This document shows positions 1 to 64,000 of a stretch of 64,000 bases of DNA, in pieces. A model generated the notes under the pieces. The model worked only from the letters and a program-made list of their open reading frames with translations, did no database searches and was not told where the DNA came from. The stretch spans positions 1,736,001 through 1,800,000 of the forward strand of contig JMMB01000007.1 in assembly GCA_000686145.1 (NCBI GenBank), in the 5' to 3' direction. This DNA is from Peptostreptococcaceae bacterium VA2. GTDB lineage: Bacteria > Bacillota > Clostridia > Peptostreptococcales > Peptostreptococcaceae. The number at the start of each line of letters is the position of its first letter. The stretch's first letter is position 1. A program made the position numbers and the translations under genes.

Positions 1-359
1 ATATAACCCCAAGCTTGAGTTGTAATTTTTGAATACTCCATCCAATTGTTGAAGCTACCAGTATAAGTGTTGTTTGGTTTACTGACAACTAAGCCATATA
101 TAAGAGGTTTAAATTGCTCTTTTATAGTGTTATACTCATCTCTTGTAGTCCCTTTATCACTTCTAGTTTTCTCGTGAGCAACTTCATAAATCTCATCAAT
201 AACAAATTTATTGCCTTCTTTATGATTTCTAACATATCTATCAAGCTCCTTTAGTTGGGATTTTTTACTATTACCTGCTTTCTCTTTAACCTCTAATACC
301 GAACATAACTCCTTATAATTCTTTAATACTTGTCCTTGTGTTAAGTTTTCAATTTTCAT
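1..359 (-). CDS. Partial hypothetical protein (mobile-element type)
   Basis: An open frame runs leftward from ATG at 359 off the window edge, giving at least 119 residues with no stop. A good ribosome site (AAAGGTAGG) lies upstream. The N-terminus begins MKIENLTQGQ and is rich in Lys and Glu, with the segment YVRNHKEGNKFVIDEIYEVA. This pattern is reminiscent of small unknown proteins found in Firmicute phages and plasmids, but I do not recognise a function. It sits downstream of the XRE regulator on the same strand, with a 28-bp perfect inverted repeat between them. Confidence 0.6.
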   Translation of the reverse strand, partial: MKIENLTQGQVLKNYKELCSVLEVKEKAGNSKKSQLKELDRYVRNHKEGNKFVIDEIYEVAHEKTRSDKGTTRDEYNTIKEQFKPLIYGLVVSKPNNTYTGSFNNWMEYSKITTQAWGY

Positions 360-399
360 TTAATTTACCTACCTTTTCTTATTTTTATTTTTCATTTAT

Positions 400-476
400 A
401 AAAGTTGAACATTAATTTTTTGGTATAATACTCTTTTTTTTTTTATACTATACCAAAAAATTAATGTTCAACTTTT
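400..476. repeat. Perfect 28-bp inverted repeat with A/T loop
   Basis: Arms 400-427 and 449-476 are exact reverse complements, with a 21-nt T-rich loop. Each arm contains GTTGAAC and TTGGTATA. It lies between the XRE gene (501-704, minus) and the partial gene at 1-359. Read on the + strand a TTTTT follows, so it could terminate transcription coming from the left. On the minus strand no U-tract follows, so an operator or RNA-structural role is equally possible. Confidence 0.8.
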
Positions 477-500
477 TAGTTCTTTATTAAATCTCTACTA

Positions 501-704
501 CTAGGCTTGGACTTGTTCTAAGTAAATTAATATCTCTTCATTATTCATTCCATAGGCTTTAGCTACTGTAAGTATCTCACAAGCTCTTAAAAGCCTTCTT
601 CCTGATTCATACTGATAAATAGTTTGGGTGTTTAATCCAAGCTTATCAGCCATTTGTACTCTAGACATACTCTGTCTAAGTCTTGCTTGTTGTAATATGT
701 TCAT
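501..704 (-). CDS. XRE-family DNA-binding regulator
   Basis: A 67-residue Cro/CI-type helix-turn-helix protein. The segment RVQMADKLGLNTQTIYQYES (about 16-35) is the classic HTH_3 pattern, and almost nothing else is present. The ATG at 704 has an AGGAGG site just upstream. It probably controls expression of the neighbouring element genes; the large inverted repeat just downstream of it is a candidate binding site, which is inference. A small size and lack of a C-terminal sensing domain fit a phage or plasmid regulator. Confidence 0.85.
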   Translation of the reverse strand: MNILQQARLRQSMSRVQMADKLGLNTQTIYQYESGRRLLRACEILTVAKAYGMNNEEILIYLEQVQA

Positions 705-719
705 TTGTAAAATCCTCCT

Positions 720-1480
720 TTTATTTATCTCTTTTTGATATGTATAAAGTTAAAAAATATTGTAGGGGTTATTAAGATTAATATTAATTCTTTTTTAACC
801 CCTACACTTATAAGTACATTTTTAAATCTTCATTTTTATCATTTTCGAATAAAAACTTACAAACTTTTTTTTATTTTTTAAAAATTCCTATCTAATATTA
901 TCTACGACACGAAAACACCATTTTTATCATTTTCAAATTTGTAATCGTTATGTTAATACCATTTTTATAGATGTAAAAATTTTATTTAGTTTAAGACTAA
1001 CTTTTTTAAAATTCATCTACACTTATAAGTACAATCCAAAATGGTAGTTTTTGACTAACATTGACAAAAGTTTATAACTTTTTTCAAGTCTTTTAATCCT
1101 TACATATTAATACACCGAAACTAAATCTTCATTTTTATCATTTTCAAATAAAAACTTACAAACTTTTTTTTATTTTTTTAAAATATCTCTATACTTAAAT
1201 CTTGTACACGAGATGGTACTTTTGACCTCTGAAATTAAAATAATTTAGCCTTACACTTACTACACCGTTTTCGAGTAGTAGTTTTTGTCATTTAAAGTTA
1301 AAACATCTCTATATCTTTCTACACCGTTTTCAAACCACCATTTTCATATCATCAAGTTTTATAAAACCTTATAATAACACCCTTCTTCTAGTATTTAATT
1401 TTTTTTGAAGTAGATGAAGTATAGGAAGTAGAACAGAAAGCCTAAATTAGATGGTTTTCCTAATTCACAAGACAAAATAA
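720..1480. repeat. Gene-free AT-rich region with dispersed direct repeats
   Basis: No convincing gene on either strand. A 61-bp segment at 824-884 recurs at 1123-1183 with one substitution and one indel. The 20-mer CATTTTTATCATTTTCAAAT occurs at 919-938 and 1130-1149, and at 831-850 with one change. CTACACTTATAAGTACA occurs at 802-818 and 1017-1033. CTACACCGTTTTC occurs at 1260-1272 and 1319-1331. Such spaced repeats could be iterons of a replication or partition site, or multiple regulator sites for the XRE gene; neither is proven. Confidence 0.7.
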
Positions 1481-1558
1481 GGAAAAATTTGGTATAATAC
1501 CTACTGAGGATGAGAGATTATATATAAAATTATAAGTAAATAGGGGGGAATGAGTTTT

Positions 1559-2326
1559 ATGAATAGGAAAAAAGTAGCAATAGGGGCAATGGCAATATTG
1601 TCTTTATCATTAGTAGGATGTAGCAAAGAAAAGCTAGATGTTAACTTTGATAGTTATTACATTGAATCAGAGACTAAGGATAGAATTAAAGAATGTATAG
1701 AAGTTAATGTTAATGCAAATGAAATTAGCAACAACACTTTAAACCAAATCTTAGATGGAATAGGCAATAAGAATATGGATACCGAGGTAGTAGTTAACAA
1801 TATCCAAGGAGTACAGATAGCTAAGGTTACTGAGAAAGATAACAAGACTACAATGGATGTTGATGAAAAGTATAAATCAGGTAAGAAATATGATGTTGAG
1901 TTTAAAAGCCTAGATAAGATGAAAGAGAGTGTAAACACTTCTAGAGGATACATTACTCAAGCACTTCTAGAATGTATCAACGATGAAATGAATAAGTACA
2001 AGAGACCAAATAGTACAATAAGAGAGACAAGAGATATAGATAATGATTATCTCAAAGGATTAGCTGAAGCTTTTGGTGGAACTGAGGATTTAGACTTAAG
2101 TGAGCTAACTACTAAGAGCAAAGACTTTATGGATGACGAGCATGTAAAGGAAGCTATGGAGTTATTACTTTTAACTCAAAAAAACCATAAAGATATGATT
2201 AAGTATGGAAAAGCATACAAAGAGAATAAACTTGATAGAGACTTAGAAAGCTTTAAAGGTGCTCTGTTAGAGTTTAGAGGTCACATAGCAACATATCAAA
2301 TGCAAGTCAGTTCTTTAGATGAGTAA
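1559..2326 (+). CDS. Putative lipoprotein
   Basis: A 255-residue protein with a Lys/Arg start (MNRKK), a hydrophobic segment and the lipobox LVGC, so it is predicted to be exported and lipid-anchored at Cys 21. The rest is hydrophilic, Lys/Glu/Asp-rich and probably helical. The start at 1559 is preferred over 1550 because GGGGGG at 1543-1548 is correctly spaced only for 1559. A TATAAT at 1492 may be its -10 box. No family was recognised. Surface lipoproteins of this kind on mobile elements are sometimes exclusion or adhesion proteins, but that is speculation here. Confidence 0.75.
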   Translation: MNRKKVAIGAMAILSLSLVGCSKEKLDVNFDSYYIESETKDRIKECIEVNVNANEISNNTLNQILDGIGNKNMDTEVVVNNIQGVQIAKVTEKDNKTTMDVDEKYKSGKKYDVEFKSLDKMKESVNTSRGYITQALLECINDEMNKYKRPNSTIRETRDIDNDYLKGLAEAFGGTEDLDLSELTTKSKDFMDDEHVKEAMELLLLTQKNHKDMIKYGKAYKENKLDRDLESFKGALLEFRGHIATYQMQVSSLDE

Positions 2327-2620
2327 TACTTATTTATAGACTTGATAATATAAATAATATAGGTGAACTAAAATTTTGGATTTCTTATATACAGTTTTCC
2401 AAAAAAAAGGTTCACTATAAATGATTCATCAAGTTTTATATATTGTATCTATTTTGAAATATTTATGAAAATGAAAAGCTGAAGGCGATAGTATCACACT
2501 CAGGTCAAAATAGAACAAAGTTCTAAACTGGAACTTTGATTTTTCAACATTAGTCATACCAACGGTTTCAGAACTTGAAAAAGTAGAAAATCAGGAAAAT
2601 ACAACTAAGAGCGTGGTAGC

Positions 2621-2740
2621 ATGAGTATACTTATGACAGGATTTATGTCTTTTATGGGAGCATTAACAGGTGGGTTTATTATATCACTTGTAGCAATAAA
2701 AATTATGAATGAAAGATATGTTAAGAAAGGAGATGAGTAA
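2621..2740 (+). CDS. Small single-span membrane protein
   Basis: A 39-residue frame beginning MSILMTGFMSFMGA and containing one hydrophobic span (about residues 5-28) with a charged tail MNERYVKKGDE. The stop is one base before the next ATG at 2742, and the ribosome site of that gene lies within this frame, which suggests translational coupling. Its own ribosome site is weak. The stretch before it (about 2510-2623, + frame) also reads as the end of a longer frame (LVIPTVSELEKVENQE) and looks like leftover coding sequence. Confidence 0.45.
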   Translation: MSILMTGFMSFMGALTGGFIISLVAIKIMNERYVKKGDE

Positions 2741-2741
2741 A

Positions 2742-3188
2742 ATGGCAAATAAAATAATAGATATGCAAGATTTTCAAGAAGAGGTTGATGTAAAATATGG
2801 TGAAGGTGAGTGGACTGTATTAGAGTTTACAGACAAGAGAAGTCCTGTAGCTCTTGAGCATAAGTGTGGTGCAATTAAAAGGTATAGTAGGGCTACGACT
2901 TTTACAAATGGTCGTACAGTCCATTGTAGCAAGTGTGATAGCGTTAAAAAAGGTAGACCTAGCATAACTTTTGAAGAGTTGGATGCTAGAATAAAAGGAG
3001 CTACACATAACACATATGAATTAGTGAGTCTAGAAGACTCTTCAGAGTTTGTTGTTAGACACACTAGTTGTAATAGAAAACCTTTTAAGACTTCAGTAAC
3101 AAGATTCTTTAGTAGGAATCAACGTTGCCAATGTAGTAAAAGGGGAGTTGTTGGAAGGAAGCCTGATGGCTATGTGGACTGTGTGTAA
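2742..3188 (+). CDS. Hypothetical protein with two Cys/His modules
   Basis: A 148-residue protein. The start at 2742 is chosen over 2709 because AAAGGAGATG at 2727-2736 is correctly placed for it. Two similar modules are visible: one near residues 33-62 (HKCG ... HCSKC) and one near 106-134 (HTSC ... RCQC), each with paired Cys and a His. This resembles duplicated treble-clef or zinc-ribbon folds seen in small phage-encoded DNA-binding or homing-associated proteins. The family is not recognised, so zinc binding is inference. Confidence 0.65.
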   Translation: MANKIIDMQDFQEEVDVKYGEGEWTVLEFTDKRSPVALEHKCGAIKRYSRATTFTNGRTVHCSKCDSVKKGRPSITFEELDARIKGATHNTYELVSLEDSSEFVVRHTSCNRKPFKTSVTRFFSRNQRCQCSKRGVVGRKPDGYVDCV

Positions 3189-3411
3189 GTCAGCACAAAC
3201 CAAGCTAAAGGGAAAGGGGTACACCAAAGGACTTGTTACTTGTAATGCTTAGGGCTACCTATGAAAAATGAAAACCATTAGAGACATGAGCAAAGCGAAT
3301 GTAAAGCGAATTAACGCAGTTAATTCAAGACTAATACTAGTGTCATAGTAAAGCTAATTAGACATAAGATTAGATACTTATTGATATATAAAGGATTTAT
3401 CTCTTAATTAA

Positions 3412-3669
3412 GCTGTTGCAAAAAGAGCTGGAGTTTCAACAGTAACAATTTATAAATATCCTGAAATAGCTGATAAAATTAAAGGTGTTCGTGATGGTGA
3501 AACTTTAAAGCGTGTAAAAAAAAGAAATAATGTTACAATTAGTCAGTTGGAAGCTATAAATCAAGGGTTAGAATTAAAAATAGAAGAATTAAAAAAAGAA
3601 AATAAAGAGTTAAAAAATAGGATAGAAATTCAGAATGGAGAAATATTTAAACTAAAAAATAAAATGTAA
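3412..3669 (+). pseudogene. Remnant of Tn554 TnpC-like (DUF6262-type) gene
   Basis: A frame of 85 codons with no start codon; a stop lies immediately upstream at 3409. It encodes the C-terminal part of a protein with a helix-turn-helix (VAKRAGVSTVTIYKYPEIAD) followed by a Glu/Lys-rich coiled coil (LKIEELKKENKELKNRIE). This order, HTH with a short Tyr-containing recognition helix and then a coiled coil, is what TnpC of Tn554-type transposons shows. TnpA and TnpB are absent, so this is probably the scar of a lost or truncated element whose cargo may include the next gene. Confidence 0.6.
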
Positions 3670-3719
3670 AATTATGTTAAAATATATAGTAATATAGTAT
3701 GTTTGATGGAGGAATTTTT

Positions 3720-4790
3720 ATGGAATTAAATCAAGAATTAATAAACAGGGATTATAGTAAGTTACCAAAACAGTATTGGGCAAATCAAAATTTATGTTGG
3801 TATCTTCACGATGTAATTATGTCTATATTTTTAGAGGTAGTAGATGAAGATTTAATAAATACTAAAATAGATTTAACTAATGAAGAAAATACAGATATAT
3901 TGGATGATTGTGAAGATGTATATGCATGGTTAAAGAACTCAGGAAGAGATAATGAGTTTACTACAATATTTTGTAAAGATTTATCTATGAGGTTAATAGG
4001 AGATTTTTTAAATTATATTCATGAAGTACTATCAAATTTAGAAAGAGGAAAAATAACTATAGCTTGTGATTTACTAAGAAAGCCATTTAAAGATAATTTA
4101 TTATATATTGAGTGGATATTATTTAATGATAGCGAATTGAGTAACCTAGTTTATAATGAAGAGATAGACAAATATGCTATGGGAAGAAGTGGTTTAAGTA
4201 AAAACTATGTCGAGCAAATAGTAAAATATAATGTATCTCAAAATAGATTTATAAATGCATTCAGGAGCGAAGAATTTGAGCAAGAAATTTATGATATCAG
4301 ATATAATTATGATAGTCCAAATAGCCTAGAGTTAGTTTGGAATAAAGCTACTCACCTAGTTACAACAGGAAGACAAATAAAATCTAGAAGTTTTAATTTT
4401 ATATATCATGATATGAATGATTACGATGAATACTGGAGTTACTTATACGGTAAACTGCCAACATTACTTTTACATACTCTAGGGGTTGTTGAAAATATAT
4501 TTGACAAGTATTTCAGAAGTATAAGTGAAACTAGTAAAAAGTATAACTTTTCACTAATAATGGGAAAGTTCTTTGGAGTTGAAGAAAGTACACGAGATTT
4601 TGCTGATATAATATCAAGTTTCAAAGATGGTAATTTAAATCTAATTTGTGAAAATTGTAAAGAAGTCGTTAAACTCAATAAACCTGAAAAATATATGTTT
4701 TATAACTATTGGGATGTTATCTGTCCTAAATGTAAACAAGAAATTAATACATGTAGGTATTTTTTCTTAGAAAAATATATTTCAAATTAG
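3720..4790 (+). CDS. Unknown protein with C-terminal zinc ribbon
   Basis: A 356-residue cytoplasmic protein. The start at 3720 is preferred to 3699 because GGAGGA lies about 7 bases before it. Most of the chain is helical and acidic with many aromatic residues (YWANQNLCWYLHD near the N-terminus). The last 45 residues contain CENC and CPKC about 30 residues apart, a likely zinc ribbon. It stands alone just after the transposon remnant, which fits a cargo gene. I do not recognise the family; nucleic-acid binding through the ribbon is only a guess. Confidence 0.7.
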   Translation: MELNQELINRDYSKLPKQYWANQNLCWYLHDVIMSIFLEVVDEDLINTKIDLTNEENTDILDDCEDVYAWLKNSGRDNEFTTIFCKDLSMRLIGDFLNYIHEVLSNLERGKITIACDLLRKPFKDNLLYIEWILFNDSELSNLVYNEEIDKYAMGRSGLSKNYVEQIVKYNVSQNRFINAFRSEEFEQEIYDIRYNYDSPNSLELVWNKATHLVTTGRQIKSRSFNFIYHDMNDYDEYWSYLYGKLPTLLLHTLGVVENIFDKYFRSISETSKKYNFSLIMGKFFGVEESTRDFADIISSFKDGNLNLICENCKEVVKLNKPEKYMFYNYWDVICPKCKQEINTCRYFFLEKYISN

Positions 4791-4838
4791 AGATTAAATA
4801 TCTTAGTTTATCAAAATTAATATATTAATTAAGATATA

Positions 4839-4892
4839 TATATATTTAATCAAGTAGTATAAATATAAAAATAGCACTTGATTAAATATATA
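4839..4892. terminator. 17-bp hairpin after the zinc-ribbon gene
   Basis: Arms 4839-4855 and 4876-4892 are exact reverse complements with a 20-nt A/T loop. It lies about 50 bases past the stop at 4790. There is no clear T-run after it, so its strength as a terminator is uncertain. The following 4893-5080 shows no gene. Confidence 0.5.
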
Positions 4893-5080
4893 AATAGAGA
4901 TATAAATGCAAGTAAGAATATTCTAAAAGAAGGATTAAGATTAGTGAGCTTGGAACAAGCTTGTTAGCCTATGAATACATAGTACAAATACATTAGTGTT
5001 AGTTTACAGAAGCTTAGAATGGCACTGAGAGCTTCACTATTTTGATAAGTCAAAAGGAAAATAGATTAGTAGTATTTCTT

Positions 5081-5516
5081 TTATGCTACATTAGACAACA
5101 GATATATACTACTAGCATTTCTAATAGATACATATGAATACCTTAGTAATTTCAACGTTTTTTCACTATCGTTCTCACCGATAGTTGATTTTAAATCTAT
5201 GTAATCTCCCAAGCCTTATCACTATCCATAATCTTTATTAATTTTGCATATCCTCTTTCACTTAGAAGATATATATTATTGGCTTGAGTAACACTTGCTT
5301 TAGCATATCCCAGTGTTTCTACCAACGTGTCGTTCTGAACGACCCCTTTTAAATCTATGTAATATATTCCAATTTTAAATCTTTTTATGTTGCTAGATAT
5401 CCTAGCTCTAACATTTTTTGTTTCCATATTGTGTATCTCTGCTATCTGCTTATCTGTAAGACATATTTTACCTTCTCCAAACCCACTTGCTATAACTGCG
5501 ATATCTATTATGTGTG
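5081..5516 (-). pseudogene. Broken ORF6N-type phage antirepressor
   Basis: The minus strand reads ICLTDKQIAEIHNMETKNV ... YYIDLKGVVQNDTLVETLGYAKASVTQ ... YLLSERGYAKLIKIMDSDKAWEI, the pattern of clostridial prophage antirepressors with an ORF6N-like DNA-binding domain. The open part with an ATG is 5197-5427 (76 residues), but homologous reading extends back to 5516 without an ATG. After a stop and frame change at 5197 a second copy of the same block begins (DYIDLKSTIGEND ... IYLLSNVA, ending at 5081). So this is a truncated, partly duplicated gene, not an intact regulator. Confidence 0.6.
5165..5343. repeat. Two short palindromes of a covarying family
   Basis: ACTATCG (5165-5171) pairs with CGATAGT (5179-5185), and GTCGTTC (5329-5335) pairs with GAACGAC (5337-5343). 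Each is followed on the + strand by TTTTAAATCTATGTAAT, and an upstream CAACG precedes each one. Six relatives with different stems lie at 23278-23556. On the minus strand they fall between the antirepressor words YIDLK and TLV/TLK. Confidence 0.7.
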
Positions 5517-5529
5517 TAATTTATGTAAA

Positions 5530-5935
5530 TTATTTATGTTTATAATAGTTTACATAAATGGAAAATAGGTAAACCTATACGAGTATGTAAGTATACCAAT
5601 GATAGATATAGACCAATGAGGATTGGTGTATTTCTATATATACAAACCGAATAATTATTGTTATTTATTTTTGTTAATTATTTTTAATAGACTATATTTT
5701 TATATAGTCTATCTCCTAGAGTTCTCTATACATTGTTATTCTATTACCTTCTTTCACAAGCTAGATAGAGTATAGAGAGTTCTAAGAGGTAGATTACATA
5801 TCCTCCAATTCTTATTTTTAGTTTTACATATTTTTTTATAATGTTAGGAGTTGATTACTTTCAGCTCCTATCTCCTAACAATTCAATAACACAATTCAAT
5901 CTAATTACAATCTAATATAATCCAATAAACAATAT
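5530..5935. other. Structured non-coding stretch before the tRNA
   Basis: No gene seen on either strand. Several hairpins are present: ACCAAT/ATTGGT at 5612-5627; TAGACTATAT/ATATAGTCTA at 5688-5711 with a TTTT loop; an imperfect long pairing between about 5709-5732 and 5770-5794; and GTTAGGAG/CTCCTAAC at about 5843-5879. They may be terminators for the flanking early and late regions or a leader RNA. Confidence 0.5.
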
Positions 5936-6011
5936 GCTAGTGTGGCTCAATTGGCAGAGCAATTGCCTTGTAAGCAATAGGTTGTAGGTTCGATTCCTAT
6001 CACTAGCTCCA
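5936..6011 (+). tRNA. tRNA-Thr (anticodon TGT)
   Basis: A full 76-nt cloverleaf. The acceptor stem GCTAGTG pairs exactly with CACTAGC, the D arm is GCTC/GAGC, the anticodon stem ATTGC/GCAAT carries loop CTTGTAA with anticodon TGT (reads ACA), and the T arm is GTAGG TTCGATT CCTAT. CCA is encoded at 6009-6011. It lies 30 bases before the first late-operon gene. Either it is carried by the phage to help read its A-rich codons, or it marks an old attachment site. Confidence 0.95.
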
Positions 6012-6041
6012 ATTAAATAAATTAGAAGAGAAGGAAAGTAA

Positions 6042-6224
6042 ATGAACAGAGCAATAAAAGAACTAACTCTTCTAATTAAAGAAGAGATGCAGAAAGAAGA
6101 TATAACATTAAGAGAAGAAGATTTAGGTATTATTATATGTATTCTTTTAAGGGTTATAAGTGATGTAGAGGTATATGATATGATACTCTGCTTAGATACA
6201 GAAGACACAGAGAGTGAGGTATAA
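6042..6224 (+). CDS. Small hypothetical phage protein
   Basis: A 60-residue acidic protein starting at an ATG with GGAAAG upstream. The middle (LGIIICILLRVI) is hydrophobic, flanked by Glu/Lys-rich segments. It is the first gene after the tRNA and ends three bases before the next gene, so it is co-transcribed with the packaging genes. No family recognised. Confidence 0.6.
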   Translation: MNRAIKELTLLIKEEMQKEDITLREEDLGIIICILLRVISDVEVYDMILCLDTEDTESEV

Positions 6225-6227
6225 CTT

Positions 6228-6503
6228 ATGAGTAGTAATAACAAGACATGCTTCATACTGAATGAAGATGTGTATAGCTTCAGAGCTGTAGATGCAGATG
6301 TCTTTGCTAATGTATGTGAAGCATTAGACATTAGTATAGAAGAGCTTAGAGATGATTTAAATAGACAAGACTTAGTAGTTATTATTCATATGATGTACTA
6401 CTCTATAAGAGACAGAAAGAGCTTAGTGATAGAAGACTTATATAAGTTAGATGCAGAACATTTAGAATTGCTATTAGATTTATATATACAAGCTAATAAG
6501 TAG
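6228..6503 (+). CDS. Small acidic hypothetical phage protein
   Basis: A 91-residue protein, strongly acidic and helical, with the segment VCEALDISIEELRDDLNRQD. It lies between the 60-residue protein and the HNH nuclease, with almost no spacing. Its position just ahead of HNH and terminase genes fits a small regulator or packaging accessory, but there is no recognisable domain. Confidence 0.65.
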   Translation: MSSNNKTCFILNEDVYSFRAVDADVFANVCEALDISIEELRDDLNRQDLVVIIHMMYYSIRDRKSLVIEDLYKLDAEHLELLLDLYIQANK

Positions 6504-6512
6504 GTGATTATA

Positions 6513-6890
6513 ATGCCTAAGATACTATGTAAGCATTGTTTAAAAGTACACGAGAGAGAGTATGACTGTCATGCGAAGACTAATCATGAACGTAAGTATA
6601 AGATAGAATATAATAAACAATATGACAAATGCTATAACTCTAGAAAATGGAAAAGAGTAAGGACTGAAGTATTAAAAGATAATGATTACTGTTGTGAAGT
6701 ATGCAAGCAGTTAGGAATAGTAAATTATACAGATATACAAGTTCATCACATAACTAAGATAATTGATAACGATGAATTAATGTTTGATAAATCTAATTTG
6801 TTAGTTGTATGTAGAGAACATCATAGACAAATAGAAGGCATGAATTTAAATGAGGTTGTAAGCTATGTTGAAGAGTTGAAGAGTAAGTAA
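6513..6890 (+). CDS. HNH endonuclease next to terminase
   Basis: A 125-residue phage HNH nuclease. The start at ATG 6513 is preferred to the GTG at 6504 because AGGTGA lies at 6502-6507. An N-terminal CKHC and later CEVC give a likely structural zinc site. The HNH motif is visible as VHHI, followed by DKSNLLVVCREHHRQIEG. In HK97-like phages a nuclease of this kind sits beside the small terminase and assists DNA cleavage at cos during packaging. The position directly before the terminase supports that role. Confidence 0.9.
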   Translation: MPKILCKHCLKVHEREYDCHAKTNHERKYKIEYNKQYDKCYNSRKWKRVRTEVLKDNDYCCEVCKQLGIVNYTDIQVHHITKIIDNDELMFDKSNLLVVCREHHRQIEGMNLNEVVSYVEELKSK

Positions 6891-7017
6891 TGAGAGAAGG
6901 GGTATGGGCTTCTAACATTCGCTTCTAAGGGGGTTGAACAGACAAGGGGTGATTCGCTTACACAAAATTCCCACAGAGAGATTTTCAACCCCCATAACAA
7001 AGGTAGGTGAATAATAG
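6891..7017. other. Candidate cos / packaging region
   Basis: The 127 bases between the HNH and small terminase genes are clearly richer in G and C than the surroundings. They contain an exact 10-bp inverted repeat, GGGGGTTGAA (6929-6938) and TTCAACCCCC (6984-6993). A cos site next to HNH and terminase genes is usual in related phages. No cut site can be fixed from one sequence. Confidence 0.4.
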
Positions 7018-7503
7018 ATGGCTAAGAGCAAACCAGTTACGTTAGCAACTGGACATAGAACTAAAGAAGAAATACAACAAAGAAAAGAAAATGAAGAACG
7101 GCTAAAGTGCTCAACTGATAAAGTACATATTGCACCAAAGTGGCTATGTAAGGATGCAAAGAAAGAGTATAAGAAATTAATTGCAGAGTTAAAAGATTCT
7201 GAAATAATAACTAATATAGATATACCAGTTGTAGCCATAATTGCAGATGCTTATGTTAAGATGGCACAAGCAAACAATATACTTATAGAAGAAGGTATGT
7301 TTATAAAAAAAGTATCTGACAGAGGTTCAGAGAATATAGTTGAACATCCTGCTATGAAAGTATATAGACAATATAACACTATATACAAACAGTATTTAGT
7401 AGAGATAGGATTAAGTCCTTCATCAAGAGCTAAATTAAGTCTTATAAATACTAATGCTGAAGATGATAGAAATGACCCATTATTAGCTATATTAAACAAA
7501 TAA
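7018..7503 (+). CDS. Terminase small subunit, P27 family
   Basis: A 161-residue protein matching the P27-type small terminase: a basic start, then a helical region (APKWLCKDAKKEYKKLIAEL), a long central helix pair with AIIADAYVKMAQANNILIEEG, and a C-terminal segment ending SSRAKLSLINTN. It recognises the packaging site and hands DNA to the large subunit. It is separated by 46 bases from the large terminase gene and follows the HNH nuclease, the standard order for cos-type siphophages. Confidence 0.9.
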   Translation: MAKSKPVTLATGHRTKEEIQQRKENEERLKCSTDKVHIAPKWLCKDAKKEYKKLIAELKDSEIITNIDIPVVAIIADAYVKMAQANNILIEEGMFIKKVSDRGSENIVEHPAMKVYRQYNTIYKQYLVEIGLSPSSRAKLSLINTNAEDDRNDPLLAILNK

Positions 7504-7549
7504 AATACCTAGTAGGAATAAGTACTAAATAAAAATAGGAGGTAATTAT

Positions 7550-9253
7550 ATGAGTATTTATAAACATCCAGCATACAAATATGCTTTAGATGTAGTTAAT
7601 AATAATATAAAACTCAATAACACTTCTATAAAACAAGGAAAATACATTATTAAACAATGTAAAAAGTTTATAAATGATATAGAAAATAAAGAGTGCAAAT
7701 ATTTTATTGATGAAGATGAATTAGAAAGAATAACTAGTATAACAAAATTAATTAATATGGCAGATGGACTTAAGGCAGGTACACCAGTATATGAATCGTT
7801 GGTAGGTTTCCAATGGTTCTTTTTAATTAACATGCTTTGTTGGAAATATAAAGAGAATCATGAGAAGAGAAGATATGAAACTTCAGTATTATTAATAGCT
7901 AGAAAATCAGGTAAGTCCATGTTGATAGGGCTTATTTTTTTAATTCTAATGATAATAGAGCCGAAGTATTCTCAGTTCTTTTCAGTAGCTCCTGACAGAG
8001 AGTTATCTAAAATAGTTAAAGAAGAAGTAGCAAAATTATTAGAATCAAGTCCTGCATTAACTAAAAGATTCAAGATTAGAAATACGGATATACTTTGTAA
8101 TCTAACTAGCAATAAGTTTGTTCCATTAGCTAACTCAATTAACAGAATGGATGGTAGAAAAGCAAATGTTTTTGTTGCAGATGAGGTAGGTGCACTAAAA
8201 AATAGATATCCCATCTCAGCTATGAGGTCTTCTCAAATGAACATGTTAAATAGGACAGGAGTTCTGATATCAACAGCATATGAATCTCAAGTAAATCCAA
8301 TGGTTGAAGAGGTTGAGTATTGTGAAAAGGTATTAGATGGTCTTATAGAAGATGATACTGTGTTTGCTTTGCTATATAAGCCTGATGATACAGAAAATTG
8401 GACTAACGATTTAGCTCTATATCAAGCAAATCCTCTTGCTTTAGATGTCTCTGAAAATTTAGAAGAACTATTTAAGATGAGAAATAAAGCAATAGAAATG
8501 CCTTCTGAGACTACCAATTTTAAGACTAAACATCTTAATATATTTGTAAGTTGTAAAAAAGAAGATGTATTTATAGACATAAATGACTTAAAGAAATGTG
8601 AAATAGATACTTATGATTGGTCTAATAAAGACGTAGTATTATCATTTGATTTGGCTCTGAGTGGCGATAACACTGCTATTTCTATTCTTGCTTATGATTA
8701 TGATTTAGAGAAATATGTAGCTCAAAGTTGGGGATTTATTCCATCATCTAAAATTGAGGTTAAGACTCAGGAAGAGAAAGTACCTTACAATGAGTACATA
8801 AGAAGAGGATGGTGCTACGGCTGTGGCAACAAAGGAATTATAGACTATGGATTCATAGAAAATTTTATTATATCTATAGAAAATAAATTAGGTTGCAAAG
8901 TAAAAATGGTTGGCTATGACAAATATAATGCTTCAAGTACAGTATCAAAACTAGAGGATGCAGGACTTGAGTGTACAGAAGTAGCTCAAGGTTATATGAC
9001 ATTACACCCTGCATGTAAGCTAATGAAAGAATCAGTTTTAACTGAGAAATTTGCATATGTAAAGAATGATTTGTTCACTTTAAACGTTGCAAATGCAAGA
9101 GAGATTACAAACGCACAACAATTAACTATGGTTGCTAAAAAAGCGAGTAAAGGAAAGATAGACTTGCTAGCAAGCTTATTAAATGGGTTTGCATTAATAG
9201 AACAAATAGAAGAAACCTCGGTCTATGAGGATAGAGGAATATTTATTATATAA
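7550..9253 (+). CDS. Terminase large subunit
   Basis: A 567-residue packaging motor and nuclease of the Terminase_1 (YmfN-like) type. The ATPase half has an adenine-binding GFQ near residue 86, a Walker A-like ARKSGKSM at 117-124 and Walker B NVFVADEV at 206-213. The C-terminal RNase H-like nuclease begins near residue 364 with LSFDLALSGD, where the Asp is a likely metal ligand. An AGGAGG lies before the ATG. The protein looks complete and intact, so packaging function may be preserved even though the tail module is incomplete. Confidence 0.95.
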   Translation: MSIYKHPAYKYALDVVNNNIKLNNTSIKQGKYIIKQCKKFINDIENKECKYFIDEDELERITSITKLINMADGLKAGTPVYESLVGFQWFFLINMLCWKYKENHEKRRYETSVLLIARKSGKSMLIGLIFLILMIIEPKYSQFFSVAPDRELSKIVKEEVAKLLESSPALTKRFKIRNTDILCNLTSNKFVPLANSINRMDGRKANVFVADEVGALKNRYPISAMRSSQMNMLNRTGVLISTAYESQVNPMVEEVEYCEKVLDGLIEDDTVFALLYKPDDTENWTNDLALYQANPLALDVSENLEELFKMRNKAIEMPSETTNFKTKHLNIFVSCKKEDVFIDINDLKKCEIDTYDWSNKDVVLSFDLALSGDNTAISILAYDYDLEKYVAQSWGFIPSSKIEVKTQEEKVPYNEYIRRGWCYGCGNKGIIDYGFIENFIISIENKLGCKVKMVGYDKYNASSTVSKLEDAGLECTEVAQGYMTLHPACKLMKESVLTEKFAYVKNDLFTLNVANAREITNAQQLTMVAKKASKGKIDLLASLLNGFALIEQIEETSVYEDRGIFII

Positions 9254-9265
9254 GGAGGTGAATAA

Positions 9266-10534
9266 ATGGGATTATTAGGTGACTTTTTTAAACAAAGTAG
9301 TGTTAGTAGTGTTGATGTAGATTTAACTAATGGTACAGTAACTGAAACTGATGGAGTTAAATTTAGTAGCATTAAAGAAGCAGATGCTAAAAAGATAGTA
9401 GCCTTAAATTCAGGCATAAATTTGATAGGAAATTCTATTGCAACACTACCGATATATCTGTATAAAAGAGATAAAAACGGTGAAAGACTCAAAGTTAATG
9501 ATGATAGAAATTACTTACTCAATGCTAGTCCAAACAATACGACTACTGCTATGAACTTGAAGTACAACATAGTTAAAAACTTAATACTAAAAGGAAATGG
9601 ATACATTTATATTAAAAAAGATAATTTAGGTACTATAAAAAGACTAGAATATATTGATTACAATGATATGAATGTTGAAAAGATTAAATATAATGATGGT
9701 TCTATTGGTTATGAATATAAATTTAAAGATAATTCTGAAATGAATATTGTAGCACAACATTATGAAGTAATAAATTTAATTAAAGATAACAAGGATAGTG
9801 GAAGTTATGAAGGCACAGGCATATTAGAAACTGGTCAAGAATTAATAAATATTGCTAAAGAAGAAAGTAAATTCTCATTATCTAATTTGACTGGTGTAAA
9901 TATAAAAGGTTTTTTATATAGTGCTAGTAAGTTAAGTGAAACTGCAAAGAAAAATTTAAAGGAAAGTTGGAAAAAATTCTATACAGGTTCTGATAAAACT
10001 GCAACTCCACTATTAGAGGAGGGCTTAGAATTTAAACAACTCAATTTAAAGCCTGCCGAGATAGAATTAATAAAAAGCAAAGAATTTACAATTAAACAAA
10101 TAGCATCATTATTAAATATACCATTTAGTTATCTAGTTGACAGCTCAAGTAGTTACAATAATAGTCAAGAAGAAGCTTTAAGATTCTTAACTGTAACATT
10201 AAATCCTTACATAAGGTTGATTGAAGAAAACTTTAATAAGTATCTCTTAACAGAAGTTGAAAAACAACAAGGATATTTCTTTGAATTTAAAGCAGAAGAA
10301 TTATTAAGAATGACTGTTAAAGAGCAAATGGAATATCTTAAAACTGCTGTAAATAGTGGATTAATGACTCTTAATGAATCAAGAAAGAAACTTAACTTAC
10401 CATCTATCAAAGGTGGAGATATATTACAAATACCTTCAAATATGATGATACTTGAAGATGGAGTAATAAGATTAGTGTCTAATGAGAGCATTAATAATAA
10501 TTTAGTTAATAAAAATACAAAAGGTGGTGAATAA
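9266..10534 (+). CDS. Phage portal protein, HK97 family
   Basis: A 422-residue portal, the usual length for this family. It shows typical words: LNSGINLIGNSIATLPIYLYKR near the N-terminus, LLNASPNNTTTA, then a long middle region and NIPFSYLVDSSSSYNNSQEEALRFLT in the C-terminal part. The portal forms the dodecameric ring at one capsid vertex through which DNA enters. It begins 12 bases after the large terminase, with AGGAGG in the gap, and directly abuts the protease gene. Confidence 0.95.
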   Translation: MGLLGDFFKQSSVSSVDVDLTNGTVTETDGVKFSSIKEADAKKIVALNSGINLIGNSIATLPIYLYKRDKNGERLKVNDDRNYLLNASPNNTTTAMNLKYNIVKNLILKGNGYIYIKKDNLGTIKRLEYIDYNDMNVEKIKYNDGSIGYEYKFKDNSEMNIVAQHYEVINLIKDNKDSGSYEGTGILETGQELINIAKEESKFSLSNLTGVNIKGFLYSASKLSETAKKNLKESWKKFYTGSDKTATPLLEEGLEFKQLNLKPAEIELIKSKEFTIKQIASLLNIPFSYLVDSSSSYNNSQEEALRFLTVTLNPYIRLIEENFNKYLLTEVEKQQGYFFEFKAEELLRMTVKEQMEYLKTAVNSGLMTLNESRKKLNLPSIKGGDILQIPSNMMILEDGVIRLVSNESINNNLVNKNTKGGE

Positions 10535-11137
10535 ATGAATAAATTAGAGTTTAGAAATGAACTATCTATTGAACTTAGAGCTATAGATAATACCGAAAAT
10601 AAGATGATTATAGAAGGTATAGTTAATACTATAGGTCAAAAATCTAAAGTAATATTTGGTGAATTTCAAGAAATAATATCCAAAGGTGTATTTGAAAGAG
10701 CGATACAAAATAGTAAAGATAACAATAAAGATATATTTTTATTATTCAATCATAACTCAAACAATCTGATGGCTAGTATGAAGTCTGAAACTTTACAATT
10801 AGAAGAAAGAGAAGAAGGATTATGGATGAAAGCAGAACTTCCAAATACGCAACTTAATAAGGACTGCTATGAATTAATAAAGTCTAATATATTAAGAGAG
10901 TTTTCATTTGGATTCTATGGTGTAACTGATTCATGGTCATATGATGAAAATGATATGATGATAAGAACTATAACAGATTTAAATTTAGAAGAGATATCAT
11001 TAGTTTCTGTTGGTGCTTATAATAATACTCAAGTCCAAGCTAGAAGTATTGAATTAGCTGATATATTACCAACAAAAGAAGATAAAGTTAATATAGATTT
11101 TTATAATGCTAAAGTAAAACTATATAAATTAAAATAG
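10535..11137 (+). CDS. HK97-family prohead protease
   Basis: A 200-residue serine protease that processes the capsid precursor. The family's catalytic His is visible in LLFNHNSNN (about residue 71) and the Ser in REFSFGF (about residue 127). The N-terminal part IEGIVNTIGQKSKV ... FQEIISKGVFERAI is typical. The ATG follows immediately after the portal stop, indicating tight coupling. Its substrate should be the N-terminal delta-like domain of the capsid protein encoded next. Confidence 0.93.
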   Translation: MNKLEFRNELSIELRAIDNTENKMIIEGIVNTIGQKSKVIFGEFQEIISKGVFERAIQNSKDNNKDIFLLFNHNSNNLMASMKSETLQLEEREEGLWMKAELPNTQLNKDCYELIKSNILREFSFGFYGVTDSWSYDENDMMIRTITDLNLEEISLVSVGAYNNTQVQARSIELADILPTKEDKVNIDFYNAKVKLYKLK

Positions 11138-11183
11138 AAAGCACTCAATTTAGAGTGTTATTTTTGTGCTTAAAATTAAACGG

Positions 11184-11203
11184 TGTAGATGGTCGAGTCT
11201 ACA
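11184..11203 (+). promoter_or_regulatory. Stem-loop before the major capsid gene
   Basis: TGTAGA (11184-11189) pairs with TCTACA (11198-11203), enclosing the loop TGGTCGAG. AAGAGGT at 11210-11216 is the ribosome site of the capsid gene. The same loop and surrounding bases recur at 14293-14312 with a different but still paired stem. Just upstream, CACTC/GAGTG at 11142-11157 followed by TTATTTTT may be a weak terminator. Confidence 0.6.
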
Positions 11204-11221
11204 AAATATAAGAGGTAAAAG

Positions 11222-12349
11222 ATGAAAATAAAACAATTAAAAGAGAAAAGAAATTCGATAATATTAGAAATGCAAAAAATGACTACAGAAGAAAGAGGAT
11301 TTGATGCTAAATTATTTTCTACTAAAGAGTCTGAAATAGAAGAAATAGATGTTGAAATAAGAGCATTAGAAAAGGTTCAAAAATTAGTTAAAGTTGAAAG
11401 TAAAATCGAAGAAAGAAAAGGTGAAGATAATATGGAATTAAGAAAAGATTTAATGGATGGTAAAGAAGTTAAATTAGAAGAAAGAGCAATAACTAATGGT
11501 ACTGATACTGTAGTTGGAAAAGATTTAATACAAACTGATTATGCTTCAGAAATATTTAAAGGCATGGAATACATATCTCCTTTATTTGCTCAAGTTAGAA
11601 AAATAATAACTTCAAGTCCTCACAACATACCAGTTGCAAAAGGTAAATTAGGTAAGTTTGTAAAAACTGCTGAATTAGCAGATTATACTGCTCAAAAATC
11701 TAACTTCGCAACTGTTCAATTAGGTGCTGAAAAATACACTAATTTAGTAGTTTTATCAGAAGAAGTGTTAAATGACAATGATTATAATTTAGAAAAAGAA
11801 ATGCAAGACCAATTAACAGAATCATTTGCATTTACTATGGATGAATTAATAGTTAAAGGTGATGGTGCATTAGCAGAAGGATTAAATTCATTTGTTGATA
11901 ATAAAGTTGCTCAAGCAGTAGCAGGTACTATAACTACAGATGAAATAATAGACGTATTCTTTAAATTACCAATACAATATAGACAGATGGCTACTTGGAT
12001 ATTAAATGATGATACTGCTAAAGCATTAACTAAATTAAGAGATGGTCAAGAAAGACCATTATTAGTTGAATCATTTAATAATGATGCGTTTGGTTCTACT
12101 TACACATTAATGGGTAGACCAGTTATAATAAACAACTATGTTGATAAATTAGATGGTGGTGCTGGTAAGAAATCTATATTCCTTGCTAACTTAGAACAAG
12201 CAATGGTAGTTGGATTAAGAAAGAATTTAACTATACAAAAAGATACTTCTGCATTATTCTTACAAGATGGTGTAGCTATAAAAGCTAATGCTAGACTTGA
12301 CTCTAAGAAATTAAATGAGTCTGCTGTTTCTTTCTTAGAATGTAAATAA
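11222..12349 (+). CDS. Major capsid protein, HK97 family
   Basis: A 375-residue capsid precursor. Residues 1 to about 75 are Lys/Glu-rich helix, the scaffolding delta domain that the protease should remove. After that comes the HK97 fold, with recognisable words QTDYASEIFKGMEYISPLFAQV, ILNDDTAKALTKLRD and GRPVIINNYVDKL. An internal ATG (MELRKDLMDG, about residue 71) lies close to the expected cleavage region. The gene is preceded by a distinctive stem-loop and followed by a 13-bp hairpin, a setting that fits separate high-level expression of this gene. Confidence 0.95.
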   Translation: MKIKQLKEKRNSIILEMQKMTTEERGFDAKLFSTKESEIEEIDVEIRALEKVQKLVKVESKIEERKGEDNMELRKDLMDGKEVKLEERAITNGTDTVVGKDLIQTDYASEIFKGMEYISPLFAQVRKIITSSPHNIPVAKGKLGKFVKTAELADYTAQKSNFATVQLGAEKYTNLVVLSEEVLNDNDYNLEKEMQDQLTESFAFTMDELIVKGDGALAEGLNSFVDNKVAQAVAGTITTDEIIDVFFKLPIQYRQMATWILNDDTAKALTKLRDGQERPLLVESFNNDAFGSTYTLMGRPVIINNYVDKLDGGAGKKSIFLANLEQAMVVGLRKNLTIQKDTSALFLQDGVAIKANARLDSKKLNESAVSFLECK

Positions 12350-12360
12350 TTTTAAAATAT

Positions 12361-12393
12361 ATATAGTGGATAATACTAATTTATCCACTATAT
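12361..12393 (+). terminator. 13-bp hairpin after the capsid gene
   Basis: Arms 12361-12373 and 12381-12393 are exact reverse complements around TACTAAT. No strong T-run follows, so it may slow decay of the capsid message or only partly terminate transcription, lowering expression of the connector genes behind it. Confidence 0.65.
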
Positions 12394-12415
12394 TAACTAT
12401 TAAAGGGGTGATTCA

Positions 12416-12595
12416 GTGAGTTTGAAAAAGGTAATAGTATTAAAAAGTTTTGTTGATGTTAATAGAGGCTCATTTATAAAAAATCAACACATAGAAATAG
12501 AAGAAGATATAGCCAACATATGGATAGAAGGCAATTTAGTATGTGAAAATACTGTTAAAAAGAAAAAGGTAAAAAAACAAGAAGAAAATAATTAG
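12416..12595 (+). CDS. Small phage protein, GTG start
   Basis: A 59-residue protein too short for most gene callers' defaults. It starts at GTG with AAAGGGGTGA just upstream. Sequence begins MSLKKVIVLKSFVDVNRG and ends in a Lys-rich tail (VKKKKVKKQEENN). Small proteins of this form between capsid and connector genes are frequent in siphophages and may be head decoration or Rho-like/DUF-type proteins. The function is not established here. Confidence 0.65.
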   Translation: MSLKKVIVLKSFVDVNRGSFIKNQHIEIEEDIANIWIEGNLVCENTVKKKKVKKQEENN

Positions 12596-12623
12596 TTGTA
12601 ATACTAAATGAGGTGAGATTATA

Positions 12624-12887
12624 TTGGATGAATTTGTTGATTCAATCGTAATAAAAATTATACAAAGTTTTTCGCATTCTACACTTGGTAATTTTGTAGA
12701 AGGTAAAATATACGAAGTTCCTAAAAGTTATGGCGATAAAATTTGTGATGGTGGTTTAGCAGAAGAATATATAGTTCCTAATATTCAACCTACTAAGATA
12801 AATAAAGACATTAAAGAGTTATTACCTAATTCATTGATTAATGAAATTCAGAGGTCTAAAGATACATCTGAATATTTTGATAAATAG
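12624..12887 (+). CDS. Small phage head-region protein, TTG start
   Basis: An 87-residue protein. The TTG at 12624 is chosen because GAGGTGAG lies 7 bases before it; the ATG at 12628 is in another frame. The segment GNFVEGKIYEVPKSYGDKICDGGLAEEYI resembles the preceding 59-residue protein in layout (a short beta-rich domain with an Asp/Gly turn), hinting at an old duplication. No confident family. Confidence 0.6.
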   Translation: MDEFVDSIVIKIIQSFSHSTLGNFVEGKIYEVPKSYGDKICDGGLAEEYIVPNIQPTKINKDIKELLPNSLINEIQRSKDTSEYFDK

Positions 12888-12899
12888 GAGGATATTAAC

Positions 12900-13187
12900 A
12901 TGGATGATTTAAATTTTAGTTCTTTAAGTGTTAATGAGTGCAAAAAACATCTTAATATAGAAGATGATTTTAAAGATGATGATGATTTTATAAAAATATG
13001 TTTGAAATCTGCTAAACGACATATACAAGATTATACTTCTTTAACTATTGAAGAACTAGATAAAATACCTTCTATTAATATTGCATTATTAATGTTGACA
13101 TCAGATTTCTATGATTGTAGAAGTACTGATAAGAAATTAAGTTTTGCACTTAAATCTATACTTGATATGAATAGGTTGTGGTTATAA
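12900..13187 (+). CDS. Head-tail connector, gp6-like
   Basis: A 95-residue helical protein of the kind that forms the adaptor ring under the portal (HK97 gp6/YqbG-like). Recognisable features are the start SVNECKKHLNIEDDFKDDDDFI, a helix with LKSAKRHIQDYTSLT, and a C-terminal helix with LLMLTSDFYD. AGGAGG lies before the ATG. Its stop overlaps the next start (TAATG), so the two are translated together. Confidence 0.85.
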   Translation: MDDLNFSSLSVNECKKHLNIEDDFKDDDDFIKICLKSAKRHIQDYTSLTIEELDKIPSINIALLMLTSDFYDCRSTDKKLSFALKSILDMNRLWL

Positions 13188-13501
13188 TGTTGGATGCTAG
13201 TGAATTAAGAGAGCCAATATCTATACAATCAGTAAAAGAAGTTGTAAATGATATGGGAGGAACTGAATATCAACATATTACAATATGTACTCCTAGAGCA
13301 AAAGTTAAATATATGTCTACAAAAGAGTATATAACATCAAATTCAGAAACTGTAAAATATGTTGTAAAGTTTATAATAAGAGTTAGAAAAGTATCTAATG
13401 ACGATATAGTAACATTTAAAAATGAACAATACAGTATAAAGCATGTTTTCCCATTTGAAGATAGAACATTTATGGAACTAACTTGTGAAAGGATAGTGTA
13501 A
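13187..13501 (+). CDS. Head closure / head-tail adaptor protein
   Basis: A 104-residue beta-rich protein of the SPP1 gp16 / phage head-tail joining type. It begins MLDASELREPISIQSVKEVVNDMGG, the usual opening of this family (a request for strand geometry RI.IQ.....D..G), and contains CTPRAKVKYMSTKEYI. The ATG at 13187 overlaps the stop of the connector gene; the GTG at 13178 is less likely. It seals the neck after DNA packaging. Confidence 0.85.
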   Translation: MLDASELREPISIQSVKEVVNDMGGTEYQHITICTPRAKVKYMSTKEYITSNSETVKYVVKFIIRVRKVSNDDIVTFKNEQYSIKHVFPFEDRTFMELTCERIV

Positions 13502-13503
13502 AC

Positions 13504-13881
13504 ATGGCATTAACATTTGATACATCTAAAGTATTGGAAGCATTAGAGAAATTAGAAAAAAAAGCAAAAGGTGATATGTCTAAAAATGCACTAAATAAAG
13601 GTGCTGATATTATGAAATCTACAATTAAAGGTAATGTACCAATTGATACTGGTAGACTACAGGAAGCTATAGACAAAAGCAATGCAAAAGGTGGAGTTAA
13701 TCCAAAAATAAAAGTTGGTTTAATTGATGCAGATGCAGACGTTATTAGATATGGAAATGCACAAAACTTTGGAACTGAATCCATGATTGGGAAAAAGTTC
13801 ATGGAAAGAAGTTTTGTTGAAAGTAAAGATGAAGCAATAGAAGCAATAAAACAATCAATAGTGCAAGATTTATCACAATAA
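13504..13881 (+). CDS. HK97 gp10-like neck/tail completion protein
   Basis: A 125-residue protein of the HK97-gp10 family. It shows a helical N-terminus (LEALEKLEKKAKGDMSKNALNKGADIMKSTIKG), then the diagnostic PIDTGRLQEAI, and a C-terminal AQNFGTESMIGKKFMERSF. It helps join tail to head. The gene starts two bases after the head closure gene, in the standard order for siphophages. Confidence 0.9.
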   Translation: MALTFDTSKVLEALEKLEKKAKGDMSKNALNKGADIMKSTIKGNVPIDTGRLQEAIDKSNAKGGVNPKIKVGLIDADADVIRYGNAQNFGTESMIGKKFMERSFVESKDEAIEAIKQSIVQDLSQ

Positions 13882-13896
13882 TAAGAAGGTGATAGT

Positions 13897-14220
13897 ATTA
13901 ATAAGAAATTAATGAGTATATTCAAAGGTTTAGGTATCAATTCTTATTATCAAGAATGTACAAATAAGAGTGATAATTATGTTATTTTTAGTATTTATAA
14001 GGAACAAGATACCGAAATAGCAGATAATATTAGTAATTCAACTTTGTACTATGTGACGATAAATTATTGGTATGATAAATCTTGTAAACACTTAGATAAA
14101 TACAAGATAATAAAAGAAGCAATGAAATCAAATGGATTCAAATATGATGGATGTACTGACTTAGTTGGTACAACTCATTTTTGCAAGAACATTGATTTTA
14201 TATATAAAGAATGGAACTAG
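13897..14220 (+). CDS. Putative tail terminator protein
   Basis: A short protein in the tail-terminator position between the gp10-like protein and the major tail protein. From the ATG at 13912 it is 102 residues. An ATT at 13897 (INKKLMSIFKGLGI) is better spaced from AGAAGGTGAT and may be the true start, giving 107 residues. It contains YVTINYWYDKSCKHLDKYKIIKEAMKSNGFKYDG. Position and size, rather than a clear motif, support the call. A terminator follows at once. Confidence 0.65.
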   Translation: MNKKLMSIFKGLGINSYYQECTNKSDNYVIFSIYKEQDTEIADNISNSTLYYVTINYWYDKSCKHLDKYKIIKEAMKSNGFKYDGCTDLVGTTHFCKNIDFIYKEWN

Positions 14221-14244
14221 AACTATATAAGTAGTTCTTTTTTT
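14219..14244 (+). terminator. Rho-independent terminator inside the late operon
   Basis: AGAACTA (14219-14225) pairs with TAGTTCT (14232-14238) and is followed by TTTTTT. It starts within the stop codon region of the preceding gene and separates the connector genes from the major tail genes, so the tail genes may have their own promoter. Confidence 0.8.
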
Positions 14245-14292
14245 AATACTCAAAAACCCTATAAAGGTTAACAAAACAAACAAATTAAATGG

Positions 14293-14312
14293 TGCTAATG
14301 GTCGAGTTAGCA
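14293..14312 (+). promoter_or_regulatory. Stem-loop before the major tail gene
   Basis: TGCTAA (14293-14298) pairs with TTAGCA (14307-14312) around the loop TGGTCGAG. Compared with the copy before the capsid gene (11184-11203), three stem positions changed on both sides so that pairing is kept, while the loop, the flanking AAATTAAA, CAAAATA and AAGAGGTAAAA are conserved. Confidence 0.6.
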
Positions 14313-14331
14313 AAATAAAGAGGTAAAATTT

Positions 14332-14943
14332 ATGGCTGGTACATATAAAGAGAAAATAGTTTACGGATTAAATGAAATACATGTTGCAAAAGTTGCAGAT
14401 GATGGTACTTTTGGAGCTCCAGTTGCTATACTTGGAGCTAAAACAGTTGAAGCAACATTTGAATCATCTGAAAAGAAAATATATGCAGACAACAACACAG
14501 TTTATGTAGATAAGAGAGTTTCTTCAGGTAAAGGTAAATTAGGAGTTTTAGGATTAACAATGACAGAAAAAGCTTTATTAGCTGGTGGAGAAAACATGTC
14601 AGGTGGATTTGCATTAAATAAAAATACAAACGCTCCTAACTTAGCTTTATTATTCTCACAAGATAAAGCCGATGGAGGTAAAATATTAACTGTTGTTTAT
14701 AATTCTCAATTCTCAATTCCTGGTATAAATGCAGTAACTACTGAAGAAGAAATGGAAGAACAAATAGCAGAAATAGAATTTACATGTTCACCTGAATTAG
14801 CAGAAGGATACTACTATTATTCTGTTGATACTAAAGATGCTAATATAGACCAAACTATGGTTGATGCTTGGTTTACTAAGGTTCAAATGCCTAAGAAAAC
14901 TTCCGTTCCAACTGGTGCTCAAGCTACAAAAATAAGTAAATAG
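14332..14943 (+). CDS. Major tail protein, phi13-like
   Basis: A 203-residue tail-tube protein. Typical words of this family are YGLNEIHVAKV near the start, KIYADNNTVYVDKRVSSGKGKLGVLGLT, ALLFSQDKADGGKILTVVYNSQFS and YYYYSVDTKDANIDQTMVDAWFTKVQMPK at the end. Many copies stack to form the tube whose length is set by the tape measure. It follows its own stem-loop and AAGAGGT ribosome site. The next gene encodes a clear paralogue. Confidence 0.92.
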   Translation: MAGTYKEKIVYGLNEIHVAKVADDGTFGAPVAILGAKTVEATFESSEKKIYADNNTVYVDKRVSSGKGKLGVLGLTMTEKALLAGGENMSGGFALNKNTNAPNLALLFSQDKADGGKILTVVYNSQFSIPGINAVTTEEEMEEQIAEIEFTCSPELAEGYYYYSVDTKDANIDQTMVDAWFTKVQMPKKTSVPTGAQATKISK

Positions 14944-15011
14944 TTTTCAATAAGAGTTTGATAGGTTCTCTCAAAACCTATCACCAATAAAATTAAAATG
15001 TAAAGTAGGTG

Positions 15012-15566
15012 ATGAAAATTAATTATGAAAATAAAATTCTCTTTGGATTAGATAAGATACATTATTGCAAGGATGGAGTTATAAAACCATTGAGTGGAGC
15101 TTTAGATATAGAAATAAACTTAGAACAACAATATCAATACGGGAAGAGACAAGGATTTGATGCAATAAGATTTAATAGTGCTATAACTGGGAAAGGGCAA
15201 TTAACCTTACTTGGATTAACTTTAGAAGAGGAAGCAGATTTATTAGGGTGTGAGTATAGAGATGGGGAATTATATGTATCTGATGTATATAGCCCAAAAC
15301 CTGTTAGCTTACTATTTGCTAGACAAAAGGTAGATGGAAGTGAATTATACACGGTAGCTTATAAGTGCATATTTAAAAATCCTAGTAATAGTGCCCATAC
15401 AACTCAAGGGGAAATGGACAATAGCACTCAAGTATTAGAATTTGATGTACTTGTTGATTTAGATAAGAGATTAACTTACTTTACACTAGATACAAAACGA
15501 GGTAACAAAAATAAGGTAGATAGTTTTTTTAAGGAATTACAGATACCTAACAAGGTGGTAAAATAA
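15012..15566 (+). CDS. Second, paralogous tail-tube protein
   Basis: A 184-residue protein from ATG 15012 (GTG 15009 is less likely). It aligns by eye with the preceding major tail protein throughout: FGLDKIHYCKDG, GKGQLTLLGLTLEEEADLLG, SLLFARQKVDGSELYTVAYKCIF and YFTLDTKRGNKNKVDSFFKELQIPNK. This is a tandem duplication that has diverged strongly. It may be a minor tube protein or an adaptor at one tail end. No stem-loop precedes this copy, so it is probably made in smaller amounts. Confidence 0.85.
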   Translation: MKINYENKILFGLDKIHYCKDGVIKPLSGALDIEINLEQQYQYGKRQGFDAIRFNSAITGKGQLTLLGLTLEEEADLLGCEYRDGELYVSDVYSPKPVSLLFARQKVDGSELYTVAYKCIFKNPSNSAHTTQGEMDNSTQVLEFDVLVDLDKRLTYFTLDTKRGNKNKVDSFFKELQIPNKVVK

Positions 15567-16103
15567 ATGATAAATGATATTATAGAAATTAAAATAAATG
15601 ATGTTGCATATAGTGCAAGATTAGACATGGGAGCAATAGCAGAATGTCAACATAAATTACAAAAGTTAAAAAAGAATATCGGTGTAGTTGAAATGTTAGA
15701 CCAAGTTAAAGAAGAAAATTATTTAGTTGTAAATAACATAATAATAGAATCAATAAAAAGATGTCATCCAACTTTAAAAGATGAAAACATACTTGAAAAT
15801 ATGAAGTTACATGATAAAAATAGAATAGTGGCTTATGTATTTGAATTGATGTCTGCAAGTTTACCTTCTACAGATGATGATAAAAAAAAAACAAGTGGAG
15901 TAGTTAATCCGTATAAGAAAGTTCAAGACTGGGATTTTAGCGAAATGGAATATATTTATTATTCTGTATTAAAAAGAAATAATGATTTTTGGAGCATTAC
16001 CCCTAAATATTTCTTTAAACAATGGGATGCTCATAAAAGATTTAATGGTTTAGATAAACAAGATAGTAATAGAGAAGTAGTTAACGGAACAGAATGTGGT
16101 TAA
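15567..16103 (+). CDS. Tail assembly chaperone (fused G-T type)
   Basis: A 178-residue protein between the tail tube and tape measure genes, the position of the tail assembly chaperones. The N-terminal part (to about residue 105) looks like gpG; the C-terminal part (DFSEMEYIYYSVLKRNNDFWSITPKYFFKQWDAHKRF) looks like the T extension. Here both lie in one frame, joined at a run of ten A at 15882-15891. A slip there in either direction meets a stop within about six codons, which would produce a short, G-only form. The ATG follows directly after the previous stop. Confidence 0.75.
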   Translation: MINDIIEIKINDVAYSARLDMGAIAECQHKLQKLKKNIGVVEMLDQVKEENYLVVNNIIIESIKRCHPTLKDENILENMKLHDKNRIVAYVFELMSASLPSTDDDKKKTSGVVNPYKKVQDWDFSEMEYIYYSVLKRNNDFWSITPKYFFKQWDAHKRFNGLDKQDSNREVVNGTECG

Positions 16104-16187
16104 AAAATAAATAGTAACTAACTTAGGGAGTAGCCAAAATTGGTTATTCCCTATTTTTTTACTTAAATTATAGGTGGTGGTTTATAA

Positions 16188-19100
16188 ATGGCGACAAAAG
16201 GCGAAATTGCAGAATTAAGTATTGGGATTGGGTTAAATGATTCAAAATTTAGTAGTCAAGTTTCTAACATAAATAAACAGATAAAGAACATGGATAGAGA
16301 TTTAAAGAGTGCTAGTAATGGTGTTAAGGGATTTGAAAATTCATTCGTTGGATTAAATTCTAAAGTTCAAAACTCTGCTAATCAAATTGAATTATATAAC
16401 AAGAAATTAGATTCACAGAAAAAAGAATATGACAGATTAAATGGAACATTAGATAGACAAAGAAATAAACTTACAGAATTAGAAACTAGTTTAGGCAGAA
16501 CATCTAAAGAATATAAACAACAAGAACAATTAATACAAAAGACTGCTAGTAAAATGACAACTTTAGATAGTCAGATAACACAAACTAATTCACATTTAAC
16601 TAGATTAGGTACAGAATTAAATGATGCTACTAGAGACATGGAAAAGATGGCTAATAAAACTCTAACAATAGAGCAAAGATTAGCAAGTGTAGGACAACGA
16701 GCAGATTTAGCAAATAGTCAATTTGATAGACTGGGAGCAGAATTAGCTGGAACTGGTAATTTTATGAACCGTCTTGGTAACGATATGCAAAGACTATCAA
16801 ATGAAATACAACAAGGTGGAGCAAAAATTGCAATATATGAAGCCGAGTTAAATAAATTAGGTGGAGAATTACAACAAAATAGTGTAAGACAGTTAGAGTT
16901 AGCAACTTCAATACAACAAGTAGAAGAAGAGTTAATGCAAGTTAGTGCTATCTATGGTAATACAAGTCAAGAAGCACAACAGTTGTCTAATAAATTATTA
17001 GGACTTAAAGATGATTTTAATAGAAATGAACATGAGATTGAACAGAATACTCAAGCATTAAATAGATATCAAACAGAATTAAATCAAACTGAAGCAAGTG
17101 TTATTAGAGCAGGAAATTCTTTAAGAACAATGCCATTTGATAGAGTTGGTAACTCACTTAAAAATGTTGGTAATGGAATTAGAAGTGCTGGTTATTCTTT
17201 ATTACCTTTAACGTATGGTATAGGTGCAGTTGGTGCAGGCTCTGCTAAAGTTGCATTAGATTTAGAAAGTGCATTTGCTGGTGTAAGAAAAACTATGGAT
17301 ACAAGTGGTTTAAGTGCAGAACAAGCAGATAAGAAATTTGAAGGCTTAAAATCAAGCATAATGGAAATGTCTAAACGTATGCCTACATCGGCAGTAGAGA
17401 TAGCTAAAGTAGCAGAAAATGCTGGACAGTTAGGAATTAAGAGTGAGAATGTATTAGGATTTACTGAAACTATGGTTAAGTTAGGTGATACTACTAATTT
17501 AAGTGCAGATGAAGCATCTAGTGCATTAGCAAAGTTGGCGAACATAACTGGTATGCCACAAGAAAACTTTGATAGACTTGGCTCAACTATAGTCGCACTT
17601 GGTAACAACATGGCTACAACAGAAGCAGACATTTCTGCTATGGCGTTAAGATTAGCAGGTGCAGGTAGTCAAGTTGGTATGAGTGAAGATGAAATATTAT
17701 CATTCTCTTCTGCGTTATCAAGTGTTGGTATAGAAGCCGAAGCAGGTGGTTCTGCATTCTCAAAAGTTATGATAGACATGCAACTAGCTACTGAAACTGG
17801 TGGTGAAAAATTAGAAAACTTTGCTAAAGTAGCTGGTATGAGTTCTAGTGAATTTAGTAAAGCGTTTAAAGAAGATGCTCCTACTGCTATTATGGCATTC
17901 ATAGAAGGATTAGGTAAAGCAGAAGAAAACGGACAGAGTGCTATCGGAATACTTGATAGTATGGGTATTTCAGAAGTTAGATTAAGAGATACATTACTTA
18001 GAGCAAGTGGTGCATCTGATTTATTTAGTAAAGCATTAGGAATAGGAAGTAAAGCGTGGAGTGAAAACAATGCTTTAACTAAAGAAGCACAGGTAAGATA
18101 TGAAACTACTGCATCTAAAATAGCTATGGCTAAAAATAGATTAATAGAGACTGGTCAGAAAATAGGTCAAATACTTTTACCTGTTATAGCAGATGTTATG
18201 GATAAAATAGCAAGCTTAGGTGAGAAATTTAGTGGATTAGATGAATCACAACAAAAGACTATAGTTAAATTAGCAGGCGTTGCGATGGCAATTGCACCAG
18301 TTTTAATTGGACTAGGTTCAATAATGAATTTAGCTGGAACAGCAACTACTGCATTCGGTGCATTAGCTGGTGGTACTAGTGTATTAAGTGGTATATTTGC
18401 TACTTTTGCATTACCAGTAGCATTATTAGGATTAGCAGGTACGATAGGTGAATCTGAAACTGCTTTAGACTTTTTACAAGATAAATTCGGTGTTGTAGGA
18501 AGTGTGATAGGTGGAGTATGTGAAGGTATAGCAGGTCAATTTCAATTAACATTTGGTAATTTATTAATTTTAGTTGGTGGAGTAGCTAAAGGTATAAGTG
18601 CTATTTTCAGTGGTGAATTTTGGAAAGTAGACGATATAATGTCTGAAACTTGGGCTAGTGTAGAAAATAATACTGCTAAAGCTTTGTCTAATACACGCAT
18701 GGAATCAAGTAGAGCATTAGATTTATTAGAGAATACGACAAAAGAAAAATTAACTGGTGTTAAAAGTGCATTTGATATGGCTCTTAAAGAGTTACCTAAT
18801 GTTACTGAAAAAAATTTAAGCCAAGTTTCGAAAAAATTTGCAGACAATTTTAGTAAATTAGACAATGATTCATTAACAATATTAAGAGGTACTTCTGATA
18901 CTATGGCTATGTTATTCGAAGGTATATATGAAGGTATGTCTAAAGATGATGCTTCTAAAAAGTTTAATGCCAACTTAGAAAGTATGAATAAAGGTGGAAA
19001 GTTAGACGGTGTTAAAGAAGATGTAGCTAAAGCTATGGATTTAATCAATAGAAATGTTTCAGATGGTTCTACACAAGTAAAACAAAGTGCTAGTGATATG

Positions 19101-22100
19101 TTTAATAGTATTAAAGATTCTAGTAAAATAGGGATGGATGAAGCCGTTTCTAATGTAGTAGGGCAACTTGGAAGTATGAATCAAGAAACTCTAACTCAAT
19201 TAACTTCTATGGGTTCAACTTGGAAATCTGTATTTAATGGAATAAATTTAGATGGTTCTATGAGTACTCAACAAATGAAAGATACAGTTATGAATAATAT
19301 GTCTACATTAGAAAAGAACGGTGTAGATGTTATAAGTATGCTTAGAAATGAAAGTGCTACCCATTGGAAAGGCATGGAAACAGATGCTAATACTAGTACT
19401 GCTAATATAACTCAATCATTTGATAAGATACCAAAAGAGGTTGTAACTCAATTAAAAAGTAATGGTATAGAATCTGAATCTGAAATTCTAAAAGTATATA
19501 ATCTATACGAGCAATTACCAAAAGAAATTCAGACTTATATTAAAGCAGATAATTACCAAGCATTAGTCGGAGCAACTAGCATTAAAGATGTATTAGCTAA
19601 TATTCCAGTTGAAAAAAGAGTAGCTTTAATAACTGATGTTGCAACAAAAGGCAACATGCCACCAAAAGAATTAGAAGAGCTACTTAAATCACTTCCTAAT
19701 GAAGAAAGAGTTAGAGTTGAAGCCGAAATAAATAACGGCGATAAAGTAAAAGACGTAAAGAAAGATGTTGAAGATGTACCTAAACAAACTAAAGCTAAAG
19801 TTGATGTAGATACTGGTAATAGCAAAGAGAAAGTTAAAGAGGTAACTAAAGAATTAGCATCATCTAACGGTAAGAGTTCTAAATCTAAGGTTGCTGTAGA
19901 TACTGGAAATAGTAAACAAAAGGTTCAAGAAGTAAATAAAGAGGTTAAGAATGCTAACGGTAAGAGTTCTAAATCTAAAATATCAGTAGAGACTGCACAA
20001 GCCAGTAAGAACGTAACTGGATTAAAAAGTAATATGTCTGACTATGACAGGAAACATGGTAATAAGACTAAGAAAACAAACTTTACTGCTAATACTGCTG
20101 GTGCTAGTAAGAACGTAACTGGATTAAAAAATAATATAAGTAGTTTTGTAAGTAGATTTGTTAGAACATTTACAACGACTTTTAAAGTAGTTACAAAGTA
20201 CAGCACACAAGGTAGCCCAACACCTGCTAGTGCTGGTAAAAGAGTAACTGGTGCTGGTAATGTATCTAAGTTAAATTCTGCTCCTATAAAAAGAAAAGCA
20301 CCTATTCCAGTAAATATTAATCCAATTAAAACACCAATGACAACGGGAGCAACTACAACTCCAATGGCTACTGGTGATTCTACAACTCCAGTTCAAACTC
20401 CAATGACTACTGGAGCAACTACAAGTCAAGCAATGGACTCTAATTTAGCAATGTGGAGCTCTGACATAAATAATGCTTTTAAATATGACGTTAACTTATT
20501 AAGAGAGTTGGATATTGTAATACAAAAAGTAAATAATCAACTTTCTATAACTGATAAGAAAATGGATAATGCTATTGGAAATGAAAAGATTAAATACTTA
20601 GAAGAACAAAACAAGTTATTCAGAGAACAATTAGAGTTACAGAAAAACTTAGAGAATAAACTAACAAGGATGTTATCTGTTTATAAAAAATTTTTAAGTA
20701 ATGAAGGATTCCAATTTAATCAAGATGGTAATTTAATTAACTATGAAGAAAAATTAATTGCTATGGAAAAAGAGTCAGAACTATTAGAACAAATTGCAGA
20801 GAATAAACAGAAAGCATCTAACGATTACAAAGGCGATGATGAAGGTCATAAGAATTGGTTATCTAATATCTACGAGGAAGCTAAAAATAAATCTGATAAA
20901 TATAATGAATCGCTAGCTAGTACTAAAAAGTATCTAGAAGAATATATAAAAGTAGCTTTTACTGACTTACCAAAAGTACAAGATGAATTTCTTAATATAA
21001 ATAAATCTATATTAGATAATAAAAAGGCAATTGAAGATTCTAATAAAGCAATAGAGGATGCTAGAAAAGAAGCAATCTTATTAAAAGATGAATTAAGAAA
21101 ACTAAGTTTTGATGCTATGTGGACTTCTATGGATAAGCAAGTTAAACAATATAACAATGAACTAAGTAAAACAAATTCTTTAATGGAAAATGCGTTCGGT
21201 TCTGATAAAGAGAGACTAATACAGAATAAAATAGACCTTTATGATAAACAAATAGCACAATTCCAAAAGATGCAAAATTATGCTAAGAATGAAATGAATA
21301 ATACTAAAGGATTATTACAAGAATTTGGTTTTAATTTTAGAGAAAACGGAGATATTGTTAACTATGATTCACAGATAGTTAAACTTAAAGAACAAAATAA
21401 AGAGTACGAAAGAGCTGAAAAATTAATTTCTGAATATCTTGATTTGTTAATAAATAAAATACCTGAATATGAAGGTAATATAATAGAAGTTAATAATCAG
21501 ATTAAAGCTTCTTATAAAGACCAACTTAACGTAATTAATTCAATAGAAGATAAAATTACATCTGTTTATAAAAAACAACTAGACGATAGAAAAAAATTAA
21601 TTGACGAAGAACTTGATGCTAAATTAAAAGCATTTGATAAAGAAAAAGAAGCTTACAATGATTCAAGAAAAGAAGCAGATTATAAAAATGACTTAAAAGA
21701 GCAACAAGATGCTGTATCAAAGTTACAAAGTAAAATAGATATTGCAACTAGAGACAGTTCTTTAACTGGTCAGAAGAAGTTACAAGAATTATTGCTTCAA
21801 ATGAAGGAAGAACAGAATAAACTTCAAGATATGGTTCAAAGTAATATAGATGAATCAGTTAATAAAATGTATGACAATGAAAAAAATAGATTATCAGATA
21901 CTACAGAGCAATCTATTAAAGATTTAGAAAATAAATGGTCTGCTTCTAACATTGCAGATATGGTTAAAAATGCTTTAGGCAATAACACTTTTACTGATAT
22001 AGATGGAAATGTTACTAGTTTAAAAGATACTATGATTGACTTCTTAAACGAGAGTGGTGAAGCATTTGGAGTATTAGGTGGTATAATTCAAAATGACTTA

Positions 22101-22388
22101 AATTCTAATTTACAGCAAGCTATAGATAGTTTTAGTAATTTAGATGGAATATACAGTAAATTAAATTTAGATATGCCTAAGTTGGATTATAGCTCACAAA
22201 GATATAATCCTTCTGCATTAAGAACTGATACAACTAATAACAACAACAAGACAATAGAGGTAAACTTCAATCAACCATTGGTAACTGTTCAAGGTAATGT
22301 ATCTGAAGATATAATGCCACAAGTTGAAAAAATGGTTAAGCAAGCTCAAGATGAAGTTGTAAAAAGTATAGTAAGTTCTATAAGATAA
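16188..22388 (+). CDS. Tail tape measure protein, TP901 type
   Basis: A 2066-residue protein. Residues 1-310 are coiled coil (Gln/Asn/Leu heptads). About 320-560 is the TP901 tape measure core (LESAFAGVRKTMDTSGLS, MPTSAVEIAKVAENAGQLGI, GSAFSKVMIDMQLA). Hydrophobic segments follow near 700-790. Around 1185-1310 are imperfect repeats (VDTGNSKEKVKEV / VDTGNSKQKVQEV; SKNVTGLKSN / SKNVTGLKNN). A Pro/Thr linker with repeated PMTTGATT occurs near 1380-1420, then more coiled coil. No lysozyme or peptidase motif was seen. At roughly 0.15 nm per residue the tail would be long, near 300 nm. Confidence 0.95.
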   Translation: MATKGEIAELSIGIGLNDSKFSSQVSNINKQIKNMDRDLKSASNGVKGFENSFVGLNSKVQNSANQIELYNKKLDSQKKEYDRLNGTLDRQRNKLTELETSLGRTSKEYKQQEQLIQKTASKMTTLDSQITQTNSHLTRLGTELNDATRDMEKMANKTLTIEQRLASVGQRADLANSQFDRLGAELAGTGNFMNRLGNDMQRLSNEIQQGGAKIAIYEAELNKLGGELQQNSVRQLELATSIQQVEEELMQVSAIYGNTSQEAQQLSNKLLGLKDDFNRNEHEIEQNTQALNRYQTELNQTEASVIRAGNSLRTMPFDRVGNSLKNVGNGIRSAGYSLLPLTYGIGAVGAGSAKVALDLESAFAGVRKTMDTSGLSAEQADKKFEGLKSSIMEMSKRMPTSAVEIAKVAENAGQLGIKSENVLGFTETMVKLGDTTNLSADEASSALAKLANITGMPQENFDRLGSTIVALGNNMATTEADISAMALRLAGAGSQVGMSEDEILSFSSALSSVGIEAEAGGSAFSKVMIDMQLATETGGEKLENFAKVAGMSSSEFSKAFKEDAPTAIMAFIEGLGKAEENGQSAIGILDSMGISEVRLRDTLLRASGASDLFSKALGIGSKAWSENNALTKEAQVRYETTASKIAMAKNRLIETGQKIGQILLPVIADVMDKIASLGEKFSGLDESQQKTIVKLAGVAMAIAPVLIGLGSIMNLAGTATTAFGALAGGTSVLSGIFATFALPVALLGLAGTIGESETALDFLQDKFGVVGSVIGGVCEGIAGQFQLTFGNLLILVGGVAKGISAIFSGEFWKVDDIMSETWASVENNTAKALSNTRMESSRALDLLENTTKEKLTGVKSAFDMALKELPNVTEKNLSQVSKKFADNFSKLDNDSLTILRGTSDTMAMLFEGIYEGMSKDDASKKFNANLESMNKGGKLDGVKEDVAKAMDLINRNVSDGSTQVKQSASDMFNSIKDSSKIGMDEAVSNVVGQLGSMNQETLTQLTSMGSTWKSVFNGINLDGSMSTQQMKDTVMNNMSTLEKNGVDVISMLRNESATHWKGMETDANTSTANITQSFDKIPKEVVTQLKSNGIESESEILKVYNLYEQLPKEIQTYIKADNYQALVGATSIKDVLANIPVEKRVALITDVATKGNMPPKELEELLKSLPNEERVRVEAEINNGDKVKDVKKDVEDVPKQTKAKVDVDTGNSKEKVKEVTKELASSNGKSSKSKVAVDTGNSKQKVQEVNKEVKNANGKSSKSKISVETAQASKNVTGLKSNMSDYDRKHGNKTKKTNFTANTAGASKNVTGLKNNISSFVSRFVRTFTTTFKVVTKYSTQGSPTPASAGKRVTGAGNVSKLNSAPIKRKAPIPVNINPIKTPMTTGATTTPMATGDSTTPVQTPMTTGATTSQAMDSNLAMWSSDINNAFKYDVNLLRELDIVIQKVNNQLSITDKKMDNAIGNEKIKYLEEQNKLFREQLELQKNLENKLTRMLSVYKKFLSNEGFQFNQDGNLINYEEKLIAMEKESELLEQIAENKQKASNDYKGDDEGHKNWLSNIYEEAKNKSDKYNESLASTKKYLEEYIKVAFTDLPKVQDEFLNINKSILDNKKAIEDSNKAIEDARKEAILLKDELRKLSFDAMWTSMDKQVKQYNNELSKTNSLMENAFGSDKERLIQNKIDLYDKQIAQFQKMQNYAKNEMNNTKGLLQEFGFNFRENGDIVNYDSQIVKLKEQNKEYERAEKLISEYLDLLINKIPEYEGNIIEVNNQIKASYKDQLNVINSIEDKITSVYKKQLDDRKKLIDEELDAKLKAFDKEKEAYNDSRKEADYKNDLKEQQDAVSKLQSKIDIATRDSSLTGQKKLQELLLQMKEEQNKLQDMVQSNIDESVNKMYDNEKNRLSDTTEQSIKDLENKWSASNIADMVKNALGNNTFTDIDGNVTSLKDTMIDFLNESGEAFGVLGGIIQNDLNSNLQQAIDSFSNLDGIYSKLNLDMPKLDYSSQRYNPSALRTDTTNNNNKTIEVNFNQPLVTVQGNVSEDIMPQVEKMVKQAQDEVVKSIVSSIR

Positions 22389-22411
22389 TAAATGAAAGGT
22401 AAATAGCAAAA

Positions 22412-22639
22412 ATGAATGAATTTTTTCAAATGATATTAAGTGAGTATGGCTTTGTAGGAGCTATATTCACTTGTTTACTATTCTATGTAATGACAGAAAA
22501 TAGTAAAAGAGAATTAAGGTATCAAGATACTATATCTAAGAATCAAGATGTAATTTTAGAACAAGCTAAGAGTTTTGAGATTGTAAAAGTTATGAAGGAT
22601 GATATAGATGATTTAAAAGATATTATATTAAGTAAGTAG
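22412..22639 (+). CDS. BhlA/UviB-type holin-like peptide
   Basis: A 75-residue protein with one membrane span near residues 13-29 (GFVGAIFTCLLFYVMTENSK) and then a charged helical tail ending MKDDIDDLKDIILSK. This is the layout of the BhlA/UviB family of clostridial and bacillary holin-like or bacteriocin-associated peptides. It directly follows the tape measure gene and closes the late operon. No endolysin is present beside it, which is unusual. Confidence 0.8.
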   Translation: MNEFFQMILSEYGFVGAIFTCLLFYVMTENSKRELRYQDTISKNQDVILEQAKSFEIVKVMKDDIDDLKDIILSK

Positions 22640-22642
22640 TAT

Positions 22643-22690
22643 AAAGGGCTATAGGTGTGCATTTATTTGTATATCTATAGCCCTTTTTCT
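22643..22690 (+). terminator. Strong terminator ending the late operon
   Basis: AAAGGGCTATAG (22643-22654) pairs exactly with CTATAGCCCTTT (22675-22686), followed by a T-run and CT. It lies just past the stop of the holin-like gene at 22639. Confidence 0.9.
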
Positions 22691-22839
22691 TGTTTATAAT
22701 ACTTCAAAGTAAATGAGTTTAGTTTGTATAATATTTTGATAAATAGCGAAGCTCTATATTCCATTCTAAGCTTCTTGTAAATAGTTTGCCTTGTATTTAT
22801 ACTGATAAAGCTTAAAATTGATTTTAAAAAAACACTCAA

Positions 22840-23577
22840 TTCGTTGGTATGACTGGTTTATGTTCATTAGACATAAACGAAATTGTGCTGTCTAAATCTT
22901 CAACCCAATAATCTGAAGAACGAATCTTTCCGTTGTTCAAAACTTCGTCTATTTTATTTAGCCGAACCAACTTTGGCTTCACCAAAAATCTTCAACCCAA
23001 TAATCTTGAGAACGAACTTTTCCGTTTAGTAAAATTCTATTTATCTTATCTATCGCATCCCTTTTTAGATACTAAGTATTCTCTTCTAAACTCTCCTTTT
23101 GTATCTTCATATCTTGATTACTTCCAATAATCTAACGAACGAACTTTTCCGTTGGTTAAAACTTGGTCTATTTTATAAATCTTTGAAAAATCAAAGTTGA
23201 TTTCTCTGTTCTCATACGTTGAATATATTCTGAATGTGTTCCTATTTTCCTTAACATATCCTAACGTTTCTATCAACGTGTGCACCTCATACACACTAAC
23301 GTATCCGTTTCAAGGATACGTTTAATATCTATATAAACCATATTCTGATAAAAACCACACATCTCTGTTTTGACCTGAGTTACATATTGTGTAAGTCAGC
23401 TTTTATTCATCATCTACCATATTTACTAAATGCGTTATATTCTTATGCTATATCCCAACGTGTTTACCTCATAAGCACTAACGTGTGCATCTCATGCACA
23501 CCAACATATCGACCTCACCGATACGTTTCATACCAACGTGGTAATCTCATTACCACCTTTTAAATCTATGTAATGTG
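22840..23577 (-). pseudogene. Shuffled antirepressor-gene debris
   Basis: No intact gene. On the minus strand, fragments in several frames read as pieces of phage antirepressor proteins: YHIDLKGGNEITTLV, SGQNRDVWFLSEYG (a BRO-N-like opening), VYIDIKRILETDTLV, ETLGYVKENRNTFRIYS and NREINFDFSKIYKIDQVLTNGKVRS. The last block occurs three times in related form (KIDQVLTNGKVRS, KINRILLNGKVRS, KIDEVLNNGKIRS, near 23155, 23035 and 22940), two of them followed by DYWVED. This is a repeatedly duplicated and broken gene, and small palindromes are set between the pieces. Confidence 0.55.
23278..23556. repeat. Six covarying palindromes with constant loop and flanks
   Basis: Stems: 23278-23284/23290-23296, 23300-23306/23314-23320, 23460-23466/23472-23478, 23483-23489/23495-23501, 23505-23511/23519-23525, 23538-23544/23550-23556. 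Stem sequences differ (GTGTGCA, CGTATCC, GTGTTTA, GTGTGCA, CATATCG, GTGGTAA), but on the + strand CAAC/TAAC precedes each one and five of six loops contain CTCA. Two single non-matching positions are compatible with G-U pairing on the minus-strand RNA, one on the plus-strand RNA. Relatives lie at 5165-5343. Confidence 0.7.
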
Positions 23578-23669
23578 ATAATTAAAATTGTACTTTTATA
23601 AAGTTTGTATTAGTTCTAAAACATTTAAACTACAAATCTTAAAATATGTATTAAAATACGATTAAATGG

Positions 23670-23700
23670 TATAATATGGATAAAATTAATAAGAGGGGGA
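23670..23700 (+). promoter_or_regulatory. Promoter and ribosome site of the AAA ATPase gene
   Basis: A consensus TATAAT at 23670-23675 with no good -35 box, followed by AGAGGGGGA at 23692-23700, eight bases before the ATG at 23708. This shows that the gene is transcribed on its own, independent of the phage late operon. Confidence 0.5.
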
Positions 23701-23707
23701 TTTGGTT

Positions 23708-25972
23708 ATGAATAAAATAGAAATAGATTTAAAAAATTGCTACGGTATTAATAAATTAGATTATGATTTCAAATTTTCTAATAGAAACAACGCCTTTGTA
23801 GTTTACGCACCAAATGGAACTATGAAAACTTCATTTACAAGGACTTTATTAGATTTAAAAGAAGATAGAACAAGTAAAGATAGGATTTTTCCAGAGAGAG
23901 AAACAAAAAGAGTAATAAACAAAAGTGATAATTCACAGTTAGATAAGTCTGAAATTTTTATAGTTGAGTCATATAGAGAAACTTTTGAGTCTGACAAAAT
24001 TACAAGTTTATTAGCAAGTAAAGAATTAAAAAAAGAATATGATAAAATAAATAAAAGTATAGAATCGAGTAAAGAATTACTTTTAAAATTTTTAGCTAAA
24101 ACATCAGGATTAACTGCAAAAAATGTAGAAGGTCAGTTTTCATATGACTTTACTAGCAATCATAAAAAAATTATGGAAACACTAGATAAGATATATACAG
24201 ATAATTATACAAATGACTATGAAGATTTATCGTATTTAAAATATAAGATAGTAATTAACGATACTGTAAAGAAATTTTTAGAAAACGAAGATGTAAAAAC
24301 ATTGCTTAGTGAATATATGAAAAAATATAATGAACTCATGTCAGAATCTCTTTTATTTAAAAAGGGAATATTTAATCATAGTAATGCAAGTGTTATAAGC
24401 AAACAATTACAAGCTAATGGATTCTTCAATGCTAAGTATAAGGTAATTATGGGAAATGATAACCAAACAATCAAGAGTCATAAGGAACTAAACGAATTAA
24501 TTGAAACAGCAAAAAAAGAAATATTAAAAGATGATGAATTAAAATCTAAGTTTGACAAAATTGATACACAGATAAAAAACAAAGATTTAACTGAATTAAG
24601 AAAAGTTTTAGAAATAAATCAAGAACTTATAAACGAATTATTTGATTATAACAATTTAAAGAAAAAAATATGGATTAGTTATTTAAATAGTGATGCTAAT
24701 ATAAAAAGTTCGTTTGAATCACTTGTATTATTATATAGAAGTTCTAAAGAAAAAATACAAGAAATACTAAAAAAAGCAAGAAAAGAAAAAACTGACTGGG
24801 ATAATGTTGTGAATATATTCAATAGTAGATTTAATGTTCCTTTTATAGTTGAAGTAGAAAATCAAGAAGACGTAATATTAAAGGAAAGTGCTCCTACGTT
24901 GAAATTTAAGTATAAAGATAAAGATTCTGAAAAGAACTTAGAAAAAAATCAATTAATAGATATATTAAGTCAAGGAGAGAAAAGAGCATTATATTTATTG
25001 AATATTATATTTGAAATAGAGGGTATAAAAAAACAAAATAAAAAAACACTTATAATACTTGATGATATTGCGGATTCATTTGATTATAAAAATAAATATG
25101 CGATAGTAGAATATCTTAGGGATATAAAAGAAGATAAATTATATAATATAGAAGAAAAATTATTCAATATAATAATATTAACTCATAATTTTGATTTTTA
25201 TAGAACTGTTGCAAATAGAGTTGGAGCTAAAACATTAATGACATCAAAAGATGAAAATAATATAGCTTTACTAAAAGGTGGTTATATAAAAAATATATTT
25301 AATACTTGGAAGTATGATGCTAGACAAAATGTATTTAATAATGAAAAAATTTTTATATCGGCAATTACATTTGTAAGGAATATATGTGAATATATACAAG
25401 AAGAAAATTCTGATAATTATATGTTTTTAACAAATCTGTTACATATAAAATCTAGAACAAATAAAATAACAATTGGAGAATTAGAATCTGTATATAATAA
25501 TGTATGGACAAAAGAAAAACAATTAAATCTAGATAATAAAGAAATGAAAGTTATAGATTTAATATTTAAAAATGCAGATAGTATATCTGAAAATTTAACT
25601 GAAACTGTAAATTTAGAAGATAAAATAGTAATGTCAATTGCAATAAGGTTAAAAGCAGAGCAGTATATGATAGGACGAATAAATAATAATGAATTTATTA
25701 TCGGACTAGAACAAGAGAGTGACCAAACATGGAAACTGCTGAAAGAATTTACTAAAAACTTTAAAACTGAATTAGATGTAATTAAAAAGATGGAGCAAGT
25801 TAATTTAATGACATCTGAGAATATACATATAAATTCATTTATGTACGAGCCGTTATTAGATTTATCAGACCATCATTTAAAAACACTATATAAAGAAATA
25901 AAAAAATTGTTTGTAGACTTAGAAGCTAAAGTGAATTTAATACACGACTCAGTAGCTATAACAATAGAATAA
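23708..25972 (+). CDS. AAA_13-type ATPase, possible defence protein
   Basis: A 755-residue SMC/ABC-like ATPase. The P-loop is YAPNGTMKTS at 33-42, departing from GxxGxGKS. A long coiled-coil region (about 110-340) separates it from the signature SQGEKRAL near 421, Walker B TLIILDDIADSF near 447 and the H-loop LTHNF near 492. The C-terminal 250 residues are helical and contain RNICE and ENIHINSFMYEP. AAA_13 proteins include the PrrC/RloC anticodon nucleases, but I cannot see their nuclease triad with confidence. It has its own promoter beside phage debris, which fits a cargo or defence gene. ATG 23708 is chosen over TTG 23702. Confidence 0.75.
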   Translation: MNKIEIDLKNCYGINKLDYDFKFSNRNNAFVVYAPNGTMKTSFTRTLLDLKEDRTSKDRIFPERETKRVINKSDNSQLDKSEIFIVESYRETFESDKITSLLASKELKKEYDKINKSIESSKELLLKFLAKTSGLTAKNVEGQFSYDFTSNHKKIMETLDKIYTDNYTNDYEDLSYLKYKIVINDTVKKFLENEDVKTLLSEYMKKYNELMSESLLFKKGIFNHSNASVISKQLQANGFFNAKYKVIMGNDNQTIKSHKELNELIETAKKEILKDDELKSKFDKIDTQIKNKDLTELRKVLEINQELINELFDYNNLKKKIWISYLNSDANIKSSFESLVLLYRSSKEKIQEILKKARKEKTDWDNVVNIFNSRFNVPFIVEVENQEDVILKESAPTLKFKYKDKDSEKNLEKNQLIDILSQGEKRALYLLNIIFEIEGIKKQNKKTLIILDDIADSFDYKNKYAIVEYLRDIKEDKLYNIEEKLFNIIILTHNFDFYRTVANRVGAKTLMTSKDENNIALLKGGYIKNIFNTWKYDARQNVFNNEKIFISAITFVRNICEYIQEENSDNYMFLTNLLHIKSRTNKITIGELESVYNNVWTKEKQLNLDNKEMKVIDLIFKNADSISENLTETVNLEDKIVMSIAIRLKAEQYMIGRINNNEFIIGLEQESDQTWKLLKEFTKNFKTELDVIKKMEQVNLMTSENIHINSFMYEPLLDLSDHHLKTLYKEIKKLFVDLEAKVNLIHDSVAITIE

Positions 25973-26067
25973 TAATATATATTAATTGAAATAATTAGTT
26001 TAATAATACAGATATAAAATATTAGTGCATATATTTGATAATATAAAATAAATAAAAGCATAGTTTG

Positions 26068-26106
26068 AAAAATGGATATATTATTCTTGATATATCCATT
26101 TTTTAT
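26068..26106. terminator. Bidirectional terminator between convergent genes
   Basis: AAAAATGGATATA (26068-26080) pairs with TATATCCATTTTT (26091-26103). A T-run follows on the + strand and an A-run precedes it, so it can serve both the ATPase gene and the minus-strand gene ending at 26122. Confidence 0.85.
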
Positions 26107-26121
26107 TATATAACTTAAAAA

Positions 26122-26781
26122 TCAATAGTATATAGCAAAGTGGAACTTATCATGTTCATTTCCTAAAAAGATACAGTTCATGCAGTGTCGTCTTCTACCT
26201 TTAAGCTTAACTTTTATTTCTTCATAGGAGCAATCATAGTTGTAGACTAGGTCTTTTGTATATGTAGGCTTAGATGCTCTCTGCAAGAAAGGAAAATATA
26301 CAAGTCGGCTTTCATCTACTAATGGTCTACCACCTCTAGTACCACCAAGTTGAATTAATTGGCTAAACTTATCTACACAATTAAACCAACCAATAATAAA
26401 AGCTCTTTTACCTTTATTTTTCTTTAGTTCATCTTCCAACCAGTCAAAATCATCCTGATATTCAGTCCAACTCTTACTTGCACATTTACCACCATTTCCA
26501 GCAGTCCAGTTTTTCAAGTATTTAACTTCTACCTTAAAATCCTTAGACTTTATATACAAGTCATGATTGACCTTGATTTTACCTTTTTTACCATCTCCAA
26601 CGGTGTAGTGAACATTTTTAAAGGGTGAGCCTATTTTAACACATATATCCATTTCATTATATTCATTGTCAGCAATTTCTTTAAGCTCTTCTTTAGATAA
26701 GGACTTGTACATTTCATTAAATTCATCGATTGTAAATAAACAAGTACTCAAGAAATACTTTTCTATACTAGGTTCTTCCAT
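26122..26781 (-). CDS. Putative PD-(D/E)XK nuclease-like protein
   Basis: A 219-residue protein. The start at 26781 (MEEPSIEKYF) is preferred to 26796 because GGAGGT lies just upstream of it. The segment NHDLYIKSKDFKVEVKYLKNW has the D...E-x-K arrangement of PD-(D/E)XK nucleases, followed by a helix with WLEDELKKNKGKRAFIIGWFN. Near the C-terminus KGRRRHCMNCIF may bind nucleic acid. It is encoded just downstream of the replication initiator on the same strand, so a role in element replication or recombination is plausible, though not proven. Confidence 0.6.
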   Translation of the reverse strand: MEEPSIEKYFLSTCLFTIDEFNEMYKSLSKEELKEIADNEYNEMDICVKIGSPFKNVHYTVGDGKKGKIKVNHDLYIKSKDFKVEVKYLKNWTAGNGGKCASKSWTEYQDDFDWLEDELKKNKGKRAFIIGWFNCVDKFSQLIQLGGTRGGRPLVDESRLVYFPFLQRASKPTYTKDLVYNYDCSYEEIKVKLKGRRRHCMNCIFLGNEHDKFHFAIYY

Positions 26782-26822
26782 AATAAATACCTCCATAATC
26801 TTTCAGTTTAGTTATCTATAGG

Positions 26823-27725
26823 TTAAAATTTACCTTTTTGACTTTCTTGAAGTATTCTTTCTAGCTCATCAGGACTATATTTACTGAACGATTCGTTTAT
26901 ATTATGGAATCTAGTTTTAACAGTTGGAGCTTTACTTTTAGAATTATTTTTAATAAGTGTTTTACTGCAATCTTTTTTATTATTTTTATATTCATCTATA
27001 TACACATCGTATTGAATTATAGTTGATATATTTTTCTTAACTATTTCTTTGATAGCTTTTATAAAGTATGAGTCCTTCTTAGATACATTACTGTTATTTA
27101 TAATTTCTACAAGTATCCTTTCAAATAAATCTATATCTATATTTTTATATACATCCTCTATAAGTTTCTTAACTTGATTTGTAATGGCTAGATGCTTTTC
27201 ATACATACTTACATACATACAATAAGTATTATTTAAATCAGTATTACTTATATTACCCCCATTTAGCATAGGGTGCTTTTTGGGGTGTATGGTACTTTCA
27301 CCATTACTACCTTTTTGGGGTGTATGGTTAACTTGTCCATTTTCCAACGTTTTAGATTCATTATTAGAAGAGAAGCTACCATCTGATTTTAAATTTACTA
27401 AACTTGGAGCATCAGTATCAGGTGTATCTAATAAGTCATATTCATATTCAAACTTACCTTTATTTTCACTTGAAGGTATTCTATATACTTTCAAATAACC
27501 ATTATCTTTTAACTCTTTCCATCCACCATCAAAAGCCTTTATACCTTCTTTACATTTTGATACAAGGAAATCTTTATATATTGTAAAAGTTTCTAAAGTT
27601 ACATAGCTTTGTATTAAAGAATATAAACCTTTTGCCTTTAAACTTAAATTCTCGTCTCTTAATGCAATATTACTTACTTGTGAAAAGTTAATTTTCTTAG
27701 TTCTGAATCTTCCTGATTTGTTCAT
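26823..27725 (-). CDS. Plasmid/phage replication initiator-like protein
   Basis: A 300-residue protein with an N-terminal winged-helix region of the type seen in RepA_N and phage replisome-organiser proteins: IALRDENLSLKAKGLYSLIQ, then a second helix and GGWKELKDNGYLKVYRI (about 20-85). A low-complexity linker (Asn/Ser/Gly/Pro) follows at about 105-165, then a helical C-terminal domain. The linker joining two domains is typical of such initiators. AGGAGG precedes the ATG. It lies at the edge of the element near the chromosome, with an inverted repeat in its leader. Confidence 0.7.
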   Translation of the reverse strand: MNKSGRFRTKKINFSQVSNIALRDENLSLKAKGLYSLIQSYVTLETFTIYKDFLVSKCKEGIKAFDGGWKELKDNGYLKVYRIPSSENKGKFEYEYDLLDTPDTDAPSLVNLKSDGSFSSNNESKTLENGQVNHTPQKGSNGESTIHPKKHPMLNGGNISNTDLNNTYCMYVSMYEKHLAITNQVKKLIEDVYKNIDIDLFERILVEIINNSNVSKKDSYFIKAIKEIVKKNISTIIQYDVYIDEYKNNKKDCSKTLIKNNSKSKAPTVKTRFHNINESFSKYSPDELERILQESQKGKF

Positions 27726-27750
27726 ATGTAATTCCTCCTAGTTATTACAT

Positions 27751-27888
27751 AGAAGAAACCTTAAAGCCAACACACATTTTATACTTGAATAATCTATCAA
27801 ACATTTGATATAATAATAGTACAAAGTGAATTGTTAAAGTAATTTGTGTGTGGCTCTTATCTATTGCCATTAGATAAGGGCTTCTTCT
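27751..27888. repeat. Imperfect inverted repeat around the rep leader
   Basis: The left arm 27751-27776 (starting AGAAGAAACC) matches, as reverse complement, the right arm made of 27845-27855 (TGTGTGTGGCT) and 27879-27888 (GGCTTCTTCT). The right arm is interrupted by a nested hairpin CTTATCTA/TAGATAAG. About 70 bp of AT-rich DNA lies between the arms, including TTTGATATAATAATAGT. It could be a leader attenuator or an origin-type structure. From 27889 to 28015 I see only the short hairpin AATGGCT/AGCCATT after ytaF. Confidence 0.5.
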
Positions 27889-28015
27889 ATGCATATTGTT
27901 TTAAAATTTTATTCTAACTAACTAAGAGTTTTAATTAATAACTTGTTGCCATTTTGTTGCCCAAAGTTAAATTTAAAGGGTAACTTCAATGTTAACAATG
28001 GCTTAAAATAGCCAT

Positions 28016-28639
28016 TTAAAAATATCTTATTAGGGCTAAAAATATAAGGATGGCTCCAGAGATCCATGATAAATTTATATCTACCTTTTCAATGAATCTG
28101 CTCCCTAAGTGAGAACCTAAGAGTAGTGAAAAAATACCAATAATTAATGAAAGTATAAGTACTTCTACATAACGAACATTTCCTAAGCTACTACCAAACC
28201 CAACAGCTAAACTATCTAATGAGAGAGCAATTGCTAGATAAAAAGCTTCTTTACTATTTAGCAACTTTGATTTGTCATAATCAGCTTTAGTTTCATTAGC
28301 ATAAATTTCAAGAACAAACTTAAAATCAAATAGTTTAAAAGTTAATGGAACTTGTTTATATGAAAATTTATTAATATAATTTTTAAAAAAAGATTCAAAT
28401 AACCTATAAACTCCAAGTAGTAATAGCAAATAAAAACTCATTGTAGAAGCTATATCTGAAGATAAAGTATCCTTAAATGATGACCCAAAAAATAAAGAAA
28501 TCCCTAAGACCGAAGAACAGACCCCATTTATAATAAGAGCAGAAGTAAAAGGTATTTTAATTTTATCGCTACCGTAAGCAATACTAGCTACAAAAGTATC
28601 AATGCATAGTGAAAGTACTAGAAGTAAAGATTGTAGCAC
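28016..28639 (-). CDS. ytaF: Sporulation membrane protein YtaF (MntP-like)
   Basis: A 207-residue membrane protein with six hydrophobic spans in two halves. The first half begins LLLVLSLCIDTFVASIAYGSDKIKIPF and the second LAIALSLDSLAVGFGSSLGNV; the repeated S-L-x-(I/L)-D-(T/S) motif is shared with MntP-type manganese exporters and YtaF. GTG at 28639 is the start, with GGGGGT upstream. YtaF is associated with sporulation in Bacilli and Clostridia, but its exact substrate is unknown. It is the first clearly chromosomal gene right of the prophage. Confidence 0.85.
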   Translation of the reverse strand: MLQSLLLVLSLCIDTFVASIAYGSDKIKIPFTSALIINGVCSSVLGISLFFGSSFKDTLSSDIASTMSFYLLLLLGVYRLFESFFKNYINKFSYKQVPLTFKLFDFKFVLEIYANETKADYDKSKLLNSKEAFYLAIALSLDSLAVGFGSSLGNVRYVEVLILSLIIGIFSLLLGSHLGSRFIEKVDINLSWISGAILIFLALIRYF

Positions 28640-28795
28640 GATGACACCCCCTAATTTAAATAACTAATATTATCGTATTAAAAAGATTGAATTTAGTTAC
28701 TAATATGCAAAATATATATAAACTATCACCTTATAAAACAACCTTTCATAAATAAAGATATAAGATTTTTATTTATGAAAGGGGCAATATTTAAT

Positions 28796-29269
28796 ATGAA
28801 ATTACGCAAAATAAAAAGAAATAAAGATTCTATAAATTATGAAAAATTCGATTTAGACATGACATCATTTGTTAATAGTAACAATATAAAAAGTACAACT
28901 AATTATTTAATAACAACATCAATTAATAACAAGTTTACTTATATATATGAGAAAATTAATGGTTTATGGGAGCTACAATTTAAATTCATCTGTACAGTTG
29001 GAAAACCCCAAACACCAACTATAAAAGGTGTATTTTATGTTGGTGAAAAATACCCATCTATAGGGGATGAAAACTCTTCTGTTAAATACGCAATTAACAT
29101 TACTGGTGAATATTATTATCATTCAATAATTTATGATGCAAAGGGAATTAATGTAAAGGATGATAGACTAGGAGTAGCAATAAGTCATGGCTGTATAAGA
29201 ATGGCAACAAGCAGCGCTAAATGGGTTTATGACAGTGTACCAAAAGGAAGTACCATAATTATAAATTAA
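28796..29269 (+). CDS. L,D-transpeptidase (YkuD domain)
   Basis: A 157-residue protein with the YkuD catalytic motif SHGCIRM near its C-terminus, where the Cys attacks peptidoglycan stem peptides. The upstream half contains FICTVGKPQTPTIKGVFYVG, the usual first strands of the domain. The start at 28796 is preferred to 28775 because GAAAGGGG at 28777-28784 is spaced for it. No signal peptide or membrane span is obvious, which is odd for a wall enzyme. Spore-cortex or intracellular-spore location is possible; this is inference. Confidence 0.85.
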   Translation: MKLRKIKRNKDSINYEKFDLDMTSFVNSNNIKSTTNYLITTSINNKFTYIYEKINGLWELQFKFICTVGKPQTPTIKGVFYVGEKYPSIGDENSSVKYAINITGEYYYHSIIYDAKGINVKDDRLGVAISHGCIRMATSSAKWVYDSVPKGSTIIIN

Positions 29270-29271
29270 AT

Positions 29272-29325
29272 AAAAAATAGAGAATTTATAAGTTGAATTT
29301 TACAACAATAAATTCTCTATTTTTT
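29272..29325. terminator. Terminator after the L,D-transpeptidase gene
   Basis: Arms 29272-29288 and 29309-29325 are exact reverse complements, with A-run and T-run ends, so it works in both directions. Between 29330 and 29632 there is no gene; a TATAAT at 29542-29547 is a likely -10 box for the permease and TTAAC/GTTAA at 29418-29430 is a small palindrome. Confidence 0.85.
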
Positions 29326-29632
29326 ATTTGCAGTTATATGTTTTAAATTATAATTTCTTAATATAAAAAGCAACTTTTTTAATTACATAAAAATTCAACA
29401 TATGTTAAAAAAACTTAACATTGTTAAAAACGTTTAATTTAGACTTTTTAAAATGGGATTTTATGTATAAAAAAAGCTTTTCAAATAGAAATATGACTTA
29501 TTGTGCTATTAAAAAAATTTACTTTTTAACGATAAAGTCACTATAATATGTTTAAGAATATATTTAAAAATAAAAAGATTCAAACAAATCTAAATATATT
29601 TTAAATTTAAAACCTAGAAGGGGAGTATAAGT

Positions 29633-31033
29633 ATGAAAATGGATTTTTTTAGGAAAAAGACGGTAGCAGATTTCAAAGAGACTTCTGAAAATAGCGGACT
29701 CAAAAAAAATCTAAGAGCATTTGATTTAGCTTTATTAGGAATTGGTTCTGTTGTAGGAACTGGGGTATTTGTAGCCACAGGTCAAGGCGCTATGATGGCT
29801 GGACCAGCAATTATAATATCCTTTATAATTGCAGCCGTAACTAGTGCACTATGCGCATTGACATATGCAGAATTATCAACAATGTTTCCAGTATCAGGAA
29901 GTACCTACTCTTATTCTTATGTAGCCTTTGGCGAAATTGTAGCATGGATTATAGGGTGGAACTTGATGTTAACGTATCTAGTATCAGGAGCTGCAGTTGC
30001 ATCAGGATGGTCGAGCACATTAGTAGGAATGTTCAGCTCATATGGAATTGTTTTACCAGAAGCACTCACAAAGTCATTAATTGCAGGTGGATTTATAGAT
30101 TTACCAGCAGTGTTAATAACGTGTGTAATAACTTGGCTACTTTATGTAGGTGTATCTGAAAGCGCTAAAGTAAATAATATTATTGTTGGAATAAAAGTCT
30201 TTGTTATACTTTTATTTATATTTTTAGGTCTTACTCATATAAAACCTCAAAACTATATACCGTTTTCACCATATGGCATGGGTGGAATAATGTCAGCAAC
30301 AGCAGTTATATTTTTTGCTTATATTGGATTTGATGCAGTATCAACAGCTGCAGAAGAAACTAAAAATCCTAAAAGAGATGTACCACTAGGATTATTAATT
30401 TGTTTAGTTACTGTAGTTATATTATATGTAGGAGTAGCATTAGCTCTTACAGGAATGATACCTTTTAAATCTATAGATGTAATGAATGCTATACCAAATG
30501 CATTATCACAAATAGGGATAAGTTGGGGATCTACTCTTGTAGCTACAGGTGCTGTAATAGGTATGATATCTACTTTATTAGTTACATTATACGGTCAAGT
30601 AAGAATATTCATGGCTATGTCAAGAGATGGTTTACTTCCAAAAGCATTTGCATCTATAAACCAAAAACATGGAACACCTGCAACTTGCACATTAATAACA
30701 GGAGTCGTAACATGTGTAATAGCTGGATTTTTCCCACTAACAGCAATAATTGACTTATGTAATATAGGAACATTATTTGCATTTATAGCTGTATCAGCAG
30801 GAATAATAGTATTAAGAAAAACTATGCCAGACATCGAAAGAAAATTCAGATGTCCATGGGTTCCAGTACTTCCTTTAGTAGCTATAGGATTTTGTTTATA
30901 TATAACACTTAGTGTACCTTTAATTACTTGGATTAAATTCGGAATATGGATTTTAGCAGGAGTAATAGTTTATTTCCTATATGGAGCTAAACATAGTAGA
31001 TTAAACAGAAGTTATGCTCATGCAGGAGAATAA
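29633..31033 (+). CDS. APC-family amino acid permease
   Basis: A 466-residue transporter with about 12 hydrophobic spans. The first span contains LALLGIGSVVGTGVFVATGQ, the substrate-binding GxG break of the APC family, and span 6 shows FFAYIGFDAVSTAAEETKNPKRD, which is typical of the cationic amino-acid (YfnA/CAT-like) group. The C-terminus is short and basic. GAAGGGGAG lies before the ATG at 29633. Exact substrate cannot be told from sequence. Flanking terminators show it is a single-gene unit. Confidence 0.92.
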   Translation: MKMDFFRKKTVADFKETSENSGLKKNLRAFDLALLGIGSVVGTGVFVATGQGAMMAGPAIIISFIIAAVTSALCALTYAELSTMFPVSGSTYSYSYVAFGEIVAWIIGWNLMLTYLVSGAAVASGWSSTLVGMFSSYGIVLPEALTKSLIAGGFIDLPAVLITCVITWLLYVGVSESAKVNNIIVGIKVFVILLFIFLGLTHIKPQNYIPFSPYGMGGIMSATAVIFFAYIGFDAVSTAAEETKNPKRDVPLGLLICLVTVVILYVGVALALTGMIPFKSIDVMNAIPNALSQIGISWGSTLVATGAVIGMISTLLVTLYGQVRIFMAMSRDGLLPKAFASINQKHGTPATCTLITGVVTCVIAGFFPLTAIIDLCNIGTLFAFIAVSAGIIVLRKTMPDIERKFRCPWVPVLPLVAIGFCLYITLSVPLITWIKFGIWILAGVIVYFLYGAKHSRLNRSYAHAGE

Positions 31034-31062
31034 AAAAATAAGTTTAAGAGTTAATTTAATAT

Positions 31063-31115
31063 AAAAAAGGATACAATACATAGTATACTAAATACTATGT
31101 ATTGTATCCTTTTTT
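31063..31115. terminator. 24-bp perfect terminator after the permease gene
   Basis: Arms 31063-31086 and 31092-31115 are exact reverse complements with a 5-nt loop, A-run at the start and T-run at the end. The rest of the gap to 31343 is AT-rich with no gene. Confidence 0.92.
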
Positions 31116-31343
31116 AGTAAATAGATTACTAATATTAAATCTTTGTAATCTAATTTAATGAGCTATTTTCTCTACATCGTCCCTTAATATACTTGTTACT
31201 ACCTAATAAATATAAGTAGTTTCTTATTAAATAAAAAATAATAATAAATTAATATTTGAATTCAATTGATATCTATAATAGAATTAATACGTACAAAATA
31301 AATTTAATAAAAATTAACTTTAATATATTAAGGGTGGTAAAAT

Positions 31344-31988
31344 ATGAATAAACTAAGTAAGCTTCAAAAACCTAAAATAATAGGTACTTTAGAAAAAGTA
31401 GAAGATGTTGTTAGTGAAATATATAATGAAAATTCACTGTCAAATAAAATTATAGAAAATGTAGTTATAAGTGGACTGGATGACATAAGAATTAGTTTTG
31501 ATAAGTGTATATTTAAAAACGTTACTTTTGAATATTGTGATTTAACAAAAGTAGATATGATGGATGTTGTATTTGAAAACTGTAACTTATCTAACATACC
31601 TTTTAGCAAAGGTAGTATATATAGAACAGAATTTATCAAATGTAAGATAACAGGTACTAGATTTGATGAGTGTTTAATGAAAAATGTATTATTTGATAGT
31701 TGCGTGGGAAAATATGTAAACTTAGCATATGCTAAATTTGATGGTGTAAATATAGTTGAAAGTGAGTTTTTAAGTGCGGTATTTCAAGAAGTTAAAATAA
31801 AAAAAATGACATTTGAAAATACAAATTTAAGTAATGCTATATTTTATAATAGTAAATTAAGCGGAATTGATTTTAGTACTTGCAATATAGAAGATATACA
31901 ACTTGGAATCAGTGATATATGTGGAGCAAATGTTAGTGTAGTACAGGCACTTGATTTAACTAGACTTATGAATATAAAAATTAAATAG
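31344..31988 (+). CDS. Pentapeptide-repeat protein
   Basis: A 214-residue protein whose body is a run of A(D/N)Lxx-type pentapeptides: ISFDKCIFKNVTFEYCDLTK, NCNLSNIPFSKGS, ITGTRFDECLMKNVLFDSC, LAYAKFDGVNIVESEF, ENTNLSNAIFYNSKLSG. Such chains fold as a right-handed square helix and some (Qnr, MfpA) mimic DNA and protect gyrase. There is no signal peptide, so it is cytoplasmic. GGGTGG precedes the ATG. A Qnr-like role is possible but not shown by any specific loop here. Confidence 0.85.
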   Translation: MNKLSKLQKPKIIGTLEKVEDVVSEIYNENSLSNKIIENVVISGLDDIRISFDKCIFKNVTFEYCDLTKVDMMDVVFENCNLSNIPFSKGSIYRTEFIKCKITGTRFDECLMKNVLFDSCVGKYVNLAYAKFDGVNIVESEFLSAVFQEVKIKKMTFENTNLSNAIFYNSKLSGIDFSTCNIEDIQLGISDICGANVSVVQALDLTRLMNIKIK

Positions 31989-32012
31989 TAAATAAATATA
32001 AAAATTACATAA

Positions 32013-32057
32013 AAAAGACACGAGATATAGTATTATTTTTTATATCCTGTGTCTTTT
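32013..32057. terminator. Bidirectional terminator
   Basis: Arms 32013-32029 and 32041-32057 pair with two mismatches, AAAAGACAC to GTGTCTTTT, between convergent genes ending at 31988 and 32059. Confidence 0.85.
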
Positions 32058-32058
32058 C

Positions 32059-32229
32059 TTAATAAATATCATCTTCTTCAATTTCTATTAAACCTTTAGA
32101 GTCTAAAAATTCTTCTTCATAATCTAATATAACTTCTATAGCTTCATGAGATAAATTATATCCATTCGCAATACATTTTTCATGAATATAATTTATCATT
32201 TCTTCAATAGAGATAACCGGTTGATTCAT
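32059..32229 (-). CDS. Small acidic protein
   Basis: A 56-residue protein, below usual length cut-offs. It starts at an ATG with AAAGGGTGA upstream and ends inside the terminator region. The sequence MNQPVISIEEMINYIHEKC ... LSHEAIEVILDYEEEFLDSKG ... EEDDIY resembles the small YozD-like acidic proteins of Firmicutes (a helix-hairpin with an acidic tail). It is divergent from clpB. No function is known to me. Confidence 0.75.
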   Translation of the reverse strand: MNQPVISIEEMINYIHEKCIANGYNLSHEAIEVILDYEEEFLDSKGLIEIEEDDIY

Positions 32230-32334
32230 AAGTATCACCCTTTCGTAATTCTATGTTACTACTATATTATATAACATCAATTATAAACTAAAATAGTAGT
32301 TTTATTAATAAAAAAATAGATTCTTAAAAAAGTA

Positions 32335-32402
32335 TTGACAAAAATTATTTATAGATATAATATTTAGATAACTACTTAGCACTCAGCATTAAAGAGTGCT
32401 AA
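32335..32402 (+). promoter_or_regulatory. clpB promoter with CIRCE operator
   Basis: TTGACA at 32335-32340 and TATAAT at 32356-32361 (15-bp spacing; TAATAT at 32358 would give 17) form a vegetative promoter. A perfect CIRCE element, TTAGCACTC-N9-GAGTGCTAA, lies at 32376-32402, so HrcA should repress this gene and heat should release it. Confidence 0.93.
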
Positions 32403-32463
32403 CAAAAATTATTACTTTTATTAAAACAATAATTTTATAAAGCTCATTAACGGAGGTATTAAA

Positions 32464-35058
32464 ATGAATATAGAAAAAATGACAGTGAGAGTACAAAAAA
32501 GTTTAAATGATGCTTATAGTATAGCTGTAAAAAATCATAACCAACAAGTTGATATAATTCATCTTTTTAGTAGCTTAGTAAACCAAGTAGATGGACTTAT
32601 TCCAAATATATTAGAAAAAATGAATGTGTCTGTAGACTCATTAAAAAATAGTATAAATTTACAACTTAATAAATTACCTCAAATACATGGAGAAGGAATA
32701 AATTCACAAGGCGTTGTAGCTACAAGAAAAATAAATGAAGTATTAATCAAAGCTGAAAGTATTTCTAAGGAATTTAAAGATTCCTATATCAGTGTAGAGC
32801 ATGTAATGATAGCTATCATAGATACAGAAAGCAATACTTCTTTAGGAAAAGTGTTAAAGCAATATAATATAAATAAAAGTGAATTTTTAAGTATATTGTC
32901 ACAAGTAAGAGGAAATCAAAGAGTAGAGACTCAAGATCCAGAAGGAACTTATGAAGCTTTAGCTCGCTATGGTACAAACTTAGTAGAGTTAGCTAAAAAA
33001 CATAAGTTAGATCCAGTTATAGGACGAGATGAAGAAATAAGAAGAGTAATAAGAATTTTATCAAGAAGGACTAAAAATAATCCAGTATTAATAGGAGAAC
33101 CAGGTGTTGGTAAAACTGCAATAGTTGAAGGATTAGCAGAACGAATTGTAAGAGGAGATGTTCCAGAAGGAATTAAAGATAAGATTGTATTTTCACTAGA
33201 TATGGGTTCTTTAATTGCAGGTGCAAAGTACAGAGGAGAATTTGAAGAAAGACTAAAAGCAGTACTTAAAGAAGTACAAGGTTCGGCTGGAAAGATAATA
33301 TTATTTATAGATGAAATACACACTATAGTTGGTGCTGGTAAAACTGACGGAGCAATGGATGCCGGTAACTTAATAAAACCAATGCTTGCTCGTGGAGAGT
33401 TAAATTGTATTGGTGCAACTACATTTGACGAGTATAGACAATATATAGAAAAAGATAAAGCATTAGAGAGACGTTTTCAACCGGTCATTGCTGATGAACC
33501 AAGTGTAAGTGATACAGTATCTATACTAAGAGGTCTTAAAGAAAGATTTGAAATACATCATGGAATAAGAATTCATGATAGTGCTATAGTAGCCGCAGCT
33601 AAATTATCAGATAGATATATACAAGATAGGTTCTTACCTGATAAAGCAATAGATTTAATAGATGAAGCAGGAGCGATGATTAGAAGTGAGATAGATTCAT
33701 TACCTACTGAACTAGATATGGTAAGAAGAAAATTATTCACACTAGAAACTGAAAGAGAAGCACTTCTTAAAGAAAATGATGAAAAAAGTAAATTAAGACT
33801 AGAGAAATTAATAAAAGAAATTTCAGAGCTTAAATCTAAAAATGATGAAATGAGCGCTAAATATGAAAAAGAAAAAAATCAAATACTTCATATTAAGAAC
33901 TTAAAAGCACAATTAGATGAAGCAAAAGGAAATGTAGAAAAATACGAAAGAGAATATGACTTTAATAAAGCATCTGAAGTTAAGTATGGATTTATTCCAA
34001 AACTTGAAGAACAAATACAAGAACATGAAATTAAAATAGCAAAAAATTATGATAATGCATTACTAAAAGAAGAAGTTACTGAAGATGAAATATCACAAAT
34101 TGTTGCTAAGTGGACCAAAATTCCTGTAACTAAGTTAGTTGAAGGCGAAAGAGAAAAGTTATTAAAACTAGAGGATGAGCTTCACAAAAGAGTAATAGGT
34201 CAAGATGAAGCAGTAACAGCTGTATCTAATGCAGTAATTCGTGCTCGTGCAGGACTTAAAGATGAAAATAAGCCAATAGGTTCATTTATATTCCTTGGAC
34301 CTACAGGGGTTGGTAAGACAGAACTCGCTAAAACTCTAGCACGTAATTTATTTAATAGTGAAGATAATATAATAAGAATAGATATGAGTGAGTATATGGA
34401 AAAACACTCTGTATCTAGACTTATAGGACCCCCTCCTGGATATGTAGGTTATGAAGAGGGCGGACAATTAACAGAGGCTGTAAGAAGAAACCCATATTCG
34501 GTAATATTATTTGATGAAATAGAAAAAGCGCATAAAGATGTATTTAACTTATTCTTACAAATATTAGATGATGGAAGGCTTACTGATAATAAGGGTAAAG
34601 TGGTAGATTTTAAAAATACACTTATAATAATGACATCAAATATTGGTAGTGATTATCTCTTAGAAGCTGGTTTAAATGTAGATGATTCTACTAAAGATCT
34701 TGTTATGAATGAAATGAAGTATAAATTTAAGCCAGAATTTTTAAATAGAGTTGATGATATTATAATGTTTAAAACATTAGATAAAGAAGGAATAAAAAAA
34801 ATTATCGATATATTTATGTCTTCTTTAAGAAATAGATTAAAAGAAAAAGATATAAGTATAGAGGTAAATGAGAATGCTAAGGATTTACTTGTAAAAGAAG
34901 GTTATGATCCAGTATATGGAGCTAGACCATTAAAGAGATATATAAGTAATACATTAGAAACTATAATAGCTAAGAAAATGATAGCTGGAGACATTTATAA
35001 TGGATGCAATGTAGTAATTGATGCAGATGATGAAAGTATAAATGTATATGTAAAATAA
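32464..35058 (+). CDS. clpB: ClpB disaggregase
   Basis: An 864-residue Hsp100 chaperone, full length. N-terminal Clp repeats occupy about 1-150, the first AAA module has GEPGVGKTA near residue 212 and the second GPTGVGKTE near 612. Between them is the coiled-coil M domain (about 400-530) that docks DnaK, which separates ClpB from Clp[24 protein letters not shown] is the second-module pore loop region. It rescues aggregated proteins with DnaK. GGAGG precedes the ATG, and the CIRCE operator upstream puts it in the HrcA regulon. Confidence 0.97.
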
Positions 35059-35069
35059 TATAGTAGATT

Positions 35070-35127
35070 ATCCCCCTATCACATTAGGTAATTGTAAAAA
35101 TGTCTATATGTTATAGGGGGGATTTTA
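35070..35127 (+). terminator. Terminator after clpB
   Basis: TCCCCCTAT (35071-35079) pairs with ATAGGGGGG (35113-35121), followed by ATTTTATAT. The G-run also resembles a ribosome site for the ATG at 35133, but its role in this stem makes that start doubtful. Confidence 0.75.
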
Positions 35128-35198
35128 TATAAATGTATAAAGGTCCTTTTTATTGTTTAAGATTTAAACATATATTAAAAATAAAAGGAGGGCTTTAC

Positions 35199-36191
35199 TT
35201 GCCTAAATATACTCAACAACAATTAACTCAAAATATTATAAATATGCTTAAAGAAAAACTACAAAAAGATTATTCTCCAGGAAGCACAAAACGAGATGCA
35301 CATCCTAAAAGTTTAGGATTATTAAAAGCATATTTTATAGTAGAAAAAAACTTACCATCGAAATATAAAGTAGGTATATTTAAAGAAGAAAAAACTTATT
35401 CAACATTTATTCGTATATCAAATTCTAGCCCTAAAATAAACAGCGATAAAATGAAAGATTTTAGAGGTTTTTCTTTGAAATTATTAGATGTACATGGTCC
35501 AAGATGCAGTAAAGATGAAAAAACAACACAAGATTTCTTATTTATAAACAATGAAACAATGCCAATTGGGACTCTGAAGCTTTTTCATGATGCTATTTAT
35601 TATACAACTAAATCTAATCCATTTATATTCGGAGTTAAGCTTCTTTTTAGTGGTAAGATAGGAATACTAAAAGACATAAGACAAAACCAAAAACACGATA
35701 GTAGTCCTCTTGATATAAGATATTTTAGTACTACTCCATATATGTTTGGAGAGAAAAAGGTTAAATATAGCTTAGTACCAAGATCTATATACAAAAGTAA
35801 ACTACCAAAAGATATGAGTTCGACATATTTAACTAATAATATGAAGATACACCTAGATAGCCATGAAGCTATCTTTGATTTTATGGTACAATTTCAAACT
35901 AAAGGAATGCCAATAAATGATGCTTCTGTTAAATGGAGTGAAAGTAAGTCTCCATTTATAAAATTAGCTACTTTAAAAATACCTATTCAAGAATTCACAA
36001 CTAAAGAAAGAGAAGAACTAGGTGAAGTACTTTCTTTCTCTCCTGCTCACTCTTTAGTTAGTCATAGACCTATTGGAGATATAAATATAGCAAGAATTAA
36101 AATATATGAAGAAATGTCTAGGTTTAGGCATGATAGAAATAAAGAAGAGCTTTTTGAACCTAATAAAAAAAATTTTAGAAATATAAACTAA
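35199..36191 (+). CDS. Catalase-family haem protein
   Basis: A 330-residue small catalase-fold protein (SrpA-like). Recognisable are RDAHPKSLGLLKAYF (His near the haem), FIRISNSSPK, DFRGFSLKLLD and the haem-ligand region IYEEMSRFRHD with a Tyr. It lacks the C-terminal extension of classical catalases. TTG 35199 is preferred as start because AAGGAGGG is ideally spaced; an ATG at 35133 would add 22 residues. In an anaerobe it may remove peroxides or act on organic hydroperoxides. It stands alone next to clpB, consistent with stress defence. Confidence 0.8.
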   Translation: MPKYTQQQLTQNIINMLKEKLQKDYSPGSTKRDAHPKSLGLLKAYFIVEKNLPSKYKVGIFKEEKTYSTFIRISNSSPKINSDKMKDFRGFSLKLLDVHGPRCSKDEKTTQDFLFINNETMPIGTLKLFHDAIYYTTKSNPFIFGVKLLFSGKIGILKDIRQNQKHDSSPLDIRYFSTTPYMFGEKKVKYSLVPRSIYKSKLPKDMSSTYLTNNMKIHLDSHEAIFDFMVQFQTKGMPINDASVKWSESKSPFIKLATLKIPIQEFTTKEREELGEVLSFSPAHSLVSHRPIGDINIARIKIYEEMSRFRHDRNKEELFEPNKKNFRNIN

Positions 36192-36357
36192 TAATACAAA
36201 TAGATAAGTTTTAAAACTATCTCCTAAAATGTAACATATTTGTAACTTATTTGTAACTTATTATTTACAAAGGTGATTATATGTAGTACTATTAAAATAG
36301 GAATTAATTGTCGAAAAAGCAATTTTTTTGAATTAATAATTGAAATGGAGGTAGTGT

Positions 36358-37698
36358 ATGATTAAAAAAAGTATAGTAGTGTCAGTTGGAGTAAGTACTA
36401 TGGCACTTGCAATGGGATGCATAGATTCATATGCAGCAGAAAAAGGAATAGTTAATACTGATGTACTGAATGTAAGAAGTGGCGCAAGCACAAATCATTC
36501 TGTAATAGGTAAATTACATAAAGGTAATACAGTTGAAATAATAGAAACTTCAGGTGGATGGTATAAAGTAAAGCTATCAAATGGACAAACAGGATGGGCT
36601 AGTGGAAATTATATAAGCAAATCCAGCAACCCCGATTCTGGTGGACAAACTGGATATGGATTTATAACAACTAGCACTCTAAACGTAAGAAGTGGAGCAA
36701 GTACAAGCCATTCTGTAGTAGCAAAAGTTTATAAAAACGATAAAGTAGAATTACTATCAAGTTCAAATGGATGGTATAAAATAAAATTATCAAATGGACA
36801 AATAGGATGGGCTAGTGGTGATTATATAAGCAAATCCAGCAACCCCGATTCTGGTGGACAAACTGGATATGGATTTATAACAACTAGCACTCTAAACGTA
36901 AGAAGTGGAGCAAGTACAAGCCATTCTGTAGTAGCAAAAGTTTATAAAAACGATAAAGTAGAATTACTATCAAGTTCAAATGGATGGTATAAAATAAAAT
37001 TATCAAATGGACAAATAGGATGGGCTAGTGGTGATTATATAAGCAAATCTAGCAACCCAGATTCTGGTGGACAAACTGAATCTGGATATGGATTTATAAC
37101 GACTAGCAGTCTAAACGTAAGAAGTGGAGCAAGTACAAGCCATTCTGTAGTAGCAAAAGTTTATAAAAACGATAAAGTAGAATTACTATCAAGTTCAAAT
37201 GGATGGTATAAAATAAAATTATCAAATGGACAAATAGGATGGGCTAGTGGTGATTATATAAGTAAAACTAGCAATCCTGATTCTGGTTCAGACGGTTCAG
37301 GATCTGTTGAAAAACCATCAACTGATGATGCGCAAGCTGCTGTTAATTTAGCAAAACAACAAATAGGAAAACCATATGTTTGGGGTGCAGAAGGTCCAAA
37401 TTCATTTGATTGCTCAGGCTTAATGTATTATGCTTATAAAAATGGAGCAGGAGTTACATTACCAAGAACATCAAGAGATCAATCAAAAGTTGGAACAACG
37501 GTAAGTAAATCTAATTTACAACCTGGAGATTTAATCTTCTCGAGTACTGACGGAAGTGGAAATGTTAGTCATGTAGCTATATATGTAGGAAACAATGAGA
37601 TGATACATGCTCCTAAACCAGGAGAAAATGTTCAAAAGATAAGTATAAATTCTTCTTATTGGAATAATGCATATTTATGGTCTAAAAGAATAGTATAA
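36358..37698 (+). CDS. SH3-repeat NlpC/P60 cell-wall hydrolase
   Basis: A 446-residue exported endopeptidase. A signal peptide ends near residue 28 (DSYAAEKG). Four bacterial SH3 domains follow (about 30-320), each with LNVRSGAS and GWYKVKLSNGQTGWASG, joined by Ser/Asn/Gly linkers. The C-terminal NlpC/P60 domain has catalytic FDCSGLMYYAY, the His in GNVSHVAIYVG and a second His in MIHAP. It should cut between D-Glu and the diamino acid in wall peptides. SH3 domains 2 and 3 are nearly identical in DNA. GGAGG precedes the ATG. Confidence 0.95.
   Translation: MIKKSIVVSVGVSTMALAMGCIDSYAAEKGIVNTDVLNVRSGASTNHSVIGKLHKGNTVEIIETSGGWYKVKLSNGQTGWASGNYISKSSNPDSGGQTGYGFITTSTLNVRSGASTSHSVVAKVYKNDKVELLSSSNGWYKIKLSNGQIGWASGDYISKSSNPDSGGQTGYGFITTSTLNVRSGASTSHSVVAKVYKNDKVELLSSSNGWYKIKLSNGQIGWASGDYISKSSNPDSGGQTESGYGFITTSSLNVRSGASTSHSVVAKVYKNDKVELLSSSNGWYKIKLSNGQIGWASGDYISKTSNPDSGSDGSGSVEKPSTDDAQAAVNLAKQQIGKPYVWGAEGPNSFDCSGLMYYAYKNGAGVTLPRTSRDQSKVGTTVSKSNLQPGDLIFSSTDGSGNVSHVAIYVGNNEMIHAPKPGENVQKISINSSYWNNAYLWSKRIV
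36652..37300 (+). repeat. Near-identical tandem SH3 repeats
   Basis: Repeat units begin at 36652, 36865 and 37084 (spacing 213 and 219 bp). The first two units look identical base for base over almost their whole length; the third differs by a six-base addition (Glu-Ser) and a few substitutions. The first SH3 domain (36440-36650) is clearly more diverged. Recent unequal crossing-over or slippage is the likely cause. Confidence 0.9.
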
Positions 37699-37703
37699 AA
37701 ATA

Positions 37704-37741
37704 AAAAAAGCAAAGTGAAAATTATTTCACTTTGCTTTTTT
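37704..37741. terminator. Bidirectional terminator
   Basis: Arms 37704-37720 and 37725-37741 are exact reverse complements with A- and T-runs, between the convergent NlpC/P60 and CDF genes. Confidence 0.9.
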
Positions 37742-38910
37742 TAAATATAGTCTTTATCTACAGTTATTATACAATTATAATGAGGATGAGTTTTTCTTAT
37801 ACACTCAGCCATATAACTTTTAAGTTCTTCATCTGGTATGGTATTTTCATAAAAAGCTACAATATCAAAAACTAAATTCTTTTTCTCTCCAGTTCCTATT
37901 ATTCTAAAATCATGCATAGATTTAAGGCTAGGGTGACTTTCAATTATTTTTTGAACTTCTTCACGTGCAGTGCTAATCTCTTCAGTTTCAACACATATAG
38001 GATCCATATGAATAACTAAGTGTACCTTTAACTCATCAGATATTTCTCTTTCAGCTTCATCTATGACATCGTGTATAGTCATAATATCAATATTAGAAGG
38101 TATTTCAGCATGTATAGAAGCTATGCATCTCCCAACACCATAATTATGAACTATTAAATCATGGACTCCATTTATATGATCATAAGATAAAACACGTTCG
38201 CTAATACTATGAACAAGTTGTGGTGAAGGTGCTTCTCCAAGTAGTGGACTAATGGTTTCTTTTACTAATGAATAACCAGCATAAAGTATTGCTAGAGAAA
38301 CTACAACACCTATGTAACCATCTATAGGTAAATCTGTAAACTTAGATGCAAAAAATGAAACTACAACACAACTTGAAGTAAAAACATCACCTAAAGCATC
38401 TACTGCTGCAGCTTTTAGTGCAGATGAGTCTATCTTATTACCTACAACCTTATTAAATGTACTTAACCAAAATTTCACTAATATAGATATAAGTAAAAGT
38501 ACAAAAGGAATTACTTGGAATTTAATTGGAACTGGATCTAAAATTCGTTCTACAGATGATTTTATAAATTGAATTCCAACAAGCATAACCATAAAAGCAA
38601 CTATTAAAGCTGAGATATATTCAAGCCTTCCGTGCCCAAAAGGATGTTCCTTATCAGGAGGGATACTAGCAAGCTTAAATCCGATTATTGTAATTATAGA
38701 TGAAGCCATATCAGAAAGGTTATTAAAAGCATCGGCAGTTACTGCTATACTAGCTGTTAATAACCCCACTGATATTTTAACTATAAATAATAATAAATTA
38801 GATATTATGCCTACGATTCCAGCTAAATAGCCATATTTATTTCTAACTTCTTCGTTTTGTGTATTTTCACTGTCTTTAACAAATGTCCTAATTAAAAAAT
38901 TTGTAAACAT
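37741..38910 (-). CDS. Cation diffusion facilitator transporter
   Basis: A 389-residue CDF exporter. Six spans fill about 25-230. Metal-site motifs are DAFNNLSDMASS in span 2, HPFGHGRLEY in the following loop and AAAVDALGDVFTS in span 5. After the membrane part come two cytoplasmic ferredoxin-like stretches (LVHSISERVLSY... and EEVQKIIESHPSLK...), making it longer than the common 300-residue form. The start at 38910 is preferred to 38952 because GAAAGGAG precedes it. It probably exports Zn, Mn or Fe. The 313-bp gap to 39223 is AT-rich; it holds no gene but has a TATAAT at 39167-39172 for the next gene. Confidence 0.93.
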   Translation of the reverse strand: MFTNFLIRTFVKDSENTQNEEVRNKYGYLAGIVGIISNLLLFIVKISVGLLTASIAVTADAFNNLSDMASSIITIIGFKLASIPPDKEHPFGHGRLEYISALIVAFMVMLVGIQFIKSSVERILDPVPIKFQVIPFVLLLISILVKFWLSTFNKVVGNKIDSSALKAAAVDALGDVFTSSCVVVSFFASKFTDLPIDGYIGVVVSLAILYAGYSLVKETISPLLGEAPSPQLVHSISERVLSYDHINGVHDLIVHNYGVGRCIASIHAEIPSNIDIMTIHDVIDEAEREISDELKVHLVIHMDPICVETEEISTAREEVQKIIESHPSLKSMHDFRIIGTGEKKNLVFDIVAFYENTIPDEELKSYMAECIRKTHPHYNCIITVDKDYI

Positions 38911-39223
38911 ATAAAAAATACTCCTTTCTAAAAAAATTACTAAGAATGACATACAAAAGTATATTATTAAAGTTTTAGATAATAACTATTATACATAATA
39001 TAGTAAAATTTTTGTATACAATTTCCAATATATATTAAAAAGCTATTTATATATTATTATTTATTATTTTAAAAAAAGTACTCTATTAAATATATAACAT
39101 TAGCGTTTAGTTTACCTTTAGATATTTGCACGTTGTTTTTAACTTTTTTAAAATATGTATTTATGGTATAATAAAATTTTGATGAAAGCTTAAAATAAAT
39201 ACAATATTAGGAGGGCATTTAAA

Positions 39224-39865
39224 GTGGCAAATACATTTTATATAGTAAGACATGGACAAACTAATTGGAATATATTAGGCAAAACTCAAGGGCATGGAAA
39301 CTCTGACCTTACAGAAAGTGGAGAATCACAAGCTAGAGAATTAGCAGATTCTATGATTAATTATCCAATAGACCGTATATATAGTAGTGATTTAGGAAGA
39401 GCTGTACAAACTGCACAAATAATAGGAGAAAAAATCAATATAGAAGTTAAAAAAACTAAAAATTTAAGAGAAATGGGATTCGGTGTTTGGGAGGGTCTTT
39501 TGATAGATGAAATAAAAAAATGCCATCCTAAAACTTATGATATTTGGAGAAATGAGCCACATTTAGTAAATATAGAACAAGGCGAAAATCTTCATATAAT
39601 AAAGGAAAGAATAGATAAATTTATAAAAGAAATAAATGAAAAATACGATAATAAACATATATTACTTGTAAGCCATTCTGTTACAGTAAGAGTTATGTTA
39701 TTATCATTCTTAAACTCAGGAATGGAAAATATATACAGAATAAAGCAAGATAACACTGCTTTAAATATAGTAGAGTATAGAGACTATGGACCAATAATAA
39801 TAAAAATGAATGATACTACTCATTTAAAAAACAATGAAAAAATAAATAATTCAGCACTAGAATAA
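39224..39865 (+). CDS. Histidine phosphatase family protein
   Basis: A 213-residue protein with the phosphoglycerate-mutase-like motif RHGQTNWN near residue 9 (the His takes the phosphate), IYSSDLGRAVQTAQII near 55, the acid EMGFGVWEG and the second His in LLVSHSVTVR. These features define the branch that includes GpmB/CobC-type phosphatases. The GTG at 39224 follows AGGAGG. It lies 11 bases before the flavoprotein gene and probably starts the operon leading to ispH. True substrate is not determined by the sequence. Confidence 0.9.
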   Translation: MANTFYIVRHGQTNWNILGKTQGHGNSDLTESGESQARELADSMINYPIDRIYSSDLGRAVQTAQIIGEKINIEVKKTKNLREMGFGVWEGLLIDEIKKCHPKTYDIWRNEPHLVNIEQGENLHIIKERIDKFIKEINEKYDNKHILLVSHSVTVRVMLLSFLNSGMENIYRIKQDNTALNIVEYRDYGPIIIKMNDTTHLKNNEKINNSALE

Positions 39866-39876
39866 GGAGCAATTAT

Positions 39877-41088
39877 ATGTCTAAAGTAATAGTAGTTGGA
39901 GGAGGATCGTCTGGAATGATGGCGGCTCTTACAGCTTCAAAGAATAATCATGAAGTTATATTAATAGAGCGTAATGAAGAATTAGGAAAAAAGCTTAAAG
40001 TAACTGGTGGTGGAAGATGTAATATAACTAATAGTAGAGAAATAGAAGATTTCTTTGAAAAAGTAGTAACTAATAGAAAATTTTTATATAGCAGTTTTTA
40101 TACTTTTACAAACACAGACTTATTATCATATTTTGAGTCTAATAATTTAGGGTATAAAATTGAAAAAGATAACGATTATAAAGTATATACTAAATCGGAT
40201 AAATCAGAAGAGGTAATAAATACACTTAAAAATGATTTAATAAAAAATAAAGTTAAAATACTATATAATAAAAAAGTTGTAAATCTCATAATAGAAAATG
40301 AAGCGATTAATGGAGTAAAAATTGAAGATGGTGAAAAGATATTAGGAGATAAAGTTGTAATATCTACAGGTGGTAAAAGCTATCCACACACCGGTTCTGA
40401 TGGAATGATGTATGATATATTAAAAAATCATCATACATTAAATAAAATATATCCAGCACTTACTCCACTTACAGTAAAAGAAGCATGGATTAAAAATTTG
40501 CAAGGCATATCTATGCAAAATGTAGAAATATATTGTAAAATTAAAAAGAAAAAGATATCAAAAACAGGTGATATGTTATTTGCACACTTTGGATTAACAG
40601 GACCATGTGTTTTAAAGTTATCATCACATATAACTAAATATATATCTGAAAATGAGTTAGAGTTAAATATAGACTTTTTACCAAGTAAGACTAATGAGGA
40701 AATTTCTAATATAATAAGAGAAAACCCTAATAAAAATGTAATAAATAATTTAAAAGGGTTATTACCACAAAACTTTTTAAAAGAGATATTCAACTTATTA
40801 TCTTTAACTGATAAAAAAGCTAATGAGTTATCAAAAGCTGATGAGCTTAAAATAGTAGAATATATAAAATGTATGAAATTAACATGTAATGGAACTAAAG
40901 GTATAAAAACCTCTCAAGTTACATGTGGTGGTATCTCGGTCAAAGAAATAGATTCGTCAACTATGGAATCTAAAATAATAAAAAATCTATTCTTTACAGG
41001 GGAAGTAATAGATATAGATGCAGAAACTGGTGGATATAATCTGCAAATAGCTTTCTCAACGGGGTATCTTGCTGGAATAAGCGTGTAG
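39877..41088 (+). CDS. HI0933/YhiN-family flavoprotein
   Basis: A 403-residue FAD-dependent oxidoreductase. The N-terminal dinucleotide fold is VVGGGSSGMMAALTASKNNHEVILIE, followed by GKKLKVTGGGRCNITN, the family signature. C-terminal GGISVKEID and FTGEVIDIDAETGGYNLQIAFSTG complete the FAD site. This family includes BaiN (bile acid reductase) and YhiN; the substrate here is unknown. In many Clostridia this gene precedes aroH or cmk, as it does here, within one transcription unit. Confidence 0.93.
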   Translation: MSKVIVVGGGSSGMMAALTASKNNHEVILIERNEELGKKLKVTGGGRCNITNSREIEDFFEKVVTNRKFLYSSFYTFTNTDLLSYFESNNLGYKIEKDNDYKVYTKSDKSEEVINTLKNDLIKNKVKILYNKKVVNLIIENEAINGVKIEDGEKILGDKVVISTGGKSYPHTGSDGMMYDILKNHHTLNKIYPALTPLTVKEAWIKNLQGISMQNVEIYCKIKKKKISKTGDMLFAHFGLTGPCVLKLSSHITKYISENELELNIDFLPSKTNEEISNIIRENPNKNVINNLKGLLPQNFLKEIFNLLSLTDKKANELSKADELKIVEYIKCMKLTCNGTKGIKTSQVTCGGISVKEIDSSTMESKIIKNLFFTGEVIDIDAETGGYNLQIAFSTGYLAGISV

Positions 41089-41098
41089 GTGATTAAAT

Positions 41099-41464
41099 AT
41101 GAAAGTATTAGCAATAAGAGGTGCTACGACGGTAGAATCTAATAATAAAGATGAAATATTAAATGAAAGTACAAAACTAGTACAAGCTATAATAATAGAA
41201 AATTCATTAGATATAGACGATATAATAAGTATGTGTTTTACAATGACAAGTGACTTAGATAAAGTATATCCTTCTGTAGGTATTAGGACGATATTAAATA
41301 TAACAGATATTCCAATGCTTAATTTTGAAGAAAAATATATACAAGGAAGTTTAAGTATGTGTATAAGAGTAATGATCTATATAAATACTGATAAATCTAA
41401 ATCAAGCATAAAACATATTTACTTAAATAATTCTAAGGATTTGAGAAAAGATTTAATAAAATAA
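41099..41464 (+). CDS. aroH: Chorismate mutase, AroH type
   Basis: A 121-residue monofunctional chorismate mutase. It begins MKVLAIRGATTVESNNKDEILNES, the AroH hallmark with the active-site Arg near residue 7, and has MCFTMTSDLDKVYPSVGIR in the middle with further active-site residues. It converts chorismate to prephenate for Phe and Tyr. It follows the flavoprotein by 10 bases and precedes cmk, an arrangement common in Clostridia. Confidence 0.93.
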   Translation: MKVLAIRGATTVESNNKDEILNESTKLVQAIIIENSLDIDDIISMCFTMTSDLDKVYPSVGIRTILNITDIPMLNFEEKYIQGSLSMCIRVMIYINTDKSKSSIKHIYLNNSKDLRKDLIK

Positions 41465-41504
41465 AAGATGAAGTTTATATAATATAAAACCAGGAGAAAT
41501 TATT

Positions 41505-42155
41505 ATGAATAATTTAGTAATAGCAGTAGATGGACCAGCAGGTGCTGGTAAAAGTACAATAGCCAAAATAGTAGCTGAAAAATTAAATATAAATTATATA
41601 GACACTGGCGCAATGTATAGAGCTATAACTTACAAGTGTCTTGAAAATAAAGTTGATATAAATAATGAAGAAGAAGTAAAAAATATAGCTAAAAATACAA
41701 ATATAGACTTTAAAGACAATAATATATATTTAGATGGAAAAATAATAAACGAAGAAATAAGGACTATGGAAGTTAGTAATAATGTATCTAATGTTGCTAA
41801 AATAAAAGAAGTAAGATATTTAATGGTAGACGTTCAAAGAGAGATAGGAAAAAGAAACTCTGTTATATTAGATGGAAGAGATATTGGATCTTATGTATTC
41901 CCAAATGCCCATTATAAATTTTTCTTAATCGCAACACCTCGCGAAAGAGGAAGCAGACGTCATAGGGAATTAATAGAAAAAGGATATGAAGTTAAGCTTG
42001 ACGAAATAATAAATGATATAATAAAAAGAGATGAGATTGACTCAAACAGAGAATTTGCACCACTTGTTAAAGCTACTGATGCTATTGAGATAGATACTAC
42101 AGGAAAGAGCATAAATGAAGTTGTAGAATTAGTAGTATCTAAAATAAACATATAA
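41505..42155 (+). CDS. cmk: Cytidylate kinase
   Basis: A 216-residue (d)CMP kinase. The P-loop GPAGAGKST lies near residues 10-18, then IDTGAMYRAITYK, LDGRDIGSYVFPNA and RDEIDSNREFAPL, all specific for Cmk. It phosphorylates CMP and dCMP for nucleotide and lipid synthesis. CCAGGAG is just upstream. It is followed by plsC and ispH, the frequent cmk-plsC-ispH linkage. An rpsA-like domain, present after ispH in some Clostridia, is missing here. Confidence 0.96.
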   Translation: MNNLVIAVDGPAGAGKSTIAKIVAEKLNINYIDTGAMYRAITYKCLENKVDINNEEEVKNIAKNTNIDFKDNNIYLDGKIINEEIRTMEVSNNVSNVAKIKEVRYLMVDVQREIGKRNSVILDGRDIGSYVFPNAHYKFFLIATPRERGSRRHRELIEKGYEVKLDEIINDIIKRDEIDSNREFAPLVKATDAIEIDTTGKSINEVVELVVSKINI

Positions 42156-42163
42156 AACTTATT

Positions 42164-42203
42164 ATAAGTAGGTAAAGCTTAATATGATGCTTTACTTACT
42201 TAT
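42164..42203 (+). other. 15-bp hairpin between cmk and plsC
   Basis: Arms 42164-42178 and 42189-42203 pair with one G-U. No T-run follows, so it is more likely an RNA processing or stabilising hairpin than a terminator within this operon. Confidence 0.6.
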
Positions 42204-42226
42204 AGTGGTAATGAAGGGAGATAATT

Positions 42227-42823
42227 GTGAATTTTTATAAATTTGTAATAAAAGCATTCAAATGTTTTTCTAGTATATTTTTCAAATACAAAGTAATTGG
42301 TAGGGACAACATTCCAGATGTGGGTAATATAATAATTGCAGCAAATCATAAATCAAATCTTGACCCTATATTCTTAGCTGCAGCTATAGAAAACAGAGAG
42401 GTTGCAGCAATTGCAAAAAAAGAAATTTTTAAAATAAAACCACTTGGGTTCATATTAAAAAAATTAAATGTTATACCTATAAATAGAGAAAAGCCAGATG
42501 TATCAACTATAAAAAACATTTTAAGAGCTATAAAAGAAGGATATGTCTTAGGTATATTCCCAGAAGGAACAAGAATTAAAGAACCTGGGTTCGGCCAAGC
42601 TAAAGGGGGACTTTCTGTATTTGCTATAAAAGGAAAGGCCTTAGTTATTCCGGTATCTATAATTTCTAATTATAAATTATTTAATAGAGTTACTGTCTAT
42701 ATAGATAAACCAATATCTTTTGAGGAATATTATAAGCAAAAACTTACTAGTGAAGAAAATGAAAAATTAGCTCAAAATGTACTAGAAGTTATAAAAGAAA
42801 ATTATTATATAAATTCAAAGTGA
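42227..42823 (+). CDS. plsC: 1-acylglycerol-3-phosphate acyltransferase
   Basis: A 198-residue membrane-associated enzyme. The acyltransferase motifs are ANHKSNLDP (the catalytic His/Asp box, H-x4-D), IPINREKPDV and FPEGTRIKEPG, followed by IPVSII. It makes phosphatidic acid from lysophosphatidic acid. A short hydrophobic N-terminus anchors it. Start is GTG 42227 after GGGAGATAA. Its place between cmk and ispH is typical. Confidence 0.93.
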   Translation: MNFYKFVIKAFKCFSSIFFKYKVIGRDNIPDVGNIIIAANHKSNLDPIFLAAAIENREVAAIAKKEIFKIKPLGFILKKLNVIPINREKPDVSTIKNILRAIKEGYVLGIFPEGTRIKEPGFGQAKGGLSVFAIKGKALVIPVSIISNYKLFNRVTVYIDKPISFEEYYKQKLTSEENEKLAQNVLEVIKENYYINSK

Positions 42824-42866
42824 TTTTTAATAAATATAATAATATTTTAATATAGGGAGAAATAAT

Positions 42867-43703
42867 ATGAACGTTAAAATAGCTAAAGAAGCAGGATTTT
42901 GTTTTGGTGTAAAAAGAGCTATGAAAATGGCTTGGAATGAATTAGAAGCAAATGATGATATATATGCATTAGGACCTATTATTCATAACAAACAAGCAGT
43001 TAGTAAATATGAAGAAAAAGGGTTGAAAACAGTAGAAGTAATAGACAGTATTCCAAACTTTAAAAACATGATAATAAGATCACATGGTGTTAGTGAAAAA
43101 GTATATAAAGATGCAAATGAAAAGCGAATCAATGTTGTAGATACAACTTGCCCATATGTGAAGAAAATACATAGGATAGTTAAAACTTATCATGATAAAG
43201 GATATGAGATAATCGTAATAGGAGATAGCAAACATCCAGAAGTTATAGGTATAAATGGGTGGTGTGGAGATTGTGCTAAAATAATAAAGACTTTAGATGA
43301 TTTAGATGTTACTAAATTTGATCATTCTAAAAAACATGTTGTTGTAGCTCAGACAACTATAAATTTAGAATTATACAATGAAATAATAAGTAAGCTAGAG
43401 AAGAAATTAGATAATATTATATTTAATAACACTATCTGTTCGGCAACAAAAGTAAGACAACTAGCAGCCAAAGAGTTATCTCAAGAAGTTGATTGTATGG
43501 TTGTTGTAGGTGGAAAGCATAGCTCTAATACTCAAAAATTAGTTAATATATGTAAAGAAGCTGTAGAAACTTTTGCTATAGAAACAAAACAAGATTTGAA
43601 TATAGCTAAATTAAAAGAATATGAACTAATCGGAATAACAGCAGGAGCTTCTACTCCTGATTGGATAATAGAAGATGTAGTAGAATTTATAGAATCTATA
43701 TAA
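42867..43703 (+). CDS. ispH: HMB-PP reductase (IspH)
   Basis: A 278-residue [4Fe-4S] enzyme, last step of the methylerythritol-phosphate isoprenoid route. The three cluster Cys are visible: GFCFGVKRA (Cys 12), DTTCPYVKK and NTICSATKVRQ. Conserved His residues appear in IIHNKQAV and SHGVSE. Size is normal for the stand-alone form. The gene closes the operon, and a 29-bp hairpin follows. Confidence 0.96.
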   Translation: MNVKIAKEAGFCFGVKRAMKMAWNELEANDDIYALGPIIHNKQAVSKYEEKGLKTVEVIDSIPNFKNMIIRSHGVSEKVYKDANEKRINVVDTTCPYVKKIHRIVKTYHDKGYEIIVIGDSKHPEVIGINGWCGDCAKIIKTLDDLDVTKFDHSKKHVVVAQTTINLELYNEIISKLEKKLDNIIFNNTICSATKVRQLAAKELSQEVDCMVVVGGKHSSNTQKLVNICKEAVETFAIETKQDLNIAKLKEYELIGITAGASTPDWIIEDVVEFIESI

Positions 43704-43705
43704 TA

Positions 43706-43768
43706 TAAATTCAAATACAAATGGCTATAATGAACTATTTTCATTATAGCCATTTATATTTGAATTTA
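43706..43768. terminator. Long 29-bp hairpin after ispH
   Basis: Arms 43706-43734 and 43740-43768 pair with a single G-U and a 5-nt loop (CTATT). The base that follows is not a T-run (CTTTATAAC), so it is not a textbook terminator despite its strength. Confidence 0.75.
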
Positions 43769-43787
43769 CTTTATAACAAATAAAACA

Positions 43788-43843
43788 TTGACAAAATATT
43801 CATAAATGATATAATAAAAACATCATTGATAATCATTTTCAAT
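43788..43843 (+). promoter_or_regulatory. Promoter with Fur-like operator
   Basis: TTGACA (43788-43793) and TATAAT (43810-43815) are 16 bp apart. Directly behind, ATTGATAATCATTTTCAAT (43825-43843) is a near-palindrome that closely matches the Fur box GATAATGATAATCATTATC, so it covers the expected start of transcription. Metal-dependent repression of the next gene is likely. Confidence 0.8.
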
Positions 43844-43979
43844 TGAAGGTGATTAGGATATATCTAATTCATAAAAAATAATCATATTTTTTATGAAAAA
43901 AAGTAATTTATATAAGTATTTAAATCACATTTTAAGTATATAGTATAAAGTGCATATATTATATATAGGAGGGAAATAA

Positions 43980-45116
43980 ATGGATATTTTTATATCATCA
44001 GCTGAAGAAGCTTTTTTACATGTAGGTTCTATGATTGGATTTTTTATATTATTATTTGGATATATAAATTATAAAACCAATGGAAACTTTACATATATTA
44101 TATCAAAGAATAAAAAATTACAACCATTAATAGGCGGACTAATAGGTTCTATTCCTGGGTGTGGTGGAACTTTAGCTATAATGCCACTGTACATACAAAA
44201 AAAACTTAGTTTTGGTGCTATAATAGCAAGTTTGATATCAAGTATGGGGGATGCTGCGTTTATATTAATAGCATCTAATTTAAAATTATACATATTCGTA
44301 ACAGTGGTAGGATTGATAACTGGTGTAATAACTGGATATATAGTAGACTTATTTAATTTAGAACTAAAATTAAATCTGAAATCGCCAAAATGTAAGACAT
44401 TAGGAAGAGGAAGTTTAGCTTCAAAATCCTATAATAAATATGATGAACTAGATAGAGTAGCTCATCATCATGGGAATATAAATAAATTTGCATATATAAT
44501 AACTCATGGGGTTGGATATAAATTATACATTGCTATACTTTTAATTGGTTTTGCATTTATGACTATAGCGCATTCGGGTATTAATTCGTCTATTGTAGAA
44601 AAAATACATTCTCTCGAAGAACTAATAGCAATTCTAGGAATAGTATCATCAGTTATATATATGGTATGCTTTAAGAAGGTATTTAAAAACTCTAACTCAG
44701 TAGAAGAAGAAAATAAAAAAGGCTCTTTAAAAGAAGTACTTATACACTCTGTAGGAGAAATATCGTTTGTAATAACATGGATATTTATAGCGTATATTGT
44801 ATATGATTTAAGTGTTATACTAATTGGCGGAGAAGAATATATATCAAACTTTGTTCTGTACACAGGGATAGGAAGTGTTTTAATAGGAGCATTATTAGGT
44901 CTTATTCCTGGATGTGGAGTACAAATAGTACTTTTATCTTTTTATCTAAAAGGAAATGTTCCTTTAGGGGCGGTAATTGCAAATTCTATATCTCAAGATG
45001 GAGATGCATTGTTCCCACTTATAGCAATGGATAAAAAGTCTGCACTTTGGGCAACTATACTTACAACCATACCCGCTGTAGTAGTTGGAGTGATAGTTTA
45101 TATAATGTCCGTATAA
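43980..45116 (+). CDS. Putative metal exporter (ArsP_2 / manganese transporter type)
   Basis: A 378-residue membrane protein with about ten spans in two inverted halves. Each half carries the same signature: GGLIGSIPGCGGTLAIMPLYI near residue 57 and GALLGLIPGCGVQIVLLSFYL near 308, followed by SSMGDAAFILI and SQDGDALFPLI. This is the family annotated as putative 10TM heavy-metal exporter or manganese transporter. A His-rich loop (VAHHHGN) may bind metal. AGGAGGG precedes the ATG. The Fur-like box upstream suggests iron-related regulation. Confidence 0.8.
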   Translation: MDIFISSAEEAFLHVGSMIGFFILLFGYINYKTNGNFTYIISKNKKLQPLIGGLIGSIPGCGGTLAIMPLYIQKKLSFGAIIASLISSMGDAAFILIASNLKLYIFVTVVGLITGVITGYIVDLFNLELKLNLKSPKCKTLGRGSLASKSYNKYDELDRVAHHHGNINKFAYIITHGVGYKLYIAILLIGFAFMTIAHSGINSSIVEKIHSLEELIAILGIVSSVIYMVCFKKVFKNSNSVEEENKKGSLKEVLIHSVGEISFVITWIFIAYIVYDLSVILIGGEEYISNFVLYTGIGSVLIGALLGLIPGCGVQIVLLSFYLKGNVPLGAVIANSISQDGDALFPLIAMDKKSALWATILTTIPAVVVGVIVYIMSV

Positions 45117-45158
45117 ATAATAAGATACTAGATTTGTATATTATAATATATAGATTGT

Positions 45159-45185
45159 AAAAAAGGCCTTCTGGGTCTTTTTTTA
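45159..45185 (+). terminator. Terminator after the metal transporter
   Basis: AAAAAAGGCC pairs with GGGTCTTTTTT (one G-U) around a small loop, followed by T residues. The stem is short but typical. Confidence 0.75.
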
Positions 45186-45271
45186 TACCCTGATATTAAT
45201 GAGAATTAAATTCTATATGTTAATTTGAGTAAAGAACCAACAATATAAAAATTAAAAGATCACTTAAAAAT

Positions 45272-45324
45272 AGTTGAAAGTTCAACTAAAATAATGTATG
45301 CTTTAAATAGTTGAACTTTCAACT
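45272..45324. promoter_or_regulatory. Two facing MarR operators
   Basis: AGTTGAAAGTTCAACT at 45272-45287 recurs as its exact reverse complement AGTTGAACTTTCAACT at 45309-45324. Each is itself a 7-bp inverted repeat (AGTTGAA/TTCAACT). The pair sits just before the MarR gene, as expected for autoregulation. Confidence 0.8.
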
Positions 45325-45332
45325 ATTTAAAG

Positions 45333-45791
45333 GTGGTGAGAATTATTAAAGAATTAAGTAACACCCTATTGAGACAAATAGGAACTTTATCTAGATCAGT
45401 ACATTATATAAGTGATATAAAATACAAAGAGCTCAAACTTCAAAAAGGTCAATTTACGTTTTTAACGCGTATTTGTGAAAATCCAGGTATAAACTTTATA
45501 GACTTATCAAATATGCTAAAAGTAGATAAAGCAACAACTACAAAAGCAGTACAAAAACTAGTTGAGGCAAGTTATATAGAAAAAAAACGAGATGAACAAG
45601 ATAAGCGAGGGTATAATTTAAATCCGACAAATAAAGCTCTAGAAATATATAACTTAATAATAGAAGAGGAAAATAAAAATATAAATATATGCTTTAAAAA
45701 TTTCACGGAAGACGATAAAAAGTCAATAAATAAATTGATAACTAAAATGTCTAAAAATATAGAAAACGAGTGGATTAAAATAAAAAAATAG
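45333..45791 (+). CDS. MarR-family transcriptional regulator
   Basis: A 152-residue winged-helix regulator. It shows a helical start, then GQFTFLTRICENPGINFIDLSNMLKVDKATTTKAVQKLVEASYIEKKRDEQDKRGYNLNPT, the MarR HTH plus wing. The exact start is uncertain: GTG 45333 or 45336 lie inside the ribosome-site sequence AAAGGTGGTGAG, and an ATT at 45342 is better spaced. Two matching palindromes lie immediately upstream. It is followed by an acetyltransferase and a Nudix gene, which may be its targets. Confidence 0.88.
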   Translation: MVRIIKELSNTLLRQIGTLSRSVHYISDIKYKELKLQKGQFTFLTRICENPGINFIDLSNMLKVDKATTTKAVQKLVEASYIEKKRDEQDKRGYNLNPTNKALEIYNLIIEEENKNINICFKNFTEDDKKSINKLITKMSKNIENEWIKIKK

Positions 45792-45804
45792 AGGAGACAT
45801 ACTA

Positions 45805-46308
45805 ATGATAAATAAAGCAAAAATAAGTGACTTAGACAGTATAATGGATATTATAGATTTAACGATAGAAGAAATGAGCTCTTATAACAATACACAATGG
45901 GATAAAAATTACCCTCAAAGTAATGATTTTATAATAGATATTCAAAAAGGTGACTTGTATATTAAATCTACAGGTAAAGACATAAAGGGATTTATATGTG
46001 TTAATTATATAGAGCCTAAAGAATATAATGGGTTAAATTGGACATCTAATCAAAAGTGTATGGTAATTCATAGAATGGCAGTCCATCCAAAATACAGAAA
46101 CCAAGGTATCGGAAGCATGCTCATGAAATTTGCAGACGAACTAGCAATTGAAAATAATGTTAACTATTTAAAAACAGATACTTATTCAATAAATATAAAA
46201 ATGAATTCACTATTTAATAAAAAAGAATTTAAGTTTATAGGTGAAATGAACTTTTTAGGAAAAGAAAAACCTTTTTATTGTTATGATAAACTAATAACTA
46301 AAATATAG
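45805..46308 (+). CDS. GNAT-family acetyltransferase
   Basis: A 167-residue GNAT enzyme with the acetyl-CoA binding motif VHPKYRNQGIGSMLMKFADELA near residue 92 and a typical N-terminal helix (DSIMDIIDLTIEEM). It follows the MarR gene by 13 bases with a GAGGAG site, so it is likely co-transcribed and controlled by it. Substrate unknown; resistance to a small toxic amine is one possibility. Confidence 0.88.
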   Translation: MINKAKISDLDSIMDIIDLTIEEMSSYNNTQWDKNYPQSNDFIIDIQKGDLYIKSTGKDIKGFICVNYIEPKEYNGLNWTSNQKCMVIHRMAVHPKYRNQGIGSMLMKFADELAIENNVNYLKTDTYSINIKMNSLFNKKEFKFIGEMNFLGKEKPFYCYDKLITKI

Positions 46309-46368
46309 AATATTTTATAAATAAAGGATTCAATAAATTAAATAATATCATTTAAAGGAGTTATAATT

Positions 46369-46980
46369 ATGATTAATCAGCTGAAAGACAAATTTAAAGA
46401 CTTTAAGCCATCTATAAATGGTTCCCAAAATATGCAAAAAGCATCTGTCACAATACCAATAGTAAAAATAGAAGATACTTACAATATATTATTCGAGGTA
46501 AGGTCTAAAAACTTAAGAACTCAACCAAGTGAAATTTCATTTCCTGGTGGAAAACATAATTTTAATGAGGATCCCTTAAGTGCTGCTATAAGAGAAACTT
46601 GTGAAGAACTCGGAACTCATGCTTCTAATATAGAACTAATTACAGAACTTGATTTATATATAAATTATTCACAACTTATGATATACCCGTACCTTGTATA
46701 TATTAAAGATTTAAGTAAATTAGATATAAATAAAGATGAGGTAGACCATATTTTCTATGTGCCTATATCTACTTTACTTAGAGAAAATCCTATTTCCTAC
46801 CATAACGAAGTTCATATAATACCACATAAAAACTTCCCTTATGATATTATACCTAGTAAAGAAAACTATGAATTTAAAATTGGATCTTATAAAACATTAT
46901 TTTATAAATATAATAATTATATCATTTGGGGTATAACAGCAACTATTCTTGAAAATTTTTTAGAGATAATAAGAAATTAA
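46369..46980 (+). CDS. Nudix CoA diphosphatase-like protein
   Basis: A 203-residue Nudix hydrolase. The UPF0035/NuCoA-type motif is LRTQPSEISFPGGKHNF and the Nudix box GGKHNFNEDPLSAAIRETCEELGTH, with REx2EE for metal binding. These features match the CoA pyrophosphatases of the NudL/YeaB group. AAAGGAG precedes the ATG. It lies about 60 bases after the acetyltransferase; a small independent promoter cannot be excluded. Confidence 0.88.
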   Translation: MINQLKDKFKDFKPSINGSQNMQKASVTIPIVKIEDTYNILFEVRSKNLRTQPSEISFPGGKHNFNEDPLSAAIRETCEELGTHASNIELITELDLYINYSQLMIYPYLVYIKDLSKLDINKDEVDHIFYVPISTLLRENPISYHNEVHIIPHKNFPYDIIPSKENYEFKIGSYKTLFYKYNNYIIWGITATILENFLEIIRN

Positions 46981-47110
46981 CATAAATAGCTAGCATCGTA
47001 ATAATAAAAATATATAAAAAGATTGCATATTATATTAAAAATAGTATATAATCATATTTGTAGTAAATAAAAAAGAAAAGCCTTTATAAAAGGTTATGGA
47101 GAATTAACAA

Positions 47111-47311
47111 ATGACTAACGGAACAGTAAAATGGTTTAACAACGAAAAAGGTTTTGGATTTATATCAGTAGAAGGTGGAGATGATGTATTCGCACATTTC
47201 TCAGCTATACAAACTGATGGATTCAAATCATTAGAAGAAGGACAAAGAGTAAGCTTTAATATAGTTAAAGGTGCTAGAGGACCTCAAGCAGAAAACATAA
47301 CTATATTATAA
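47111..47311 (+). CDS. Cold-shock protein
   Basis: A 66-residue CspA-type RNA chaperone. RNP1 is KGFGFISV and RNP2 is DVFAHF, with the usual start TNGTVKWFN and end [10 protein letters not shown]. It melts RNA structure at low temperature and can act as antiterminator. A 130-bp AT-rich leader precedes it and a terminator follows at 47332. Confidence 0.97.
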
Positions 47312-47331
47312 TATATAGATTGTTTAAGAAG

Positions 47332-47353
47332 AAAGACCTTATGGTCTTTTTTT
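47332..47353 (+). terminator. Terminator after the cold-shock gene
   Basis: AAAGACC (47332-47338) pairs with GGTCTTT (47343-47349), followed by TTTT. Confidence 0.88.
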
Positions 47354-47476
47354 ATGTGTAAAAATAATTACTACACTAAATATATATAGTTTAAAATTCA
47401 TAATTTTGTTTTAAAATTAACACAAGGGGTATAAATATAACATGTTAATAAATTATCATATTTGGAGGTAGTAATT

Positions 47477-48805
47477 ATGAAAGTTATAGTAATAGGATGT
47501 ACACATGCAGGAACTGCTGCAGTTACCAACATAAAAGAGAAATACCCAGAAAGTGAAGTAGTAGTTTATGAAAAAAATGATAATTTATCATTCTTATCTT
47601 GTGGGATAGCTTTAAATGTTGGTAAAGTTATAGATACAACAGAAAAATTATTTTATAGCTCTCCTGAAAACTTACAGTCTATTGGTATTAAAACTAATAT
47701 GAAACATGAAGTTTTAGATATAGATTTTGATAATAAAAAGATATCAGTTAAGAACTTACTAACTTGTGAAGTATTTGAAGATACTTATGATAAATTAGTT
47801 CTTACATTAGGCTCTTGGCCAATAGTACCTAATTTTGAGGGTGGGAAACTAGATAATATAGTTTTATGTAAAAACTATGACCATGCAAAAGATATTATTA
47901 AAAGAAGTGAAAATGCTAAAAATGTAGTTGTAATAGGAGCAGGATATATTGGTGTAGAACTTGCAGAGGCATTTGAAATGCAAGGAAAAAATACTATATT
48001 AATAGATGCAGAAGAGCGAATTATGGCTAAATATTTAGATAAAGAATTTACAGATATAGCTGAGACTGAGTTTAAAAATAAAGGTGTTAAGTTAATATTA
48101 GGTCAAAAGGTTCAAAAGTTTGAGGGTAGTAATAAAGTATATAAAGTAAAAACAGACCAAGATGAATTTGAAGCTGATTTAGTAGTACTATGTATAGGGT
48201 TTGCTCCTAGTACTAAACTAGTTCAAGGTAAATTAGATACATTACCTAATGGAGCTATTATAATCGATGAATATATGAGAACAAGTGCTAAGGATGTATT
48301 TGCTGCAGGAGATTGTTGCGTTGTTAAATTTAATCCAGCTAAAGATACTAGATATATACCACTTGCTACTAATGCTGTAAGAATGGGTACTTTAATTGGT
48401 AAAAACTTAGTTAATCCTACTCTTAAATATATGGGAACACAAGGTACTTCAGGGATTAAGATATATGATCAATGTATAGCTTCAACTGGACTTACTGAAG
48501 AAGTAGCTAAAAATACAAGTGATTTTGATGTAGACTCTGTTATAGTTAGAGATAATTATAGACCTGAATTTATGCCAACATTTGAAGAAGCTACTTTAAA
48601 ATTAATATTTGATAAAAATAGCAGAAAAATACTAGGTGGTCAAATTATTTCAAAAATAGATTTAACTCAGTATATGAATACATTATCAGTAGTTATACAA
48701 AATGAAATGACTATAGAAGAATTAGCAATGACTGATTTCTTCTTCCAACCACATTTTAATAAGCCGTGGAGTTTATTAAATTTAGCTGCTTTAAAAGCTT
48801 TATAA
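47477..48805 (+). CDS. NADH oxidase-type FAD enzyme
   Basis: A 442-residue flavoenzyme of the NADH oxidase / CoA-disulfide reductase family. Residues 1-33 form the FAD fold with THAGT (His 10). The redox Cys is Cys 42 in SFLSCGIAL. The NAD fold is VVIGAGYIGVELAEAFE near 152, and AAGDCC near 280 closes the FAD site. These residues fit a water-forming NADH oxidase that removes oxygen. The TTG at 47462 is rejected because GGAGG sits inside it; the ATG at 47477 is correctly spaced. Confidence 0.9.
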   Translation: MKVIVIGCTHAGTAAVTNIKEKYPESEVVVYEKNDNLSFLSCGIALNVGKVIDTTEKLFYSSPENLQSIGIKTNMKHEVLDIDFDNKKISVKNLLTCEVFEDTYDKLVLTLGSWPIVPNFEGGKLDNIVLCKNYDHAKDIIKRSENAKNVVVIGAGYIGVELAEAFEMQGKNTILIDAEERIMAKYLDKEFTDIAETEFKNKGVKLILGQKVQKFEGSNKVYKVKTDQDEFEADLVVLCIGFAPSTKLVQGKLDTLPNGAIIIDEYMRTSAKDVFAAGDCCVVKFNPAKDTRYIPLATNAVRMGTLIGKNLVNPTLKYMGTQGTSGIKIYDQCIASTGLTEEVAKNTSDFDVDSVIVRDNYRPEFMPTFEEATLKLIFDKNSRKILGGQIISKIDLTQYMNTLSVVIQNEMTIEELAMTDFFFQPHFNKPWSLLNLAALKAL

Positions 48806-48883
48806 AAATTAAATAATCTTAGTAAATAAAAAGATATTATACTATAAAAAACCAAAATAAGCATATAATATATAATAGTAAAT

Positions 48884-48918
48884 AAAAAGACATGAGTTTC
48901 AAAGATTCATGTCTTTTT
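48884..48918 (+). terminator. Terminator after the NADH oxidase gene
   Basis: AAAAAGACATGA (48884-48895) pairs exactly with TCATGTCTTTTT (48907-48918). Confidence 0.88.
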
Positions 48919-48959
48919 ACATATAAGAAAATTATAGTTTTAAAAGAAAGGTAAATTAT

Positions 48960-49811
48960 ATGAAAAAATTTAAGTTTAGTAAACTTAAGAAAAAAGTAAT
49001 AAACGTTAATAGAACAATAACATATAGTTATATAAAAGATTTATCTATAAAGGGACAAAATATAAAATATGGTGATAATAAAAAACAATACTATAAAGTA
49101 TATAAGCAAGAACATGAAAACAATGAAAATAAGTCTGTAATATTTTTTATTCATGGAGGTGGTTGGTGGCATGGTAGTCCTTCTTTATACAGTGGAGTCG
49201 GAAAATACTTTTATAAGATGGGATATACCACTATACTTGCAGGATATAGATTAGTTCCATTTCATAGATATCCTGCACAAATAGAAGATGTATTTCAAGC
49301 TTTAAATCATTATATAAAAAATAACCAAAATGCAAAAAATATAATAATTGCAGGATATTCTGCAGGAGGCGAATTAGCTTCTCATCTTGTATTTGATCAT
49401 AAAAGACAAGATGAATATAATATAGATCATAACATTTTAAAAGGGTTTATATCTATATCAGGGGTATTAGATTTTTTTAAATGTAACTCTACATATTCTA
49501 AGATACTTATTAATAATTATATTTATAAAGGTAAAATAAATAAAGTAAATCCTATAAATTTACTTAATAAAGAAGTTGATATACCTATAATGTGTATACA
49601 TGGTGATTGTGATTCTCTTATAGATGTAAATGCATCAATTTCGTTTATAGATAAAGTTAATAATCTAGATGAAAATACTATCTTAAAAATAATAAAGAAA
49701 GCAGAGCATGAAGATACTATAGATCTTGTAAGAGGAGATGGGAACAAATATTCTAAATATATTTGGAATTTTATAAAAGAAGTGAATGATTTGAAAGAAG
49801 TAGATAATTAA
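48960..49811 (+). CDS. Alpha/beta-hydrolase (esterase/lipase)
   Basis: A 283-residue esterase of the carboxylesterase/HSL type. The oxyanion loop is IHGGGWWHGS near 63, the nucleophile Ser lies in IIAGYSAGGELA near 135, and the acid and His follow in MCIHGDCDSLIDV and AEHEDT. No signal peptide is obvious; the N-terminus is very basic. It lies 40 bases before a membrane acyltransferase, so the two may handle the same acylated polymer, which is inference. Confidence 0.85.
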   Translation: MKKFKFSKLKKKVINVNRTITYSYIKDLSIKGQNIKYGDNKKQYYKVYKQEHENNENKSVIFFIHGGGWWHGSPSLYSGVGKYFYKMGYTTILAGYRLVPFHRYPAQIEDVFQALNHYIKNNQNAKNIIIAGYSAGGELASHLVFDHKRQDEYNIDHNILKGFISISGVLDFFKCNSTYSKILINNYIYKGKINKVNPINLLNKEVDIPIMCIHGDCDSLIDVNASISFIDKVNNLDENTILKIIKKAEHEDTIDLVRGDGNKYSKYIWNFIKEVNDLKEVDN

Positions 49812-49850
49812 TTCTTAAACCTAATAATATAATGAGGAAGAAGTGAATTT

Positions 49851-50825
49851 ATGAAAGATACTAAAGATAATTGCTTTATTGATAACATAAAATGTATACT
49901 TATTTTTTTTGTGGTATTTGGACATTTAATAGAACGATACATAGATAGAAATACTACACTAATGGGTGTTTATATGTTTATATATGTGTTTCATATGCCA
50001 TTGTTTATATTTATATCAGGATTTCTTTCTAAAAATATAAATAAAAGTAAGAAAATACTTTTAAAAACATTATTGGTTCCTTATGTAATATTAAATATAA
50101 TTTGGTATACATTAGCTTATTTTTATACAGGAGAAACTAATTCCCCACTGCTTTATCCAGGATGGACTTTATGGTTTTTACTTAGTTTATTTTTCTGGAG
50201 AGTTTCTCTTAAATATCTAGTTAAGATAAAATATATATTGCCTATAAGTTTTTTACTAGGGCTTATTGTAGGACTTATTTCTAATGGTGCTATATTGTCA
50301 TTTTCAAGAACTATAGTATTTTTACCTTTTTTCTTGCTAGGTTATTATACTGATATGAGTAAACTGAAAAAAATAAGCGATAATATAAATATTTGGGTTG
50401 CTCTTCTAGGGCTTACTTTATTTGTGGGAATTGCATTATTTATTGCTGATAAAAATCTTATTAATTATAAATTTCTATATGGTTCTTACTCCTATTCAGA
50501 ATTAGGGATAAGTATATGGCAAGGCGTATTATATAGAAGTATATTATATATATGTAGTATTGCTCTAAGTATATTTGTATGTGTTATTACGCCTAGTCAT
50601 AAAACTTTCTATACTCATGTTGGAAAATCTACAATGTATGTATATGTATTTCATACTTATATTGTTCTTTTGATTTTTTATTTAATACCAAGATGGAATA
50701 TGAATATAATTACAAATTGGATAATTTTGATTAGTCCACTTTTTGTAACTTATATTTTATCTCATAAGATTTTCGAAAAAATATATAATAAATTATTTTA
50801 TCCCATAATTAAGTTAATAAAATAG
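49851..50825 (+). CDS. Membrane acyltransferase, family 3
   Basis: A 324-residue protein with about ten membrane spans of the OafA/acyltransferase_3 group. The first span holds the catalytic-type segment CILIFFVVFGHLIERYI, a His in the position used by this family. FHMPLFIFISGFLSKN is the second typical word. It transfers acyl groups to sugars in surface polymers. It is close behind the esterase gene, and a terminator follows. Confidence 0.87.
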   Translation: MKDTKDNCFIDNIKCILIFFVVFGHLIERYIDRNTTLMGVYMFIYVFHMPLFIFISGFLSKNINKSKKILLKTLLVPYVILNIIWYTLAYFYTGETNSPLLYPGWTLWFLLSLFFWRVSLKYLVKIKYILPISFLLGLIVGLISNGAILSFSRTIVFLPFFLLGYYTDMSKLKKISDNINIWVALLGLTLFVGIALFIADKNLINYKFLYGSYSYSELGISIWQGVLYRSILYICSIALSIFVCVITPSHKTFYTHVGKSTMYVYVFHTYIVLLIFYLIPRWNMNIITNWIILISPLFVTYILSHKIFEKIYNKLFYPIIKLIK

Positions 50826-50841
50826 CTTAACATAGTAAAAG

Positions 50842-50871
50842 AAACCACAGTGTCAATTCACTGTGGTTTTT
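50842..50871. terminator. Bidirectional terminator
   Basis: AAACCACAGTG (50842-50852) pairs with CACTGTGGTTT (50859-50869), followed by TT; it separates convergent genes. Confidence 0.9.
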
Positions 50872-50876
50872 GATTT

Positions 50877-51077
50877 TTATAATTTTTTTATTGTAATTAT
50901 AGAATTAAGAGGTATAAAAAGGTTGAAATTTTTATTAGATGCTTTTTCCATATGTTTTCTTTGTAAAATCAAATCAGTAGAAGTTACTTCGATAATTTCT
51001 CCGTATAATTTGTGTTGAGATAAATATGTGTAAAGTTCAACATACTCATTTAAGAATGTTAATGCATATTCGTACAT
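50877..51077 (-). CDS. Small Sm-like protein
   Basis: A 66-residue protein. The start at 51077 (MYEYALTFLNEYVE) is preferred over 51182 because AAAGGAATTG lies just upstream; the added N-terminal part would be an unlikely hydrophobic stretch. The pattern IIEVTSTDLILQRKH ... FNLFIPLNSIITIKK resembles small proteins with a strongly bent Sm-like sheet (DUF2642-like). Function unknown. Confidence 0.65.
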   Translation of the reverse strand: MYEYALTFLNEYVELYTYLSQHKLYGEIIEVTSTDLILQRKHMEKASNKNFNLFIPLNSIITIKKL

Positions 51078-51247
51078 ACCATCAATTCCTTTATAAGATA
51101 GAAAAATCTTACTATAATATATGGAAAATATATATAAATGGTGAATATTAATTATTATATATATTTTATTTTTAACAGACATTAAATCAGTAAAATTAAA
51201 AGTGTGGTAAAATAATAATAAAATATATTATAAAAGGGAGAAATATC

Positions 51248-51811
51248 ATGAATTGGATAAACCTAATAAAAGAATATATACCATATAATGAACAAGAAAG
51301 CAAAGATAAAGAGATAATTTTAAACTGCATAAATATATTTGATGATGTTTTAAGTAGAACAAATGAATTAGCTCATATGACATCATCTACATTTGTAGTA
51401 AATAACGGAAAAGATAAAGTGCTTATGGTACACCATAACATATACAATACTTGGTCATGGATGGGGGGGCATAATGATGGAGATAATGACTTTCTAAGAG
51501 TTGCAATAAAAGAACTGCAAGAAGAAACTGGTATAAGTGATATAAAAGTACTGAGAGATGGAATATACTCATTAGATGTATTAGATGTCAAAAGCCATAT
51601 AAAAAAAGGGAAATATGTATCACCCCACCTTCATTTATCAGTAGCATATTTAATTGAAGCTAAGGAAGATGAAAAATTAACAATTAAAGAAGATGAAAAC
51701 AGCGGTGTTATGTGGATTCCGATTAATGAAATAAATGAATATGTTAAAAATGAACCACACATGCAAAAGTTATATCAAAAATTCATAGAAAAACTATATA
51801 AATTAAATTAA
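51248..51811 (+). CDS. Nudix hydrolase
   Basis: A 187-residue Nudix enzyme. The box GGHNDGDNDFLRVAIKELQEETGI includes the metal-binding ExxEE; the position usually Glu in the first part is Asp or Asn. WSWMGGHNDGD is typical of a clostridial subgroup. AAAGGGAG precedes the ATG. It ends 60 bases before the corA hairpin. Substrate unknown. Confidence 0.87.
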   Translation: MNWINLIKEYIPYNEQESKDKEIILNCINIFDDVLSRTNELAHMTSSTFVVNNGKDKVLMVHHNIYNTWSWMGGHNDGDNDFLRVAIKELQEETGISDIKVLRDGIYSLDVLDVKSHIKKGKYVSPHLHLSVAYLIEAKEDEKLTIKEDENSGVMWIPINEINEYVKNEPHMQKLYQKFIEKLYKLN

Positions 51812-51828
51812 ATTACGTATATAATGAA

Positions 51829-51869
51829 TTATCACCTTGATTTTAAGAAATAATAAATCAAGGTGATAA
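51829..51869 (+). promoter_or_regulatory. Hairpin covering the corA ribosome site
   Basis: A 15-bp perfect stem: 51829-51843 pairs with 51855-51869, with an 11-nt A-rich loop. The 3' arm contains AAGGTGAT, the ribosome site of the next gene, whose ATG (51871) starts two bases after the stem. Folded RNA should block translation. Confidence 0.75.
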
Positions 51870-51870
51870 A

Positions 51871-52830
51871 ATGTATATTTTGAATTTAGAAACTAGAGAA
51901 AAACAAGATGTGTTTAAAAGTGATTTTTATAAAATAAATGACTCATATTTGATTTTAAGTAATCCTAATGAATTAGTAAATATCAAAGATATATTAAATA
52001 TAGATGAAACTACATTTGAAGAATGTCTTAGCTTCGATACAGATATAAAGTTTGATTCATTAGAGAACTACGATTTTTTAAGTATTAATACATTTGAAAT
52101 TGTTAATAATAAAGTTAGAATTCAAGAAGTTAATATTTATTTAGCGGATAATTTCATATTAGTTGTTTGTAATGAAAATCATTTTTTATTTAACTTTGTA
52201 AAAGAAATGATAATTAATAGTACTAGTATGGAAAATACATCTAGCATGGTAAAGTTATTCAAAATTAACTATTTTATATTTAAACATATTGTGGTTCATG
52301 AATTTAAAAGTCTAGAAAATGTTGAAGATCTTATTTTAAAGCTAGAAGATGAAATATTGGAAGGTGTAGTAGATAATCATGCATTTAAGGTGAACTATGC
52401 TAGGAATGTAACAAGAACAGTAGTAAAGACTATTAGACCTTTGCTATATATAAGTGATAGAATATTAAAAGAAAATATTCGTTATTTGAAATATCATGAT
52501 GTCAAAAAATATAATTCTGATAACTTGCAAAGTCTTGATTTTGGAATAGATAGATTATATAACTTTGCTTTATCAACACGTGAATTAGCTGATAAGTTGC
52601 TAGATATTTATTCTTCTCAAGTAGCCGAAAAAACTAATAGTTTAATAACTAAATTAACACTATTCACTGGTATTTCAGCACCTCTTACTATAATAACAGG
52701 GTTGTATGGAATGAACTTTAAATATATGCCCGAACTTAATTGGTATTATGGATATCCTATAACACTTTTTGTGATGATTTTAATAATAATAATTGGAATT
52801 ATAGTGTTTAAAATAAAAAAGCTTTTATAA
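51871..52830 (+). CDS. corA: CorA-family divalent cation transporter
   Basis: A 319-residue channel. The long cytoplasmic part is mixed and ends in a helix leading into two C-terminal spans. The signature GMN is in GLYGMNFKYMPELNWYYGYP (about residue 281), and the last residues are basic. It carries Mg2+ and possibly other divalent ions. The hairpin over the ribosome site suggests translational control. Confidence 0.9.
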   Translation: MYILNLETREKQDVFKSDFYKINDSYLILSNPNELVNIKDILNIDETTFEECLSFDTDIKFDSLENYDFLSINTFEIVNNKVRIQEVNIYLADNFILVVCNENHFLFNFVKEMIINSTSMENTSSMVKLFKINYFIFKHIVVHEFKSLENVEDLILKLEDEILEGVVDNHAFKVNYARNVTRTVVKTIRPLLYISDRILKENIRYLKYHDVKKYNSDNLQSLDFGIDRLYNFALSTRELADKLLDIYSSQVAEKTNSLITKLTLFTGISAPLTIITGLYGMNFKYMPELNWYYGYPITLFVMILIIIIGIIVFKIKKLL

Positions 52831-52843
52831 AAACCAAATAAAA

Positions 52844-52895
52844 ATTATTAACATAAAAAGCCTTCTTAAAAAAGAAGGCTTTTTATGTTAATAAT
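52844..52895. terminator. 24-bp perfect terminator after corA
   Basis: Arms 52844-52867 and 52872-52895 are exact reverse complements with a 4-nt loop and an internal T-run; it works in both directions. Confidence 0.9.
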
Positions 52896-52980
52896 TAATG
52901 CATAATTACATTATTAGTTATTATATTATAAGATAAAGTTTAATATTAAAAAGCTAATAGTGTAAATGTACAAAATGTTT

Positions 52981-53050
52981 AATTCACTTAATTATTTAAA
53001 GTCACCTCATATGAACAAATCGCATTTTGCTTTAGATAATTAAGTGAATT
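52981..53050. repeat. 21-bp inverted repeat in a gene-free stretch
   Basis: Arms 52981-53001 and 53030-53050 match at 20 of 21 positions, with a 28-nt loop that contains CACCTCATATG. No T-run follows. The 52900-53248 stretch has no gene apart from this structure. A regulatory or mobile (MITE-like) origin is possible. Confidence 0.6.
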
Positions 53051-53248
53051 GCCAATATATATTTAAAAATAAAGTTTAACATTTTTTTATATTAGCATCA
53101 TATTTAAATTGCAATAGATTATACATATTATTAGATTATATTAACAAATTAGAATAAGGTGGTATGAAATTTATCTTTAATAACTTTATAATTATCATTA
53201 AATAGTGTAAAATTACAATTATGACTAATAATTTCAATAGGAGGTAAT

Positions 53249-54448
53249 ATGGAAAAACTATATTATAAAGATCAATACATAAAAGAATTTACAGCGGAGA
53301 TAGAGAATGTGCTAGAAATAGATAATAAGTTTCATATTTTATTAAATCAAACAGCATTTTTTCCGGGTGGAGGGGGACAATCTTGTGACTTAGGTAATAT
53401 AGGTGTACATGATGTAATAGACGTATATGAAAAAGATAATATAGTATATCATGTAGTAGAAAAGAAGCCTATAAAGATACACAAAGTTAAATGTGCTATA
53501 GACTGGAAACGTAGAGAAGATGGTATGAATCAACACTTTGCACAGCATGTATTATCAGGATGTTTCTATACATTGTTTAAAGCTAATACCGTAGCTGTTC
53601 ATTTAGGAAAAGAAGTGAGTACCGTAGATATTGAAGGTTTCTTAACTTCAGAGCAAATAAGAGAAGCAGAGGCTTATGCCAATGATATAATAAGCGAAAA
53701 TATAAAAGTGGAAACACTTCTTCCTTCTAAAAAGGAACTAAAAAAAGTCTGGATAAGAAGAGACTTACCAGATACATCATCTGAAATTAGAATATTGAGA
53801 ATAGGAGACTTAGATTCTAATGCTTGTTGCGGAGTCCATCCTAAATCTACATTATCATTGAGAATGATAAAGATAAATAGATGGGAAAAAAATAGAGGTG
53901 CCACTAGAATAGAATTTTTAGCCGGAAAAAGAGCTATTGATTATTCTTTAAAAAGAGATTTATATTTAAGTAATATATGCAAATACTTAAAGTGCAGTGG
54001 CGAAGAATCTATAAAAGGTATAAAAAGTTTACATGAAAAAGTAGAGCTTACATCAGCTACTAATCGAAAGTTAGAAGAAGAGATAGCTAATTATGAAATA
54101 AGAGATATGGTAGAGGGTTCATCTAAAGTAAATGATATATCTGTCGTTATAAAAATTTATAAAGATGAAAACATAAAATATGTATCTAAGGTTGCATCTA
54201 AAATAACCGAAATAGAAAATACTATAGCTTTAATAGGTGTTCAATATGAAGACAAAGTCAATTTGATATTTGCATCTTCTAAAGACTTAAAAAATTCTGA
54301 CATGAATAATTTATTAAAAGATAGTATGACATTAGTTGATGGTAAAGGAGGAGGAAGCTCTTCTTTAGCACAAGGAGGAGGAAAAAATAATGGTAATTTA
54401 GAAACGGCACTTAATTATGCTTTTAATAAATTAGAAAAAATAATGTAG
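53249..54448 (+). CDS. Alanyl-tRNA editing protein (AlaX-L)
   Basis: A 399-residue trans-editing protein. It resembles the AlaRS editing domain with zinc ligands in HFAQH (HxxxH, about residue 95) and CCGVHPK (CxxxH near 195), and the C-terminal DHHA1 part with GKGGGSSSLAQGGGKNNG. It hydrolyses Ser or Gly wrongly attached to tRNA-Ala. AGGAGG is placed just before the ATG. Length and both domains show the long AlaX form. Confidence 0.92.
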   Translation: MEKLYYKDQYIKEFTAEIENVLEIDNKFHILLNQTAFFPGGGGQSCDLGNIGVHDVIDVYEKDNIVYHVVEKKPIKIHKVKCAIDWKRREDGMNQHFAQHVLSGCFYTLFKANTVAVHLGKEVSTVDIEGFLTSEQIREAEAYANDIISENIKVETLLPSKKELKKVWIRRDLPDTSSEIRILRIGDLDSNACCGVHPKSTLSLRMIKINRWEKNRGATRIEFLAGKRAIDYSLKRDLYLSNICKYLKCSGEESIKGIKSLHEKVELTSATNRKLEEEIANYEIRDMVEGSSKVNDISVVIKIYKDENIKYVSKVASKITEIENTIALIGVQYEDKVNLIFASSKDLKNSDMNNLLKDSMTLVDGKGGGSSSLAQGGGKNNGNLETALNYAFNKLEKIM

Positions 54449-55012
54449 GTATTAAGTTTACATAATTTAATTAAAGTGAACTTATTTTAGTTTATTTATA
54501 ACTATTACAATTAAATGAATCAGATTGAAATATAAGCATATTTTATATTAAAACGAATAAATATATTGCGGCTTGATTTTAAACATCTTAAAATCGAATA
54601 TATTTAGACGTTTTTACCTTGTTTTAAAATAAAATTATTAACTTAGTAGTAAATTTATTTTAGATATATTATGTATACAATTCAAAAGATATAACACTAA
54701 ATATAAATCAGTTAAAAAATACCTTACATAACTAAATTAAAGTATTTGAATTTTGAAATAAATATTTGTTTATAAATAAGTATACATTGAAGCTGTAATT
54801 ATTTTTATAGTATATTTGTCGTATCTATAAAATATTAATGTATTTATTTTATTGATATAACAAGTGCTTTTATTTTGAATCTCAAAATGTATGTAAAACA
54901 AATTAAGTTTACATAATTTAATTAAATCAAACTTAATTCATTTCGTATTATAAAAACGCACTAAAAACCATATAAATCCCTTTTAAGAAGAATTAACAAA
55001 TTTACATTCTTT
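54449..55012. repeat. Gene-free stretch with a 25-bp direct repeat
   Basis: A 25-bp sequence at 54451-54475 recurs exactly at 54902-54926; it starts ATTAAGTTTACATAATTT. The first copy abuts the stop codon of the alaX gene and the second lies near the end of the integrase gene. The following bases share GAACTTA/AAACTTA. The 426 bases between are A/T-rich without a gene. Confidence 0.75.
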
Positions 55013-55018
55013 TATATT

Positions 55019-55073
55019 TACAAACAAAAACAACCCTTTATATAAGTGTATAAAAGGTTGTTTTTTGTTTGTA
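55019..55073 (-). terminator. Terminator after the integrase gene
   Basis: ACAAACAAAAACAACC at 55020-55035 pairs with 55056-55072 (GGTTG...TTTGTTTGT) with one bulge. Read on the minus strand it follows the integrase stop at 55086. Confidence 0.65.
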
Positions 55074-55085
55074 TAATATGTTAAT

Positions 55086-56201
55086 TTATCCCAACTTGAA
55101 TAAAGTTTCTGAGATTTTATCACTAGCTTCAGAATCCATTTCTTTAAGTGTATGTGCATATATGTTAAGTGTGGTATTAATATTTGAATGTCCAACCCTT
55201 TCAGAAATTACTTTTATAGGTACTTTTGAATTTATAAGTAGTGTAACATGTGAATGTCTAAGATCATGAAATCTTATATGATCTAATTTTTTATCCTTCA
55301 AAAATGTATTAAATTTCTTACTTAATACATCTTGAGCTATTGGGTTTTCGTTTTTATCAAAGAATAATAAGTTTGCTTTATTGATTATTTCTCCTTTTAA
55401 CTTAGATTCTAATTGCTTTTTTTTGTGATTTTTTAGCATTAAAATTATCTCATTTGGAGCTGAAATTGTTCTTTCTGAGCTTTCGGTTTTAGGATTTTTG
55501 AGTATAACCAAGCCTTTATTTCTTACTGTAATCTTATCTATAGTTATAGTATTTTCATTAAAATCTATATTATCCCAAGTTAATCCTAATATTTCTGAGA
55601 TTCTTAAACCCAACCCGCTTGCTAAATATATGTGTAGTTCGATGGGTGTTCCCTTGCAAATTTGAAGTAATTTAATCATGTCTTGTTTATTATATATGTT
55701 ATTTTTAAACTTTTTAATTCTTGGAACTTCTATACATTCCACTATATTTTCCCTAATTAATCTTAATCTATAAGCTTTTTTTAACGCTAAATTCAATATA
55801 TTTATATGTATTTTTATAGTCTGTGGAGCTAAAATTTCCATTAAATCATCTACATAATTTTGCAAATGGATTGGTTTTAATTCCTCTAATTTGTACTTTC
55901 CTAACATAGGTATTAGATATTTTTTGCAGATTCTCAAGTAGCAACTATAAGTCGTTATTGATAAATTCACCTTGTATTTCTCTAAAAAATCCATTAAAAA
56001 ATTTTCTATATTCATAGTATTTGGCAGTGCTAATTCGTCATTATAAATACTATCTTTTAACTCATTTAGTTTTTTAGAAGCATCTCTTTTTTTCTCAAAT
56101 GATCCCATATTCTTTTGTTTTTTCTTGCCACTTTCACTGTCTTTGTATTCTAAATAAACTATGTAGTTTTTACTTCTTTTTCTTATAAATGCAAAACTCA
56201 T
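55086..56201 (-). CDS. Tyrosine-type site-specific integrase
   Basis: A 371-residue recombinase. An N-terminal AP2-like arm-binding part (FIRKRSKNYIVYLEYKDSES, to about 50) leads into a SAM-like core-binding domain (about 60-160). Catalytic residues are the Arg in LGLRISEILGLTWDNID, the Lys near VILKNPKTESSERTI, His/Arg in FHDLRHSHVTLL, and His and Tyr in VGHSNINTTLNIYAHTL. It integrates or excises a phage or transposon by site-specific exchange. No excisionase or cargo lies beside it. Direct repeats TGACATATAACTGACAT at 56272-56288 may be arm sites. Confidence 0.93.
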   Translation of the reverse strand: MSFAFIRKRSKNYIVYLEYKDSESGKKKQKNMGSFEKKRDASKKLNELKDSIYNDELALPNTMNIENFLMDFLEKYKVNLSITTYSCYLRICKKYLIPMLGKYKLEELKPIHLQNYVDDLMEILAPQTIKIHINILNLALKKAYRLRLIRENIVECIEVPRIKKFKNNIYNKQDMIKLLQICKGTPIELHIYLASGLGLRISEILGLTWDNIDFNENTITIDKITVRNKGLVILKNPKTESSERTISAPNEIILMLKNHKKKQLESKLKGEIINKANLLFFDKNENPIAQDVLSKKFNTFLKDKKLDHIRFHDLRHSHVTLLINSKVPIKVISERVGHSNINTTLNIYAHTLKEMDSEASDKISETLFKLG

Positions 56202-56443
56202 CCATTACCTCCATTAAATAACAATTATATATTTATTATAACATAGTTTAAAAATAAAAAATAAAAATATCTGACATATAACTGACATTTTTTATATTAA
56301 TATAGCTATATCTGTTGAAAATACTGGTGTATATTTTTTTGGCATAAAAGTATATATTTTATGTTTACTAATCACAGTTAATAGGTTAATTTCATAAATT
56401 ATATAGATAACATTTACGAAATTTCTTAAGGGAGATATAAACC

Positions 56444-57031
56444 ATGCATAACTCTAATCGATTCGAAATGAAAATTTTAGAAACTAGAAATTGTCTTTTA
56501 AGACCTATTTCATTAGAAGATACACCTCACTTATTTGAATATTATAAGTATGATAAAGTTGTTAAGTATTTACCTTTCAAGAAGCACAAAACCATATCTG
56601 ATACAGAAAATTTTATAAAGTTGTTTTTCCTCAAGCACTATTCCCAAGGTAAAATAGGGCACTATGCTATTGTATTTAAAAAAGAAAATAAGGTAATAGG
56701 AAATATTGGATTTAATAACATATCTTCATCTTCACAAGAGGGCGAAATCGGTATATGTATAAATCCATTGTACTGGGGTTATAATTTATCTTCTGAACTA
56801 GCTAAAGAAATGCTTAGATATGGATTTTATGATTTAAACTTAAAAAAAGTAACTGCAGTAACTTTTGAGGATAATAAATATTCACAGAAACCATTACAAA
56901 AATTAGGGTTTCATTATGTAAAATCTTTCAACAAAAAACTTCATTCTAAAAAATTAGGTAGTTATGTAAAATGCCATAAATACGAAATGTTAAAAAAAGA
57001 CTATATAATATCAATTAAAAATAATTTCTAA
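56444..57031 (+). CDS. GNAT acetyltransferase, RimJ/RimL-like
   Basis: A 195-residue enzyme of the RimJ/RimL-type acetyltransferase_3 group. It has LETRNCLLRPISLEDTPHLFEYY at the start, GEIGICINPLYWGYNLSSELAKEMLRYGF in the acetyl-CoA-binding helix region and KKVTAVTFEDNKYSQKPLQKLGFH near the end. GGGAG precedes the ATG. The substrate is probably a protein N-terminus or small amine; not identified. Confidence 0.87.
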   Translation: MHNSNRFEMKILETRNCLLRPISLEDTPHLFEYYKYDKVVKYLPFKKHKTISDTENFIKLFFLKHYSQGKIGHYAIVFKKENKVIGNIGFNNISSSSQEGEIGICINPLYWGYNLSSELAKEMLRYGFYDLNLKKVTAVTFEDNKYSQKPLQKLGFHYVKSFNKKLHSKKLGSYVKCHKYEMLKKDYIISIKNNF

Positions 57032-57055
57032 ATTATATAAAAAGGAATGATCATT

Positions 57056-58150
57056 TTGATAAATAATGTAAGAAATAATTGGATAGATACGCATTTAAGA
57101 TTTGTACTAGCTAGCTTATTCAAAAAAAAACCAAGTGAAATAACGAAAGATTTTTTAAAGACATTAAAGGAGATAGATTTATCAGACTCTGGAATTATAG
57201 ACTTAGAAGGAATACAATACGCCGCTAATTTAAATAGTCTAAACTTAAGTAAAAATGAAATATTTGATGCTAGTTTATTATCAGAACTAAATAAGCTTAC
57301 AATTTTAGAACTTTCAGAAAATAAGATAGAAGATATAACTTTTTTAAATAAACTTAAAAATATTAAAAGTATAGGTCTTGATAGTAATAATATTTCTTTT
57401 GTAAATGACCTTAGTAATTTACAAAATTTAGTGTTAATAAATTTATCTAATAACAATATTAAAGATTTATCATTTATTAGTACATTATATTCTAAAAATA
57501 TAAAAGTTATAGCTAGCGAACAATGTATTGTTTTAAATCCAATAAGTGTAAACTATGGAGATGACTATTTATTTGAAAGCCCTATTTATTGGAGTGATGA
57601 GGTTATAGTATCACTAGATAACATTCAAGTTAAGGGAATGTATGACTACGTAAAAACTAATAAAAGACCTTCACTTCTATATTCTATTTCAAAAATAATC
57701 ATTAAAAATATACATTCTGAATGTATATTAAAGGCAGATTTTTATCACGAAGTTTCATTTTTAAAGTCAGGTATATTAAGCGGAGTATTAATACAACCCA
57801 TAAATATAAAGTTTACATGTTCACAATTCAACATTTTGAAAATAAATAAGGAAAATACTCTAGGATCCATATATGGAAAGATAAAAATAGAAAGTACTAC
57901 ACAGGATATATTTGAAAATGATTTTTTTCTTAAAAATAACCTTTTAACTATAATTAATGCCGACGGGGAAAAAATTTCTTGCTTAACTAATAAAAAAGGT
58001 GAGTATAAATTTTCAAACTTAAAAAAAGGAAGGTATACTGTATTATTTCCATTTTTAGATAAATTTGAATATGTGACACCATCATTACATATTTGCAATC
58101 TAAATGAAGGTGAAAATTTAGCGGTAAACTCAACATTAATTAAAAAATAA
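57056..58150 (+). CDS. Leucine-rich-repeat protein with beta-sandwich tail
   Basis: A 364-residue protein. The start at TTG 57056 is preferred over ATG 57047 because AAAGGA at 57041-57046 is 9 bases before it. Residues about 35-150 form internalin-like LRRs of 22 residues (LNSLNLSKNEIFDASLLSEL, LTILELSENKIEDITFLNKL, IKSIGLDSNNISFVNDLSNL). The final 85 residues look like a Cna-B/carboxypeptidase-regulatory-like sheet (SIYGKIKIES ... NKKGEYKFSNLKKGRYTVLF). There is no signal peptide, so unlike internalins it appears cytoplasmic, perhaps linked to spores. Confidence 0.75.
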   Translation: MINNVRNNWIDTHLRFVLASLFKKKPSEITKDFLKTLKEIDLSDSGIIDLEGIQYAANLNSLNLSKNEIFDASLLSELNKLTILELSENKIEDITFLNKLKNIKSIGLDSNNISFVNDLSNLQNLVLINLSNNNIKDLSFISTLYSKNIKVIASEQCIVLNPISVNYGDDYLFESPIYWSDEVIVSLDNIQVKGMYDYVKTNKRPSLLYSISKIIIKNIHSECILKADFYHEVSFLKSGILSGVLIQPINIKFTCSQFNILKINKENTLGSIYGKIKIESTTQDIFENDFFLKNNLLTIINADGEKISCLTNKKGEYKFSNLKKGRYTVLFPFLDKFEYVTPSLHICNLNEGENLAVNSTLIKK

Positions 58151-58176
58151 AAAAGCGGTATAAGCCGCTTTTCTAA
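58151..58176. terminator. Bidirectional terminator
   Basis: AAAAGCGG (58151-58158) pairs with CCGCTTTT (58165-58172) between convergent genes. Confidence 0.88.
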
Positions 58177-59033
58177 TTTTCGAATTTTTTAAACCCTTCC
58201 CCTAAAACTTCATGCACATTACTAACAATTATAAAAGCACCAGGGTCTGATAATTTAACAAGTTTTTTTAGATAAATTTCTTGATTCTTAGAAACAACGA
58301 CTAACAATACTTGTTTTTTATCATCTGTATAACCGCCTCTACCATCTAGAATAGTAAAACCTCTGCCTAATTCATTAGTTATAACTTTTTTTAAATCGTT
58401 TGCTTGGTTAGAAATTATAAAAAATGCCTTAGAATAATCAAAGCCTTCCATTATAGCATCTGCCACTTTAACAACTATATAAAGCGACATTGCTGAATAA
58501 AGTGCAATCTCTATATTTTTACTAACTATACCTGATGACATAACTACAAATGAATCTAGAACTATCATGAATTTAGTTGCTTTAATACCAGGGAATTTCT
58601 TGCTAAGTATAAGTGCTATTAAATCAGTCCCCCCTGTTGATGCATCACATCTGAACATAATTCCTATACCTATACCTACTAAAATAGCTCCGGATATTGC
58701 AGATAATAATAAATCATTTGTAGCGCTTATTCCAGCTAACGGTGAAGTTACATTTAGTATTACAGAAAACAATACTGTTCCAAATAAAGTTTTAATCGAA
58801 TTTTTTGTACCGAGAATTCTAAATGCAAAAATTACTAACGGAACACCTATCATTAACATTATAGTTGAAACCGGTATGTTAGTAATTTTATTTAGTACTA
58901 CCGATAAACCACTAAGGCCACCTGGTGCTATTGTATACGGTTTCAAAAATACATTGATCCCAATACTCATCGATATACAACCAACTACTAATCCGATCAT
59001 CTCTATTAAAGACGACACTTTTTCTTTTTTCAT
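58173..59033 (-). CDS. YitT-family membrane protein
   Basis: A 286-residue protein with five or six spans in the DUF161 part (about 10-200), including NVFLKPYTIAPGGLSGLSVVLNKITNIPVS and GIGIMFRCDASTGGTDLIALIL, followed by a cytoplasmic DUF2179 domain (GRGFTILDGRGGYTDDKKQVLLVVV). AGGAGGG precedes the ATG. The family is widespread in Firmicutes and its transport role is unproven. The 310-bp gap on its left side (59034-59343) is AT-rich with no gene except the next promoter. Confidence 0.9.
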   Translation of the reverse strand: MKKEKVSSLIEMIGLVVGCISMSIGINVFLKPYTIAPGGLSGLSVVLNKITNIPVSTIMLMIGVPLVIFAFRILGTKNSIKTLFGTVLFSVILNVTSPLAGISATNDLLLSAISGAILVGIGIGIMFRCDASTGGTDLIALILSKKFPGIKATKFMIVLDSFVVMSSGIVSKNIEIALYSAMSLYIVVKVADAIMEGFDYSKAFFIISNQANDLKKVITNELGRGFTILDGRGGYTDDKKQVLLVVVSKNQEIYLKKLVKLSDPGAFIIVSNVHEVLGEGFKKFEN

Positions 59034-59273
59034 AATTACCCTCCTAAATCACCTTTGAATATGCTTTGGCATAATTATACATTATAACAGTATTTTTTTA
59101 CATTATAAAGGTAATAAGAAGATTTACTTTTTTATCTTTTATATGTGAAAATTTTTATCAAAAAAAATAAAGTACTTTTCATATGTTTATTAATATAATT
59201 AATTATATTAATGGTTAATTTGTATATATTAAAGTATTTTTAGTATTTTTTTATAATAAATGGTAAAAATAAA

Positions 59274-59303
59274 TTGATTGTATACCTATTAAAAGTATAT
59301 AAT
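59274..59303 (+). promoter_or_regulatory. Promoter of the selenoprotein gene
   Basis: TTGATT (59274-59279) and TATAAT (59298-59303) with 18-bp spacing; GAAAGGA lies at 59328-59334 before the ATG at 59344. Confidence 0.65.
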
Positions 59304-59343
59304 ATATATATGAATTTAAGAAAAATTGAAAGGAAATGATTTT

Positions 59344-59664
59344 ATGAAGGTTACTTTACCAGAAACAGCAGTTAATACATTAAAAGATATTTTAAAAGAC
59401 AACCAAGATAGACCAAATAATATAAGAGTTTATTTTGCAGGTATTGGCTGAGGCGGGCCATCATTTGGAATTGCTCTGGATGAGCAAAAGGCTGAAGATT
59501 TAGAATATGATATTGATGGATTACATTTTATAATGAGCAGTGATGATTTCAATAAGTATGGAGACATAGTTATTGAAGACACTGGTTATGGATTTAAAGT
59601 AGGTCCTGAAAATGCACAAGATGACGGTGGTTGTGGCGGAGGATGCTCTGGCTGTGGTCAATAA
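59344..59664 (+). CDS. HesB-like selenoprotein with in-frame TGA
   Basis: A 106-residue protein interrupted by TGA at 59449-59451 (residue 36) and otherwise open. The text around it is FAGIG-U-GGPSFGIALDE, where Cys-containing relatives have Cys. The body KVTLPETAVNTLKDILKDN and VIEDTGYGFKVG match the HesB/IscA fold, and the C-terminus has a Cys-rich GGCGGGCSGCG tail. HesB-like selenoproteins are an established family in Clostridia. It may carry Fe-S clusters or perform redox work. A normal gene caller would split or miss it. It forms a single transcription unit with its own promoter and terminator. Confidence 0.9.
59449..59487 (+). promoter_or_regulatory. Bacterial SECIS-like element
   Basis: Downstream of the TGA (59449), TTGCTC (59471-59476) pairs exactly with GAGCAA (59482-59487) around the loop TGGAT. 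The loop begins 26 nt after the TGA, within the usual spacing of bacterial SECIS elements, and carries the G residues needed for SelB binding. A lower stem is less clear. Confidence 0.75.
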
Positions 59665-59707
59665 AAATAAAGGGTATTAGCTTTTAGCTAATACCCTTTA
59701 TTTTTTT
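59665..59707 (+). terminator. Terminator after the selenoprotein gene
   Basis: Arms 59665-59681 and 59687-59703 are exact reverse complements, followed by T to 59707. Confidence 0.92.
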
Positions 59708-59828
59708 ACTATATTAAGGTATTATAAAAGAACAACAAATTTGCATATATAATTTAATTAAGTATAGCTTGAAAGTATTCTATATGCAAAATAGACATTA
59801 GACTTTAATTATATATAAGGAGTAAAAC

Positions 59829-60476
59829 ATGAGAAGAAGAAAAGTAAAAGGCGCAGATGAAAAATTATTAAGCTATAAGAATTATGTTCTTAGAGATGAT
59901 ATAAATAAGTTAAAAGGAAATTGGAATTTAAAATTCGAAAATAATAATCCTATACATGTAGAATTCGGAACTGGTCGTGGTAAGTTTATAACAACATTAG
60001 CAAAAGAAAATCCTAACATAAATTATATTGCTTTTGAAATAAAAGAAGAAGTTATAATAAAAGGAGTAGAAAAAGCAGTTGAAGCTAATTTAAATAATAT
60101 ATTATTTGCGTGGGCTGATGTTAACAATATATTAGACTATTTTGAAGAAAATGAATTGAATAGGATTTATGTTAACTTCTGTGATCCATGGCCTAAGACA
60201 AGATGGAGAAAAAGAAGATTAACTCACACTAATTTTTTAAATATGTACAAAAATTTACTTAGCCAAGATGGAGAGCTTCACTTTAAAACAGATAATGAAA
60301 AATTATTCGAGTTTAGTTTGAATGAAATAGCTTCTAATAATTGGATGTTGAAAAACATATGCTTAGATTTAGCTAAGAGTGAATTTGAAAATGTTACAAC
60401 TGAATATGAGGATAAATTTATGTCTTACGGTATGAAAATCTTTAGATGTGAAGCTAATAAAAATAAAGAAATTTAA
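59829..60476 (+). CDS. trmB: tRNA (guanine-N7-)-methyltransferase
   Basis: A 215-residue SAM enzyme. SAM-binding VEFGTGRGKFITTLAKENP lies near residue 40, then IAFEIKEEVIIKG, and the TrmB hallmark NFCDPWPKTRWRKRRLTHTNFL near 117-138. It methylates G46 in tRNA. AAGGAG precedes the ATG. It forms its own unit ending in a strong terminator. Confidence 0.96.
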   Translation: MRRRKVKGADEKLLSYKNYVLRDDINKLKGNWNLKFENNNPIHVEFGTGRGKFITTLAKENPNINYIAFEIKEEVIIKGVEKAVEANLNNILFAWADVNNILDYFEENELNRIYVNFCDPWPKTRWRKRRLTHTNFLNMYKNLLSQDGELHFKTDNEKLFEFSLNEIASNNWMLKNICLDLAKSEFENVTTEYEDKFMSYGMKIFRCEANKNKEI

Positions 60477-60501
60477 AAATATATTTTAATTATTTTCCAA
60501 T

Positions 60502-60541
60502 ATAATAAAAAGGTTGTGTTAATTTACAACCTTTTTATTAT
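60502..60541. terminator. Bidirectional terminator
   Basis: ATAATAAAAAGGTTGT (60502-60517) pairs exactly with the arm 60526-60541 between convergent genes. Confidence 0.9.
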
Positions 60542-60553
60542 GCTTTAAATTAA

Positions 60554-60832
60554 TTAAAAGATACCATTTTTTTGGTTGGTAGCATATATTCCGAATATGA
60601 CTACAAGCGAATAGATACAGTAAAGTACAATTCTTATACTTTGCATACTTATGCCTATTACCTCTATATAACTATTCGATTGGGGAAATACAGCTAAAAT
60701 TGCACCTATGCCTATAAGCACAGGATTTATAACTATTTGTTTGTCTGTTCTCAAAATCATAATTCTACTAATCCAAATAACAGATAAAATAAAAAATACT
60801 ATTTTAAGAATAAACTCTAGAGTGTCTAACAT
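60554..60832 (-). CDS. Small three-span membrane protein
   Basis: A 92-residue hydrophobic protein with three predicted spans (LEFILKIVFFILSVIW; VLIGIGAILAVFPQ; IVLYCIYSLVVIFGIYA). AAAGGAGC precedes the ATG. It has no family I can name and lies alone between trmB and a small protein gene. Confidence 0.7.
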   Translation of the reverse strand: MLDTLEFILKIVFFILSVIWISRIMILRTDKQIVINPVLIGIGAILAVFPQSNSYIEVIGISMQSIRIVLYCIYSLVVIFGIYATNQKNGIF

Positions 60833-61044
60833 AATAAAAATGCTCCTTTCATCAAAGTATTTTTATGTAAATTGAATTTTATTCATTAATATCAAAATGC
60901 ATTAATATATTTAATATACGTATTTTAGTATTATAATACTTTTTTATGTAAAAATAAATAGAAAAAACTTAATATGTAGTATAAGGTATATTAAGTATGA
61001 TAAATGATTAATATATAAGTATTATGATTTTAAGGAGATATGAT

Positions 61045-61236
61045 ATGTGCATGTATACCTATAATAATAAGTTTCAAACTAATAATATTTTAAATACTGA
61101 AGAGTATGAATTAATTAATCAAATTTACAAATGTATAGAATGCGATGATATAGAGAATGTTAGCAAACTTACACAAAAGTTAATTTCAATTCAATCATCT
61201 AAAGAAAATATAGATAGTACTGATTCTTTTAAATAA
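61045..61236 (+). CDS. Small acidic hypothetical protein
   Basis: A 63-residue protein. ATG 61045 is preferred to ATG 61024 because AAGGAG at 61034-61039 lies inside the longer frame and is spaced for the former. It reads MCMYTYNNKFQTNN then an acidic helical region NQIYKCIECDDIENVSKLTQKLI. Not recognised. Confidence 0.6.
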   Translation: MCMYTYNNKFQTNNILNTEEYELINQIYKCIECDDIENVSKLTQKLISIQSSKENIDSTDSFK

Positions 61237-61243
61237 TACATAT

Positions 61244-61276
61244 AAAAGCTTTATAATTTAATTATGAAGCTTTTTT
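61244..61276 (+). terminator. Terminator
   Basis: AAAAGCTTTATAAT (61244-61257) pairs with ATTATGAAGCTTTT (61261-61274, one mismatch/GU), followed by TT. Confidence 0.8.
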
Positions 61277-61357
61277 GTATGTTTTTAAGTATAATTTATA
61301 TATATTTAACACATAGCTTGCATATTAATTATATATATGTATTTTGGGAGTGATATT

Positions 61358-61969
61358 ATGAATTTAAGATTTGCTAATTGGTATACTCAAGCATTAGGCG
61401 CTATTTTAGGTGGAATGGCATGTATATACTCTTATTTAAATGGTTCTATGATTATATATAGCAATATAGATACTTACTTTGATAGTTTGTGGTTTGGAGG
61501 TATTATATCTAGTTATTTTTTATTACCATTATGTATAATAACTTTTTTGTTAGCTATTGTAAAATCATACAATCCTAGTAAACTTTTTTTTAATGTTTCA
61601 ATTGAAAATATAAATATAGCAATAATTGTGGCCACAGTTATAATAGGTTTCATGGGTGCTAGAATATATTTTAGTATTCCTGCTGTATTTATATTATTTA
61701 ATTTAATTACTTACAAAAAAACAATTCATACAGAAATAATTAAAGATAATTTTAACGATGAAACAACTATGATTTTTAAGAAAACTTATTCTTTAGAATT
61801 AGACACTGTTAATGAAAAAGAACTAAAAATCTTAACTACAAAAAGAGAAATTGCTGTAGATCTTTTATTAAAAGAGGCACAAACTCAATTTATAATGGAA
61901 ATTGCAGGATTATCATTAGAAGAATTAAAAAGATTGGAAGAGGAATTAAAAAGCGATACTAGAATTTAA
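61358..61969 (+). CDS. Putative membrane protein with helical tail
   Basis: A 203-residue protein. ATG 61358 is preferred to 61337 because TTGGGAG lies just before it. Spans are visible at about 8-27, 50-70 and two at 85-118; the C-terminal 80 residues are a charged coiled-coil-like cytoplasmic part (IAVDLLLKEAQTQFIMEIAGLSLEELKRLEEEL). No known family was recognised. It lies directly before the acc operon with a terminator between. Confidence 0.7.
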   Translation: MNLRFANWYTQALGAILGGMACIYSYLNGSMIIYSNIDTYFDSLWFGGIISSYFLLPLCIITFLLAIVKSYNPSKLFFNVSIENINIAIIVATVIIGFMGARIYFSIPAVFILFNLITYKKTIHTEIIKDNFNDETTMIFKKTYSLELDTVNEKELKILTTKREIAVDLLLKEAQTQFIMEIAGLSLEELKRLEEELKSDTRI

Positions 61970-62037
61970 ATTAATTGCTGTTCATACTAAAAAAATAACT
62001 GTTTTTTATAGTAACTAAACTATATCATATAAATAAG

Positions 62038-62069
62038 AAAGTGTTGATAGAAAATATCGACACTTTTTT
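62038..62069 (+). terminator. Terminator
   Basis: AAAGTGTTGATA (62038-62049) pairs with TATCGACACTTT (62055-62066, one G-U), followed by TTT. Confidence 0.88.
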
Positions 62070-62175
62070 GTTTATATAAAAACAATTCGATGTATTTATA
62101 TAGATTCTATAAATACTTACTGTTATTTTGTATATAAGTATTTATAATTATAGTAACACTGTTAGTTAAAAAATA

Positions 62176-62221
62176 TTTACAAAATTTTTTTTTATGATAT
62201 AATATTAGTACCAGGTAATAA
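62176..62221 (+). promoter_or_regulatory. acc promoter with FapR-like operator
   Basis: TTTACA (62176-62181) and TATAAT (62198-62203) are 16 bp apart. Immediately after comes TTAGTACCAGGTAATAA (62205-62221), which matches the FapR box form TTAGTAC-N-GxTACTAA with one changed half-site base. It overlaps the expected start of transcription, so malonyl-CoA-responsive repression is likely. Confidence 0.75.
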
Positions 62222-62239
62222 TACGAGGGGGTAACACAA

Positions 62240-62695
62240 ATGAAAATAAATGAAATAAAAGAATTATTAAAAGTTATAGATCAAACTAGTTTAGAATATG
62301 TAAAGCTAGAAAGTGGTGACATAAAACTAGAAGTTTCAAAAACAAATAATTCTATAAATACTTTATCTACAAATAATAACGAAATTAGAAATCACTCAAA
62401 TGAATTTATAATAAATGAAGCTTATGATTGTACATATGAAGATAAAGAAGAAACATTCTCTACTATCGTTGCTCCTTTAATGGGAACTTTTTACTCTTCA
62501 TCAAATCCTGATGAAAGTAGTTTTGTTAAAGTGGGAGATATAGTAGATAAAGGAGATACTTTATGTATTCTTGAAGCTATGAAGCTTATGAATGAAATAA
62601 CAAGCGATATAGCTGGTGAAATAGTTGAAGTGTTAGTTAAGAATCAAGAATTAGTGGAGTATAACCAACCTCTATTTAAAATAAAACCATTATAA
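62240..62695 (+). CDS. accB: Biotin carboxyl carrier protein of acetyl-CoA carboxylase
   Basis: A 151-residue protein. The N-terminal part (MKINEIKELLKVIDQTSLEYVKLESGDIKLEV) is AccB-specific, a flexible Asn/Thr/Glu-rich linker follows (about 35-75), and the last 75 residues are the biotinyl domain with the target Lys in LEAMKLMNEI. It carries biotin-bound CO2 between AccC and AccAD in fatty-acid synthesis. GAGGGGG precedes the ATG. accC starts 17 bases later. Confidence 0.96.
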   Translation: MKINEIKELLKVIDQTSLEYVKLESGDIKLEVSKTNNSINTLSTNNNEIRNHSNEFIINEAYDCTYEDKEETFSTIVAPLMGTFYSSSNPDESSFVKVGDIVDKGDTLCILEAMKLMNEITSDIAGEIVEVLVKNQELVEYNQPLFKIKPL

Positions 62696-62711
62696 TCAGG
62701 AGGTATATAAT

Positions 62712-64000
62712 ATGATTAAAAAGATACTAATTGCAAATAGAGGAGATATAGCTGTTAGAATTATTAGAACTTGCAAAGAATTAGATATACAAACCGTAGC
62801 TATATACTCAGATGTTGATAAGGAATGTTTTCATAGGTATTTAGCAGACGAGTCTATATGTATAGGACCTAATAATATAAGTAAAAGCTACAACAATATA
62901 GATAATATAATATACCTTGCTCTTAAGCTTGAATGTGATGCTATACATCCAGGATTTGGATTTTTATCAGAAAATGCAGAATTTGCTAAAAAATGCGAAT
63001 ACAACGGAATAATATTGATAGGTCCTAAAATGGAACAAATGACTTTAATGGGAGATAAATCTCGTGCTCGTGAAACTATGATAGAACTTAATATACCAGT
63101 TGTTCCAGGTTCTAAAGGTGTTTTGAAAAACAAAGAAGAAGCACTACTTTTAGCAACTGAAATCGGATATCCAGTTATTATAAAAGCCTCTAATGGTGGA
63201 GGTGGAAAGGGTATGCGAATTATAACTTGTGAAGATGAAGTTTTTTCAAGTTTTGATATAGCTAGTTCAGAAGCTTTTTCAGCATTTGGAAGTAATGAGT
63301 TATATATGGAGAAATTCATAGAAAATCCTAGACACATAGAGGTTCAGATATTTGGAGATAGTTTTGGAAATGCTGTTCACTTAGGTGGAAGAGACTGCTC
63401 TATGCAACGAAGAAATCAAAAAGTATTAGAAGAATCTCTTAGTTCATATTTGAATGAAAGAGAAAAAGAATATTTATATAAAACAGCAGTCGATGTAGTA
63501 AAAGGAATAGGTTATTTAGGTGCAGGAACTATAGAATTTATAGTAGATGCTAATAAAAATATCTATTTTATAGAAATGAATACAAGAATACAAGTAGAGC
63601 ATCCTGTTACGGAAATGATTACAGGAATTGACCTTATTAAACTCCAAATTTCTATTGCAAATAAAAAACCTATACATTTTAAACAAGAAGAAATTGTATT
63701 TAGAGGTCATGCCATTGAATGTAGAATAAATGCTGAGAATCCATATAATGATTTTAGACCTTGTCCTGGTAAAATAACTTCAATAAATATACCAGGCGGA
63801 TTCGGAGTTAGATTTGATACTTTTGTATACGCAGGGTATACAATTCCACCAATTTACGATTCTATGATAGGAAAGCTTATTTGCTGGGATGAAGACAGAA
63901 ATCAATGTATCAAGAAAATAAATAGAGCATTAGATGAAATTATAATAGAAGGAATTGATACAAATATTGAGTTTCAAAAATTGCTTATCAACAGTGACGC
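62712..64000 (+). CDS. accC: Biotin carboxylase (partial at right edge)
   Basis: An open frame of 429 codons that runs off the window, so about 20 residues are missing. It begins MIKKILIANRGDIAVRIIRT, the AccC signature, and has the ATP-grasp Gly loop SNGGGGKGMRI near 163, MEKFIENPRHIEVQIFGD near 200, MQRRNQKVLEE near 234 and EMNTRIQVEHPVTE near 296. It carboxylates biotin on AccB using bicarbonate and ATP. AGGAGG precedes the ATG. Confidence 0.97.
   Translation, partial: MIKKILIANRGDIAVRIIRTCKELDIQTVAIYSDVDKECFHRYLADESICIGPNNISKSYNNIDNIIYLALKLECDAIHPGFGFLSENAEFAKKCEYNGIILIGPKMEQMTLMGDKSRARETMIELNIPVVPGSKGVLKNKEEALLLATEIGYPVIIKASNGGGGKGMRIITCEDEVFSSFDIASSEAFSAFGSNELYMEKFIENPRHIEVQIFGDSFGNAVHLGGRDCSMQRRNQKVLEESLSSYLNEREKEYLYKTAVDVVKGIGYLGAGTIEFIVDANKNIYFIEMNTRIQVEHPVTEMITGIDLIKLQISIANKKPIHFKQEEIVFRGHAIECRINAENPYNDFRPCPGKITSINIPGGFGVRFDTFVYAGYTIPPIYDSMIGKLICWDEDRNQCIKKINRALDEIIIEGIDTNIEFQKLLINSD

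What the first reader, a model, noticed from the sequence alone, without database searches (positions are those of the whole stretch)
11184..14312. Covarying stem-loops before the capsid and tail-tube genes
Stem-loops at 11184-11203 and 14293-14312 share an identical 8-nt loop (TGGTCGAG) and nearly identical flanks (AAATTAAA before, CAAAATA and AAGAGGTAAAA after), while three of six stem pairs differ with both sides changed so pairing holds. Both end about 20 bases before the start codons of the two proteins needed in greatest amounts, the major capsid and the major tail protein. The tail-tube paralogue and the other late genes lack it. That suggests a selected RNA or DNA element: a translation booster, a landing site for a phage regulator, an RNA-protection hairpin or part of a late promoter. 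I know of no named element with this loop.
Basis: partly seen in the sequence, partly recalled or inferred. Interest (0 to 1): 0.72.

Follow-up and report, generated by a model that had tools for sequence, protein, structure and literature searches.

The report
Shared RNA hairpin before phage virion genes
A small RNA hairpin with a constant loop and a changing but always paired stem sits just before the capsid and tail-tube genes of a small group of clostridial prophages, probably as a handle by which some protein adjusts the output of the two main virion proteins.

Summary
Hairpins at 11184-11203 and 14293-14312 precede the major capsid and major tail genes. Relatives carry the same element before homologues of these genes. 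In 8 phage copies plus one on a plasmid-like contig (7 different stems), 54 of 54 stem pairs form, and 5 of 6 pairs change on both sides somewhere. The constant part is a 6-nt loop GGUCGN closed by U.G or C-G, with fixed flanks, followed by the ribosome-binding site. G.U pairs on the message strand (12 of 54) say that RNA, not a DNA palindrome, is kept. No Rfam match. Each phage copy lies 23-53 nt after a terminator-like stem. The element follows its gene through module swaps; homologues at 56% identity or less lack it. One unnamed protein family, X, is in 6 of 6 hairpin-bearing elements with early region (5 independent) and in 5 of 393 genomes of the order. Best reading: a 5'-leader recognition hairpin bound by a trans-acting factor (X or a host protein) that sets translation or stability of both messages. 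Binding, direction and X's role are inferred.

The parts
11172..11214 (+). capsid copy of the element (flanks, hairpin, ribosome-binding site)
   Evidence: covariance model R1, 60.8 bits, E 3.4e-10; R1 was built with this copy
11184..11203 (+). capsid hairpin, stem TGTAGAT/GTCTACA, loop GGTCGA
14281..14323 (+). tail-tube copy of the element
   Evidence: covariance model R1, 55.4 bits, E 5.2e-9; R1 was built with this copy
14293..14312 (+). tail hairpin, stem TGCTAAT/GTTAGCA, loop GGTCGA
11140..11165 (+). terminator-like stem with T run just before the capsid element
14219..14244 (+). terminator-like stem with T run before the tail element
   Evidence: looser rule; not reported by the scan
11222..12349 (+). 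major capsid gene
   Evidence: phrog_10 E 5.6e-61, PF05065 E 1.8e-44
12361..12393 (+). 13-bp hairpin right after the capsid stop codon, without a T run on this strand
   Evidence: -15.4 kcal/mol
14332..14943 (+). major tail (tube) gene
   Evidence: phrog_88 E 1.3e-39
15009..15566 (+). tail-tube paralogue, lacks the element
   Evidence: phrog_88 E 2.7e-18; no model hit

Best explanation
It is a cis-acting RNA hairpin in the 5' leader of the capsid and tail-tube messages of the late operon. The stem only has to pair; the loop GGUCGN with its closing pair and the GGU/AAA-T flanks are read by a trans-acting RNA-binding factor, so that two messages answer to one signal. The hairpin sits just downstream of a terminator-like stem, at the head of a message segment, and leaves the ribosome-binding site open; I infer that the bound factor raises or times translation and/or stability of the two messages needed in bulk. 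The factor is inferred to be the element-encoded family X or a host protein. Shown: conserved RNA structure, position, gene-linked inheritance, co-occurrence with X. Inferred: binding, identity of the factor, direction of the effect.
For: 54 of 54 stem cells pair in 9 copies with 7 different stems; 12 are G.U on the message strand. In the 8 phage copies 5 of 7 pairs have two-sided changes; covariation score 0.714 against 0.309 (sd 0.061) in shuffles and at most 0.179 when slid. GGTCG and the G after N are invariant while the stem varies. Model hits separate: 11 with E 7e-5 or better, next 0.17, in 540 kb. Ribosome-binding site unpaired in 7 of 8 folds. Elements with a capsid of another branch keep the tail copy (G029, G031b, G395) and one with a divergent tail gene keeps the capsid copy (G031a), so neither protein alone is a likely binder. 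Apart from the integrase, X is the only family in 6 of 6 hairpin-bearing elements with early region and in neither of 2 hairpin-free relatives (genome-wide for those two). A phage protein that binds stem-loops in translation initiation regions and raises translation of abiD1 is on record (Orf1 of bIL66, PMC2661086; abstract, outline and one section read).
Against: No expression, binding or 5'-end data. About six independent elements from two genera. X may co-occur only because the elements share a lineage; hairpin-free G051 has a fragment of a distant X, and G030, whose plasmid-like contig carries a copy, has no detectable X. X has no clear family (best hit phrog_1740 sigma factor, E 0.02) and a low-confidence model. 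The hairpin is weak on its own (z -0.2 to -2.7). In the Orf1 precedent a section heading says that binding alone does not account for activation.
Confidence: 0.45

Rival explanations
1. Selective RNA processing and stabilisation without a special factor: the late transcript is cut or terminated between terminator-like stem and hairpin, and the 5' hairpin plus a 3' hairpin protect the capsid and tail segments so that they outlast the rest.
For: Terminator-like stem before all 8 phage copies (loose rule, no shuffle control); a 13-bp hairpin follows the capsid stop codon, and strong hairpins lie after or before one or more of capsid, tail and tape-measure genes in G029, G031a and G031b (partial gene lists). 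The cip-cel operon of Ruminiclostridium works so (PMC10311766; abstract, outline and one section read).
Against: Does not explain an invariant GGUCG loop and fixed flanks over varying stems. The upstream stem is also present in 10 of 11 hairpin-free homologues that I picked, so it is used without the hairpin.
Confidence: 0.25
2. Part of a late promoter: family X is a divergent sigma factor and the conserved block is its promoter with the first transcribed bases.
For: X aligns colinearly over 179 columns with 17 rows taken from sigma-domain loci of the own genome, P 0.0048, against P 0.42 over 14 columns for reversed rows; phrog_1740 sigma factor E 0.02, 2 of 9 members at E 10 or better; conserved A/T-rich 5' flank.
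Against: A promoter does not explain two-sided compensatory changes. The hhalign probability is 7%, one of the 17 rows was a spurious 30-residue ORF, and PF04542 does not detect X in G000 at E 1 or better. No copies before other late genes.
Confidence: 0.15
3. Target of a small or antisense RNA that pairs with the loop.
For: A short invariant loop on a variable stem is what a loop-loop target looks like (inference).
Against: No such RNA was searched for; the last loop base and the closing pair vary.
Confidence: 0.07
4. A short leader peptide starting at the ATGGT flank (MVxxGRxxKxK).
For: In 6 of 8 phage copies the ATG is in frame with GGT CGN, and the variable loop base is a synonymous third position.
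Against: No ribosome-binding site is seen before it (by eye); frame differs in the window tail copy, no ATG in the window capsid and plasmid-like copies; arm changes alter residues but keep pairing.
Confidence: 0.04
5. A DNA-level palindrome (protein or recombination site).
For: Inverted repeat.
Against: The arms vary; 12 of 54 pairs would be A.C on the other strand.
Confidence: 0.03

Closest known systems
Orf1-binding stem-loops of Lactococcus phage bIL66 and abiD1 (PMC2661086)
   Same: Hairpin in the translation initiation region of a phage operon and of an abortive infection gene, bound by a phage protein; translation of abiD1 is raised.
   Different: There the abiD1 structure sequesters the ribosome-binding site and no conserved sequence was found; here the site is open, loop and flanks are invariant, and the genes are capsid and tail. 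Binding is not shown here.
Intergenic stem-loops of the cip-cel operon, Ruminiclostridium cellulolyticum (PMC10311766)
   Same: Stem-loops between genes of one operon, one acting as an internal terminator, set unequal amounts of products.
   Different: No shared loop sequence is described in what I read; here the same loop is used twice.
Coat-protein operator hairpins of RNA phages (MS2 type; recalled, from no call)
   Same: Small hairpin with a specific loop near a start codon.
   Different: RNA phage, another loop, coat protein as binder; here neither capsid nor tail protein alone is a likely binder.
Mu-gpT-DE RNA motif (recalled, from no call)
   Same: Structured RNA beside a phage capsid gene.
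   Different: Lies downstream (recalled); no Rfam match to the element here.

Membership tests
Any described Rfam RNA family | score above a family's gathering threshold | tested here: not met
   window: only a tRNA at 5936-6008; permissive scan of 11100-11260 gave two minus-strand matches at E 2.7 and 7.3, far below threshold; four homologous loci gave none at E 1
Selective RNA processing and stabilisation stem-loops (cip-cel type) | stem-loops at both ends of an abundant operon segment | tested here: met
   terminator-like stem and hairpin before, hairpin after the capsid gene; abundance itself not measured
Selective RNA processing and stabilisation stem-loops (cip-cel type) | endonucleolytic cleavage at the stem-loops and longer half-life of the segment | not testable with these tools
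   needs 5'-end mapping and RNA decay assays
Phage-protein-bound leader hairpin (Orf1/abiD1 type) | hairpin in the translation initiation region | tested here: met
   start codon 24-28 nt after the loop in 9 copies
Phage-protein-bound leader hairpin (Orf1/abiD1 type) | specific binding by a phage protein | not testable with these tools
   only co-occurrence with X
Ribosome-binding-site sequestering switch | ribosome-binding site paired in the structure | tested here: not met
   unpaired in 7 of 8 minimum-energy folds; L067 is the exception
Intrinsic terminator | stem followed by a U run | tested here: not met
   the hairpin is followed by A-rich sequence and the ribosome-binding site; the separate upstream stem has the T run
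Sigma-70 factors (for protein X) | match to the Sigma70 region 2 profile or fold | tested here: inconclusive
   PF04542 does not detect it; hhalign P 0.0048, probability 7%; structure comparison weak

The most novel reading that the evidence does not exclude
The hairpin is the operator of an RNA-level late regulon: one element-encoded protein (X, a family that no library used here names) reads the GGUCGN hairpin and switches on capsid and tail-tube translation together, and a plasmid has copied this hairpin in front of its own gene (G030:C47, L172:7847-8530, minus strand) so that the gene is switched on when such a phage becomes active: a stolen phage operator used as an alarm.
Probability: 0.12. 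Interest if true: 0.85.

Novelty: new member of a known kind. Interest (0 to 1): 0.58.

Why it matters
A DNA phage needs many copies of capsid and tail-tube protein but few of their operon neighbours; how that is arranged in such phages is often not known (established background, recalled). Here the same covarying hairpin marks exactly those two genes and stays with each gene through module exchange, with a short list of candidate partners. That makes the question testable with two reporters and one protein. The copy before a gene of a plasmid-like contig would, if used, be a phage-sensing leader.

Tried and rejected
Rejected or put low: DNA palindrome; leader peptide; ribosome-binding-site sequestration; control by the capsid or the tail protein alone; kinship with the TGGTCGAG repeated many times in the own genome in what I recognise from recall as 23S rRNA, which has no flanking stem. 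Pattern scans: one search gave 32 stretches, of which only L017 and L028 had a stem of more than 2 pairs at the pattern. A viral pattern with a wrong spacer gave six stretches, all unrelated by eye. The corrected patterns (15 stretches, 91: 6 stretches) gave the known records and otherwise unrelated hits, judged by eye. The one genome-contig scan gave 12 loci: 3 true copies in two contigs and 9 from unrelated bacteria that I judged chance by eye and dropped. The model search of 71 family genomes at E 1 or better rang in 29; 5 have strong copies, I looked at 5 of the other 24 best matches (L129-L133: no GGTCG loop) and dropped the other 19 unseen. DNA searches of annotated phages and plasmids at E 10 gave 78 and 22 records, the listed ones at E 2-8 and 0.1-4; I did not inspect them further.

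Protein X: first structure model mean pLDDT 35.8, second 58.9, fair only from about residue 300 on. Foldseek found nothing at E 0.001 or better in PDB or viral models; the second look reached Z 4.6 at most, with several winged-helix-like matches for residues 397-482 and one chain of an RNA polymerase complex (8dy9 chain F, Z 3.5) for 71-179: not usable as proof. Profile search of PDB sequences: none (A6), three at E 0.06-0.52 (A8). Pfam, NCBIfam and PHROGs gave nothing solid. X has no match in the phage collection (one member) or the plasmid collection (another member). The 227-aa protein of the plasmid-like contig has no Pfam, PHROG or PADLOC match and neither it nor its leader region matches the plasmid collection.

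Literature searches listed no paper whose title or abstract start describes this hairpin; the library lacks most subscription journals, so this is weak evidence of absence.
Full report
OBSERVATION. Both have the segment TGGTCGAG; it occurs three times in the window against 0.12 expected, the third (30008) lying inside an ORF without a stem. Of the six stem pairs three differ between the two copies, each on both sides. The following genes are the major capsid gene and the major tail gene. Rfam has no match to the element.

RELATIVES. Viral contigs and genomes gave the same element before homologues of these two genes. Phage copies used: window capsid, window tail, and copies in L064 (G395, tail), L065 and L067 (G396, tail and capsid), L076 (G029, tail), L075 (G031b, tail) and L068 (G031a, capsid). 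All eight differ in sequence, but the window capsid and G029 copies share the stem arms, and so do the G396 and G031a capsid copies; with the plasmid-like copy there are 7 different stems in 9 copies. G002 repeats the window's hairpins, and the viral records G393 (L028), G394 (L017) and G397 (L068) repeat the window, G029 and G031a elements, so they are not independent. In 393 genomes of the order the model R1 finds copies in 5 at E 0.02 or better (G000, G002, G029, G030, G031, strict filters). In the 30 stretches, 11 copies have E 7e-5 or better and the next match has 0.17. R1 was built from the eight phage copies, so these match by construction; the plasmid-like copy does not.

STRUCTURE. 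On the alignment of 8 copies, 56 of 56 cells of a 7-pair helix are standard pairs, 5 of 7 pairs show two-sided changes, and the covariation score is 0.714 against 0.309 (sd 0.061) in 500 shuffles, none reaching it; slid versions reach at most 0.179. The tool's caveats apply: the structure was read from these sequences and they are related. With the plasmid-like copy, 54 of 54 cells of the six inner pairs form, 42 Watson-Crick and 12 G.U; 7 of the 12 are the innermost pair. On the complementary strand the 12 would be A.C, so the message strand is what folds. Invariant in the phage copies are the GGT before the stem, GGTCG and the G two places on, and AAA and a T after the stem. The innermost pair is U.G in 6 and C-G in 2 of the 8, so the loop is GGUCGN. 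Folding alone is modest (-4.6 to -7.7 kcal/mol, z -0.2 to -2.7), which fits a recognition hairpin better than a barrier. The ribosome-binding site is unpaired in 7 of 8 minimum-energy folds; in L067 it falls in a weak second helix.

CONTEXT. Each of the 8 phage copies lies 23-27 nt (53 in the window tail copy) after a terminator-like stem with a T run (loose rule, no shuffle control; the stricter scan reports the capsid one only). The same rule finds such a stem in 10 of 11 hairpin-free homologues that I picked, so it is more general than the hairpin. In the window a 13-bp hairpin follows the capsid stop codon and a strong terminator-like hairpin precedes the tape-measure gene; three other elements show some comparable hairpins (partial gene lists). 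This fits a late operon cut into segments of different abundance, as described for the cip-cel operon (PMC10311766).

INHERITANCE. Capsid homologues at 57% identity or more have the hairpin: 3 of 3 genomes and 3 of 3 viral records. Tail homologues at 66% or more: 4 of 4 genomes and 4 of 4 viral records; genomes and records overlap. Tail homologues at 56% (G007, G009) and the more distant ones lack it by motif scan and model. The copies follow the gene, not the genome: G029, G031b and G395 have the tail copy beside a capsid gene that the window capsid does not match and that has no copy; G031a has the capsid copy, and its tail gene, 42% identical, has none. Hence a factor made of the capsid or the tail protein alone is unlikely.

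A COPY OUTSIDE VIRION GENES. G030:C47, a 9.3-kb contig that looks like a plasmid (resolvase-like and initiator-like ORFs by eye), carries a copy (36.4 bits; E 7e-5, 4.5e-4 per genome) with an 8-bp stem, the GGTCGA loop and similar flanks, its loop 24 nt before the ATG of a 227-aa ORF of no known family. Over 464 overlapping genome scans an E of 4.5e-4 is not proof by itself; the likeness to the G029 tail copy and the place before a start codon speak for it. That genome has no detectable X.

CANDIDATE PARTNER. I clustered the ORFs of 45 aa or more from seven hairpin-bearing elements and two hairpin-free relatives. Apart from virion genes, three families are in all six hairpin-bearing elements whose early region is available: the integrase, an HNH gene that is also in both hairpin-free relatives, and X (375-538 aa, one or two copies). 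Five of the six are independent. X sits beside the integrase in the window's element, G002 and G031b and next to the tape-measure gene in G029, G031a and G396, so plain synteny does not explain it. Four of five hairpin-bearing viral records have it; the fifth, G395, starts near the terminase and is a fragment. X is in 5 of 393 genomes of the order (G000, G002, G028, G029, G031), four of which have the phage hairpin. In G028 it is broken into two reading frames, and none of nine window proteins matched the 40 kb fetched around it. G051, hairpin-free, has a fragment of a distant relative at a contig end. X resembles sigma factors weakly and its C-terminal part is modelled with fair confidence; I treat its function as unknown.

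MECHANISM. I take the hairpin as a recognition site on the 5' leader of two messages. A variable stem with a constant loop means that loop and flanks are read by something; the same loop before two different genes means that it acts in trans. The place at the head of a segment suggests control of translation or stability. [quoted passage not shown] abstract, outline and section 20 read). Which factor acts here, and whether it raises or restrains synthesis, cannot be told from sequence.

VERDICT. Real, selected, RNA-level, narrow in distribution and not in Rfam: a new RNA family of a known general kind. The most novel reading, a phage RNA operator that a plasmid has borrowed as an alarm, is not excluded but rests on one copy and a co-occurrence.

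Noticed in passing
window 6042-22639; also G029, G031, G395, G396: After the tape-measure gene these elements have no tail-tip, receptor-binding or lysis cluster that I could recognise by eye (only a BhlA-type holin at 22412-22639 in the window); they may be satellites or defective.
   Followed up: partly
window 23275-23574 and 5320-5363: Imperfect 44-53 nt repeats, several with their own inverted repeat around a short CTC/CTG loop, one inside the antirepressor-like ORF 5197-5427: perhaps a second set of hairpins with like flanks and differing stems.
   Followed up: no
L172 (G030:C47) 7847-8530: Plasmid-like contig whose 227-aa ORF bears a copy of the phage hairpin; a distant relative of the protein lies near phage genes in G051:C24.
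   Followed up: partly
L208:15122-16642 and 17088-18344: Unnamed protein family X, in 5 of 393 genomes of the order, weakly sigma-factor-like.
   Followed up: partly
L243:5667-7949, G395 21869-24160, G031a 351645-353930: A ~760-aa protein with small ORFs before it lies towards one end of several of these elements (conjugation-like by eye, no Pfam match for the L243 copy).
   Followed up: no
L065:5959-6003: In this copy the ATGGT flank opens a frame that runs through the hairpin into the tail gene, a possible N-terminal extension.
   Followed up: no
window 5936-6008: A tRNA gene lies just upstream of the packaging genes, inside the element.
   Followed up: no
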